Shown: piece by piece, positions 1 through 64,000 of the stretch | Layout of the letters: each line of letters starts with the position of its first letter | Numbering within the stretch: the stretch's first letter is position 1 | From: Ulva prolifera | Lineage: Eukaryota > Chlorophyta > Ulvophyceae > Ulvales > Ulvaceae | DNA length: 64,000 nucleotides | Assembly (NCBI GenBank): GCA_023078555.1 | Contig: CM041199.1 | Span: 2,910,513 to 2,974,512, forward strand | Reading direction: 5' to 3' | Translations under genes and position numbers: made by a program | The notes under the pieces: model-generated | What the model saw: the letters and a program-made list of their open reading frames with translations, nothing else | Databases searched by the model: none | Told to the model about the DNA's origin: nothing

Positions 1-104
1 TCGGCGTATCCTGGGTCCCCGTCACTCAGTTGCCAGGCCCACAATATCGTCTGGGTCCAGTGGGGCCTGCAGCAGCCTCTCCCCGACACTAAGTCCGCTT
101 GCAG

Positions 105-3076
105 GGGGTGACGGCGCCCAACTGTACGTGAACAAGCAACACGGGACCACAATCTGGGGCATCCGCCTGCTGGACCTCCCCCCTCATCTGTCTCATTGCA
201 ATGAGGCCTGGATCCCCCTGGGGGTAGTCGAGGGCCCAACTGAACCCACGAACATGGACAGCATCCTTGCACAGGTCCTCGAGTTCTTCAAGAAGCATGA
301 CCCAGGTACGTGTCAGTCTGGCGAGTGTGTACCCACCGCACACTCATGTCCGGCCAGTGCTTAATGTGCGCTGTGTTCACTATAAGCCCCCTACAATGCA
401 GCCAGGAAGGGGGAGGACGGGGTCGAGGCTCTCAAAGTCGAGATGCCTGACGGAACAGTTCTGCGCATCTGGCCGGTGCTCTGCTGTGTGGAGGGCGACA
501 TTCCGTGGATGCAGAAGTTGACAAACAGCATCGGGCACGGCGGCAAGAGGGCGTGCTTCCGTTGCGCCCAGAACGGCGTCTGGGTGTTCGCAGCCAACAC
601 AGTTCGGTATGATGGCTCCAGTTGCCGTGCCCGAGCCATGCTGCCTCTGACCACCCCTGCTTACCCCTGGCATCCCTGCCGAGCCCGCCTCCGCCACCCC
701 CTCCGACATGGCTGTGGGGCTCACTACTGTCCTTATCAAACATCCGCCGTGCAGCTGGCTTGGGTTCCACGGCCCGGTCATCCAGCCTCAGCCGGTTCAC
801 GCTGCGGGGCCTGATCAAGGAAAGCCCCTCACAGCGGCGCAAGAGACGGAGATTGCCGCGGGGGCGGTGCCGAGGATGGTGCCCGGCAGTATGGAACCAG
901 ACCCCGGGGCCCCCCCCCCTCGCACGAAGTGGTCTGAGGTTACCACCATCGACCCGGCGACCCTGGCAAAGGACTGCCGGCTGAAGTACTCTGCTTCAGA
1001 GATGTGCGCTCGCGGCCACACAGCAGACTTGTTGATCGATCAGGTGCGGCTACCCTTGTATTTGAATCTTTCCTCTGTCCTGCGGCCCATGTGCCAGCAT
1101 GCATGGTCGATGTTCTGCCAATACGCCCACCAGGAGCCTTGCATGCAGACCACCAGCCCCACGTTGGACCGCTACACTGCCAAAGACACCCTGCTGGAAC
1201 GGCAGAAACTTGCGAAGAAGGAGCACATCCGCCTGGGGGTTAAAGGGTCTTCCCTGTTCAGCACCCTCTCGTACTTCAAGTGCGCACCCCTACCTCAGGA
1301 CAGCTGCCATACCGTCATCTGGACCCATGAATACACCGTGAAGGAGGTTGTTTCTGCAGTCCATGCCACTTCTTCCGCTACGGTGTCGCGCACGTGTTCC
1401 TCCTTGGCCTCCTCATGGACTTCTGGAATCAGTGGCTGCCGAGTTCGAAGAGGCGTAAGAAAGCCCGCCCTGCAGGCCCCAGGCGGTTGTATCAGCTGCC
1501 TAAAGAGGTGGTGGCCCAGATCGCTGCCCGCGCGTCCCACATCATGCACACTTATCTGTTCAAGAAAGTGTACACCGACATCACCAAGTGCGGTTCCGCG
1601 GCCCCCCACAATACGGCAGCGGTCACTGGTTACTGCTGGCAGCTGTCCCATGCACAAATGTCGTTAACCTTACATCTTGCGGAGGCCAGCAGGTGGCTCG
1701 CTTCAAGTTTGCACTGCTGCAGGCACCGGTCTCGGTGGCTCATGGAGGACTGGCTTGCGTTCACTGAGACGTTCTCCTTGTACTTGCTGCACGACCTCCA
1801 ATGGGAGCCCGACCAGGAGGATGTTCGGCTGGTGTTCGAGGAGATGTGGACGCACCTCCGGGCAGGCACCCTGTATTTCCTGCGGTACGAGGAGCTCCAG
1901 CATACCGCACCCCGGATCAAAGCAGCTCAAGACGCATTGATGAAGTACGGCGCGATGGCAGAAGATCTCTTTGGGGGGGAGGTGATCTGCACCTTCAAGC
2001 TTCATATTGCAGCCTGGCACCTACCGGACCAGGTGAGATGCTGTGGGCCTGCGTTCTTCTGTCTAGAGTTCTGGATCGAACGCATGGTGCAGCTACTTAA
2101 ACGGCTGATCAAATATCGTTCCACCAAATCACCAGAGAAAGTGTATGTCAACGATGAGCTGCTGCGGCGCACATGCATGAGGCTGCTTCACAGCAGCGAG
2201 ACGGCAGAGGCGGCCGTGCGCACGTTGCAAGAGGCCGTGGCCTCAGAGAAACACCGTCGGTCAAAACGGCGCAAGGTCCGGGCCGCTGTGCACATGGGCG
2301 ACACCGACTCTGATGACGGTGATGACGACAGGGTGTTTGGGGCGGGTAAGGACCTCGACGCCGAAGAGAAGAAAGAAGTGATGCCGCTGGGGTACACTGG
2401 GATCGGTGAGTTGTCCGGGCTGCCTTACCTGCTCTACCACCAGGACGCCCTGCAGGATGCAGGGTGGCCGACCCAGCGGGTCTTGGGTGCGGGCTACGGC
2501 AGGAGAGAGGCCATCATGCGGGCGCTTGGGCTGCCGGTTGCTGGGGAGGTTGTTGCTGAGCGGCAGCTCTGTGAGGTGCACCTGCGAAAATTCCTGCGAG
2601 GGCGGGCTTTGGTAGGGGATGTCCTGACCTGTGCGCAGCACACTGGTCAGGGCAAGAAAGACAATCGATGGTGCCTGCTGAAGTACCATGTAGTAGAAGA
2701 GGGTACGAATAGGGGCCAGGATCGGTACTATGTCGGCGACTTGCAATACATAGTCCGTGCCAGGCTCAGCACGGCAGACGGGTCGAATATCTGTAGAACC
2801 TGCACTGTAGAGGCCAGCGTACTGTACCTCGGTGTGACAGACGTGTACGAGTGTAGTACACCCTATACACCCGGATGCAGGGAGGCGGATGAGGAGCTGA
2901 ACCGCGCTCCCGAGTTTTACAGGGTTGATGGCGTGCATCACCGTTCCTCAGCTTACACTGGCCGGTATGTAGTGAACATTGATGCTATGGCCGGGCAGCT
3001 GGTTCCGGTGAAACGGACGGCAGGAGGTGTTCAGTACTGGCAGACAGCGAATAAGGCCTCCGGGCGTACTGTGTAA
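105..3076 (+). CDS. CACTA Tnp2-type transposase, element A (5' exons missing)
   Basis: Spliced transposase gene entered partway through. Exons as read: about 105-304 (GDGAQLYVNKQ... PLGVVEGP, the Tnp2 core with the likely first catalytic Asp); about 395-606 (CCVEGDIPW with the second Asp, then ACFRCAQNGVW); about 788-1045; about 1050-1279 ending SYFK; 1355-1584 (PCHFFRYGVAHVFLLG, then KKVYTDITK); and about 1722-3076. The last exon has a DUF4218-like HLPDQVRCCGPAFF...IERMVQLLKRL segment and, near the end, a DUF4216-like YYVGDLQYI...LYLGVTDVY segment, stopping at KASGRTV. Introns start GTGCG or GTACG and end CAG; the placements at 1280-1354 and 1585-1721 are supported by the same splits in elements B and C, where the sequence diverges only inside the introns. 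Nuclear DDE transposase; exon edges are approximate. Confidence 0.85.
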
Positions 3077-3095
3077 GTAGGTCATCCCCCATATG

Positions 3096-3250
3096 GCGGC
3101 CACCATGCGGAATGCATGTGCCCAGTCAGCGCCACCGTGGAATGGTTGGTGGCCCACCAACCATTCCGCATGCGAGCAATGCATGTGCCCAGCACTACTC
3201 AAGTGTCTACAGGATGCCCGCGTGCACAGCGTCGATGCTGTGACGTCATG
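3096..3250 (+). promoter_or_regulatory. Perfect palindrome and CRE-like site upstream of the element A protease gene
   Basis: Positions 3139-3167 form a perfect inverted repeat with 14-base arms (GGAATGGTTGGTGG) around one central C. It is followed by GCATGCGAGCAATGCATG, by AAGTGTCTACAGGATGCCC, and at 3241-3248 by the palindrome TGACGTCA (CRE/bZIP-type). The palindrome and its downstream neighbours recur in the same gene-relative order on the minus strand upstream of ORF2 (about 11640-11540). The block lies about 160-310 bases before the protease ATG, so a promoter role is inferred. Confidence 0.6.
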
Positions 3251-3407
3251 TGGAGTTGGCCAAGGCCAGCCTGGCTTCTCAAGGACACGCGCTTCTCACA
3301 CGCGCTGTATCCATGTACCTCCTTTACAGTACACCACGCGTCTCGCTCCAGCTTGTGTAGTATTAGCTCCCATTGTCGTTCGAGCCCTTGGCCCGCGATT
3401 CATTCCG

Positions 3408-6400
3408 ATGTCTTCCACGTTGAACATTGCCACGATCACCGTGCAAACGCTGAAGAGGTACCTCACTGAATTAGATAGTAGAGCTCAATATGAGCCTACT
3501 TTTTATAGATTCGTGGAGGTAGCGTCACAGGGAAACTGGGTTCCTGGGCACCGCATCCCGTCGCTGGTCATGGACAGGCCACACGGCTTTCCGGTGGACA
3601 TGATGGAATCCGGCTGGGTACTGACAGCTTACGATGTCGCTATGATAGATAGCATCCTTGCCGGCGATAAAAAGGCGGAGTCCAGGATGTTGGCAGGCTT
3701 CTCGTCCATGGGAAAGGTAATAACCCGCGAAGTAGCGGGCGCAAGTACTCCATACCTAGCTGCTACGCACCATTTAAAGCTGCTATGGGTCGCGATGCGA
3801 GAAGCCGCGTTTCAGCGGGCCGTCCAGTCAGAAGCACCGTGCGGGGTGCATGCCATCGCGGTGTACAGGTCCGTCGCCACGACCCAAGGCCCCGACGAGA
3901 CCATGGCAGGGCTTCTGCTTCGCCTCCGGATGACCATCGGTGGCCGGCCGATTGTAGCATGGTGGGATAGGCTCCAGGCCAGCGCCCCACAAGCCACACC
4001 GATGTGGCCCAGACCGGCGGTCCTCGAGGCCCGCTTAACGGCGCCAGTAATGCCGCCGCAGCTCGAACCCCAGGGTGCACAGCTGTCGGCCCCGCATGGC
4101 GGTGTCATGCCATCTGGGTCACCGCAGGCCCCCGAGCCTGGCCCTCCCGAGAGGGCAGAATCCTGCGGCCAGAGCGCTGTGGGGACCACGGTGGCGTCCC
4201 GTCTGGCACCAGCCCCCGACAGCCCCCGGGACGATGACGCAGCGGAACGTGCAGTGGCGGCAACACCGCCAGCGGCTCTGCCGGATCGACAGGAGTGCGC
4301 GGTCCCCAAGGCAAAGGGGGCTGCTGCTTCTGGGCGTGCAATGATGCACCCTGCCCAGCCCAGGAGGTTCAGCCGCGGCGCAGTACTGGCTGCAGCCGCC
4401 CAGGACCCTCCTGGGCCCACACCGGCCTCCCCGCGCCAGTTAGCCGGTGCCGCTGGGCCGATGGAGGTGGACACCCCAGACGGTGGGGATGGCGCAACTC
4501 GCCCATCCACTTCGGGCCAGTTAGCCGGTGCCGCTGGGCCGATGGAGGTGGACACCCCAGACGGTGGGGATGGCGCAGCTCGCCCATCCACTTCGGGCCA
4601 GTTAGCCGGTGCCGCTGGGCCGATGGAGGTGGACACCCCAGACGGTGGGGATGGCGCAGCTCGCCCATCCACTTCGGGCCAGTTAGCCGGTGCCGCTGGG
4701 CCGATGGAGGTGGACACCCCAGACGGTGGGGATGGCGCAGCTCGCCCACCCGCCGTGGGGAAGGGGTTCTTGTCCCCAGCGAGCTTGCTGCCACCGGAGG
4801 GCGGGGGAGGGAGACAGCCAATGAACCGGGCTCCGGAGAGGTCGGATGCCCGGCCGCTGAAGCGGCTGGCCGCTGAAATGTCGCACGTGGCCCCCACGGG
4901 GAACCTCCTCCGCGGCCAGAAGCTCGACGTGGTGGACGTGGAGCGTCTATCAGGCAGCACTAGAGTGCCCAGTGTTGAAGTGCACCTGGCAGTTTTCGGT
5001 GCCGTGAAAGTGACGGTACATTTGGCTGTCAACCACTTCCGGGAGTTCTGGGTGACAGAGTGGTTCAGCTCCATCCCGGTGCAGTATGCGGTAGTGAAGG
5101 CGGCTGTCCTAGCCGGGCCGGGGGTCATTGCGGTCCCGTCTGACCACATCGCAGGACTGGTCACCCGTGACCCTAGCAGCGACCCCGAGGCCCGTAGAAT
5201 GCTGATGCACCTCGCCAAGTGGCTGAAGAGGGCGGACGCACTGAACTCAAGGTGTATCCTCATCCCGGTGCCAACGGGGAAGCACTGGGCACTTGCAGCG
5301 GTGTACTCTCCAAGTGCGATTCCAAATACCATCGTATGCACTTGTGACTGTGCATGTGAACACCCCCCCCCAAAACCCCCCGATTTCCCCACCTTCCCCC
5401 GTTTGTGCCGTATGACACAGTGCCGCTGTGGACACTCTAACCACCCCTACATGCAGGGCTTCTGCTGCTTGGGAAGTGCCCCGTAATGAGCTGGTTCGAC
5501 TCACTTGCCGACGCGTCGGCGTCAGCACCAACTGCCCTCATAGACGTGATGAGCCTGGCGCTGTGTCAGGGCCTTAAGGGGGTACCCCCCCTAACTGAAC
5601 TGCCAGAGGGGTTATCGACACCTGGTCGACAGAAGTACCAGCCGAAGCGCGGAGCCAAACAAAGTGCCCTGCCAACGCTGAAGCCGAAGTACCTCCTCAA
5701 GCTACGCGTGGTATGTCTCATCTGTGTGTCACCTCACTGTCGCCGTCAGTTACACCGCATCACAGTGTGGCGGACTAGTCCTGCCAGCCACAAGTGGGGC
5801 CTCTGAACACAGGCGCGGTGTGCAGGTGAAAGGTGTTCCTGAACAGCGGAATACCTTTGACTGCGGGGTCCACACCTGCCTGATGGCAGAGGCAGTGGGT
5901 GACGCCATTAAACAGTGCGACCAGGGTCGCCAGAACATGGTGGTATTGTCCTCCAGCGACGGGTCCGCTGTGGATCGGGGGGCTGTCAGCCGGCTGAAGC
6001 TGTTGAAGGCGGAGCATGTAGTGATATACCGTGTCCTCATGGCACGTACACTGCTACAAGAATGGGAGAATAAGGGGCGTGCAGGGGATTTCGTTGGTCG
6101 CCTAGGCTCAGAGGAGGCCCGACGCATCTTAATTGATGCCAGGTGGGATGTGAACCTGAAGGAGCCTATCTGCCCGGACCTCACGGAAGAGGAACTACGG
6201 TACCGCTCCAGCCACCAATTGCCTCCCACAGTGCAATGCATGTACGTTGCGCGTGTCCATGTCCAGGCACCATCGATAGTTGGCATGTCTTCTGACGCCG
6301 GAGCATCTGTCTGCAGGCACTGGTTCAGGACAACATTGTGGACTGAAATTGTCCCCAGTGTTCAGAAGCCGGCGATGGCCCTGACCGCCGAGTATAAATC

Positions 6401-6437
6401 CCTATTCCAACTGCCATTGCCAAGCCTTAGGCGATAA
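3408..6437 (+). CDS. Ulp1-like (C48) cysteine protease, element A
   Basis: The start at 3408 (MSSTLNIATITVQTL) aligns with the start region of the homologues in B and C (MCASMI...). An N-terminal domain of unknown role includes GNWVPGHRIPSLV, matching GNWTPGQPIPAL in B and C. A Pro/Ala-rich linker follows, with four 27-residue repeats, then a C-terminal SUMO-protease-like fold. The triad looks complete: His in GKHWALAAVYSP (about 5277), Asp in WFDSLADA (about 5495, after an intron whose donor is the GTGCG near 5313), and Cys in NTFDCGVHTC (about 5855, after another intron). Ulp1-domain proteins are known passengers of some plant and fungal CACTA/Mu-type transposons; the substrate here is unknown. 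Exon ends are approximate. The repeats are absent from the B and C proteins. Confidence 0.8.
4437..4760 (+). repeat. Four 81-bp coding tandem repeats
   Basis: Four nearly identical 81-base units (4437, 4518, 4599, 4680), each encoding 27 residues beginning QLAGAAGPMEVDTPDGGDG. They lie in the linker between the N-terminal domain and the protease domain. The period is a multiple of three, so copy-number change would keep the frame. Confidence 0.95.
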
Positions 6438-7073
6438 ATACAGAATATGCGCATGTTGAGTACAGCAGCTGCGCTGCTCAGTAGATGACTGATGCTGTCC
6501 AGGCGGATGTTATTTTAGCAGAAACGACTGACAAAGTTGAGTCGTTTGATGATTGTAATACTAACAGCAGACATGTGTTGCACGCGAACTGAAGCCATTG
6601 AGGATGGATAGTTATGTTTACACGCGATAACGATTGGGATACTGAGTCGAAATCCGTAGGTTAACTACGGCGTCTTGCCTTATGTACCTATTGTGTTCAG
6701 AACAGTGTCAACTGTGCCCCCCTGGCAGCAGCCCGCAGCGCTGCAGTACTCGAGATAACGAGGTACAGTGCAGCTGCGGCGAAATGGCATCACGAACATA
6801 AGTATCAGCTCGAGACAATACGCACCAGTAATTGCATAGGTATACACGGACTGCAGGTTACAGATCCGTGTTGTGGCACATCGCACCCCCACGCTAACAC
6901 ACACACGCCACTGCAATGAACCCCTTCAAATTCCCTACAAATCTACAGGCAGCCTACTCCCCGCCGGCAATGTCACCGTCATCCGCCTCCAGTATACCCA
7001 GCGCCTCTCGTAGTTCACTCATGGGGTCTTGGGGAGACTGCAAACACGGCGCCAGTTAGGCCACATCACGAGG
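6438..7073. other. Intergenic region between convergent protease and ORF2 genes; conserved spacer at 6593-6793
   Basis: The region has no recognisable gene. Positions 6593-6793 align with 20712-20905 (element B) and 52248-52442 (element C) at high identity by eye, including GTGTTCAGAACAGT, CAGCAGCCCGCAGCGCTGCAG and GCGAAATGGCATCAC. The match is in the same absolute orientation although the flanking genes are in opposite orientation in A and B. A short minus-strand reading frame (MPFR..CT.PR, then CSAAGCCQ.GT) is shared but has no known domain. The rest (6438-6592 and 6794-7073) shows nothing recognisable. Confidence 0.75.
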
Positions 7074-10000
7074 TCACACTTCGGGATCGTAGATACGGTG
7101 GACCGGACAGGGACGACGTAGGTGGACAGGGGACTCATACAACCAGCGACACACCTCCTGACTCGTCAAGAGGACCTCGTTCATGGTGGTGGCGTCTGGA
7201 ATCAGCCCATGGCCAGAAAGGACCACCATGAGCATGATCCTCTGGTCATCCCCGGGTGACTGTAGACGCGGGTTGCAGCGCGTCATTGTCCCCCACATGG
7301 CAGCGGCACACTGCAGCTTCGTCTCCCTGTCGCAGGTGGATGGACCGGACGAAGGCGGATCGTCATTTATGGTTATGACGGTCTTGCGGCCACGGTCCTG
7401 CGTGTTAACGGATACTACAAGAGTCCCAGGACCGGCTGGCACCAGCGAGGTCGCTGGGTCCCACATAGGGCGGTCTGGTCCCGACGTGGGGTCGACGGGG
7501 TCATACTGAGGCCCGACCGTTGGGGGCTGTGAGGCGGTGGACCTCACGACGCCCGGGGTGCCCCCCCCTCCGCCCCCCCCCCCCCCCCCCGGCAAGACCC
7601 CAGAGGATGGATCCGAAGAGGGGGGGGCAACGCCTGACACGCGGGCCAGAGTACCCAGAAGGGTACCTCCGTCGGGCCATGATGCGTTCAGGGCCGTTGG
7701 TGGCCCTGACGCGCAGCCCCAATCATCCCTGGGCCCCGAGCTGCTGCCAGATCCTGGCCTAGCTGCGGACACCCCCCCCCCCCCCACCCGCGGCCTTCGG
7801 CAGGCCCCCCCCGGCAGCAGCTGCCTGCTGAGCCGGCTGCGACAGCGCAGCTGCGGCGTTGTCAGTGCCGGCGGCTGCAGCGGCGGGGCCACTGCCACCA
7901 CTCCCCCCACCCGCGGCCTTCGGCAGGCCCCCCCCGGCAGCAGCTGCCTGCTGAGCCGGCTGCGACAGCGCAGCTGCGGCGTTGTCAGTGCCGGCGGCTG
8001 CAGCGGCGGGGCCACTGCCACCACTCCCCCCACCCGCGGCCTTCGGCAGGCCCCCCCCGGCAGCAGCTGCCTGCTGAGCCGGCTGCGACAGCGCAGCTGC
8101 GGCGTTGTCAGTGCCGGCGGCTGCAGCGGCGGGGCCACTGCCACCACTCCCCCCACCCGCGGCCTTCGGCAGGCCCCCCCCGGCAGCAGCTGCCTGCTGA
8201 GCCGGCTGCGACAGCGCAGCTGCGGCGTTGTCAGTGCCGGCGGCTGCAGCGGCGGGGCCACTGCCACCACTCCCCCCACCCGCGGCCTTCGGCAGGCCCC
8301 CCCCGGCAGCAGCTGCCTGCTGAGCCGGCTGCGACAGCGCAGCTGCGGCGTTGTCAGTGCCGGCGGCTGCAGCGGCGGGGCCACTGCCACCACTCCCCCC
8401 ACCCGCGGCCTTCGGCAGGCCCCCCCCGGCAGCAGCTGCCTGCTGAGCCGGCTGCGACAGCGCAGCTGCGGCGTTGTCAGTGCCGGCGGCTGCAGCGGCG
8501 GGGCCACTGCCACCACTCCCCCCACCCGCGGCCTTTGGCAGGCCCCAGACAGACGCACTCGCGCCAGTCCGTGGCTTGGGCTGCGCCCTGCGCCCGGCGA
8601 GGTCCCCATCACCCTTGTCCACGTCGCTACCAGATCCCTTTCCACCGCCGGTGGTGCAGGTGGAACTATTCCCACCCCCCTCCGCAGTGGACACCAGCGG
8701 TGCACCCAGGGCATCGGGGGGTAGCTGCTGGCGTACACAATGTGGGAGGTGCCCAAGCTCGCCGCTGTACAAACAGCGAGTGTGTTTGAAACCATCCCCC
8801 TAGCTGTGTCTCACGCGGGCTGTTGAACGCTGTTATGACACTGCAGGGCATCCAGGAAAACACACATGAGCGGCATGACACACCTGGCGCATTCTGGAAC
8901 CTGCATCCCCATGACGATAGCCCTTGTAGCCAGGATTTGCGCCGCGTCGTACCCCCAGTCCTCAATGTCCTGGAACGACGCTGGGACAAGGGCAAGCAAT
9001 TTACTCTTCTTCTTTGCGCCCCCTTGATCTGCGGCACCTTCAATCTCAGGGACACTGGTGGTGCACAGGAACCGCCATGCCCTCAATGCCCAATGCCAGA
9101 TGGTATCGCCCGGGCAGACGTCAATGAGGAGGGAGGTGAAACGGTGCACCGGGTTCCCGACGCCGGTGGGTGACAGCCCTGCAAGCGGGGTACCGTTTAG
9201 AGGCCCACCGGGGGAAAGGCATCGCGTACACTTCCAAACCAGGGAGCCGAACCAGCAACACCTCGGAACAGGCAGAGGCAGTCTAGGGACGCACAGGAAG
9301 TGTTCACAGCGGTGACCAGTATGGCCGCCATGAGAGGATCCAAAAAGCAGGGCCCGGCCTCGCGATAGGGTTCATATTCCCACCCCGGGACCCGCTGCTT
9401 GACATCGGGGTCTGCGTGCGCCCACCCAAACACCATAGCCTGGTAGGCGGCGAAGCAAAGCTGCAGCCCCGACCCGCAGGAGGACCCACGTACTGGCATG
9501 TACGCGACGCAGGCACTAAGCATGGCTTGGTGGAACGTCGTGACATCTGCGAAGCATTCAGCAAAAAGCCTCGATTGATCAGACTCCTGCATGCTAGTTG
9601 AGTATACAACTCCTAGATTGAGTGACTACATGTGCAGCTAACACACGCCGTAGTCGTGGCTACAGGGAGATTCGTATTTGAAGGAGCCACACCAGCCTCG
9701 GATTCAGCAGAGGGTGTGCCGCTGCGTACTCCACAACAAAAGGGGCCAGATTATAGACGGCCGCAACAAACTCCCCGATGATGTCAATGTCCTGCAGACG
9801 GTCTGTTTGCTAAATCGCTGCACCCCTGACCTGATTCCCCGATTGGGCGAAAAGGACACACGCAAGGCCGGAATGGGGACAACAGCGATAGGCTACTGGT
9901 CAACGTCACATGCGCCAGGCAAGTTTGTAGAGGGTGCCCAGAGAGGAGGAACGCACATGTACGTCTATGAGATGAGGGTAGAATGTGTGGATGTCGGTAA

Positions 10001-10479
10001 GCAGACTCCCACCGGCGGCCAAGTTTGTCACCGCTTTGGACACCTCACCCTTGTGCCCTGACAGGACGGATCGGCAAGCTGTCTCCTGGTAGACCTTCAC
10101 TGCCAATTCATCGCTTGGAGACCTCCCGCTTTCAGAGCAGAGAAGTGCCGCCCTCGTCTTCTCGTACAAAAACAACGAGCACAGGGGGTTACAACCCACC
10201 GGCACGTTGCAGGTGGGCTCGGGCACCTTGAGTTTGGCTTTGCCCTTTTTACCGCCCGTCCCCTCCTCGGCCTCTGAACGCTTGGTGCTGGGCACGTCCA
10301 TGCACTGAGCGTCTGGGGGGAGGCCACTGAAGAAAAAGCACCAGGCCCACAACATGGCCCGAGGAGTGGCGACGTAGTACTCTACAAAACACACCCCGCT
10401 CACACAACGTGATACACCACGTGCAACTGTCGGAAACACGGCGACAGGGAGGCACTGTCGACAGTACACAAGTGTCGTA

Positions 10480-10534
<55 letters not shown>

Positions 10535-11321
10535 TTTCATACTGCCGTGTTCCTTCGGGGGGGCATCGGGCTGTTTCCGCTTCTTGGAGCTCTTCAACTG
10601 CGGGAGCCCGCGCGCCGCCCTGTCGCTCTGTTGCACAGTCTCGGAGCCAGCAGCCCCAGCGTGACCCGATTCGGTAGTCGCCCGAGCGGGCGCTGGTGGG
10701 GCATGCTGGCGAACATTCCCAGTTACAGGCACCTACATGATCCGGGGGGACTCGGGATGGCGAATTCACAAACAAGGGCGGGTGTGACAAGGGCGGGGGT
10801 GTGGCGGATGGGCATGGGCGCCGACAGTGCATTTCCCGTGTGTAATGTCGGGGCCAAACATAACGGACCTCCTGGGTCTGGGGTGGGCACACCTTTTTCT
10901 GACCGTACAACTTCGCCAACACACAAGGGGCGTCACATCCAGGTGGAGGTGCTGAGATTCCCTCCCATGCTGGCACCAACAACTCCTCCTGCTCGCGCAT
11001 CCACGCCCCGAGTTGCAGACAAGCGAGCACTACAGAATATTTCACGTATGCTACGCCCTGTTCTACTGTTTGCGAGATACGGCCCACCGCCTGTAGCCCG
11101 GCATTCAACCAAGCGTCGCAAGCGCTGTCAGAGCCGGGCTGTCCTTTACGGCCGACGCGCCCCAAGTCCGTAAAATGGCCTGACCGAGATATCAGCGTGC
11201 CAATCACGGGAGACAGCGCCGGCCGCAGACAGGCGGGTGGTGTGAACGCAGCAACGCTTGTGTCAGGCTGGGCATCGCCAGGGCAACAGGCTACAGCTTC
11301 CTCACCACCCACGACAGACAT
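7074..11321 (-). CDS. ORF2, unrecognised CACTA-borne gene, element A
   Basis: Multi-exon gene starting at 11321 (MSVVGGEEAVACCPG) and ending at 7074 (HRIYDPEV). It is recognised only by homology to ORF2 of elements B and C. Shared blocks in order: PVIGTLISRSGHFTD (B: PVVGTLISRDGRFTD); an ATPRAMLWAWCFFFSGL block; FLDPLMAAILVTAVNTS; TIWHWALRAWRFL; DIEDWGYDAAQILA; and a C-terminal helical block (LIPDATTMNEVLL). Between the conserved middle and the C terminus sits a low-complexity region with six 123-bp repeats and long G/C homopolymers. No named domain was recognised. A TnpA-like role in binding subterminal repeats is only a guess. Homopolymers leave the exact frame through 7560-8540 uncertain, and exon limits were not fixed. 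Confidence 0.6.
7796..8533 (-). repeat. Six 123-bp tandem repeats in ORF2 (A)
   Basis: Near-identical units start at 7796, 7919, 8042, 8165, 8288 and 8411, with a degenerate seventh at 8534. The period is 123 bases (41 codons). At least two minus-strand frames stay open through the array: one encodes Gly/Ala-rich units (GLPKAAGGGSGGSGP) and another Arg/Pro-rich units, so frame cannot be decided inside it. A C-run at 7770-7785 adjoins the array and is a likely slippage point. Confidence 0.95.
10482..10533. repeat. 52-base poly-G tract
   Basis: An uninterrupted run of 52 G on the plus strand inside ORF2 of element A. On the coding (minus) strand it is poly-C, which would read as polyproline if exonic. 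The exact length may be limited by sequencing. Confidence 0.95.
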
Positions 11322-12574
11322 CTTCTACAACACTTTTCGAAATTATCTGAAAAAACTTTCGGGACGCAGCACACAATCAGCTGGCCGCAGTAGACGCCAG
11401 GACGATACCAGCGATAGATACACAACTCTGAGTCTATGTCAATGCCGTGATGAGACCGCGGTCACGCGACAACAACCTTGCCTCGTCTGAAGCGACTCAC
11501 AGCGCTCTGGGAAACTTGGAAGGTACCACGCTCACTCCAGAGTTCAGCAAAGTCGATACTCGGTGCTCGTGGGCATCCTGTCGACACTTCAGCAGCCGGG
11601 CTCATGCATTGCTCGCATACAGAATGGTTGGTGAGGCACCGACCATTCCACGAAGGTGCTGACTGGGCACACAGGCGCTGCCCTGGAAGGGGCACATGCA
11701 TTGCTCGCATACAGAATGGTTGGTGAGGCACCGACCATTCCACGAAGGTGCTGACTGGGCACACGGGCGCTGCCATGGAAGGGGCACATGCATTGCTCGC
11801 ATACAGAGTGGTTGGTGAGGCACCGACCATTCCACGAAGGTGCTGACTGGCGCTGCCATGGAAGGGGCACATGCATTGCTCGCATACAGAATGGTTAGTG
11901 AGGCACCGACCATTCCACGAAGGTGCTGACTGGGCACACAGGCGCTGCCATGGAAGGGGCACATGCATTGCTCGCATACAGAATGGTTGGTGAGGCACCG
12001 ACCATTCCACGAAGGTGCTGACTGGGCACACAGGCGCTGCCATGGAAGGTGCCACACCGACCATTAGCAGGCCAGATCCAAATTACGAATGAGGTCCATA
12101 TCTTACCCAGACAATCCAGCGTTGCACCAGACCAGCCTATAAGGCGAATCCTCGACGCATATGTGCGTCGCATTTAAATCCTGCTGTGCTCACTCCTTTC
12201 CAACATAATGTGTCAACACATTTCCAAGCTCGGTCTGCCGGACCTGCATGTGCGCTGTAGCTTTCGCAACAGCTTGCAATGGCTTTCCAGTGTTCTTCAT
12301 CTGCGGAGACTGCTTGGCCTGGTCTCGCGCTATGGAAGAGCACACGCGTACGTTCCGGTCAGCGCTGTTGCCCAGGATGCCATAGGACATTCCGCGGCAA
12401 CCAAGGAAGCCATAGGACATTCCGCGGCCACCGAGGAAGCCATAGGACATTCCGCCACCATCGTTCCTTGTGAAGCATACGCACGCGGGCGGAAGGTCAA
12501 GAGCCTCGTAGGAACGTTCCTCTGTCAGCGGAACGCCTTCGGTTCCGCCCCGGAATGTCACCATTCTCCTAGTG
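11322..12574. repeat. Right subterminal region of element A with five palindromic repeats
   Basis: Five units of about 92 bases (one of about 83) carry a near-palindrome, GAATGGTTGGTGAGGCACC followed by GACCATTCC, near 11622, 11714, 11807, 11890 and 11981. They are separated by GGGGCACATGCATTGCTCGC-type linkers. Closer to the terminus are three 30-base direct repeats beginning GCCATAGGACATTCCGC at 12379, 12409 and 12439. Dense repeats in the subterminal region are typical of CACTA elements, where TnpA-type proteins bind. The array also lies upstream of ORF2 (start 11321), so it may act as its promoter. Confidence 0.85.
12556..12574. repeat. Right terminal inverted repeat of element A
   Basis: TGTCACCATTCTCCTAGTG. 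Its reverse complement begins CACTAGGAGAATGG and matches the left ends of elements B and C over the first 14 bases, then again with one mismatch (GGTGACA versus GGCGACA). Confidence 0.9.
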
Positions 12575-13746
12575 AGGCATCGGTGGAGAGTTTCTTCAGC
12601 TGCAGCTAACAAGAGTACCGCGAACTGAGAGCAACACGCTCGCGATCACGCTCCTCACTGGATGATTATTTCTGTGATTAGTACGGAACTGCAATCGATA
12701 CGGTCCAAGACATACTCTGGATCGATCGCATCCAATCGTGCCACCGGGTACCCGCGCTACTGTGCCACAGCGTTACGCGTGCCTAACTGCACCTTGCTTC
12801 ATGAACGATATGCCAAAGCGATTCATCGGACGTACATGCGTTCGCTGCTTTATGTGGTTGTTCGCGCAGTGTCACTTCATTGTTTATGCGGCACCGCGCC
12901 GCTCCTGAGGTTCGGTGGCGACAGGCTTACCCCATGTCTGGCGCAGGCACGCCTGCCGCCCACCAAAGGACACAGTAGACCCATCGCGAGCATACTTCGC
13001 TATCATGGATGAATCCAGAGAGCGAAGCGCGAGCATCTGGCCTCGCATTCAAGCGCCTTGAGCTGCTGGTGTTCGGACAGCATCGACATTATGGGCGCAG
13101 GGATCGTCCGATCACAATTCATGGCATGTGCTGCACGTCGGTGTTCATGATGAAGCAGTCTTGTATAATGTCAAGTGGCAACACTAGTACTGTTGGGTTT
13201 GTGACCAATTCTGACACTTCAGGCTCACCTCGCCTGTCCCCATGCATCGCTGTCCGATCACATAGGGGAGCAGTTCTTGACAGATTACATTGCCTCCACG
13301 GCGTACAGTAAGTGTAGTACGAGATGTACATACTCCATGATCACAACTACGGCGTTTACGACTGTCGCCGCTTGAGCCTGACCAGCTCCTCACTTTGTCC
13401 TCACAGCTTCCCACTGTTCCTGGCACAAGCTGGGCACTATTCGGTCCATACAAAGCAGCAATGTGTGTCCCAATTCCAGCCCAGTCTGGTCCTACACTTA
13501 ATGACCACATCATGTGTCCTTACGGACATTATGCTGCAGCCCTGTCGCCCGTATGGCTCGTGTAAGTCACATGGACGTCATAAGGATGGTATTCGGACGT
13601 CCATACGTAAGGATCGCGTGGTGCTGCTGTAAGGACAACTCGGTGCTGCTAGTAATTAGGGCAGGCGTTGATTTCTGGCTTACATTGGTGATTGTCAACG
13701 AACGCTGCATCGCGGTGCTGTACAGGGTTCCCATGTCGGTGTTGGC
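12575..13746. other. Host DNA without a recognised gene
   Basis: Unique sequence between the end of element A and the recognisable part of kinase gene 1. It may hold upstream exons of that gene, but no frame here matches the membrane-spanning exons seen before kinase gene 2. Confidence 0.5.
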
Positions 13747-14638
13747 ATGGCCTCCAGCAACAATGGAGCCGGTGTCGCCGCAGCAGGAGGATCTCAAGTT
13801 TGTGACGCCCCACCATCAGGGTTCATGACACCAGGGTATGGTGGGGAGGCGCTTCAGGGCATACATCCTCCAGGAGTCATGATTAACGCCGACTTACTGG
13901 CTGCCGTTCCACACACCACTGCAAACCAAAGCACGCCCCTCTCAGACCTGGAGCCAGGGCGCGTGACTCCGCAGCCCTCCCTCGGCGCCACCACGCACAC
14001 AATGACCGATCTCACTCAGGTAGACTGGACGGAATTCAAGAGGTGTGTCTGCATCTACTTTAATTTGGGCCTGCATACTTGCCCACAGACAGATATGTAT
14101 ACCTCAATGTTGGATGTGCTAGTGCGCGGTGCCACCAAGACTAGTGCAGTACTGCACGAATACATATGTGGCCGCCGGTACCGTGGATGAGGAGCCACTG
14201 TGGCTGTCTCCTCTGACCTCTAATGTGAAATTGTCATGTCATGTCAGCTTATGAGGATGCAGTGCCTGCTTCCAGGGTATTCGTAGCTCTGAGCGATTGT
14301 CCAATACGCTGACGTTGTGCAAGGTATAGCGCTGTTCGGGGCAGGCAGGCATATACGTGTACATGCTTGGAGTCAGTATCATAAATCAAACTTCAATGAG
14401 CGTCTCGCATGTATTGCTTGAAGCACTGAGGCCGCGCCAGATGAGTAGACATACTTGCTGCTGTGTGTCACGATGAACTATAGCTACACCCCGTCGAGCG
14501 ATGCCCCGTTTGCGCAATATCCTGCATTGGTGAGATGGTCTAGAATATGTGGTGATGTTTATGGCATGTACCTGTGAAAGGTCCACACGCAGGAATTTCA
14601 GATTCTTGTGAACATGCAGGGCGGCCGGAGGTGCGGAC
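13747..14638 (+). CDS. Kinase gene 1, 5' part, interrupted by element B
   Basis: Exon 13747-14042 starts MASSNNGAGVAAAGG and ends DLTQVDWTEFK, matching kinase gene 2 (TPQPSLGATTQTATDLTQVD). The donor follows AAGAG as GTGTGT at 14043. The intron runs to the CAG at 14617-14619, and the next exon begins at 14620, reading (R)AAGGAD up to 14638, where element B starts. The reading frame continues exactly at 32254 after the transposon and its GAC duplication. The start codon is provisional; more 5' exons with membrane segments, as in gene 2, may exist upstream. The gene is presumably inactive unless the element is removed. Confidence 0.75.
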
Positions 14639-14672
14639 CACTAGGAGAATGGCGACACGGTGAAACGGATCC
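14636..14672. repeat. Left TIR of element B with GAC target duplication
   Basis: GAC at 14636-14638 is followed by CACTAGGAGAATGGCGACAC from 14639. The same GAC follows the right end at 32251-32253. The first 24 bases match the inverted right end with one mismatch. Confidence 0.95.
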
Positions 14673-15189
14673 GGGTGTCGTCCGCCAGATTCCGAAAGTC
14701 CGTTCACTCTCTGATACCTCTCCGACGTCATCGGAAGCGAGCAGTCGGATGGACCTTGGACTTTGGCACCGAATCATCCGCCGACCCAGGTATAATCTGC
14801 CGGACTGTGGACGTACCTTACCGCTGCAAGTGGCCTTCGCGTGTCTGCGCCGGCTGCCATGATACGAGGTCACTTCGGGCCCAGCCCGCGCTGACAGTGG
14901 ATCGAATGATACTATTGGTTACTTTATTACTACACGCGTATCTGGAAACGACTGGATTGGACACGGTGCAGGTATATGTGGACCCATACTCATGGCAACT
15001 GACATCGACTTTGGGCAGGAGACGAAGCGGCAGGAAGCTGGAGGCAGGCTCACAATAGCGGTGACTTTCTGCATCGCCCAAGATAGCGTTGGTCCGTATT
15101 TCAGGCTCGGCAGCAGTCCATGTAGTGTTGGTCGTCGCCCTGTGAATGGTGGCCGGAAAAGCGTGCACATAGGTTCCTGGATGCGAATG

Positions 15190-15560
15190 CATGCGGTGGT
15201 CCAGAGTGGCCATTCGGCGAATGGCCACTCTGGCGGAGTTACGTCATCATGCTCCAGGTAAGGCGTGCGCTCGTCCTCCTGGACGCGAATGCATGTGATG
15301 GTCCAGAGTGGCCATTCGCCGAATGGCCACTCTGACGGGGTGACGTCATCGTGCTCAAGCAAATGTGTGAGCTCATCCCGATTAGTACCTGGCTGCGAGT
15401 GCATACGCTGATCCAGAGCGGCCATTCGCCGAATGGCCGCTCTGGCGGGATGACGTCATCGTGCTCCAGGTAACGAGTGAGCTCATCCCGATTAGTACCT
15501 GGATGCGAGTGCATGCGCTGGTCCAGAGTGGCCATTCGCTGAATGGCCGCTCCAGCGCGG
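15190..15560. repeat. Left subterminal palindromic repeats of element B, upstream of ORF2
   Basis: Four units spaced about 104-112 bases carry the palindrome core GGCCATTCGCCGAATGGCC, flanked by AGAGT/ACTCT arms, near 15205, 15303, 15412 and 15522. The first has the opposite central base and the fourth is imperfect. Units 2 and 3 are followed by TGACGTCA (15341-15348, 15451-15458) and unit 1 by TTACGTCA (15239-15246), a CRE/bZIP-type site. The array is 550-920 bases from the terminus and 250-600 bases before the ORF2 start, so it may serve as both transposase-accessory binding site and promoter. Confidence 0.85.
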
Positions 15561-15806
15561 TTGATCTCACCCTGCCCTACCCGAGTGATCAGGCGCCTTT
15601 GCATTCGGGGCCCCCAACTTGGGTCGTGCTTCATGAAAGGGACAAACGGTGGATATTGTGTATGATACGGCTAACGTCCAGCGTTTGTAGTTCACCTGGC
15701 GTTTCAGTGCACCGCGTCCCCGCTGGCGTCGTATTCCTTCGCCTAGCTGCGCTGCTCGTGACCAGTTACCGCATCCGGCAGTGACTAGAATATTTGTTTG
15801 CATACA

Positions 15807-18800
15807 ATGGATCCGCGCCATGCTGCAGCAGATGCAGGGCTGTCAAGTACCCAGAATGGGCCTACTTCCGCGCGCAGCGGAGACTTACTCGTCGGTCGCA
15901 TGCGTACTCAGAGAATCCCTGTAGTAGGTACTTTAATTTCAAGGGACGGGCGTTTTACTGATCGTGCCCGCGTCGGCCGCAACGACGGTCCACTGTCCGG
16001 TCCTGGGGTGTCGGTGTGGTGGTCCCTGGGGGTGGTTCTGCAAGACGACGTGGTGGAGAGTCGGACGAGGGAGCTGGGTACGGCCAAGGAAGTGATTGTC
16101 ACTACCTGTCTCGTGCTCTCCTCCTGGCTGCACGAGCAGGCAATGCTCGTGTCCTCGTGGGAGGGCAAAGGGAAGACCCCACATGGCTGCCTGGTGCCCC
16201 GGCGGTGGAAGCCCCTGTCGGGAAAGACAGAGGTGTGTGTGCCCGGTGTGCTGGTGGATCAGCTGAGCGCGATCTGCATTTACTGCCAGCCCACTGACAC
16301 GGGGCCCGGCTAACCTGTGGAGTGGGGCCAGGACTCAGTGCCGCCATTTGTGCAGGTTGAGATCACCGGCCACGTAAGTGAGTCTGGCCTCCCTAAGACC
16401 AGAATCACAGCGGAGAGAGATCCGGAGCTTCGCCAGCGGTTCGATCTTCCTCAGATCAACGTGGGGGGAAAGCGCAAAGGCCTGGACCCCCCGCGTCCAG
16501 ACGGTGTGCTCTCTGCACGCATGTTGTTATGTAACGCAGTCACGTATGCTGTCCCCACATCGTGCGCGGCATGGCCTCCGCATTTGTGCACAAGTGACAT
16601 GGGTGTTCTCGGTGCAGTGTATCATTGCTCCACCCCGCGACACGTCGTGTGGGCCTGGGCTTCCTTCATGTCTGGGCTGTCCCCTCATCGCACCAAGTTG
16701 TGGACAGCCGGAAAGGCGTCTCCCGCGGTGGAGGGTCACGGGTCCTCCAGGCACAGGGAGAGACCCACATCCAACCTCCCAGAGGACCTGAACCCGCTGG
16801 TGGCGTGGGTGCTGTATGAACACGTACACTACCTCCAGCTCGAGAGCATGGATGAAGATGAGCTCGAGCCGTGTCAGTCGATAGCACGGCACATTGGGGA
16901 CCGGTGCCACAGGATGTTGGCGAACACAAACGGGGTCCCTGCACAGCCGGTTTTCCAGCTGACCTCGGGCGTGCCGGTGTTAGCTGACATGCACACCTCG
17001 CACTCGGACCTCATCAAAGCTTTCGTGCGCTCCTGTGACTTTCCATGACTCCGGCATGGACAGGGGGACTGCCTGTTGGTCTGTGTGCTGTCCTGTTCTA
17101 CCAGGCATTTGTGCCTTATCGCATGCATGATCGTGGCCATGGTGCCCCGGGCCCTGTTTCTGTTGATCCCTCAAGTCTGGCCTGTCACCGGCCTGGGCTC
17201 GAGCTGTGTAGTCAGGTCTCTTTGCGTGCAGGATGTCAAGATCCTCGGTGAGTTTGTCGCCGCGCTCGACAACTTAGGACCCTGGGTATTGGCTTATGCG
17301 GCGGAGCACCCTCTGTTTGATTGTGCAGAGGTGCGAGGTGCCACTGACCTGTACATGCCATCGAGAGCTGCGTGTCTGTGCAGAGCTGTATATGCTTTCT
17401 GTTGCCCGTTCCCCATTGTTGAGTATACCTGGATCTCGCCGTGCAGGGTGACCGAGTAGCCCGAGCTCTCCGTCCGGCGTGGAGTTCTGTCCAGGCATTC
17501 AACTCCCACATCATGTGGGCATGTGAAGGGCTGCAGCTGACCTCTACGGAACTGGCGTCCTTCGCCACGAATGGGATCCACCTGTTCATGCATGCTTATC
17601 GGCGCCTCGTCGCCGCGGCTGTGACGGGGGACCCGGGGGCGCCTGTCCTGGAGAGGCGGCGTGTGCAGGTCATTCCAGCCTTGGAGCCCAGCCTCCTGGA
17701 TCCCGCCTTTGCCGCCATCCTGGTGTGCACGGTGAATACCAGCAGTGCGCTACCAACCTTTTCTTCTCCATTGTTCAGGATTCAGTTGTTACCTGCTGTA
17801 GCCCCCGATGTGGGGCAAGACTCAGCTTTGCAGACAGTGCTCTCGTCTGAACCACGCGGTGCATCCAGGTTTGGTGAAATCGGGGTATGGTCAGCCCGTC
17901 AAGAGGCTGGCCGACGACCTGATCCCCTTGTGCCCGCCCCACACGCTGTGGCACTGGGCGCTCAGGAGCTGGCGGTACCTTAGCGTGGGGCAGAAAGACA
18001 CCGCGGGGAGCAGTTCCGGGAAATCAGCATCCCCGCCGGTTGTCCGCCTTAGGCCAGGATCATTCCCCGAGATCAAGGACTGGGATTATGCCGGCGCTGA
18101 AGAGCTTGCCAAGCTGTCCTTGGCCAAGGGGATGCAGAGCTCTCAGTGTTACATGTGCGAACCCCCGGTGATGGTCCCTAGTCCAGGAGTGTCTCTTGCA
18201 GAACATGCTCCCTACATGTTCAGTCGTATGCGACTGAGTACTGGCCATCAGATCCTCTTGTTCTTTCACCAACGGGAGCATGTGCTGCTGTTAGTTGATC
18301 CAGAGTTGACATGCACGGGCCCTGGGACTACCAGCGTGTTCTGTTTGTTGTTGGCGACTCCGGTTAATGGTACAGGGCGGAGCTCAATAACCTTCCCGAA
18401 GGTATCCTCGCCACCCTGCCCGAGGACTTGTGGCAGCCGCCTGTCGTAGCACCCCAGCCTACCCCTGGGGCAGGGGGTGCCGGTGACACCCCTGCCTCTG
18501 GCCAGCGCAACCGTCGACGAACCGGGAAGCACGAGGTAGCTAAAGCACGTACCAAGTCGCTAATGCTGCGTAAGATGGGCCTGCCACCAGCCAAGAAGGG
18601 GGACACAGCCGCTGGCGGCACCGATACCGGCGGCAGCGACACTCAGGAATCCGGTGGGGACAGGGGCACCACCCGCCCTGCGTCCAAGGTGGCCACAGGG
18701 CCAGAGGTGCTCGGCCTGGGTTCCGCTGCGGGACCGGGGCAGGGGGGGGCAGTCTCCCAGCCGGGGGGGGGGTGCGTGTGGCCGTCCCGCAGAGGCTGTG

Positions 18801-19386
18801 CCGGTCACGGCAGCGACAGGGGGGTTGAGCCTGACTGTGGGGCGGGGGGTGGTTTGGGGGGGAAAGCAGCGGCGGTGGCAGATTCGGCGGCGAAGGCGGG
18901 ATTGAACCCCACTGTGAGGGTGGCAGCCACTGGGGGGGCTGCGGAGGCATTGCCAGTCACAGCGCTGAAGGCGGGACTGAGTCCCGTGGAGGGGAGGGCA
19001 GCGGGGGGGGGGGACGCGGAGGCTAAGGCAGGCTTGGCGGGGCAGGGCGGGTTGAGCCCAACGGTGGCGGGGGAGGCGGTGGGGGGGGACGCGGAGGCTA
19101 CGGCAGGCTTGGCGGGGCAGGGCGGGTTGAGCCCAACGGTGGCGGGGGAGGCGGGGGGGGGGGGCCGCGGAGGCTACGGCAGGCTTGGCGGGGCAGGGCG
19201 GGTTGAGCCCAACGTTGGCGGGGGAGGCGGGGGGGGGGGGGCCGCGGAGGCTACGGCAGGCTTGGCGGGGCAGGGCGGGTTGAGCCCAACGGTGGCGGGG
19301 GAGGCGGGGGGGGGGGGGGGGGGGGGGCGCGGAGGCTAAGGCAGGCTTGGCGGGGCAGGGCGGGTTGAGCCCAACGGTGGCGGGGG

Positions 19387-19426
<40 letters not shown>

Positions 19427-20286
19427 CTGGGGGGGGCCGGGCTGCGGAAGCTATGGCAGACATGGCGGCGCGTGGCGGGTTGAACCCACCAGTGGGGGGG
19501 GAATTTGTGGAGGATTTTGCGGGGATCCCCTTGCAGGGTCAGGACGCTACAGGTCGTCCAGAAGTGGGCCCCTTTGGCCTGCCTGTCCCCGTGCCGGCGG
19601 GCGGACCGGAACCCGTCCCTACAGGGTTTATGCAACCGGACAGTGCGGAAGGACGTGGGGATCTGGTGTACGATCCGGTAGCAGACGCCATGTTTGCAGA
19701 TGCTCTGGCGGAGGCAGTGCTGTATCCGGAAGACCACTCCTCAGATGATTTCGGATCCATCAGCTTGGATGACGACTCGGATCGTTCTGACCCAGCGGAC
19801 CCCCGCTGCGCTGTGCACGAAGTGGCGACAGAGGACCCTGAGACTAGGCCGTCCCAAATAATCTACCTGCACGATAGTTCGGGGTCAGTTCGTCTAACCG
19901 TGGACGAGTCCTTCGAGGAGCAGAAGACTACCCTGCGCATGGCCGCCACTTTCCTATCTCCTCCGGGTGGTTCGGTCGGGCGTGCTGCTCAACTGCGGCT
20001 CATTGTCGTGGCAGTTGACCTGATGTTGGTAAGCACCGCCGGCATGGATTTGACTAAAGCGGAGCGCTTGGTCCGCATGAAGTCGATCATATCGGCGTAC
20101 GGGCTCCAACCAGATGAAGACACTGTATCCGAAGTTGTGTCACTGATTCAGACGGTGCGCTCCTCCAAGCAAGTTACCCCCGCCCCCCCCCCCCCCCCCC
20201 CCCCTGGCCAGTCTGTCGCATGGCCGTGGTGGGCCAATTCTCTACTCCCTCTCCCAAGGCAGACGTACAGAACCCAGGGATGTTGA
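15807..20286 (+). CDS. ORF2, unrecognised CACTA-borne gene, element B
   Basis: Starts at 15807 (MDPRHAAADAGLSS), 1.17 kb inside the left terminus. Conserved blocks: PVVGTLISRDGRFTD; STPRHVVWAWASFMSGL (about 16630); LLDPAFAAILVCTVNTS (about 17695); TQLCRQCSRLNH, a Cys pair; TLWHWALRSWRYL (about 17945); EIKDWDYAGAEELAKL. Then come a basic Lys/Arg segment (KHEVAKARTKSLMLRK, about 18527), a Gly-rich repeat region (18990-19430), and a C-terminal acidic plus helical region ending near SEVVSLIQTVRSSK. Short introns separate the blocks. A poly-C tract at about 20184-20205 gives a different C-terminal frame from element C (stop 20286 here). No known domain; nuclear DNA binding is a guess from the basic segment and the context. 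Confidence 0.65.
18990..19436 (+). repeat. Gly-rich tandem repeat of about 76 bp in ORF2 (B), five units
   Basis: Units contain GGCAGGGCGGGTTGAGCCCA followed by ACGGTGGCGGGGGAGG and a G run of variable length. Five copies of the GTTGAGCCCAACG motif lie near 19051, 19129, 19205, 19280 and 19366; element C has four. The last unit runs into a long G tract at about 19388-19426. The variable G runs change unit length, so the coding frame through the array is uncertain. Confidence 0.9.
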
Positions 20287-20338
20287 CCGTGCAGGGACGC
20301 AATTCTACAGAGGGCAGCGAAGCCGTCCCAGCCCCGGA

Positions 20339-20432
20339 TCCTGTGGTGAATACTGGTTGATGAGCAAAGTCCCTGGGGGATGGGGGCCTGTGGTGAAAAC
20401 TGGTTGATGAGCTAAGTCCCTGGGGGATGGGG
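20339..20432. repeat. Tandem duplication of about 50 bp after ORF2 (B)
   Basis: TGGTTGATGAG(C)AAAGTCCC followed by TGGGGGATGGGGG occurs twice in tandem just 3' of ORF2. The same duplication is present at 51909-52003 in element C. Confidence 0.85.
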
Positions 20433-21088
20433 GTGCCGGTAGCACATCTGCGTGGGAGTACACTTTAATGCGGCGTGCAGTGTCCGCTAAGCCATCAAGC
20501 GTAGCACTTCCCGGCAGTATCAGCATAGTCACTTTGTTAATGCAGATGCTACGGGAATACGTCACAATTCTTCCCAGTTCGGCGGTAATACAAGGACGGT
20601 GGGCCACATCACTGTACAGTGATGCAACCCCGTCTACTAGTGCCATACGCTCTGCTATAATGCAGGGGTTGACCGTTGTACCCCTCTAATCCTACAGCGC
20701 CGACCTGGTGTAGCCGTTGAGGATTGATAGGATTTTTACACGAAATAACGATTAGAATACTGAGTCGAACTCCGTACGCAAACTGTGGCGTCTTGTCTTC
20801 TGCAGACAATGTGTTCAGAACAGTTTCAGCTGTGCCTGCCTGGCAGCAGCCCGCAGCGCTGCAGATACACCGAGGTTCAGTGCAGCTGCAGCGAAATGGC
20901 ATCACCTGGCCTGTGGCGTCGGAATGTCCCGGATGCCACCCTTCAGTGACTCATACACGCGTCTTCAGCGAAATAGCCATCAGCTTGTTATACTGCTGAC
21001 TCAGGGTAGCCACTACCGGGCTCGCCTTCTCCAGGAAGGTGTCAAAGCGCGCCTGCAGGTACCACTCCCTGCAGATCCAGCAGCTTCA
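20433..21088. other. Intergenic region between convergent ORF2 and protease genes (B); conserved spacer at 20712-20905
   Basis: Positions 20712-20905 are the element B copy of the spacer described at 6593-6793, in the same absolute orientation although A and B are reversed relative to each other. A 37-base stretch near 20590-20625 is missing from element C. No gene is recognised in the remainder, which may hold transcript 3' ends of both flanking genes. Confidence 0.7.
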
Positions 21089-21671
21089 TCAGGCAAAGGT
21101 CCCCACCGGGCCTCCAAGGGGGTGCCAGAGGATAGATGGTGACAATGCTGCGGTGGACATGGCAGGTGCATCGAGTCGCCCGCACCTCAGCCCCTCTTCG
21201 GAAAAGTCGTTGAATGGCGGTGTCTGGAGGTGGCGGTCCCACCTAGCGTCGGCTAGCATCTGGGTGCCGTCCTCGACTGATAAGTGTCCCAACTTGTCGC
21301 CCCCTCTCCCGCCTCGGTGCCACTCTTGAATGAGGGCTCGAGTGAGGACGATACGGTACAGCACCGCGTGCTGCACCTTGACGCGGTTGGTGAGTAACAG
21401 GACCCTTCGAGTCGCCTCGTAACCGTGGATGTCACTGCTGAACACAGTTCCCCCCTCCTGTCGCATGCGGTGGATGACGTCGCACACAGCGTCGGCCAGC
21501 ATGCATGTGAAAATCCCGCAGTCGTGGCCGTTTGGTTGCTGCGGGGTTCCTCCAACCTGGACACCACTGGGGGACGGTTATAATGCTAATGTTACGTCAA
21601 CAGATCAGGTCCACCGCAGACCTTGGACGCGGGGTGGTTCCAAAGCAGTACGCTGTCCGGTTTTGGGCAGA

Positions 21672-21722
<51 letters not shown>

Positions 21723-23694
21723 TATGACAGTCCCTCGCACAGCAGGCTACCTCATCACATTGTCAGCTGCTGCGGGAAGGCGTACATGGGTGCCAGATGA
21801 CAGCCAACATCCAGTGGCTGTTCCGGGGAATAGGGACTAAGACGCATTCTTGCTCAAAGGTGTGAGCTCTGAACATCCACCGCCCCATAAATCTGGTGCG
21901 TCCGCTTTACCAGTCTGCGTCCGCATCCCCAGTACATATCCCAGCCATATTCTGGCTAGGCGTTGCAATGACGCCCTGCCCGGCCAGCGCGACACACCTA
22001 CTCAAGGCGTAGTCAACGTGTGCACTCTCGGCCCATGCGGTGGGCCAGCCTCTCGCGAGGGTGTCCAGACCGACTGTAACAGACACCCGAGCATCCCCAA
22101 AATGCCCTAGCTGCAAGGTCACACCGCCCACCACATTCGGGAACCTCTCCCCATCCTCGTCGCCGGAGGACACTACGGTCGGTTCAGCTGCCTCCTGCGT
22201 TGTGTCGGCAGCGGATGAACCGGCGTCTTTGGAAGTGGACCCCCACTGCTGCCTCAGCTTGCCCGGAGGCTTTGCAGGGAGGTTTGTGACCCAATCCGGT
22301 GGCACCACCGGAGGGTGTGCCAGGAGGGATGCTGACAGCCGCGGGACGTCCGGGGCAGGAGGAAGTGCGGACAGGATAGGCCCCTCTTGACCGGGTGCTG
22401 GACAAGCAGGCTCCGGAGAGGACCGGAGCGGGGGGGGGGCCTCGCCGATGGAGCAGATGGCTGCACCGACTGGGGCAGGTTGGGGCCCCTCGCTAGGGCC
22501 ATCATCAGGGGTGACGGATGGAACCTGATTGGCATCGTCCAGCCGTGGCGGCGGCAGACAGCCACTGGTCCGCGATGGCGACGGCGGCCTCACAGGGCCA
22601 ACCGGCTGTGGGGACTGCGGGGGCAACGCCACAGGGGGAACCCTTACTGCAGCCGGCCCCTCTGGCGGCGGATGATCCCGGCTAAGGATCTGCGCTACGG
22701 CCGCAGCCCCCCCCCGTGCGGCACCCCGTGCCCCCCTGCGCAACCTAATTCGTGCGGGCTGCTGCAGATTGGTGCCCCGAACTGCGCGCCCTCTACCCGG
22801 TGCCCTTGCCCCTTGTGCCTCGCCAACCCGCTGCTGCTGCCGCAGATTGGTGTGTCTGCCACGCCCCTGCCTTCGGTCACCCGGGCCTATACTGGTGGCT
22901 ATGGACTCTGTTGGCGGCGGGGCAGCGACTGCACCCGGTCCTGGGGCTGTGGCGGTGCCGGTGACGCCCCCAAGAGCGGCGTCGGGTCCCCCCCGGTCTT
23001 CACCGTCCGACCCGCCCGCCCCACCCCTCTCTAGCTGTAACGCCAACATGGGCGCCTGCAGAGGCCCCACCTGAACCTCGGAGCGAGGCCACTTAGGATT
23101 TGGAGTCCGTGCGAAGTTTGCCTCGCACTGTATCCACTCGCAGATCAAGTCTGTCCCGCCCGTGTGCCGCACACGTTCGAGCAGGCCGCCAGCGTCTTCT
23201 ATGATGCCCGCGCCGACCTGGCAAGACCGGTACAGCACGATCTCCTCTGGCTTGCACGGGGCCTTAGTATGGACCGCGCGCTCGAATGCGATCATCCGGA
23301 GGTCGTGCCAGAGGGATTTCATCTTCTGCTCTACCCGCGCGGCGTGGTCGGCGGTTTGTGAAGCCTCTACACTCTCCTTCATCGCCCGGATCGAGTCAAG
23401 GTACATTTCTAACCCTTCCCCCCCGGCCTCCACTATAGAGCCCACCATGGTAACATCTACAGTCGTTAATAGGTAGGCGTTGGCCATGAAGTCTATCGGG
23501 AACCCGGGCTTCCGGGTACAGATCGTTAGTGCTGGGATCGGCTGGCCAGGCGTCCAGTTACCCTTCAGGGCGGTTTCCAGGAACCGCTTGAAAGACGAGT
23601 CACACGAACGGTTACTATGAATTGTCGCAAGGTAGGCCCGCAAGTCCCTGTCCGTTATCATACTGGCACACATCGTGTGAACTGTACACCGCAC
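21089..23694 (-). pseudogene. Ulp1-like cysteine protease gene of element B, broken
   Basis: Starts near 23694 (MCASMITDRDLRAYL). An N-terminal domain (GNWTPGQPIPALTI) and a Pro/Ala-rich linker precede the C48 protease region. The catalytic Cys exon is present (QQPNGHDCGIFTCMLADAV, about 21500-21560) and the His exon is still visible (NSHWMLAVI, about 21805). Compared with element C, two defects appear. A TAA stop at 21907-21909 (TCA, Ser, in C) truncates the protein before the His. The whole exon with the catalytic Asp (FFDSL in C, 53266-53634) is missing, replaced by one poly-G tract at 21674-21720. The B copy therefore cannot encode a complete triad. Confidence 0.8.
21674..21720. repeat. 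47-base poly-G tract at a deletion junction
   Basis: A run of 47 G. In element C the same flanks (CGGGCAGAGA on the left, CATATGACAGTCCC on the right) are separated by two G tracts (53211-53231 and about 53689-53719) with about 460 bases between them. B therefore looks like the product of recombination or collapse between the two tracts. Confidence 0.9.
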
Positions 23695-24026
23695 AGAAAC
23701 GTTCTATCCGCGCTATCGCGACGCAGTCTTCCTACATCAACTGCATCAGACCTTGCACCTACCATTAATCTGTCCGCTGGACCTGCGACGTGCACTAACA
23801 GACGACACCGACGCTTGAAGACCAAGCGAAAGTGGCCACGAGCGCACGCCGCAGGACGTGGGTTGTATGGCTCCAACGAGGGTGGCGCCTGTAGACACGC
23901 ACTGGCGGGGACTCTGGTCCCCCCCGTGGCCCTCTGGCAAGTATGGACAATGCAAAGTGGGCACAACTGGGATTGCAGTCAACTGGGATTGCTGACGAAG
24001 GCATATGCGGCGGTGGTCTTGTACAA
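23695..24026. other. Region between Tnp2 stop and protease start (B)
   Basis: About 330 bases between two minus-strand genes, presumably holding the Tnp2 3' end and the protease promoter. No palindrome like that upstream of the element A protease gene was found here. Confidence 0.5.
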
Positions 24027-27000
24027 TTACACAGTTCGGCCAGAAGCCTTGTTCGCAGTGGCCCAATACTGCACATTTTGTGCACCCCTCCGGACTGGAA
24101 CTAACTGGCATGGAACTGCGTCCAAGTCTACGACGTATCTGCCGGCATATGCCCGAGACCCCCTGTTTGCACCCGCCACACCGAAAAACTCAGGGGGGCG
24201 TTTCAACACGGGATCAGGGGCGCGGGCTCCCGGGGTGGCTGGCAAGGTGCAATTATACAGATCAGCAACCCCCAGGTACAATGGGTTTGGTTTCGCAACA
24301 CATGACACGCAACACACGCCATCCCGGGGCTGCAGACACGCCCTCGTGAAATACTGCAGTTCCCCGACGAAATACGTCACTGTCCCGCCACCCCCGTCCC
24401 CGTCCCCCCCAATGAGGTACCTCAAGAGGCACCACTTGTTGTCTTTCTTCCCTTGCGTACCCTGTTGCGCGCAGCTGAACATGTCTGCAACGCGGGATTG
24501 CATCTGGTGGAACTTCATCAGTGTCACTGTGCCCTCACGGCGAGCCTCATCAACAGTGCCATTCACCTTCAGGCCCAGAGCTCGGTGGATGGCCGCGCGA
24601 CGTGCATATCCAACCCCCAGGCGACAGTGAGTTGGCCAGCCCTCATCCTGTAGGGAATCCTGATGGAAGAGGAGGTACGGCAGCCCTGTCAGCTCATCTC
24701 CCACGAAGTCAAGGGGGAGGACCTCTGCAGTCTCAGACTGGGCAGGAGCCCTGCCCACCCCGACGACCCTGCCGGAGATCCGGTCGCTGTCGACTGATTG
24801 ATCCCCGTCAGCGGATCTTCCATTGCGAGTTCGTGCCCGCCGGCGTTTCTCCGTCGCTATGGCATCCGACAGTGAGGTCATGGCAGCAGGCAGTGAAGCT
24901 GCATCATGTAGCAGCCGCATACATGTGCGGCGCAGCAGTTCATCGCTCACGTATACTTGTTCAGGGCAACGAGTCGATCGATATTTGATCAGCCTCTTCA
25001 AGAGCTGGACCATCCGCTCGATCCAGAATTCAAGACTGAAGAAGGATGCACCGCAGCACCTCACCTGATCCGGGAGGTGACAAGCTGCCAGATGCAGCTT
25101 GTACGTGCTGAGAGCGGCGCCCTCAAACGTCTCCTCCGCCAGCTTGGCGTACTGCAGCATCAATCGCTGTGCTTCCGTGATTCGGGCCGGTGTGTGCTGA
25201 CCCTCTTCATATCTGAGAAAGTAGAGGGCCCCTGCTCGCAGGAGCCCCCACGACTGCACAAACACACTGCGTATGCGTTTCTCGGAGGCTTTCCACGGGA
25301 GATCGTGCAGGAGGTACAGCGAGAATGTCTCGGTGAAGGCCAGCCGGTCTTCCATGAGCCAGCGACTGCGGTGCCTACGCAAACAGTCACCCTGACTCAG
25401 ACGGGCTGCTTCAACAGGAGTGCACATGGTTCCTGCAGCTGTGTCCAAGTAACAGTCCGACAAATGGCGCAGCCTCGGATGCGAGCAGGGTGTGCAGGCG
25501 ATGGGACTGCGCACTTGGTGATGTCGGTGTACACCTTCTTGAAAAGAGAGGTCTGCATGATGTGGGGCGCTCTGGCAGCTATCGCCTTGACGACATCCTC
25601 TGGCAGTCGGAACAGGGCCCGGAGGCCAGTCAATGGCGCCTTCTTGGACTTCTTCCGGCCCAGGGGAGGGAGCCACTGGTTCCAGAAGTCCATGAGCACA
25701 CCGAGCAGAAACACGTGCGCCACTCCGAGCCGGAAGAAATGGCAGGGACTGCAACGCCACAGCGTATTTCATAATCAACTCCAGACTCAAGGGCGAGGCA
25801 GGCAGCAGCAGGCTGGGGGTGCTCGTACTTGAAGTAGGAGAGGTGACTGAACAGCGGAGAACCTTCCACCCCCAGTAGCTTGTACTCATCTTTGGCGAGC
25901 TTGGCCCTGGACTTCGGTGTCTTCCGGTCGCAATAGCGTTTCAAGGTTGGTGCGTGGACCTGCACTACCACAGGCCTGGCCAGGGTTACCACAAGAAAAG
26001 AGCCGTATCACCAACGACGCTTGTTCGGTGACAGAGGGGTTGGCATGATGAGTTGCGGCGCACAGAGGGGGGGCAGGGGAGTAGGCGGCATGTGCACAGT
26101 TTGCATTCTATGACACTGTAGATGGAATTGCACCTGGGCAGCGATCTTGTCGCCCTTTCGGCCCCTGGCCAGGATCTCTGCCGCCGAGTACTTCAAGCGG
26201 TTGTCAGACTCCCTGGACGAGGGCTGCACATGCCGGGGCTCAGACCACGCGGTCCGCGGCGGGTTGCCACCAGTGTCCGGTTGTACACTCCCAGGCACCA
26301 TCCGGGGGTTTGCAGCAGAAGATGCCGCTTCTTCCTCCGGGGTGAGTGATTTCCCTTTCAGAGGCCCGTCGGCATAGCAGGGCACAGGCTGCTGCAGAGG
26401 GTGATGGTGTCCCAGCCACCTGTGTGGCATGCATGATAGCAGTTATGAGCAGGACAGGTACGTGAGACAGCACTAGCAGGAAAGAGATTACAAACGTAAG
26501 TGAACACCCCGGACCTGACAGTGTTGGCGGGGTAATCCCACACGCCGTTTTGGGCACATCTGAAACATGCCCTCTTCGCTGTATGGCCGATGCTGTTGGT
26601 AAGTTTCTCCAGCCATGGGATATCCCCCTCCACACAGCACAGCACCGGCCACACGTGCAGTACCTCGCCCCCTGGCAGTGTGATTTCGAGTGCCTCACCC
26701 CCAGCTCCTGCACTCCAGCCATCACGTGGTGCGGGGGCCAGACACTACGTGATCGGGAACTGTACACATCACCCGGCAGTGACCAGGAAGACAAGGTGAG
26801 TGCGCGCCCGGATCATGCTTCTTGAAGAACGCCATCACGGACTCCAGAATGCTGGCCATGCATGTTGGTTCGGATGGCCCCTCCACCACTCCAAGGGGAA
26901 TCCAGGCCACATTGGTACTTGAGAGATGGGGCGGCAGGTCAAGCAGGCGGATCCCCCAGATGGTGACACCGTGCTGCTTGTTGACATACAGCTGGGCCCC

Positions 27001-28554
27001 GTCCCCCCCTGCAGGAAAAGCGACTGTCGGGACACGAGGCAGAGGGTCTCAATTCGCGGAGTCGCATAGGCGTGCCGTTTCGGTGTGCCTGATAGCCAGC
27101 TGCTCAGATGAGGAGGTGGAGCGCACCGAGGCTGAACAGCAGGACAAGCTCCCTATGCTTTGGCTTCAGGATTTTGCCCCCACACGCCAGGTTGAGGGCC
27201 TTTCCAGCCGGGGAGTTGAGGAAGCTGCTTTTGTCTTTGACAGCTGTTGCCCTGGCTTCCCGTACGCTCGTCAGCAGCCCCGGCTGCAGGAGGAGGTCTT
27301 TCAGCGAGGCTTCTTCGCCAAAGAAGAAAGCAGAGCGCACTGGGACACCCTTCCCTGTGAGATCGACATCGAATCGCTGTTGACAACAACCAGGGGTTCC
27401 GCAGGTGTCCGCCAAATGCTGGTGATGGTCACCCGGATCAAGTGGGGGGAACAAGGTCCAGCATTGGGGACAAACGTGGCGCGTCACAGAGGAAACAGGC
27501 GGGACACCCAACACCGCCTTGACGAGGTGAAAGGAGGGGGGGAACAAGTTGCCATCGGGTAGCAGGAGGTAATGTATGAACCTGCACCACGTATCGACGA
27601 CCACGTCTTGTATGCGAAAGAGGCTCTTCAACTGGGCAATCCACATGCACACCGTGAGGACGGTGAGGGCGCTGCCAGTGTATATGTGTTTCATGCGTTG
27701 GTCATGCCACCAGGCGCCCGTGCCCTTACGGGCCCCTGTGGTGGGGAGCGGGCCGTCGTCATCCGCCTCCTGCATGGGCAACGATGCGGCCAGTCCCACG
27801 GAGGAGTACGAGCGGATTCACAGCATTGCATGTAATGGAAGATGAGGACACACCTCGGATTCGTCTGAACTGTAGTCCGTCTCTGAGGAGAAGGCAATGG
27901 AGTCTGCGTCTGAGGTGTCTGAGTCGGCGTCTGAAAATTGTGCGGGGCCCTCGGCATAGTCACTTTCGGACGGTGGGGGCAGCTGTATCACAATCCCAAC
28001 ACATCAGAGTTGCTTTGGGCGAGCAGGCAGGATACAGCTGAGGGACAGACGCGCTGACACCCATGGCCATCGTGATCACGAGCCGCTGTCAGGCCGAACT
28101 GCATCATGATCAGGCAAACCGGGACTTAGCACGGTCAACTACCGAAGGTACGCACGTCGAAGAGGTCGTCGGAGTGGGCAGGCTCATCGGGGGGACCCCC
28201 TATGTCTGGAGGTGATGGGGATCTCCCAGAGGGACCGGCCCCGTCGTGTCTGCCGCTGCGGTCATCATCGGCAGTAGCGGAGGTCGGGCCAGCGGCTGGC
28301 CTCGAGTCTGGGCCCGCGACGTCGTGTCCACCAGCGGCTCTCCGCGATGTGGCTGCTGCACTCAGTCGACGGCTGCAAGGACCGTGATGGTTTTGGGCGG
28401 TGTTGTGCCTCTGAAACTTCTCACCACAGGCTAGACACTGGTATTTAAACGGTTCCTTCCCCGTCGGCTCGGGAGGGGTCAGGCGCTTACAGTTCGCTTT
28501 GGCAACCAATTCGTTCACCTCCGCCCTCTTCAGTCTATTCGCCGAACCGGCCAT
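24027..28554 (-). CDS. CACTA Tnp2-type transposase, element B
   Basis: Full spliced gene from 28554 to 24027. Exon 1 (28554-~28138) has a zinc-finger-like YQCLACGEKFQRHNTAQNHH motif and an acidic/Pro tail. A Ser/Asp-rich exon follows near 27990-27835. Exon ~27799-27104 has the Tnp2 cysteine motif (RHVCPQCWTLF... CGTPGCCQQRFD). Then come GDGAQLYVNKQHG (about 27005), CCVEGDIPW (about 26630), an exon about 26400-26125, one ending SYFK (about 25830), PCHFFRLGVAHVFLLG to KKVYTDITK, and the last exon from about 25375 with DUF4218-like HLPDQVRCCGASFF and DUF4216-like YFVGELQYF...LYLGVADLY, ending KASGRTV. The likely catalytic Asps are in GDG and EGDIPW. One oddity: MEDRLAFTE here where A and C read MEDWLAFTE (near 25348). 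Divergent from gene D. Confidence 0.85.
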
Positions 28555-28891
28555 GGTAGCCAGCAGTACTTAAGCATTCTTGTGACGAGGTTCAACAATA
28601 GCGCGGCCTCTGGTGTTTGTCGTCCCTATGATGGCTTTACGTCCCACGAAGACCTCCCTGTCGCATCCCATGTTCGCCCTGACGCCACAATCCCTGGCGA
28701 GGCGCCGGGGTATCGAGGCAGCCAAACCTTTGAAGGCGGACCGCGCGACGACGCTACATCGGCATACCATTCAAAGCACGGAGCAGCAAAGCATGTGCGA
28801 ATGACGCGATATGTTAGCTGTGCCTACGATACGACCATCCACAGTACCGGCCATAGACGTGTGTTAATTCCGCTTTGTCTAATCATCCACC
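28555..28891. promoter_or_regulatory. Divergent promoter region between Tnp2 and gene D (B)
   Basis: 337 bases separate the Tnp2 start (minus, 28554) from the gene D start (plus, 28892). Both transcripts must begin in or near this interval, so a shared bidirectional promoter is inferred. No clear TATA box or palindrome array was seen. Confidence 0.5.
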
Positions 28892-31436
28892 ATGTCCAAC
28901 CTGCAGTTCACGTTCCTCCGCGCGGCGCCCGTCGTCATCGAGAAAGAAGTTGTAGATGACGCAGACAACGGAGCAGGGATGCTTGACGTGCTGGTCAGCA
29001 ACGTGTGGAGCAGAGGTGCCGGCGTCGACGGGTTGACTTTGACGTCAACCGTCGACAAAGACAGCTCCGTTGATATCGACAGTGTCGAGAAACTGATGAC
29101 GTGCGTAAAGTACTTCTTCAGGAAAGGCACAATCGCTGGACTGCTGAAGCCGCCCGTGCTGGTGAAGGCGCTGGGCAAGGGCAGAGGGAGCGTGGGACAA
29201 GCGTCGGCAGCCGTCGGCACTGCACACTCCACAGCTACGGCCTTGACTGCGGACCCCGAAGCTGCCAGGCGGTGGGAAACGATGAAGGATGCGGTGATGA
29301 TGTGGACGGAAGGGATGAGATCCAAGGTGGCGGGAATGGCCGATGCCCACACGCGAGGCAAGAAGGTGCAGGCACTAGTGAACCTGGCCCTCCCAGACGA
29401 CGAGAAGGTGTGGGTCGGGAGTATTCTAACGAAAACACAGGCGGACGCACTCGGCAAAGCTGCACATGGGGTACGGCTGCTGTCTCCGACTAACAACGTG
29501 ATTGCAAACTGGGGTCCACTACCACCCCGTCAGGGCCACGGGATCGCATGCCACCGACTGTCAGTGTAGTGTCTTGGCACGTCAGAGTCGCCATTCGCGG
29601 TCAGTATGCAGTGACGGATATCGTGTACAGGTCGGCAGAACAGGTGAAGCGTACGAAGCTGCTACTAATATCAATCATGCTTTCTACCGCCAGCACGCCC
29701 ATTTGAACGCCGTGACCAAAGAGTGTGCCTCTGCTGATGCTCGGGTTATGCCGTACCTGTTGCCGTGCCCAACGGTGGCGGAGAAGGGAAGCACACAGTA
29801 TCCGCCCAAACGGAGGTGACCCGATGTGCAGTAAGTTTTCGAGACGGGCGTGGGACCATAACACGGGCCTGCGGAGGAATCCCAGCGCCCGCGAGCAGAG
29901 GAAGCTGCTCGCGGCAATGAATGTGTTCCAGAACACCAAGGCATGTCCTCCACCTTGGTCCGAGTTGGAGTGGCCATTCGCCGAATGGCCACCCCAGCGC
30001 GAATGCATTGTGTTGCACTGCACGCGGCCGGAGTGGCCATTCGCCGAATGGCCACTGCAGCGCGTCATGCATTGTCTTGCACTGCACGCGCCCGGAGTGG
30101 CCATTCGCCGAATGGCCACTCCAGCGCGTCATGCATTGTGTTGCACTGCACGCGCCCGGAGTGGCCATTCGCCGAATGGCCACTCCAGCGCGTCATGCAT
30201 TGTGTTGCACTGCACGCGCCCGGAGTGGCCATTCGCCGAATGGCCACTCCAGCGCGTCATGCATTGTGTTGCACTGCACGCGCCCGGAGTGGCCATTCGC
30301 CGAATGGCCACTCCAGCGCGGCGCGGCCTGCTTGAATCCGCACTTGCATGGCCACTGACCTGCCATTCGGCGACTGTGTTCCAACCAATGTGGTTCGTGC
30401 GCAGTTCACCGTGAGAGGAGACCGCTTCCCTATCGATAGCGAACCCATGAAAACCCCCGAGGCCTGGGCTATGGAGGACGGTGAGTATGTGTGCGAAGGA
30501 ATCGCCAAGGTTGCTGCGGCCCGGCGCGCCCTCGAAGGGACCGCTGACTCTCCCGTCCAACGGGGCAAGAGACAAAGGAAGACCGAGAAGGTACAATCTC
30601 ACCACACGCTGTACTGCCCGCCTGAGGTTGGCCATTAAGTGGTACCGGGATTGTACGGGCGCCTGTGTGAGCGGCATGTGCCATCATTCGAGGCAGCCAT
30701 GCGTGTACAGGCTCCTACCGCATCGAAGTCAGGAAGACGGGGCACTCATTCCAACAGCGGACGGCGCACAATGCTCGCTGACTTTTCTCCCCGGCGGCCA
30801 GGGCTAGAACCAAGGGCAGACCGCACTGCTGATAAGGACAGTGAGCACCAGCCGGACGTGGATGAGGTGGGTCACGATCAGATGGGTGAAGAGGAAGAGC
30901 CTGATTCTCCTCAGCGGGCAGACGATCGATGCGAGTCCCCGGAGATGGAGTTACAAGCCGCAGCGCCGGCATGTCCTCTTATGATTTGTGCCAATTGACG
31001 CCTAGTCCGATTGTACTTGCCCCACCCATCATCAGACCAGGTGTAAGAGCGCCTGTACATTGCAGAAGTCCAACAAAGCTCTTGAGAAGCGAAAGGCCAA
31101 GGCAGAGAAGGAGGCCGCCTACCAAGCGCGTAGGGATATTCGGAAAAAGATTGAGGATTGCGAGGCTAAGCTGGCAAGGCATCAGCCCAGAAGCAAGGGT
31201 GCGAGTGTGCAGAAATTAAAACAGCAGCTTGCTGTATTGACGGTATGTCACTACCCCGATACACTTGATCTGACATGTGACACCAATCCCTGCAATTGTA
31301 GCACTATTTGTGTGACAGTCGCTCAGACCACGAATGCATTAGAGCCGTGCACTCATGCAGCTGGTATTGCATGCAGGCCGAGTTGTCAAAGGTGCAAGAC
31401 TCCTTAATTGACGGCTTCCCGAAAGAGGACGAGTAG
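28892..31436 (+). CDS. Gene D, unrecognised coiled-coil protein of element B
   Basis: Start at 28892 in a good context (CCACCATGTCC). Exons that join in frame: 28892 to about 29491 (ends LLSPTNN); 29631-29722; 29799 to about 29938 (SKFSRRAWDHNTGLRR, ends VFQNTK); about 30401-30591 (FTVRGDRFPIDSEP... RQRKTEK); about 30711 to about 30970 (acidic, VDEVGHDQMGEEEEPD); about 31065-31242 (ALEKRKAKAEKEAA); and about 31378-31436 (AELSKVQDSLIDGF), stop 31436. Introns such as 29723-29798 (76 nt) keep phase. The C terminus is a Lys/Glu-rich predicted coiled coil, suggesting dimerisation. One intron (about 29940-30400) holds six palindromic repeats with the same core as the left-end array. Function unknown; a TnpA-like DNA-binding or architectural role is inferred from context only. 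Confidence 0.65.
29960..30325. repeat. Six palindromic 63-bp repeats inside a gene D intron (B)
   Basis: Units spaced 63 bases, near 29967, 30030, 30093, 30156, 30219 and 30282, carry GGAGTGGCCATTCGCCGAAT and the return arm GGCCACTCC, joined by AGCGCGTCATGCATTGTG and TTGCACTGCACGCGCCC. The core GGCCATTCGCCGAATGGCC is the same as in the left-end array of B. The array lies about 1.9-2.3 kb from the right terminus. Long antisense and alternative frames open through it are by-products of the repeat. Confidence 0.9.
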
Positions 31437-32250
31437 ACATGCCAGTGCATTGTATGGTTGTATTTGGGCCATCTCAGGACCATCTTGCAGCCTGTACGTA
31501 TACATAGGTCCTTTGCCCGGTCCTGCCCGCGGAATGTCAGGGAGTCTGTCCTGAGGAAATGTGTGGGAGTGTGAGCTATGTATGAATCTAGCGATGAACA
31601 AGGAAAGCACGCGCCATGTAAGCACCTACAGCATATGAATGCAGGCATGTTGCCAACTGCAGCCCCGTGTTCACGTGCCTCATAACAAAGAAAACAACCA
31701 CATCATGCTTCCACAAAACCGCGATCCTTCCTGCACTCCGCTTACATGTGCGCGACCAAGTCTGATCCGGTAATAACGCCCATGACGCCTTTGGTCAAGC
31801 ATTGCGTGTCTACAAGTGCACACTCCTCGTAACCATACGTGAGTATATCTCAAGCCAGACGGATACATGTACGTCAAGAGGTCACCAATCCTACGGCCCA
31901 GCCTGTACTTCCCGCATCCCCGAGGCGGACGCCATACGGATCCGAGACGGATCCGAAATTTAGTGCACGCGTCCGTAGTCCCTCCGTCGGACGCACAACG
32001 GAACCGTCTTTTCTTCCGTACATCCTCCGGTTGGGCTCCGAAGGCAGGCTAGTAACAAAAGGCGTTGCCCTGGGGCGTACCGGACGGGAATCGGAAAATC
32101 CTACCTGCCTCTGCCCCACCTCCGCCACAAGTCTCCGATACTCCTAGCAACCTACGTCCGGCCTCCACCGATTCTCCGTAGGCTCTCCAACTACCCCTCC
32201 GCACACACTACGTCAGCTCTCCGATTCACCGTGTCGCCATTCTTCTAGTG
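31437..32250. other. Right subterminal region and TIR of element B
   Basis: Non-coding stretch after gene D. It contains scattered short motifs (CGGATCCGAGACGGATCCG near 31937-31957) and ends CACCGTGTCGCCATTCTTCTAGTG at 32250, the inverted left end. No gene was seen. Confidence 0.8.
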
Positions 32251-34349
32251 GACGGGCCGCTAGATGAACTTGAAGTGGCTCTGGATGGCATGCACACTAT
32301 GCAGACTCCATTCTGTTACCGCTACAACATTATGTCTTCAATAGAGAGGCGTGTTGGTGGTCAAGGGCTTGTGCAATTCGCCAGCATCGCCAACACCCAG
32401 GAGAAGGTGCGCTGCCGCAGCTAGCATGCATGGCGCAATCGGCAGCGTGACCCGCAGCATGAACGACTGCTCCCCGCGGCCGGGCGCTCTTCACAGGTTT
32501 CCAGCGCGGAACTCTCATATTTGTATGGTGTACAGTTGTTTCTCATAAAGCATGCAACAATGATGCTACAAAAAGTGTCATTCGTGCACATTGCACCAGA
32601 GCTTTTTAAAGCGGCATTGAGGGGCTGTGTTGTCGGCTTGCAGTACGGGCTGCAGGCGCATTGATGGGTGTGCTCTGTGGGTAGCGCAACCAGCACAGCT
32701 GGCCACTGCAGGCTGCCTTTTGCGGTTGACATGTATGGTGACAGCCTGATCATGAGGGTGAATTGGTCTAAATGCTGTATGTGCAAATGTGGTGTGATGC
32801 ACAGCTAGCGTGTGACAGGTGCATCATGGTATACTTTTGGGTAGTAGGTGATCCACATGTGCACCGAGTAAAACTGTCCAAGGGGTCGACACAATGAATT
32901 CGGAGTTGACAACCTTGTGCTGTGAAGCATGCACAGTGTCATGCAACAATCTGATTCCCCTTACAGCCACGAACAATCAAGACTCAGGAGGGCTCTCTGC
33001 CATTTTAGTATTGTTGCCCCCTGACCTAATCTACTGCTCACTTGGTGTGAAGCTGATGGACACTGCATTGCCGCCATAATGTTGAGCAATGTGTCGCAGG
33101 CAGCGATCAAGTTCTACATGGACCGGAGCGCGTTTGAGCGGGAGCGGGAGCTGTACACGGAGTCGCAGCTGCGCACCATGATGCCCGCGACCCTCACCAT
33201 CGACGACAACGCCTCCGGCGCCGCCGCCACGCCCTACGGCTACCGCTTCCCGTCGTTTGTCATCATCGAGCACGGCCAGCGCCTCGACGAGTGGGCACGC
33301 CGCAACGACGCCGACTTCATCACCATCTTCCAGGTGCGCCGCTGCCGCATGTGGCTGCATGGTGGCGTGAGCAGCCCGTTGAATCATAGTCCGCACGTCT
33401 CCGTCTCACCCATACCATCCTCTCTCCCACTGCGTCTGCATAGCTTGATTCCTAAATCAGGCGGTGCATCTGGTCATGTGCAGTGCATTGTAGGTTCAGA
33501 TATGCCTGCAATCACAACTTCAAGTTGGTGACTGTCAAAACTTTTGCTGCCCTTGCAGTCCCTGAGCCATGCGGTGCGGGCACTTGCACGGCTGCACGGC
33601 TTTGGCTACGCCCACCGCGACATCAAGCCCGGAAATATCCTGCGCCGCCCCGACCAGCATGATTGGACACTCATTGACTTTGGCTGCACCGCGCAGATCG
33701 GTGCGTTCCAACTTCAGAAGTAGTGTCACAGCGATGCATGCGAGTCCGTCGAACGGCTTCAGCGGAGGATCGGAACGTGTTCAGTGATCAGTGGCCAGCT
33801 GCTATGATACAGTGTCGTGCGTATTATCGCAACTGCTGTGACTTCAGAAACATGCATGCAGCCCATGAATGCGCTGCGTTACTGCTGCTTGACTGCATCT
33901 CAGTGTGAACGTGAATGTGGGACGGGCCTGCAGGCACGATCGTAGCGCTCGCGTACTCGATGAGGTACGCCGCCCCGGAGGTCATCCGTGCCGTTGAGGC
34001 TGGCCGGAAGACCATCAAGGTCGACTCCGCCCTCGACATCTGGGCGATCGGCGTCATCGCGTTTGAGCTCCTCATCGGCGAGCGCGCCTTCAACGACGCA
34101 GGGCTAGCCCCGGAGGAGGCCGAGCGGGCTATCCGCGATGCCATCGTCGGCCGAACCGGCCTGCCGTGGGAGGGCCCAGAGTCCGGGCCACGCCTCCAGA
34201 AGCTACGCGGGCTTAAGAGAACGGTTCTGAAGTGCCTGGAACGCGACCCGGCGCGGCGGCCGTCAGCAGAGGCGCTGCTGAAGTCATGGGACCACACCTT
34301 TGACAACATGCAGACGCATGGGACGTTCCTTACCCGTGTTGCCAACTAA
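32251..34349 (+). CDS. Kinase gene 1, 3' part: Ser/Thr protein kinase domain
   Basis: Continues kinase gene 1 after element B and its GAC duplication. Exons: 32251-32406 (GPLDELEVALDGMH, glycine loop RRVGGQGLVQF); 33100-33333 (AAIKFYMDRSAFERERELY with the VAIK-type Lys and likely helix C Glu); 33559-33700 (HRDIKPGNIL catalytic loop and DFG); 33934-34349 (RYAAPEV, ALDIWAIGVIAFELL, ERDPARRPSAEALL). Donors are GTGCG and acceptors CAG, and all joins keep frame. All core kinase motifs are present, so the only visible damage to gene 1 is the transposon, which points to a recent insertion. Substrate and pathway unknown. Confidence 0.85.
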
Positions 34350-37300
34350 CTAAAGAGTATTGTGCAATCGCCTTGCAGGCGAACGTGGTTAGACTCAGCC
34401 GGACTTCTGTTCCCCGTGCTGCTTTCTACATTTTCACAGGACCACGGAATTCCACATGCCTGTTGGCTGTCTGCTCTTTCTCTCCGGAGGTTGATTTCCT
34501 TCTTTCGTGTCCATTGAATGTTTCACCTGTATTTCTGAACAACTTGAAAAGGCAGCTTCGAGGGCTTGTGCTCGTGCAGCTTTGCGCCCCAACACTGACA
34601 TGTGGGGGTCCAATGATTCTGGAGTGGCTGTGAGCAGAGTGCTGCAAGCATTTCCAGTAGTCCTGTCAAGATGATGTGTGACGAGTCAAGGAGATACTCG
34701 AATTCGGTGATGGCCGACGTGCCGATGATTTTTTCTATCATGGCCTGTAGACCACCGTGCAGTGACTGCACGTCTCCTACTGGTAGTATTGCGTGTGCTG
34801 GTGGTCGTTGAAGTCGGTGCCTGTTGGGCCTCTGATTTCACGTGTACGGCACACTGTGGCACGTGTACGGCACGCTGCTGTTGGGGCAGTCGAGCCTGGA
34901 AGGTGCCTCAGGAGGGTCATATGTGCAAACATATGCGGGCGTGAGCACAAGTGCCTGTGCATGCATTGCAGAGTGGTGACTGTGAGTGTGCATGGTACAG
35001 AGGTGGCGTGGTGGTCAGGGTCTACGAGCCGCGGCCGCGTACCGGCATCTACAGCATGCAACATGGATTCTAGCTGTTCCGGCCCTTGCATGGACCTCTG
35101 CCACTAACAATGCCATTGGCGGGCCGGGGCAGAGACTGTTACTTGTGTCCTATGAGCAGGCGAGTTCACAAGTCTGCTTTGTGTGCACTGGCCACTGCAT
35201 CCCGCTGCTCTGCGCCGGTGCCTCCACTCTCAGGGGGGGGTGGCAGTGCATGTGCGGGCAGGCAAAGAGTTGACTCGATGTTGGTCTGCCTGGCAATTGC
35301 AACAGAGGTGTACGGCGGCGCTGGGGTTGAACCTAGGTTGGCAATGCATCCTGGCCCAATCTGACTTCAGCATAGGCCAGCCTGAGCCCAGACCGGACTT
35401 GATTATCAGACCTCAGTGGCACCAGCTGACAGCTTGAACGAATAAGACATACATGTTTATTCTCAGAAAGCACGTGTAGCTGTGACACGTGAGTCTCTCC
35501 TGCTTGATGTTCTGCTTGCAGGAATATTAATAGTGTATTTCATCATAGTGTGCAACGTCTGAGTACTGCCATGCACACAATCGTGGTCAAAACGCCCAGG
35601 AACGAGCATGGCTGTGCCACATGAAGAATGCGACTTGTTGAAACAGCGCTACTGGACAATTTTCTGCCTTGACAGGTATTTGCGACACGGATCACAACGG
35701 GAAGCTGGGGCGCCTGAACTGCATGCGCGACATGGATGCACACACTGTCGGCGTGTGCTTGTCACATTCAAAAGCAGACCGCAGCGATGATGATTCACTT
35801 CAAATGTGCCTATAATTATAGAAAGAGCCCACAGTATCGGATGGGCACCTGAAGCGCCTTCGGATGCCAGAACCCGCCAGAGGACATGCCGTGAGCGGAT
35901 CTCAGCACGCCCCGTGAATTCATCTCAGAAGGCACATGATTGAATTGTACTCTGTCTTGTATTATTATAGATGACTCTGGACATCCGTAGGTGGAAGTTA
36001 GCGCGATGGACCCCCTGCATGCGGGTATGACCTCCCACGCCGGAAACGGATGGTTGAGACGTCAAATCCAATAGACATATGAACACTGCGTTTCTATTGT
36101 GCGCATTCAATCTCTGTGAACATGAGTCCGATCCTTGACCGCGCTGTTGTCCTCGGCTGCAGCCACCAGAGTATTGCGGCAACACTGGGCAACTTGACCG
36201 CCTGGTGTAAATCGTGAAAGCCACGGACATTGTATCTCTCTAGATATACGGCAAAGAGCACAGATGTATCAGCAGCACTGCGTTGGACAGCGCCTGTACG
36301 CGTGGCAGCGCTGTCATCGCAGTCAACCAATGGTGTCCACCGGGCACTCCGCCTCGCAGACGACACCAACGCTGCTCTGCCCACACGATGTGCCATCGAC
36401 GGGGCAGCATTGCGCACCTGCAGTGTAGCCGCGTGGTACAGTGTCGCGGAGATACCCCGCATCACATTCTCGAGGAGCGCGTGGAGGCAGCCAGCGTCCG
36501 ATCCTGCAGCTGCATGCATGACCGGGCGCTGCACGTGCCAGTGGCGGCAGCCACGCGCACAGCACGCCTCTGTTGAGGAATGCAGGCGGGCAGCCACTCC
36601 AACACGACTCATACTAGCGCTTCACCAGGGGAAGTTCAGACACAACGGCGCGATTATGATTGTCTTGCCTGCATCCATGCACAGCCTGAGCTGTAGCCTC
36701 CTCAGCTGCGCCACCGCAAATTACCGCGACGCGGGCGTTCGAGCCCACCAGCGGGTGAGTGACCCACGCGGCAACGGTGTGCTACCGGGTGCTCCCGCAA
36801 CACACGCGTTTTCTCCGCTGTGATGTGCCTCGGCGATGCCTGGTGCGGGGATACAGAGGGGCCCCGATGCAAACCGGCCTGTGTAAATGTACTGTGCTAC
36901 AACACAAGATTACGGAAGATATTATTTTGCTGTGTTTGTGTGTGCCCATTTGCTCTTCGACAAACATTCCGTTCTATTCAAATGACCGCTGCTGTGCCTT
37001 GGCCGAGCGCTGGTAGTGTGCCCACTGCTGCGCTCGATGAGCGCCACGGAGCTAGGACACCTGAATATGATTACCAGAGGTTGCCCCGGTTGTCCGGTGT
37101 GGCACTGGTGTTGGTCTGAGCTGCGAGGGGGCCTTCTGATCTATCAGGGGCAGGGTATTGGGGGGGGGGGGGGGGGGGGGGGGGGTTCCGGCTTGGCTGC
37201 GGCAGGTGGATGGCTGGGAGTCTGTTGAGGTATGAATGGTTGCACCAGGGGCAGGACCCGGAGTGTGCGCGTGGTACATGGCGGCACCGGCCTCAGGCAG

Positions 37301-40161
37301 CATGGGGTCAGCGGCGTGCCCATGCCCATGCATGGGCACCGGTGATGGAGGGCCAATCCTTGGGGCCATCATGCGATTTTGGTGCAGCAGCAGCCTGAGC
37401 GGCTGATCACGCACAGCGAGACTGCGCTTGCTTGATCCGTGCGGGACCGTGCAGCGATAGGCGCGGCACCCATGTAGGCGATAGGCCGTTGGTGCAGCTG
37501 ACGTGGCTCAGGCTAGCGCTGTGGTGCTGCTGTCGGGCGCGCCGGTACATACCACATACATCGCAAACACGCATGCCTGGCCTGCCAACAGAGCACACTT
37601 CACCTGGCATGTCCTGGAGGAGGATCTGGCGTAGGTGAACGTGGCAGGGAGCCCCACACTGGTCTTCGCTTGCCGCGCTGGATGTGCACAGCATGCTGCG
37701 CTTTGCAAGAAGTTTGGCTTGGAAGCAACTGCATCGACAAAGCAGCAAGTTCTCTTCTGTGTGATAAGTAGAGTTTGTTTTGCCTACGTCTCAGCTGCAT
37801 TCTAGACTAGTGTACCAGCTGGTATACGACCCCCCCTCCAATGTTCAACATTCCACTGGTCTTGCAGCAGCATGTCCATGGCTGCACATGTGCAGCTGCA
37901 GCACTGATCATCCGTGTTGTGCATTACCGCGTCGACATCTTGGGTGCAACGCTCATTAATGAATTCACCCGAGTCCGGCAGCTGTGGCAGATGCGCGCCG
38001 CAGCTTGACCAACGTGTGTGAGCTCATTTCTTAGTTGGAGAGCCAAGTCACCACGCCCACGAGCCTGCGTGTATTGGCCTTCTTTGCCGTTGGATATGAT
38101 GGCGGCAGATTTGAAACCTCAGGGCATCTTTGCCGCGCTTCCGACTGTCCACCCCACCCCACCCCCAGAGCCACCGCACACCCGGCCAGCCTGGCTCCTC
38201 CGCGCTGCCCTGCCGGCCCGCGCTGAATCGCACCCGCCTGTGTGAGGCACACCGGCCCCGCAATGCCGTCGCTGCGTAGCACCACCATACCAAATCATGA
38301 TTATGGCGCACTGGCGTGAGGCAACCTCAGAGAATGCCGCGCAGCACCAGGGCGTTGCCCGGACCTCCCGGCCGGCCAAAGCCGAATTCAAACATGGGCG
38401 CTACCACACCGGCTCGTGGCAGCCGACAGATCTGCGCATGCTGCGCCCGTTACCGGCCGCCGTTGGTACGCGGCGCACCACGGCAGCATCGGGCGGCCCG
38501 CTGCTCAGGCCGGACGGCGGGTGAGTGGCGAGGGGCCGTCCGTCGCGCGGCACCCCGTGGGCCCGGGCCCACCACAGCTGCCTAGCGGGCGTGACGCGCC
38601 AACAGCGTGGAAGCAGTGCACACGTGGCGCGCCGCATCGTGGCAGAGCGTTGTGTATATGTCGTACATCGCATTTCCGAGGAGCAGACGCCGACGGCGTC
38701 GGGAGACAGCGCCCGTGCCTGGCGCTATATGGCCTTCTGAGTGCGGAAGCTGTGTAGATTTCAAAGATTCATTCATGTGCTTTGTCTTGCAAGTTCAGTC
38801 TTTGAAAAAAAAAATTGCAGGTTAGTAAATGCACCAACAGCAAGTCGACCGCAGTTAGTCATCTGAGAAGTGGTGTAAAGGCTGTGTGCGACCCCACAGT
38901 GCTTCAGAGATAGTGTGAAGCTTCATGAAGGTGATTTCATATGTGGCGCGATGCGTGTCGAAATTGCTTCGTCAAAGAACCTCTGGTTGGATGATGCCCT
39001 AGGCAGCTGCAACTATCTCCATTCAATCAAGATGCTGTGACAGTGCGGCTGTCGGCCGCGGTGAAGCATGACTACGACTGCTTCCTCCAACAGCGGTGAA
39101 CTTGCAAGCGCCTGGCGTGATTCTGGGACAATCGCTTCCGGATCTCCGGATCTCCGGAACCAACATTGCTTCATGCCACGGAATGTGCATGATACTTGGC
39201 GATCAACACTCGCGAAGCCCTTGAAAAGCTGACGAGTTGACATTGATGGAACTCTGCAGCTCTCAACTGGCTTTCAAGGTCTGAATCGAATGGGCCTCCA
39301 TCGCACACATCAGCTTCGATTGTCTGCACGACCACGCACCGTCAACTTCCGGGTTCGACGGATCACGCAGCATGCATGTGCATGTGCATCCTCGCGAGGG
39401 ATTGTGAGGATCCGATTTGGCTCACAGCGAGAATGCGAACAGACGGCCTCACGAACGCGGTGCCAGCACGAACGCGGTTCCGGCACCTCTCAGTCGATGC
39501 AACGAGCTGTCTCCGTGATGCCGGAGCATGTGAATCGCTCATTGGCGGGGTCTGTCCGTGCCCAGGTAGACGCTCACGGCGATGTCATCGGATGCTTCTC
39601 GTGTTTGCGAAACTTTGTCCTTGTGACACATGACGCCTATGTGAGAGGCTGCAGCTTTACATTCTCATCCGAAACTCGACTATCTGACCTTGTGCCCATT
39701 CATTTGACTGTGGCCTTGATTTTTTTTTTTTTTTGCGCAATCTGCCTCGACGTCAGGATATTCCTTCTATTTTTATATTTGTTTTCCGAGTCAGTGTTTG
39801 TTTTCTCCCGTTCACTCTTTTGTAACTCCATTTTCCGAGTCCAGGTGGTTGGCTGGAGAGCTGCTGCATCCCGCGCAGCCTGCCCGTCACCTGTTCTTCC
39901 GCGCAGGAAGCGCATCTGGCACTCGTGTGGTAGCACCTGGTAAAGTATGCAAGGTGAAATAAATTCATCTTCTGGGTCTGGCACCCCGCGCGGTTTCAGG
40001 TTGTTCGTGGTCGCGTGCTGGCTGCTGCTGCTGGTGTGACGCCTCCTGCTCATGCCCTGTCAGCTGCAACTGAATACATCCCAGCCTAATTTTGCCACTC
40101 GCTTCTCTGTGCGTGGTGACACCAGGCTGCAGTAGTGCTGGTGTCGTGCACCCGTCCGGAC
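34350..40161. other. Host region with no recognisable gene
   Basis: About 5.8 kb between kinase gene 1 and the hAT-like element. Open frames here (for example 36230-36823 plus, 38297-38733 plus, 39290-39943 plus) lack known motifs and consistent splice patterns. A 26-base G tract lies at 37160-37185 and a 15-base T tract at 39720-39734. Some GC-rich stretches with GTGAGT-type donors (near 36757 and 38521) could be exons of unrecognised genes. Confidence 0.45.
37160..37185. repeat. 26-base poly-G tract in host DNA
   Basis: An uninterrupted G run outside the CACTA elements, showing that long G/C homopolymers are a feature of this genome and not only of the transposons. Confidence 0.9.
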
Positions 40162-41065
40162 CAGGGCTCTACATCCCGATCGGTTTCCCGACGAAAAATT
40201 GGGAAAAGGCAAAAAAACCGACGGCGAGCGAAGCGAGTCTCGGTTTCCCCCGAGAAGCCAGGGGGGGGGCCGGCGGGGGTGCCCGACGGCCGCCAACGGT
40301 GCTTTTCGGGATACCCCGACCAATGCCGACAGCTTGTCGGGATCCTGAAATCCTGTCGGGCCTGAAGGCACCGGATGCACATTGCAATGACAGAGCATTC
40401 ATCAGGTGAGTCGCAACCAGGTTGCTTGCTGCTTGCGCATTGCGACAATGGCCTTGCTTTCGTTTGGGTTCACTGGTCAAGGGCCGAAGCGTAGGCGCAC
40501 GGCCGAAACTCCTGCATCAGCGGACCAGGGCAGCAACGACGCCAGTTGTTCGAAGAAGATGGCTGCGGAACGCTCAGGCGATATGCCACGATTGTCTGAA
40601 CAGAAAATTCGCGAACGCCAGCTTGAGTATCCATGGAGTGTGTATCAAGGCCCGGTCAATAAGCTCACTGTTAGACCTGTCATATTTGTGAGTCTTGTAA
40701 GGGAAGCTCCAAAGGGAAACTACACAGGTTCAAGGACAGGAACGACTTCAGGAAGCATCAGAACTCACACAAACGCACGCGCGCAGCCGAAGCACAGATC
40801 CTTGCCGCTGGGCTCGAAAAGGCTCGCGATAATGCAATGTATGAGCGCTACAAAATTAATCTTGATTCAAGCGCGCGTTTGCTCATCGTCGTGGCGTTCA
40901 TGGCAGCCAAGGGCATCTGAAAATTGTTTTTGACACCCCCGATAGAACCTGAGGAGGTCGGCGGGCAACCCGATATCCAGCAGGGTGCTTTTCGGGGCTA
41001 GCCCGACAAAAATTGGGTATGGCTTCGGTTTACCCCGAAAAAGAAAACCGGCTTGTAGAGCCCTG
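40162..41065. mobile_element. hAT-like non-autonomous element, 904 bp
   Basis: Inverted termini CAGGGCTCTACA (40162) and TGTAGAGCCCTG (ending 41065) are flanked by the identical 8-base sequence GTCCGGAC at 40154-40161 and 41066-41073, the duplication size of hAT transposons. The subterminal regions of both ends share TTTTCGGG and CCGACAAAAATTGGG-like motifs. The interior encodes only a zinc-finger fragment, so it probably moves by a transposase supplied elsewhere. The target duplication is itself a palindrome. Confidence 0.85.
40448..40920 (+). pseudogene. Zinc-finger N-terminal fragment of a hAT-type transposase
   Basis: Frame 1 from 40448 reads MALLSFGFTGQGPKRRRT to YPWSVYQGPVNKL. A second frame then reads CHICESC, FKDRNDFRKHQNSHK and AAEAQILAAGLEKA, and stops at 40920. 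CxxC followed by a KHxxSxxH-like pair resembles the TTF/BED-type fingers at the start of hAT transposases. The frame change near 40670-40680 is either a short intron or a frameshift. The catalytic and dimerisation domains are absent. Confidence 0.5.
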
Positions 41066-42028
41066 GTCCGGACCCAAAACGGCAGAGATCGTGAGCATCA
41101 CAGGGGGGTGACTCATCGGATGCTGGCCCGCGTTGTCGCTAGGGCCCAACTCCAGCTACTACGTAGTATGTTTGCTTGTGGACATCTCAAGAAATGAGTT
41201 TGCATGTCATATTCTGTTTGATGGTCGCTGTCCCAGTCGCGACTCGCCACATGGCCGTGGTGCAATGAGGCAAATCGCCACAATGCTGTTTAATTTTTTT
41301 CTCAATGGGTTTTTTCTTTTTGGTGCAAGTGAGGAAACTCCAACCTAAACCATGGCCTTCAGAATCAGCCGAGTGCATCCGCCATGACTTTTCTGGCAGA
41401 TGCTCTTGTTGATAAAGTGGTACGGCCAACCACTTCTGTAAAGTCTTTGGGATATTGATGAAGTTGCATATGTTGACACACGTAAAGCCGTGCGTTTGCG
41501 TGTGGCCGTTTGCGTGTGGCCCGGCGTGGGAGCGCAACTGGGGGGCCTGGGAAGGGCGGGCTGGATTTGGGGATTGGGGGTCTGGTTGCAATTGTACAGG
41601 TGAGCAGGGTGGTGCCCGAGTGGGGGGCCTGCTGATGGACTGGTGCCTCCCTGGGATTGTTGTGGATGTCTCTGTGTTATAGGCTTTGTAGGGCCTGGCC
41701 TGGGCTGTGTGTGATTTTGGGGCTGTAGGGCTGGGCTGTGGGACAGGGTGCGAGTGGGCCCGGGGGTGCAAGTGTGATCATGTGTGTGGGGTGTGTGTGG
41801 GGTGTGTGTGTGTGTATGGCGTGTGTGGGGTGTGGGGGGCTGTGTGTGTGTGGCTGCGGCCAGGACGGGTTCTGGCGCGTGCGGTTGCATGGGTGTGGTG
41901 GTCTGTGCTGTGTTGTTTCTGGTTGCGTGTGTGTTGTTCCCCTGGTTGCTGCCCGCGGTATGACCTGCCTCGCTCGCGATATCCTGGTAACACACGTACA
42001 GGCACCTACCTACATCATCCCCCCCCAA
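41066..42028. other. Host DNA upstream of kinase gene 2, with a GT-rich microsatellite
   Basis: No gene recognised. Positions about 41778-41855 are an imperfect GTGTGTGGGG/GTGTGTGT tract. The target duplication of the hAT-like element is at 41066-41073. Confidence 0.6.
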
Positions 42029-45000
42029 ATGCAGGCCACCACAATAGCGCGCATTGCCGGCGCGGGCGCGTTGTCAAAGCAGAATTATTCCGTGTACGAA
42101 ATCTGCAGAGCGGCGGCTCAAGCAGTTCTGCTGAGTGTCATCTTGCTAGCGTGGCCCATCTGCATCTTCTTCTTGCGACGTAGCGGTTCAGCGTCACGGG
42201 CCCCACGGGCGGATGGCGACAGGTCGTACTGCTTGGCAGCCCTGACGTTCAGCATGCTTCTGGCCGGACTGCAGCTGGTGATGGGAGCAGCAGCTGACAT
42301 GATGCTCTACAAAGATCTATCTGCAGAAGGTGTGTGGCCTTGTGTGGAAGCGGCCTAGCTTTCACAGATGCTCCCGCAACACAACGTGCAGTTGTGATGC
42401 AAGCCCTCCTGGGCTATGACGGCAGGCTCACCTTCTGGGCTACCACGATTGTCCACAGTTCACATGCCAATGGCCCGGCACCAAGCATTGCTAGTGATAT
42501 TGACATGAGTGCTGCGTATAGTGGAAAAATCCACCCGCATGGACCACCATGTCGGCACTCTGACGCACGGTCTGAGTAGCCTAGACCAATTCTTGCCTAC
42601 AATTGCAATGTACCATATGTTCCAGCACTCGCAGGTTTATGGTATGATATGAGTCTGCCTCTGACACTCGGGATTCTCCTCGCGATCGCATCCTTCCTCC
42701 TGGTCCTCTTCAGGTCAAAAGTGAAGCAGGCTATCTTCGGAGATGTGATCGGCCCAAGTCCTTCAGCGACGGTCGCAAGTGGAATCCCAGGGCCCGAGGA
42801 CTACCCTGATGATGCTATGAAGAATCCAAATGCCACATCCGCAGCAGCTGCACAAGGCCACGTGCCACCTGGGGTCCTGGCCAACCCACCAGCGCCGACC
42901 GCTCCATATTCAAGCGTGCGCCCAGCCACTGCCTCCGATCCGGTCTTTCCTGCAAGCAATCCAATCCATCAGGCGCAGCAGGCCGCTGGGTACGGGCATG
43001 CGCCGGCCAGCCCATACGGTGCTCCAGCAGCTGCTTTAGATGTAGCACACCAGGTCCCAATTGCAATTGACTCTGGCATCTCGGCTGGCAGCATGGATGC
43101 CGCCCATGCGCATGTGTCGCTGGCTCCAGTTCCGGAGACCCTCTCAAGCCTCCGGTTGTGTATGAAGCCCCTGGAGCCAGCGCTGGCAAGCTCGCTGCGG
43201 CGGCAAGCGCGGCCTCCAGCACGCGGGGCTCCGACATGGACCCGTACTGCCAAACCCCGCAGCCTTCGCTGGGCGCAACAACTCAGACGGCGACCGATCT
43301 GACGCAGGTAGACTGGACAGAGTTTAAGAGGTGCGTCACGTTCACGGCCCTGGAGCTATGCTATCCATGTTCCCGGCGATGTCCAGTCACGAGAACCTGG
43401 CTGCAAAGCTCGCAACAGTGTGCCGCGCCGTGCATGAGACTAGCTGCTTCGACTTCACTGCCAGCACAGTTGCAGAGAATATTTGTGGCATTACGCTGTC
43501 ATGCAAACAATACAAGACAAACGGCAAATAAGTCATGCTTTTGGTAAGTAGACCCATCGCATTGTCTGGGTCTTGCAGGGCAGCCGGGGACGCAGACGGG
43601 CCGCTAGATGAGCTGGAGGTGGCCTTGGATGGCATGCACTGCATGCAGACTCCATTCTACTACCGCTACAACATCATGTCATCAATAGAAAGGCGTGTGG
43701 GTGGCCAAGGGCTCGTCCAGTTTGCCAGCATCTCCAACACCCAGGAAAAGATCCGCCTCGGGCAATCTGATGGCTACTCACGTTCTTTCCTGCATATCGT
43801 GCCGTACACGGCCAGATGCATGGGAACATACATGATTTCAGTTGGCCTTTAAAGGCCACCCTCCCTCCAGCTGGCACTGTGGAAGACCTGCTATCAAAAT
43901 GTGTAGCTTTACGCGCATGCCAATCGCACATGTGTGCACAGGCGGCCATCAAGTTCTACATGGACAGGAGCGCGTTTGAGCGGGAGCGGGAGCTGTACAC
44001 GGAGTCGCAGCTGCGCACCATGATGCCCGCGACCCTCGCCATCGACGACAACGCCTCCGGCGCTGCCGCCACGCCCTACGGCTACACCTTCCCACCCTTT
44101 GTCATCATTGAGCACGGCCAGAGCCTCGACGAGTGGGCCCGCCGCAACAACGCCGACTTCATCACCATCTTCCAGGTGCGCCGCTGCTGCGTGTGAGCTG
44201 CCCCGTGGCGCAACCCTGTGCACTGCAGTATACACCTGGGCCCCTCACCTTTTCTCGAACAACCCCCGCCACGGCCACTGCATGCATGTCGCATTGGTCC
44301 GTACCCTGACGATCTGGCCAATCACGCAAACGGTGCATTCAGTACCAGATACAAACAGAGGACTGTATTTTTGCGGACCTATCGATGATTGTGCAATGCA
44401 TGCAGTCGCTGAGTCATGCGGTGCGGGCACTCGCGCGGCTCCATGGCTTTGGCTATGCCCACCGCGACATCAAGCCCGGCAACATCCTGCGACGGCCCAA
44501 CCAGCACGACTGGACGCTCATCGACTTTGGCTGCACATGCCAGATCGGTGCGCCTTCAAAAACAGTTTGACTTGTCGCATGCAACGCCCAGCTTGCTCCG
44601 TCTCAGAGTCTTCCTCATTTCTGAGTGTATTTGGAGTCCGGCATGTGGTTGTGATGTATCGCATAGCTGCCGCACACGGGCTCTGCATGCACCCCATGCA
44701 TCTGACTCTACACAACTGGCCAATATGATGAACCCGTGAATTTTCTGCCTCAGTACACTATTATGAATAAATCCCCAGGCGGGCCCCGGCATTACTCATG
44801 CATGTGTGACCATGGCATGGGTGTGCAGGCACACGATCGCGCCGCTCGCCTACACGATGCGGTATGCCGCCCCGGAGGTTATCCGCGCCGTGGAGGCCGG
44901 CCGGAAGACCATCAAGGTCGACTCTGCCCTCGACATCTGGGCGATTGGCGTCATTGCCTTTGAGCTCCTCACCGGCGAGCGCGCCTTCATCGACGCCGGG

Positions 45001-45243
45001 CTCGGCCCGGAAGACGCCGAGCGGGCCATCCGCGACGCCATCGTCGGCCGCACCAGCCTGCCCTGGGAGGGCCCACAGTCCGGGCCGCACCTCCAGAAGT
45101 TGCGGGGGCTCAAGAGAACGGTGCTGAAGTGCCTGGAGCGTGACCCGGTGCGGCGGCCGTCGGCAGAGGCTCTGTTGAAATCGTGGGACCACACCTTTGA
45201 CAACATGCAGACGCATGGGACGTTCCTCACTCGCGTCAACTAG
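42029..45243 (+). CDS. Kinase gene 2: membrane-anchored Ser/Thr protein kinase, possibly degrading
   Basis: Exon from ATG 42029 has two hydrophobic segments (AVLLSVILLAWPICIFF; LAALTFSMLLAGLQLV). It joins in phase to 42392 (VVMQALLGYDGRLTFW) and probably to an exon near 42640 with a third segment (LGILLAIASFLLVLF) and a Pro/Ala-rich region. Later exons: to 43330 (DLTQVDWTEFK); 43579-43750 (RRVGGQGLVQF); 43942-44175 (AAIKFY); 44406-44547 (HRDIKPGNIL, DFG); 44829-45243 (YAAPEV, DIWAIGV, RRPSAEALL). Compared with gene 1, three oddities appear: the base pair after exon 43750 is AT where genes 1 and 3 have GT; the exon at 44829 has two extra bases (GCACACG versus GCACG) that break the frame; and a frame change lies near 43120-43160. 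It may be a degrading copy or may use other splice sites. Confidence 0.7.
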
Positions 45244-46184
45244 GACTCGGTGCCGGTCTGCCGCGTAGGCGGCAATGGCCGAGACTCAGCTGAGAGTACA
45301 GTCATGCTACTGAGGTCAGGATCCGGAGTTCTGCTGGGCTTCACAACTTGAAGTTCTTGTTTTATTCTGTGTCTGCTCTAGACAGTGACCAATGTGGGCA
45401 TGTCCCCTCGTGTATCAGCGCCCCGCCAACCCAGCCCGCAGGCGCGCTAATTGGCATTCGTATGTATGTGAGCATAGATAGTAGTGCCTGAAATGTCAGG
45501 GCCATCTGAAGCTTATACAGGGGGGCTGCTGGGGCTGCTTTGCATGCAAGAGTTTTCAGCCCGTGTGCAGCGCTCGCCGAGGCCGCAGCAATGGTTGAGC
45601 TTTGTAGCATGTGATTTTCGACACACGACTTCCGCCTGGACCGTCCAGTGTGTCCGTGATCGTGACCGTCCATTGAAAGTGGCAGGCGATGCGAGGACCA
45701 CTAGTGCTGCTTGATGTTCCCATATGAGTCGTTCGGATCCTTCCCGGAGCTTCCTCCTGCCTTGTGTATTTTGTGTGACTGCCTTGTGATGCCCGCGGAC
45801 ATCGGCGCGCTTTTGGTCAAACTGTGCAGTTGTTGAAGCGCCTATATCAGATCAGCAAAAGAATTCTCTTCAACAGCTGTGGCCCGTATCTCTACAGATA
45901 GTTGCTTCGCACTGGCACTACACTTCGGGGTCCGTCTGAAATGTAGACTCTGAATGCATCAATCAGCAGTTCGATCGCAGACGAGACAGTATCAATAATC
46001 TGCACCACAATCGCGAACCAAAGGTCGACGGTTGATGTACGTACATTTGCATATGCAGAGGATATCCTTTAGCCACCGTTTGCAGGTGTCTCTCCGACCG
46101 AATATCTCGGAATCTCCGGATCCGCAACGAATCACGAATCGCGAGCGACCGTAAGAGCATCACAGTCAATGTGCGAACAAGTGG
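45244..46184. other. Host DNA without a recognised gene
   Basis: Between kinase gene 2 and the kinase 3 fragment. No open frame with known motifs was seen. Confidence 0.5.
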
Positions 46185-46298
46185 ATGCAGCGTGCGAGCC
46201 CAATCTGCTACCGCTACAACATCCTCTCCGCGGTCGAGCGCCGCGTTGGTGGCCAAGGTCTCGTCCAGTGCGCCAGCATCTCCGTCACCCAGGAGAAG
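46185..46298 (+). pseudogene. Kinase gene 3: single glycine-loop exon, truncated
   Basis: CYRYNILSAVERRVGGQGLVQ, then ISVTQEK, matches the glycine-loop exon of kinase genes 1 and 2, with a GTGCG donor at 46299. Similarity begins near 46204; upstream sequence does not match the other copies. Element C starts 17 bases after the exon, inside what would be the intron. Any further exons would lie beyond element C, outside the window, so the locus may be a fragment or a split gene. Confidence 0.65.
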
Positions 46299-46859
46299 GT
46301 GCGCCCCTGGCCCAGCACTAGGAGAATGGCGACACGGCGAAACGGATCCGGGTGTCGTCCGCCAGATTCCGAAAGTCCGTTCACTCTCTGATACCTCTCC
46401 GGCGTCATCGGAAGCGAGCAGTCGGATGGACCTTGGACTTTGGCACCGAATCATCCGCCGACCCAGGTATAATCTGCCGGACTGTGGACGTACCTTACCG
46501 CTGCAAGTGGCCTTGGCGTGTCTGTGCCGGCTGCCATGATACGAGGTCACTTCGGGCCAAGCCCGCGCTGACAGTGGATCGAATGATACTATTGGTTACT
46601 TTATTACTACACGCGTATCTGGAAACGACTGGATTGGACACGGTGCAGGTATATGTGGACCCATACTCATGGCAACTGACATCGACTTTGGGCAGGAGAC
46701 GAAGCTGGAGGCAGGCTCACAATAGCGGTGACTTTCTGCATCGCCCAAGATAGCGTTGGTCCGTGTTTCAGGCTCGGCAGCAGTCCATGTAGTGTTGGTC
46801 GTCGCCCTGTGAATGGTGGCCGGAAAAGCGTGCACATAGGTTCCTGGATGCGAATGCAT

Positions 46860-47225
46860 GCGGTGGTCCAGAGTGGCCATTCGGCGAATGGCCACTCTGG
46901 CGGAGTTACGTCATCATGCTCCAGGTAAGGCGTGCGCTCGTCAACCTGGACGCGAATGCATGTGATGGTCCAGAGTGGCCATTCGCCGAATGGCCACTCT
47001 GACGGGGTGACGTCATCGTCCTCAAGCAAATGTGTGAACTCATCCCGATTAGTACCTGGCTGCGAGTGCATACGCTGATCCAGAGCGGCCATTCGCCGAA
47101 TGGCCGCTCTGGCGGGATGACGTCATCGTGCTCCAGGTAACGAGTGAGCTCATCCCGATTAGTATCTGTATGCGAGTGCATGCGCTGGTCCAGAGTAGCC
47201 ATTCGCCGAATGGCCGCTCCAGCGC
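46860..47225. repeat. Left subterminal palindromic repeats of element C
   Basis: Four units as in element B, with core GGCCATTCGCCGAATGGCC (first unit with opposite centre, fourth imperfect, AGCCATTCG on one arm) and TGACGTCA or TTACGTCA after units 1-3. Upstream of ORF2 (start 47474). Confidence 0.85.
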
Positions 47226-47473
47226 GGTTGATCTCACCCCGCCCTACCCGAGTGATCAGGCGCCTTTGCATTCGGGGCCCCCAACTTGGGTCGTGCTTCA
47301 TGAAAGGGACAAACGGTGGATATTGTGTATGATACGGCTAACGTCCAGCGTTTGTAGTTCACCTGGCGTTTCAGTGCACCGCGTCCCTGCTGGCGTCGTA
47401 TTCCTTCGCCTAGCTGCGCTGCTCGTGACCAGTTACCGCATCCGGCAGTGACTAGAATATTTGTTTGCAAACA

Positions 47474-50400
47474 ATGGATCCGCGCCATGCTGCAGCAGTT
47501 GCAGGGCTGTCAAGTACCCAGAATGGGCCTACTTCCGCGCGCAGCGGAGACTTACTCGTCGGTCGCATGCGTACTCAGAGAATCCCTGTAGTGGGTACTT
47601 TGATTTCAAGGGACGGGCGTTTTACGGATCGTGCCCGCGTCGGCCGCAACGACGGTCCACTGTCCGGTCCTGGGGTGTCGGTGTGGTGGTCCCTGGGGGT
47701 GGTTCTGCGAGACGACGTGGTGGAGAGTCGGACGAGGGAGCTGGGTACGGCCAAGGAAGTGATTGTCACTACCTGTCTCGTGCTCTCCTCCTGGCTGCAC
47801 GAGCAGGCAATGCTCGTGTCCTCGTGGGAGGGCAAAGGGAAGACCCCACATGGCTGCCTGGTGCCCCGGCGGTGGAAGCCCCTGTTGGGAAAGACAGAGG
47901 TGTGTGTGCCCGGTGTGCTGGTGGATCAGCTGAGCGCGATCTGCATTTACTGCCAGTCCACTGACACGGGGCCCGGCTAACCTGTGGAGTGGGGCCAGGA
48001 CTCAGTGCCGCCATTTGTGCAGGTTGAGATCACCGGCCACGTATGTGAGTCTGGCCTCCCTAAGACCAGAATCACAGCGGAGAGAGATCCGGAGCTTCGC
48101 CAGCGGTTCGATCTCCTCAGATCAACGTGGGGGGAAAGCGAAAAGGCCCGGACCCCCCGCGTCCAGACGGTGTGCTCTCTGCACGCATGTTGTTATGTAA
48201 CGCAGTCACGTATGCTGTCCCCACATCGTGCGCGGCATGGCCTCCGCATTTGTGCACAAGTGACATGGGTGTTCTCGGTGCAGTGTATCATTGCTCCACC
48301 CCGCGACACGTCGTGTGGGCCTGGGCTTCCTTCATGTCTGGGCTGTCCCCTCATCGCACCAAGTTGTGGACAGCCGGAAAGGCGTCTCCCGCGGTGGAGG
48401 GTCACGGGTCCTCCAGGCACAGGGAGAGACCCACATCCAACCTCCCAGAGGACCTGAACCCGCTGGTGGCGTGGGTGCTGTATGAACACGCACACTACCT
48501 CCAGCTCGAGAGCATGGATGAAGATGAGCTCGAGCCGTGTCAGTCGATAGCACGACACATTGGGGACCGGTGCCACAGGATGTTGGCGAACACAAACGGG
48601 GTCCCTGCACAGCCGGTTTTCCAGCTGACCTCGGGCGTGCCGGTGTTAGCTGACATGCACACCTCGCACTCGGACCTCATCAAAGCTTTCGTGCGCTCCT
48701 GTGACTTTCCATGACTCCGGCATGGACAGGGGGACTGCCTATTGGTCTGTGTGCTGTCCTGTTCTACCAGGCATTTGTGCCTTATCGCATGCATGATCGT
48801 GGCCATGGTGCCCCGGGCCCTGTTTCTGTTGATCCCTCAAGTCTGGCCTGTCACCGGCCTGGGCTCGAGCTGTGTAGTCAGGTCTCTTTGCGTGCAGGAT
48901 GTCAAGATCCTCGGCGAGTTTGTCGCGGCGCTCGACAACTTAGGACCCTGGGTATTGGCTTATGCGGCGGAGCACCCTCTGTTTCATTGTGCAGAGGTGC
49001 GAGGTGCCACTGACCTGTACATGCCATCGAGAGCTGCGTGTCTGTGCAGAGCTGTATATGCTTTCTGTTGCCCGTCCCCCATTGTTGAGTATACCTGGAT
49101 CTCGCCGTGCAGGGTGACCGAGTAGCCCGAGCTCTCCGTCCGGCGTGGAGTTCTGTCCAGGCATTCAACTCCCACATCATGTGGGCATGTGAAGGGCTGC
49201 AGCTGACCTCTACGGAACTGGCGTCCTTCGCCACGAATGGGATCCACCTGTTCATGCATGCTTATCGGCGCCTCGTCGCCGCGGCTGTGACAGGGGACCC
49301 GGGGGCGCCTGTCCTGGAGAGGCGGCGTGTGCAGGACATTCCAGCCTTGGAGCCCAGCCTCCTGGATCCCGCCTTTGCCGCCATCCTGGTGTGCACGGTA
49401 AATACCAGCAGTGCGCTACCAACCTTTTCTTCTCCATTGTTCAGGATTCAGTTGTTACCTGCTGTAGCCCCGATGTGGGGCAAGACTCAGCTTTGCAGAC
49501 AGTGCTCTCGTCTGAACCACGCGGTGCATCCAGGTTTGGTGAAATCGGGGTATGGTCAGCCCGTTAAGAGGCTGGCCGACGACCTGATCCCCTTGTGCCC
49601 GCCCCACACGCTGTGGCACTGGGCGCTCAGGAGCTGGCGGTACCTTAGCGTGGGGCAGAAAGACACCGCGGGGAGCAGTTCCGGGAAATCAGCATCCCCG
49701 CCGGTTGTCCGCCTTAGGCCAGGATCATTCCCCGAGATCAAGGACTGGGATTATGCCGGCGCTGAAGAGCTTGCCAAGCTGTCCTTGGCCAAGGGGATGC
49801 AGAGCTCAAAGTGTTACATGTGCGAACCCCCGGTGATGGTCCCTACAGAGTCCAGGAGTGTCTCTTGCAGAACATGCTCCCTGCATGTTCAGTCGTATGC
49901 GACTGAGTACTGGCCATCGTGTCCTCCTGTTCTTTCACCAACGGGAGCATGTGCTGCTGTTAGTTGATCCAGAGTTGACATGCACGGGCCCTGGGACTAC
50001 CAGCGTGTTCTGTTTGTTGTTGGCGACTCCGGTTAATGTTACAGGGCGGAGCTCAATAACATTCCCGAAGGTATCCTCGCCACCCTGCCCGAGGACTTCC
50101 GGCAGCCGCCTGTCGTAGCACCCCAGCCTACCCCTGGGGCAGGGGGTGCCGGTGACACCCCTGCCTCTGGCCAGCGCAACCGTCGACGAACCGGGAAGCA
50201 CGAGGTAGCTAAAGCACGTACCAAGTCGCTAATGCTGCGTAAGATGGGGCTGCCACCAGCCAAGAAGGGGGACACAGCCGCTGGCGGCACCGATACCGAC
50301 GGCAGCGACACTCAGGAATCCGGTGGGGACAGGGGCACCACCCGCCCTGCGTCCAAGGTGGCCACAGGGCCAGAGGTGCTCGGCCTGGGTTCCGCTGCGG

Positions 50401-51928
50401 GACCGGGGCAGGGGGGGGCAGTCTCCCAGCCGGGGGGGGGGTGCGTGTGGCCGTCCCGCAGCGGCTGTGCCGGTCACGGCAGCGACAGGGGGGTTGAGCC
50501 TGACTGTGGGGCGGGGGGCGGTTTGGGGGGGAAAGCAGCGGCGGTGGCAGATTCGGGGGCGAAGGCGGGATTGAACCCCACTGTGAGGGTGGCAGCCACT
50601 GGGGGGGCTGCGGAGGCATTGCCAGTCACAGCGCTGAAGGCGGGACTGAGTCCCGTGGAGGGGAGGGCAGCGGGGGGGGGGGGACGCGGAGGCTACGGCA
50701 GGCTTGGCGGGGCAGGGCGGGTTGAGCCCAACGGTGGCGGGGGAGGCGGGGGGGGGGGGCCGCGGAGGCTACGGCAGGCTTGGCGGGGCAGGGCGGGTTG
50801 AGCCCAACGGTGGCGGGGGAGGCGGGGGGGGGGGGGCCGCGGAGGCTACGGCAGGCTTGGCGGGGCAGGGCGGGTTGAGCCCAACGGTGGCGGGGGAGGC
50901 GGGGGGGGGGGGGCGCGGAGGCTAAGGCAGGGTTGGCGGGGCAGGGCGGGTTGAGCCCAACGGTGGCGGGGGCGGGGGGGGGGGGGGGGGGGGGGGCTGG
51001 GGGGGGCCGGGCTGCGGAAGCTATGGCAGACATGGCGGCGCGTGGCGGGTTGAACCCACCAGTGGGGGGGGAAGTTGTGGGGGATTTTGCGGGGATCCCC
51101 TTGCAGGGTCAGGACGCTACCGGTCGTCCAGAAGTGGGCCCCTTTGGCCTGCCTGTCCCCGTGCCGGCGGGCGGACCGGAACCCGTCCCTACAGGGTTTA
51201 TGCAACCGGACAGTGCGGAAGGAAGTGGGGGTCTGGTGTACGATCCGGTAGCAGACGCCATGTTTGCAGATGCTCTCGCTGAGGCAGTGCTGTATCCGGA
51301 AGACCACTCCTCAGATGATTTCGGATCCATCAGCTTGGATGACGATTCGGATCGTTCTGACCCAGCGGACCCCCGCTGCGCTGTGCACGAAGTGGCGACA
51401 GAGGACCCTGAGACTAGGCCGTCCCAAATAATCTACCTGCACGATAGTTCGGGGTCAGTTCGTCTAACCGTGGACGAGTCCTTCGAGGAGCAGAAGACTA
51501 CCCTGCGCATGGCCGCCACTTTCGTATCTCCTCCGGGTGGTTCGGTCGGGCGTGCTGCTCAACTGCGGCTCATTGTCGTGGCAGTTGACCTGATGTTGGT
51601 AAGCACCGCCGGCATGGATTTGACTAAAGCGGAGCGCTTGGTCCGCATGAAGTCGATCATATCGGCGTACGGGCTCCAACCAGATGAAGACACTGTATCC
51701 GAAGTTGTGTCACTGATTCAGACGGTGCGCTCCTCCAAGCAAACTACCCCCGCCCCCCCCCCCCCCCCCCCCTGGCCAGTCTGTCGCATGGCCGTGGTGG
51801 GCCAATTCTCTACTCCCGCTCCCAAGGCAGACGTACAGAACCCACAGATGTTGACCGTGCAGGGACGCAATTCTACAGAGGGCAGCGAAGCCGTCCCAGC
51901 CCCGGATCCTGTGGTGAATACTGGTTGA
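47474..51928 (+). CDS. ORF2, unrecognised CACTA-borne gene, element C
   Basis: Same gene structure as ORF2 of B, starting MDPRHAAAVAGLSS at 47474. Conserved blocks at corresponding places: GTLISRDGRFTD; STPRHVVWAWASFMSGL; LLDPAFAAILVCTVNTS; TQLCRQCSRLNH; TLWHWALRSWRYL. The Gly-rich array has four units. The shorter poly-C tract near 51753-51772 puts the C terminus in a longer frame (QFSTPAPKADVQNPQ to APDPVVNTG, stop 51928) than in B. This may be the original end. No known domain. Confidence 0.65.
50680..51005 (+). repeat. Gly-rich tandem repeat in ORF2 (C), four units
   Basis: Four GTTGAGCCCAACG units near 50721, 50799, 50874 and 50950, followed by a G tract at about 50976-50996. One unit fewer than element B, with different G-run lengths. 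Confidence 0.9.
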
Positions 51929-52625
51929 TGAGCAAAGTCCCTGGGGGATGGGGGCCTGTGGTGAATACTGGTTGATGAGCTAAGTCCCTGGGGGATGGGG
52001 GTGCCGGTAGCACAGCTGCGTGGGAGTACACTTTAATGCGGCGTGCAGTGTCCGCTAAGCCATCACGCGTAGCACTTCCCGGCAGTATCAGCACAGTCAC
52101 TTTGTTAATGCAGATGCTACGGGAATACGTCACAATTCTTCCCAGTTCGGTACAGTGATGCAGCCCCGTCTACTAGTGTCATACGCTCTGCTATAATGCA
52201 GGGGTTCACCGTTGTACCCCTCTAATCCTACAGCGCCGACCTGGTGTAGCCGTTGAGGATTGATAGGATTTTTTACACGAAATAACGATTAGAATACTGA
52301 GTCGAACTCCGTACGCAAACTGTGGCGTCTTGTCTTCTGTAGACAATGTGTTCAGAACAGTTTCAGCTGTGCCTGCCTGGCAGCAGCCCGCAGCGCTGCA
52401 GATACACCGAGGTTCAGTGCAGCTGCAGCGAAATGGCATCACCTGGCCTGTGGCGTCGGAATGTCCCGGATGCCACCCTTCAGTGACTCATACACGCGTC
52501 TTCAGCGAAATAGCCATCAGCTTGTTATACTGCTGACTCAGGGTAGCCACTACCGGGCTCGCCTTCTCCAGGAAGGTGTCAAAGCGCGCCTGCAGGTACC
52601 ACTCCCTGCAGATCCAGCAGCTTCA
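51929..52625. other. Intergenic region between ORF2 and protease (C); conserved spacer at 52248-52442
   Basis: Contains the roughly 50-bp tandem duplication (51909-52003, also in B) and the conserved spacer (52248-52442) shared with B and, inverted relative to the genes, with A. A 37-base stretch present in B near 20590 is absent. No gene recognised. Confidence 0.7.
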
Positions 52626-55600
52626 TCAGGCAAAGGTCCCCACCGGGCCTCCAAGAGGGTGCCAGAGGATAGATGGTGACAATGCTGCGGTGGACATGGC
52701 AGGTGCATCGAGTCGCCCGCACCTCAGCCCCTCTTCGGAAAAGTCGTTGAATGGCGGTGTCGGGAGGTGGCGGTCCCACCTAGCGTCGGCTAGCATCTTG
52801 GTGCCGTCCTCGACTGATAAGTGTCCCAACTTGTCGCCCCCTCTCCCGCCTCGGTGCCACTCTTGAATGAGGGCTCGAGTGAGGACGATACGGTACAGCA
52901 CCGCGTGCTGCACCTTGACGCGGTTGGTGAGTAACAGGACCCTTCGAGTCGCCTCGACACCGTGGATGTCACTGCTGAACACAGTTCCCCCCTCCTGTCG
53001 CATGCGGTGGATGACGTCGCACACAGCGTCGGCCAGCATGCATGTGAAAATCCCGCAGTCGTGGCCGTTTGGTTGCTGCGGGGTTCCTCCAACCTGGACA
53101 CCATTGGGGGACGGTTATAATGCTAATGTTACGTCAACAGATCAGGTCCACCGCAGACCTTGGACGCGGGGTGGTTCCAAAGCAGTACGCTGTCCGGTTT
53201 CGGGCAGAGAGGGGGGGGGGGGGGGGGGGGGAGTCTGGTGGGCGCAATCAGAGGGTGCTGTTGTGTCAACGATTGCAGTCCATTTGGTAATATGCGCGAC
53301 TGTCAAGGGTCAGAGGACAGCATCTGTGTGGATGGTATCGCAGGCGAACAGTGGGACGTGAGCATTGTACCTTCGCCAACTTCAGGGTTATCCTAGCGGT
53401 GGATTCGGTCGGCCGGGTGGCCAGTCGGACGTTGTGTCGGCGGCCCACTGCTTTTACCCGAGGCCGGGTGGTAGATGGGGGGTCTTCCGGGGGGGAGGGG
53501 GCCCGGCCCTCGGGGCAGTCAAGCGCCATGCACAGAGCCTCACTCAAGACGTCCCTGGCCCGTTCAGCGGTCCCTGAGTCGGCGCTTTTCAGGCTGTCAA
53601 AGAACGACACAGTCGGCGCCTTATTCTGCTTCATACGCCCTGCATCAACGCTGAAACGTCAGTAGTGGCGTTCAGTGGGCGTCTGTTGGGGGGGGGGGGG
53701 GGGGGGGGGGTGGGGGGGGCATATGACAGTCCCTCGCACAGCAGGCTACCTCATCACATTGTCAGCTGCCGCGGGAGAGCGTACATGGGTGCCAGATGAC
53801 AGCCAACATCCAGTGGCTGTTCCGGGGAACAGGGACTAAGACGCATTCTTGCTCAAAGGTGTGAGCTCTGAACATCCACCGCCCCATAAATCTGGTGCGT
53901 CCGCTTGACCAGTCTGCGTCCGCATCCCCAGTACATATCCCAGCCATATTCTGGCTAGGCGTTGCAATGACGCCCTGCCCGGCCAGCGCGACACACCTAC
54001 TCAAGGCGTAGTCAACGTGTGCACTCTCGGCCCATGCGGTGGGCCAGCCTCTCGCGAGGGTGTCCAGACCGACTGTAACAGACACCCGAGCATCCCCAAA
54101 ATGCCCTAGCTGCAAGGTCACACCCCCCACCACATTCGGGAACCTCTCCCCATCCTCGTCGCCGGAGGACACTACGGTCGGTTCAGCTGCCTCCTGCGTC
54201 GTGTCGGCAGCGGATGAACCGGCGTCTTTGGAAGTGGACCCCCACTGCTGCTTCAGCTTGCCCGGAGGCTTTGCAGGGAGGTTTGTGACCCAATCCGGTG
54301 GCACCACCGGAGGGTGTGCCAGGAGGGACACAGCTGACAGCCGCGGCTTAACCTTACCGGCGGCCGAAGGCTGCGGGACGTCCGGGGCAGGAGGAAGTGC
54401 GGACAGGATAGGCCCCTCTTGACCGGGTGCTGGACAAGCAGGCTCCGGAGAGGACCGGAGCGGGGGGGGGGCCTCGCCGATGGAGCAGATGGCTGCACCG
54501 ACTGGGGCAGGTTGGGGCCCCTCGCTAGGGCCATCATCAGGGGTGACGGATGGAACCTGATTGGCAGCGTCCAGCCGTGGCGGCGGCAGACAGCCACTGG
54601 TCCGCGACGGCGACGGCGGCCTCACAGGGCCAACCGGCTGTGGGGACTGCGGGGGCAACGCCACAGGGGGAACCCCTACTGCAGCCGGCCCCTCTGGCGG
54701 CGGATGATCCCGGCTAAGGATCTGCGCTACGGCCGCAGCCCCCCCCCGTGCGGCACCCCGTGCCCCCCTGGGCAACCTAATTCGTGCGGGCTGCTGAAGA
54801 CTGGTGCCCCGATCTGCGCGCCCTCTACCCGGTGCCCGTGCCCCTCGTGCCTCGCCAACCCGCTGCTGCTGCCGCGGATGGGTGTGTCTGCCACGCCCCT
54901 GCCTTCGGTCACCCGGGCCTATACTGGTGGCGATGGACTCTGTTGGCGGCGGGGCAGCGACTGCACCCGGTCCTGGGGCTGTGGCGGTGCCTGTGACACC
55001 CCCAAGAGCGGCGTCGGGTCCCCCCCGGTCTTCACCGTCCGACCCGCCCGCCCCACCCCTATCTAGCTGTAACGCCAACATGGGCGCCTGCAGAGGCCCC
55101 ACCTGCACCTCGGAGCGAGGCCACTTAGGATTTGGAGTCCGTGCGAAGTTTGCCTCGCACTGTATCCACTCGCAGATCAAGTCTGTCCCGCCCGTGTGCC
55201 GCACACGTTCGAGCAGGCCGCCAGCGTCTTCTATGATGCCCGCGCCGACCTGGCAAGACCGGTACAGCACGATATCCTGTGGCTTGCACGGGGCCTTAGT
55301 ATGGACCGCGCGCTCGAATGCGATCATCCGGAGGTCGTGCCAGAGGGATTTCATCTTCTGCTCTACCCGCGCGGCGTGGTCGGCGGTTTGTGAAGCCTCT
55401 ACACTCTCCTTCATCGCCCGGATCGAGTCCAGGTACATTGCTAACCCTTCCCCCCCGGCCTCCACTATACAGCCCACCATGGAAACATCTACAGTCGTTA
55501 ATAGGTAGGCGTTGGCCATGAAGTCTATCGGGAACCCGGGCTTCCGGGTACAGATCGTTAGTGCTGGGATCGGCTGGCCAGGCGTCCAGTTACCCTGCAG

Positions 55601-55726
55601 GGCGGTTTCCAGGAACCGCTTGAAAGACGAGTCACACGAACGGTTACTACGAATTGTCGCAAGGTAGGCCCGCAAGTCCGCGTCCTTTATCATACTGGCA
55701 CACATCGTGTGGACTGTACACCGCAC
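52626..55726 (-). CDS. Ulp1-like (C48) cysteine protease, element C, apparently intact
   Basis: Starts near 55726 (MCASMIKDADLRAYL). N-terminal domain GNWTPGQPIPALTI, long Pro/Ala/Gly linker, then the protease: His in PRNSHWMLAVI (about 53805), Asp in VSFFDSLKSAD (exon within 53266-53634), and Cys in QQPNGHDCGIFTC (about 53060), the last with the family Q-x-N-x-x-DCG pattern. It reads through the position where B has a stop. The linker has about 33 bases more than B near 54345 (LSRGCQ versus the B join). Two G tracts flank the Asp exon and lie in predicted introns. Likely cleaves SUMO-like or other protein conjugates, by family; target unknown. Downstream of Tnp2 on the same strand. Confidence 0.75.
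53211..53719. repeat. Pair of poly-G tracts flanking the protease Asp exon (C)
   Basis: G tracts at 53211-53231 and about 53689-53719 (with one T) bracket about 460 bases that include the exon with the catalytic Asp. Element B has a single fused tract at this place and has lost the interval. Confidence 0.9.
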
Positions 55727-56058
55727 AGAAACGTTCTATCCGCGCTATCGCGACGCAGTCTTCCTACATCAACTGCATCAGACCTTGCACCTACCATTAA
55801 TCTGTCCGCTGGACCTGCGACGTGCACTAACAGACGACACCGACGCTTGAAGAGGGAGCGAAAGTGGCCACGAGCGCACGACGCAGGACGTGGGTTGTAT
55901 GGCTCCAACGAGGGTGGCGCCTGTAGACACGCACTGGCGGGGACTCTGGTCCCCCCCGTGGCCGTCTGGCAAGTATGGAAAATGCAAAGTGGGCACAACT
56001 GGGATTGCAGTCAACTGGGATTGCTGACGAAGGCATATGCGGCGGTGGTCTTGTACAA

Positions 56059-59000
56059 TTACACAGTTCGGCCAGAAGCCTTGTTCGCAGTGGCCCAATA
56101 CTGCACATTTTGTGCACCCCTCCGGACTGGAACTAACTGGCATGGAACTGCGTCCAAGTCTACGACGTATCTGCCGGCATATGCCCGAGACCCCCTGTTT
56201 GCACCCGCCACACCGAAAAACTCAGGGGGGCGTTTCAACACGGGATCAGGGGCGCGGGCTCCCGGGGTGGCTGGCAAGGTGCAATTATACAGATCAGCAA
56301 CCCCCAGGTACAATGGGTTTGGTTTCGCAACACATGACACGCAACACACGCCATCCCGGGGCTGCAGACACGCCCTCGTGAAATACTGCAGTTCCCCGAC
56401 GAAATACGTCACTGTCCCGCCACCCCCGTCCCCGTCCCCCCCAATGAGGTACCTCAAGAGGCACCACTTGTTGTCTTTCTTCCCTTGCGTACCCTGTTGC
56501 GCGCAGCTGAACATGTCTGCAACGCGGGATTGCATCTGGTGGAACTTCATCAGTGTCACTGTGCCCTCACGGCGAGCCTCATCAACAGTGCCATTCACCT
56601 TCAGGCCCAGAGCTCGGTGGATGGCCGCGCGACGTGCATATCCAACCCCCAGGCGACAGTGAGTTGGCCAGCCCTCATCCTGTAGGGAATCCTGATGGAA
56701 GAGGAGGTACGGCAGCCCTGTCAGCTCATCTCCCACGAAGTCAAGGGGGAGGACCTCTGCAGTCTCAGACTGGGCAGGAGCCCTGCCCACCCCGACGACC
56801 CTGCCGGAGATCCGGTCGCTGTCGACTGATTGATCCCCGTCAGCGGATCTTCCATTGCGAGTTCGTGCCCGCCGGCGTTTCTCCGTCGCTATGGCATCCG
56901 ACAGTGAGGTCATGGCAGCAGGCAGTGACGCTGCATCATGTAGCAGCCGCATACATGTGCGGCGCAGCAGTTCATCGCTCACGTATACTTGTTCAGGGCA
57001 ACGAGTCGATCGATATTTGATCAGCCTCTTCAAGAGCTGGACCATCCGCTCGATCCAGAATTCAAGACTGAAGAAGGATGCGCCGCAGCACCTCACCTGA
57101 TCCGGGAGGTGACAAGCTGCCAGATGCAGCTTGTACGTGCTGAGAGCGGCGCCCTCAAACGTCTCCTCCGCCAGCTTGGCGTACTGCAGCATCAATCGCT
57201 GTGCTTCCGTGATTCGGGCCGGTGTGTGCTGACCCTCTTCATATCTGAGAAAGTAGAGGGCCCCTGCTCGCAGGAGCCCCCAAGACTGCTCAAACACACT
57301 GCGTATGCGTTTCTCGGAGGCTTTCCACGGGAGATCGTGCAGGAGGTACAGCGAGAATGTCTCGGTGAAGGCCAGCCAGTCTTCCATGAGCCAGCGACTG
57401 CGGTGCCTACGCAAACAGTCACCCTGACTCAGACGGGCTGCTTCAATAGGAGTGCACATGGTTCCTGCAGCTGTGTCCAAGTAACAGTCCGACAAATGGC
57501 GCAGCCTCGGATGCGAGCAGGGTGTGCAGGCGATGGGACTGCGCACTTGGTGATGTCGGTGTACACCTTCTTGAAAAGAGAGGTCTGCATGATGTGGGGC
57601 GCTCTGGCAGCTATCGCCTTGACGACATCCTCTGGCAGTCGGAACAGGGCCCGGAGGCCAGTCAATGGCGCCTTCTTGGACTTCTTCCGGCCCAGGGGAG
57701 GGAGCCACTGGTTCCAGAAGTCCATGAGCACACCGAGCAGAAACACGTGCGCCACTCCGAGCCGGAAGAAATGGCAGGGACTGCAACGCCACAGCGTAGT
57801 TCATAATCAACTCCAAACTCAAGGGCGAGGCAGGCAGCAGCAGGCTGGGGGTGCTCGTACTTGAAGTAGGAGAGGAGACTGAACAGCGGAGAACCTTTCA
57901 CCCCCAGTAGCTTGTACTCATCTTTGGCGAGCTTGGCCCTGGACTTCGGTGTCTTCCGGTCGCAATAGCGTTTCAAGGTTGGTGCGTGGACCTGCACTAC
58001 CACAGGCCTGGCCAGGGTTACCACAACAAAAGAGCCGTATCACCAACGACGCTTGTTCGGTGACAGAGGGGTTGGCAAGATGAGTTGCGGCGCACAGAGG
58101 GGGGGCAGGGGAGTAGGCGGCATGTGCACAGTTTGCATGCTATGACACTGTAGATGGAATTGCACCTGGGCAGCGATCTTGTCGCCCTTTCGGCCCCTGG
58201 CCAGGATCTCTGCCGCCGAGTACTTCAAGCGGTTGTCAGACTCCCAGGACGAGGGCTGCACATGCCGGGGCTCAGACCACGCGGTCCGCGGAGGGTTGCC
58301 ACCAGTGTCCGGTTGTACACTCCCAGGCACCATCCGGGGGTTTGCAGCCGAAGATGCTGCTTCTTCCTCCGGGGTGAGTGATTTCCCTTTCAGAGGCCCG
58401 TCGGCATAGCAGGGCACGGGCTGGTGCAGAGGGTGATGGTGTCCCATCCACCTGTGTGGCATGCATGATAGCAGTTATAAGCAGGACAGGTACGTGAGAC
58501 CGCACTAGCAGGAAATAGATTACAAACGTAAGTGAACACCCCGGACCTGACAGTGTTGGAGGGGTAATCCCACACGCCGTTTTGGGCACATCTGAAACAT
58601 GCCCTCTTCGCTGTATGGCCGATGCTGTTGGTAAGTTTCTCCAGCCATGGGATATCCCCCTCCACACAGCACAGCACCGGCCACACGTGCAGTACCTCGC
58701 CCCCTGGCAGTGTGATTTCGAGTGCCTCACCCCCAGCTCCTGCACTCCAGCCATCACGTGGTGCGGGGGCCAGACACTACGTGATCGGGAACTGTACACA
58801 TCACCCGGCAGTGACCAGGAAGACAAGGTGAGTGCGCGCCCGGATCATGCTTCTTGAAGAACGCCATCACGGACTCCAGAATGCTGGCCATGCATGTTGG
58901 TTCGGATGGCCCCTCCACCACTCCAAGGGGAATCCAGGCCACATTGGTACTTGAGAGATGGGGCGGCAGGTCAAGCAGGCGGATCCCCCAGATGGTGACA

Positions 59001-60586
59001 CCGTGCTGCTTGTTGACATACAGCTGGGCCCCGTCCCCCCCTGCAGGAAAAGCGACTGTCGGGACACGAGGCAGAGGGTCTCAATTCGCGGAGTCGCATA
59101 GGCGTGCCGTTTCGGTGTGCCTGATAGCCAGCTGCTCAGATGAGGAGGTGGAGCGCACCGAGGCTGAACAGCAGGACAAGCTCCCTATGCTTTGGCTTCA
59201 GGATTTTGCCCCCACACGCCAGGTTGAGGGCCTTTCCAGCCGGGGAGTTGAGGAAGCTGCTTTTGTCTTTGACAGCTGTTGCCCTGGCTTCCCGTACGCT
59301 CGTCAGCAGCCCCGGCTGCAGGAGGAGGTCTTTCAGCGAGGCTTCTTCGCCAAAGAAGAAAGCAGAGCGCACTGGGACACCCTTCCCTGTGAGATCGACA
59401 TCGAATCGCTGTTGACAACAACCAGGGGTTCCGCAGGTGTCCGCCAAATGCTGGTGATGGTCACCCGGATCAAGTGGGGGGAACAAGGTCCAGCATTGGG
59501 GACAAACGTGGCGCGTCACAGAGGAAACAGGCGGGACACCCAACACCGCCTTGACGAGGTGAAAGGAGGGGGGGAACAAGTTGCCATCGGGTAGCAGGAG
59601 GTAATGTATGAACCTGCACCACGTATCGACGACCACGTCTTGTATGCGAAAGAGGCTCTTCAACTGGGCAATCCACATGCACACCGTGAGGACGGTGAGG
59701 GCGCTGCCAGTGTATATGTGTTTCATGCGTTGGTCATGCCACCAGGCGCCCGTGCCCTTACGGGCCCCTGTGGTGGGGAGCGGGCCGTCGTCATCCGCCT
59801 CCTGCATGGGCAACGATGCGGCCAGTCCCACGGAGGAGTACGAGCGGATTCACAGCATTGCATGTAATGGAAGATGAGGACACACCTCGGATTCGTCTGA
59901 ACTGTAGTCCGTCTCTGAGGAGAAGGCAATGGAGTCTGCGTCTGAGGTGTCTGAGTCGGCGTCTGAAAATTGTGCGGGGCCCTCGGCATAGTCACTTTCG
60001 GACGGTGGGGGCAGCTGTATCACAATCCCAACACATCAGAGTTGCTTTGGGCGAGCAGGCAGGATACAGCTGAGGGACAGACGCGCTGACACCCATGGCC
60101 ATCGTGATCACGAGCCGCTGTCAGGCCGAACTGCATCATGATCAGGCAAACCGGGACTTAGCACGGTCAACTACCGAAGGTACGCACGTCGAAGAGGTCG
60201 TCGGAGTGGGCAGGCTCATCGGGGGGACCCCCTATGTCTGGAGGTGATGGGGATCTCCCAGAGGGACCGGCCCCGTCGTGTCTGCCGCTGCGGTCATCAT
60301 CGGCAGTAGCGGAGGTCGGGCCAGCGGCTGGCCTCGAGTCTGGGCCCGCGACGTCGTGTCCACCAGCGGCTCTCCGCGATGTGGCTGCTGCACTCAGTCG
60401 ACGGCTGCAAGGACCGTGATGGTTTTGGGCGGTGTTGTGCCTCTGAAACTTCTCACCACAGGCTAGACACTGGTATTTAAACGGTTCCTTCCCCGTCGGC
60501 TCGGGAGGGGTCAGGCGCTTACAGTTCGCTTTGGCAACCAATTCGTTCACCTCCGCCCTCTTCAGTCTATTCGCCGAACCGGCCAT
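56059..60586 (-). CDS. CACTA Tnp2-type transposase, element C
   Basis: Same exon plan as the B gene, starting at 60586 (MAGSANRLKRAEVNELV) and ending KASGRTV at 56059. It keeps the zinc-finger-like YQCLACGEKF motif, the RHVCPQCWTLF cysteine motif, GDGAQLYVNKQHG, EGDIPW, HFFRLGVAHVFLLG, MEDWLAFTE (Trp retained, unlike B), DUF4218-like HLPDQVRCCGASFF and the C-terminal GELQYF block. This looks like the most complete transposase in the window and the best candidate for an active enzyme. Confidence 0.87.
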
Positions 60587-60923
60587 GGTAGCCAGCAGTA
60601 CTTAAGCATTCTTGTGACGAGGTTCAACAATAGCGCGGCCTCTGGTGTTTGTCGTCCCTATGATGGCTTTACGTCCCACGAAGACCTCCCTGTCGCATCC
60701 CATGTTCGCCCTGACGCCACAATCCCTGGCGAGGCGCCGGGGTATCGAGGCAGCCAAACCTTTGAAGGCGGACCGCGCGACGACGCTACATCGGCATACC
60801 ATTCAAAGCACGGAGCAGCAAAGCATGTGCGAATGACGCGATATGTTAGCTGTGCCTACGATACGACCATCCACAGTACCGGCCATAGACGTGTGTTAAT
60901 TCCGCTTTGTCTAATCATCCACC
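60587..60923. promoter_or_regulatory. Divergent promoter region between Tnp2 and gene D (C)
   Basis: 337 bases, essentially the same as in element B, between the divergent starts at 60586 and 60924. A bidirectional promoter is inferred. Confidence 0.5.
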
Positions 60924-63468
60924 ATGTCCAACCTGCAGTTCACGTTCCTCCGCGCGGCGCCCGTCGTCATCGAGAAAGAAGTTGTAGATGACGCAGACAA
61001 CGGAGCAGGGATGCTTGACGTGCTGGTCAGCAACGTGTGGAGCAGAGGTGCCGGCGTCGACGGGTTGACTTTGACGTCAACCGTCGACAAAGACAGCTCC
61101 GTTGATATCGACAGTGTCGAGAAACTGATGACGTGCGTAAAGTACTTCTTCAGGAAAGGCACAATCGCTGGACTGCTGAAGCCGCCCGTGCTGGTGAAGG
61201 CGCTGGGCAAGGGCAGAGGGAGCGTGGGACAAGCGTCGGCAGCCGTCGGCACTGCACACTCCACAGCTACGGCCTTGACTGCGGACCCCGAAGCTGCCAG
61301 GCGGTGGGAAACGATGAAGGATGCGGTGATGATGTGGACGGAAGGGATGAGATCCAAGGTGGCGGGAATGGCCGATGCCCACACGCGAGGCAAGAAGGTG
61401 CAGGCACTAGTGAACCTGGCCCTCCCAGACGACGAGAAGGTGTGGGTCGGGAGTATTCTAACGAAAACACAGGCGGACGCACTCGGCAAAGCTGCACATG
61501 GGGTACGGCTGCTGTCTCCGACTAACAACGTGATTGCAAACTGGGGTCCACTACCACCCCGTCAGGGCCACGGGATCGCATGCCACCGACTGTCAGTGTA
61601 GTGTCTTGGCACGTCAGAGTCGCCATTCGCGGTCAGTATGCAGTGACGGATATCGTGTACAGGTCGGCAGAACAGGTGAAGCGTACGAAGCTGCTACTAA
61701 TATCAATCATGCTTTCTACCGCCAGCACGCCCATTTGAACGCCGTGACCAAAGAGTGTGCCTCTGCTGATGCTCGGGTTATGCCGTACCTGTTGCCGTGC
61801 CCAACGGTGGCGGAGAAGGGAAGCACACAGTATCCGCCCAAACGGAGGTGACCCGATGTGCAGTAAGTTTTCGAGACGGGCGTGGGACCATAACACGGGC
61901 CTGCGGAGGAATCCCAGCGCCCGCGAGCAGAGGAAGCTGCTCGCGGCAATGAATGTGTTCCAGAACACCAAGGCATGTCCTCCACCTTGGTCCGAGTTGG
62001 AGTGGCCATTCGCCGAATGGCCACCCCAGCGCGAATGCATTGTGTTGCACTGCACGCGGCCGGAGTGGCCATTCGCCGAATGGCCACTGCAGCGCGTCAT
62101 GCATTGTCTTGCACTGCACGCGCCCGGAGTGGCCATTCGCCGAATGGCCACTCCAGCGCGTCATGCATTGTGTTGCACTGCACGCGCCCGGAGTGGCCAT
62201 TCGCCGAATGGCCACTCCAGCGCGTCATGCATTGTGTTGCACTGCACGCGCCCGGAGTGGCCATTCGCCGAATGGCCACTCCAGCGCGTCATGCATTGTG
62301 TTGCACTGCACGCGCCCGGAGTGGCCATTCGCCGAATGGCCACTCCAGCGCGGCGCGGCCTGCTTGAATCCGCACTTGCATGGCCACTGACCTGCCATTC
62401 GGCGACTGTGTTCCAACCAATGTGGTTCGTGCGCAGTTCACCGTGAGAGGAGACCGCTTCCCTATCGATAGCGAACCCATGAAAACCCCCGAGGCCTGGG
62501 CTATGGAGGACGGTGAGTATGTGTGCGAAGGAATCGCCAAGGTTGCTGCGGCCCGGCGCGCCCTCGAAGGGACCGCTGACTCTCCCGTCCAACGGGGCAA
62601 GAGACAAAGGAAGACCGAGAAGGTACAATCTCACCACACGCTGTACTGCCCGCCTGAGGTTGGCCATTAAGTGGTACCGGGATTGTACGGGCGCCTGTGT
62701 GAGCGGCATGTGCCATCATTCGAGGCAGCCATGCGTGTACAGGCTCCTACCGCATCGAAGTCAGGAAGACGGGGCACTCATTCCAACAGCGGACGGCGCA
62801 CAATGCTCGCTGACTTTTCTCCCCGGCGGCCAGGGCTAGAACCAAGGGCAGACCGCACTGCTGATAAGGACAGTGAGCACCAGCCGGACGTGGATGAGGT
62901 GGGTCACGATCAGATGGGTGAAGAGGAAGAGCCTGATTCTCCTCAGCGGGCAGACGATCGATGCGAGTCCCCGGAGATGGAGTTACAAGCCGCAGCGCCG
63001 GCATGTCCTCTTATGATTTGTGCCAATTGACGCCTAGTCCGATTGTACTTGCCCCACCCATCATCAGACCAGGTGTAAGAGCGCCTGTACATTGCAGAAG
63101 TCCAACAAAGCTCTTGAGAAGCGAAAGGCCAAGGCAGAGAAGGAGGCCGCCCTCCAAGCGCGTAGGGATATTCGGAAAAAGATTGAGGATTGCGAGGCTA
63201 AGCTGGCAAGGCATCAGCCCAGAAGCAAGGGTGCGAGTGTGCAGAAATTAAAACAGCAGGTTGCTGTATTGACGGTATGTCACTACCCCGATACACTTGA
63301 TCTGACATGTGACACCAATGCCTGCAATTGTAGCACTATTTGTGTGACAGTCGCTCAGACCTCGAATGCATTAGAGCCGTGCACTCATGCAGCTGGTATT
63401 GCATGCAGGCCGAGTTGTCAAAGGTGCAAGACTCCTTAATTGACGGCTTCCCGGACGAGGACGAGTAG
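60924..63468 (+). CDS. Gene D, unrecognised coiled-coil protein of element C
   Basis: Copy of gene D of B with the same exon plan (start 60924, stop 63468). Differences are few: ALQARRDIRKK versus AYQARRDIRKK, KLKQQVAVL versus KLKQQLAVL, and GFPDEDE versus GFPKEDE. The intron with six palindromic repeats is preserved. Conservation of frame in both copies supports the gene being real. Function unknown. Confidence 0.65.
61992..62357. repeat. Six palindromic 63-bp repeats inside a gene D intron (C)
   Basis: Same array as in element B at 29960-30325, six units with core GGCCATTCGCCGAATGGCC, apparently unchanged. Confidence 0.9.
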
Positions 63469-64000
63469 ACATGCCAGTGCATTGTATGGTTGTATTTGGG
63501 CCATCTCAGGACCATCTTGCAGCCTGTACGTATACATAGGTCCTTTGCCCGGTCCTGTCCGCGGAATGTCAGGGAGTCTGTCCTGAGGAAATGTGTGGGA
63601 GTGTGAGCTATGTATGAATCTAGCGATGAACAAGGAAAGCACGCGCCATGTAAGCACCTACAGCATATGAATGCAGGCATGTTTCCAACTGCAGCCCCGT
63701 GTTCACGTGCCTCATAACAAAGAAAACAACCACATCATGCTTCCACAAAACCGCGAACCTTCCTGCACTCCGCTTACATGTGCGCGACCAAGTCTGATCC
63801 GGTAATAACGCCCATGACGCCTTTGGTCAAGCATTGCGTGTCCACAAGTGCACACTCCTCGTAACCATACGTGAGTATATCTCAAGCCAGACGGATACAT
63901 GTACGTCAAGAGATCACCAATCCTACGGCCCAGCCTGTACTTCCCGCATCCCCGAGGCGGACGCCATACGGATCCGAGACGGATCCGAAATTTAGTGCAC
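63469..64000. other. Right subterminal region of element C, cut by window end
   Basis: Follows B (31437-31968) closely. No gene seen. The terminus lies beyond the window. Confidence 0.8.

Follow-up and report, generated by a model that had tools for sequence, protein, structure and literature searches.

A 17.6-kb CACTA element inserted in a coding exon of a kinase gene

The window analysed here, a stretch of 64,000 nucleotides from an alga-like genome, contains a kinase gene (K1) whose third exon is split by 17,612 bp of other sequence, raising the question of what this sequence is, how it arrived and what has become of the gene. A photosynthetic eukaryote is suggested as the source by 38 matches to the chlorophyll a/b-binding family, taken with the presence of introns and a genome of 88.9 Mb. 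On the sequence evidence, it is very probably a CACTA cut-and-paste transposon of ~17.6 kb (element A), potentially autonomous, that inserted in exon 3, duplicated GAC at the target and presumably left K1 without function. Gene and element are laid out as follows.

13918-14042, plus strand: 3' part of exon 2 of kinase K1 (5' start of the exon not placed)
14620-14638, plus strand: exon 3 of K1, portion left of A
14636-14638: left target-site duplication, GAC
14639-32250, no strand assigned: CACTA element A, 17,612 bp, defined by its termini, the duplication and the restored exon
14639-14669, plus strand: left terminal inverted repeat, 31 bp, 29/31 identical to the right one
32220-32250, minus strand: right terminal inverted repeat, 31 bp
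32251-32253: right target-site duplication, GAC
32254-32406, plus strand: exon 3 of K1, portion right of A
33100-34349, plus strand: exons 4-6 of K1, closing with the stop codon; HRD and DFG motifs present, exons 5 and 6 matched by PF00069

Element A starts with CACTAG at 14639 (CACTAGGAGAATGGCGACACGGTGAA) and closes with CTAGTG at 32250 (TTCACCGTGTCGCCATTCTTCTAGTG), with two mismatches between the inverted repeats over 31 bp. When direct-repeat lengths of 1-11 were tried at these borders, 3 was the sole fit. The first-pass annotation had described matching inverted termini with GAC on both sides and borders fixed to the base, and both statements stand, with the adjustment that its interval of 14636-32253 counted both GACs in. 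When up to 3 mismatches are allowed, three sites in the window carry the 24-bp terminus (the two ends of A and 46316), against none in 100 shuffles.

Joining the two flanks with a single GAC produces an open exon, in frame, that reads EFKRAAGGAD/GPLDELEVALDGMH, compared with EFKRAAGDADGPLDELEVALDGMH in the paralogue K2, one of two kinase copies further along the window.

43206-45243, plus strand: kinase paralogue K2 from exon 2 onward, both ends approximate; exon 3 (43579-43750) uninterrupted, with AT at the donor
46197-46298, plus strand: kinase copy K3, decayed; 3' part of its exon 3, with the gene continuing from ~64474, past the window

The restored exon is gap-free across the junction against K2 (43579-43750) and against all seven further paralogues read, these being seven of the 10 exon-3 places found elsewhere (the search total is 13 with K1, K2 and K3). 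This collinearity indicates that the exon was unbroken before the insertion, and the earlier claim that removing the element plus one GAC restores an exon matching K2 is borne out by K2 and the seven paralogues alike. Two of the seven (L084 and L085) carry 9 additional bases near the far end of exon 3. The exon boundaries had also been said to match on both sides. At the acceptor this is so, TGCAG/GGC being shared by K1, K2 and all seven further paralogues read; at the donor (AAG/GTGCGC in K1) the GT is shared with K3 and the seven paralogues, but is absent in K2 (AAG/ATCCGC), whose own splicing is therefore questionable. K3 lacks a recognisable 5' part of exon 3; by inspection of the sequence, its last exon contains a stop and its frame is broken at DFG.

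Places similar to the 300-bp ends of A occur across the genome, with at least 40 left ends (89-100% identity; 40 scored of 76 candidates) and at least 40 right ends (82-100%; 40 scored of 68 candidates). Among these listed places, 38/40 left ends start with CACTA and 39/40 right ends finish with TAGTG. Pairing each listed left end with the nearest same-strand right end within 70 kb (n = 29) gave identical 3-bp flanks in 22/29 pairs (21/28 with each right end used once), representing 20 different duplications, compared with equal flanks in 1/29 pairs at a control length of 2 bp, in 0/29 at 4 bp and, for 3-bp flanks of wrong partners, in 9/810. Among the seven listed pairs without matching flanks, the two with spacings of 48 and 60 kb probably do not represent single elements, and the same may hold for one of 31 kb; non-matching flanks are also found in 4/21 listed pairs spaced 15-22 kb. 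One short copy of 3.4 kb (C3:1549937-1553367), which has kept both ends and is flanked by a GTG duplication, looks like a deletion derivative. Some flanks are common to several copies, which were duplicated after insertion or are present twice in the assembly.

Together with the CACTA termini, the exact duplication of GAC and the paralogue-collinear restored exon, the separate 3-bp duplications found at dispersed copies support the proposal that a complete CACTA element lies in a kinase coding exon. As A is a high-copy repeat, its position in K1 might instead be an assembly artefact or misjoin, but an exact 3-bp duplication with an exon collinear on both sides would hardly come from a misjoin, and the ends of A are distinct from those of all 28 other listed pairs compared (from one pair by a single base). 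We regard such an artefact as extremely unlikely.

Two further CACTA elements lie in the window, one starting at 46316 (B) and one ending at 12574 (C), neither of which formed part of the earlier finding on A.

46316-64282 (the window ends at 64000), no strand assigned: CACTA element B, 17,967 bp, duplication CAG
1-12574, no strand assigned: divergent CACTA element C, inverted, part in the window, duplication AGG

Element B sits in an intron, 17 bp past the exon 3 donor of K3, with CAG on both sides. The whole of element C spans 26,742 bp (C4:2896345-2923086), with AGG preceding one end and following position 12574.

Comparison with other copies bears on the age of the insertion. The closest to A of the 28 other listed pairs is the copy at C4:9293399, which differs at 1/600 terminal bases, while B differs at 8/600; over 9,913 bp ungapped, A and B are 99.25% identical (0.75% difference), with 96.8-98.9% identity in shorter segments of the left half. 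The next-best copies over a whole 9.6-kb query showed 99% identity (12 of 170 candidates scored). Since the divergence of A from its copies is small against the synonymous divergence between K1 and K2 (dS 0.44), the insertion appears young. Its description as recent thus holds as a relative age; an absolute date is not possible.

That A lies in exon 3 of one kinase copy, and B directly behind exon 3 of a neighbouring one, invites the idea that both were drawn to the kinase family or to this exon, or that a local hop from one gave rise to the other. Copies do cluster mildly at 100-200 kb, with 6 pairs against 2.1 expected (50/2000 simulations reach 6) and 13 pairs against 4.2 expected (1/2000 simulations). 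The simulation was based on 42 insertions, listed by hand with the intention of one per distinct flank and placed uniformly on nine contigs; shared-flank copies, contig C8, the small contigs (including C11 with its single right end) and the right ends C7:6255008 and C2:7370771 were left out. Within 50 kb, however, the single pair observed (A-B) is at the chance level of 1.03 expected, and none of the 40 left and 40 right ends listed coincides with any of the 10 other exon-3 places, on which grounds targeting of the kinase family was rejected. The duplications of A and B are also unlike (GAC and CAG), and because the copy at C4:9293399 is closer to A, B is not the nearest relative of A; an origin of B as a local daughter of A was accordingly rejected on end sequences. 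Taken as a whole, we consider targeting or a local hop very improbable.

The gene content of A was compared with that of B and C, and the following features were located within the element.

24027-28554, minus strand: transposase-like gene of ~8 exons, placed with approximate borders by homology to element C at the protein level
21092-21577, minus strand: exon with the Ulp1/C48 protease active-site motif PQQPNGHDCGI (PF02902)
15176-15552, no strand assigned: left subterminal array, ~110 bp x 3.5, palindrome GAGTGGCCATTCG-N-CGAATGGCCACTC (one variant with GCGGCC)
29967-30320, no strand assigned: right subterminal array, 64 bp x 5.5, palindrome core as in the left array

The transposase-like gene, on the strand opposite to the kinase, is conserved and open in the exon pieces compared. 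Protein identity between A and C is 33-80% per matched exon piece and, over 2,475 bp of the better-matched pieces, pN comes to 0.24 and pS to 0.74, and neither element has a stop there other than the terminal one; A and B differ at 8 bases across the compared exon pieces. Transposase_21 gave no Pfam match in the joined exon pieces of A or C, in stop-to-stop ORFs or in frames read through stops as X (a scan of the element that left out the minus-strand frames of 14639-19999 and 29001-32250), and a genome-wide search with PF02992 returned no match anywhere, its own controls being silent too. The lack of a Transposase_21 match in the scanned frames and joined pieces of A would suit a transposon of another superfamily that resembles CACTA elements in its ends only. 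We judge this highly unlikely, given the CACTA termini, 3-bp duplications and subterminal palindromes in the family of A, and the DUF4218-like stretches that occur at a similar place in the two divergent transposases (A, 12.4-13.1 bits; C, 16.6 bits; both below the cut-off of 27). The Peptidase_C48 (PF02902) match of A scores 22.4 bits over a stretch of 24 residues, the cut-off being 20.7, and the exon carries the PQQPNG-DCGI motif as in yeast ULP1 (E 0.012). No relatives were encoded among 2 pattern matches in viral contigs or among 128 in prokaryote contigs, and no RNA family scored above threshold within the window.

Insertion of A would have involved cutting of the termini by a CACTA-group transposase, supplied by A itself or by a sister copy, and a staggered 3-bp cut in the exon 3 target that would account for the GAC duplication, in line with the 3-bp duplication described for CACTA transposition (PMC4158355). 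The palindromic subterminal arrays would fit sites bound by a transposition protein, and binding there may have aided the transposase. The event would have knocked out K1.

What was lost can be gauged from the gene itself. Over 939 bp, K1 and K2 differ with a dN of 0.035 and a dS of 0.44 (0.16-0.83 by exon), and the resulting dN/dS of 0.079 indicates that both genes had been constrained by purifying selection. Downstream of the element, K1 retains the HRD and DFG motifs, the Pkinase domain (PF00069) matched by exons 5 and 6, and a stop codon at 34347-34349. Translation from exon 2 into A, however, ends after ...EFKRAAGGADH at a stop that is the second codon of the element, upstream of the kinase domain, from which we infer that K1 is now a loss-of-function allele; a recent knockout by A is the most likely outcome. 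A search with exon 3 found only paralogues besides K1 itself, and no empty K1 allele.

It might be argued instead that A acts as a giant intron, spliced in frame, so that K1 retains some function. The candidate splice sites are a donor, GAG/GTGCGG, at 14630/14631 and an acceptor, TTCTTCTAG/TG, in the right terminus at 32248/32249; the hypothetical spliced product (EFKRAAGVDGPLDELEV; EFKRAAG-V-DGPLDELEV) would be in frame and shorter by one residue. The cryptic donor scores 10.0, inside the 6.6-12.8 range of 17 kinase-family donors picked by inspection, and is one of only 2/1108 GTs in 14600-32260 that score at least 10.0. Background to this reading is a 1990 paper in which Menssen et al. reportedly dealt with splice sites in the termini of En/Spm, to which no weight is given here. 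TgmR, a 13-kb CACTA element that like A is large, lies inside a gene and has a 3-bp duplication, is spliced out together with the soybean MYB intron that holds it (PMC4219821). Introners offer a second likeness, as DNA-transposon ends may supply one splice site and the target the other (PMC9860276). TgmR, however, lies inside an existing intron and A inside an exon, so that removal of A would need new splice sites, and introners are short (median 30-654 nt by family) and are introns, whereas the splicing of A is hypothetical (PMC4219821, PMC9860276). The proposed splicing would require an 11-nt microexon and a 17.6-kb intron, against K1 and K2 introns of ~0.2-0.7 kb, and skipping the microexon would put the product out of frame. 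Donor and frame may, moreover, be due to chance, as AGGTG occurs within the last 30 bp of 3/40 listed left flanks, those of A and B among them. Because of the microexon and the size of the intron, in-frame splicing of A is unlikely, and the fuller proposition, that a full-length, potentially autonomous A became a removable intron at once, with the K1 frame kept and Gly-Ala replaced by Val, is distinctly unlikely.

Elements of similar architecture have been described in angiosperms. Tgmt*, a 20.5-kb CACTA element in an intron of soybean F3'H, is like A in being large, in lying within a host gene and in having a 3-bp duplication, a transposase gene and palindromic repeats near its ends (PMC2613891). 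The same source gives Tgmt* 13-bp termini and an intronic position, in contrast to the 31-bp termini and coding-exon position of A in an alga-like genome, and puts its subterminal repeats no further than 159 and 732 bp from the termini, whereas the arrays of A lie 0.54 kb and 1.9 kb in (PMC2613891). CACTA elements of Chenopodium and other angiosperms are reported to carry a transposase, DUF4218 and Peptidase_C48, and are thus like A in also encoding a C48 protease; Transposase_21 and DUF4218 are recognised in them, while in A the former is unmatched by Pfam and the latter falls below threshold (PMC8978399). Among the titles and abstract openings surveyed, no algal element like A was found described, and one may still be in print.

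The insertion of A in K1 is a well-resolved, ordinary event of a well-known type. For a large CACTA family that appears to be young, in an alga-like genome, the locus supplies gene content, number of copies and borders exact to the base; it also offers a potentially autonomous copy and, for the exon that A interrupts, paralogues ready to serve as controls. Whether a terminal repeat is able to act as a splice acceptor could be tested cleanly here: if in-frame removal of A were true, K1 would represent natural whole-transposon intronisation in an alga-like genome; otherwise, A in K1 is a textbook transposon insertion.

Two further CACTA elements accompany element A, the copy in exon 3 of kinase gene K1, and one of them carries a tandem array:

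1-12574 (whole element 26.7 kb, contig C4:2896345-2923086), CACTA element C, an inverted, divergent relative of A
7780-8546, tandem repeat within element C, 123 bp x 6.2, almost perfect
46316-64000, continuing past the window to 64282, CACTA element B, the same element as A and a full-length second copy

The longest aligned stretches between A and C show 68-69% identity, less than the 82% DNA identity of a block of ~200 bp present in both (20709-20905 in A, 6590-6793 in C). An AGG duplication was observed at element C, and inspection by eye revealed inverted arms in the units of its repeat arrays (11598-12049 and L003, 588-799). Element B, with a CAG duplication, lies behind exon 3 of the decayed kinase copy K3. 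In kinase copy K2, the donor of exon 3 (43751-43752) is AT rather than GT, and a GT located by eye 48 bp downstream could provide an in-frame replacement.

Several element copies share identical flanks (C2:3783945 and 3862976; C4:10041519 and 10068583), with further flank-sharing copies on contigs C9, C1 and C7 and on small contigs. Because the flanks are identical between copies, these loci are either duplicates that arose after insertion or haplotype copies within the assembly.
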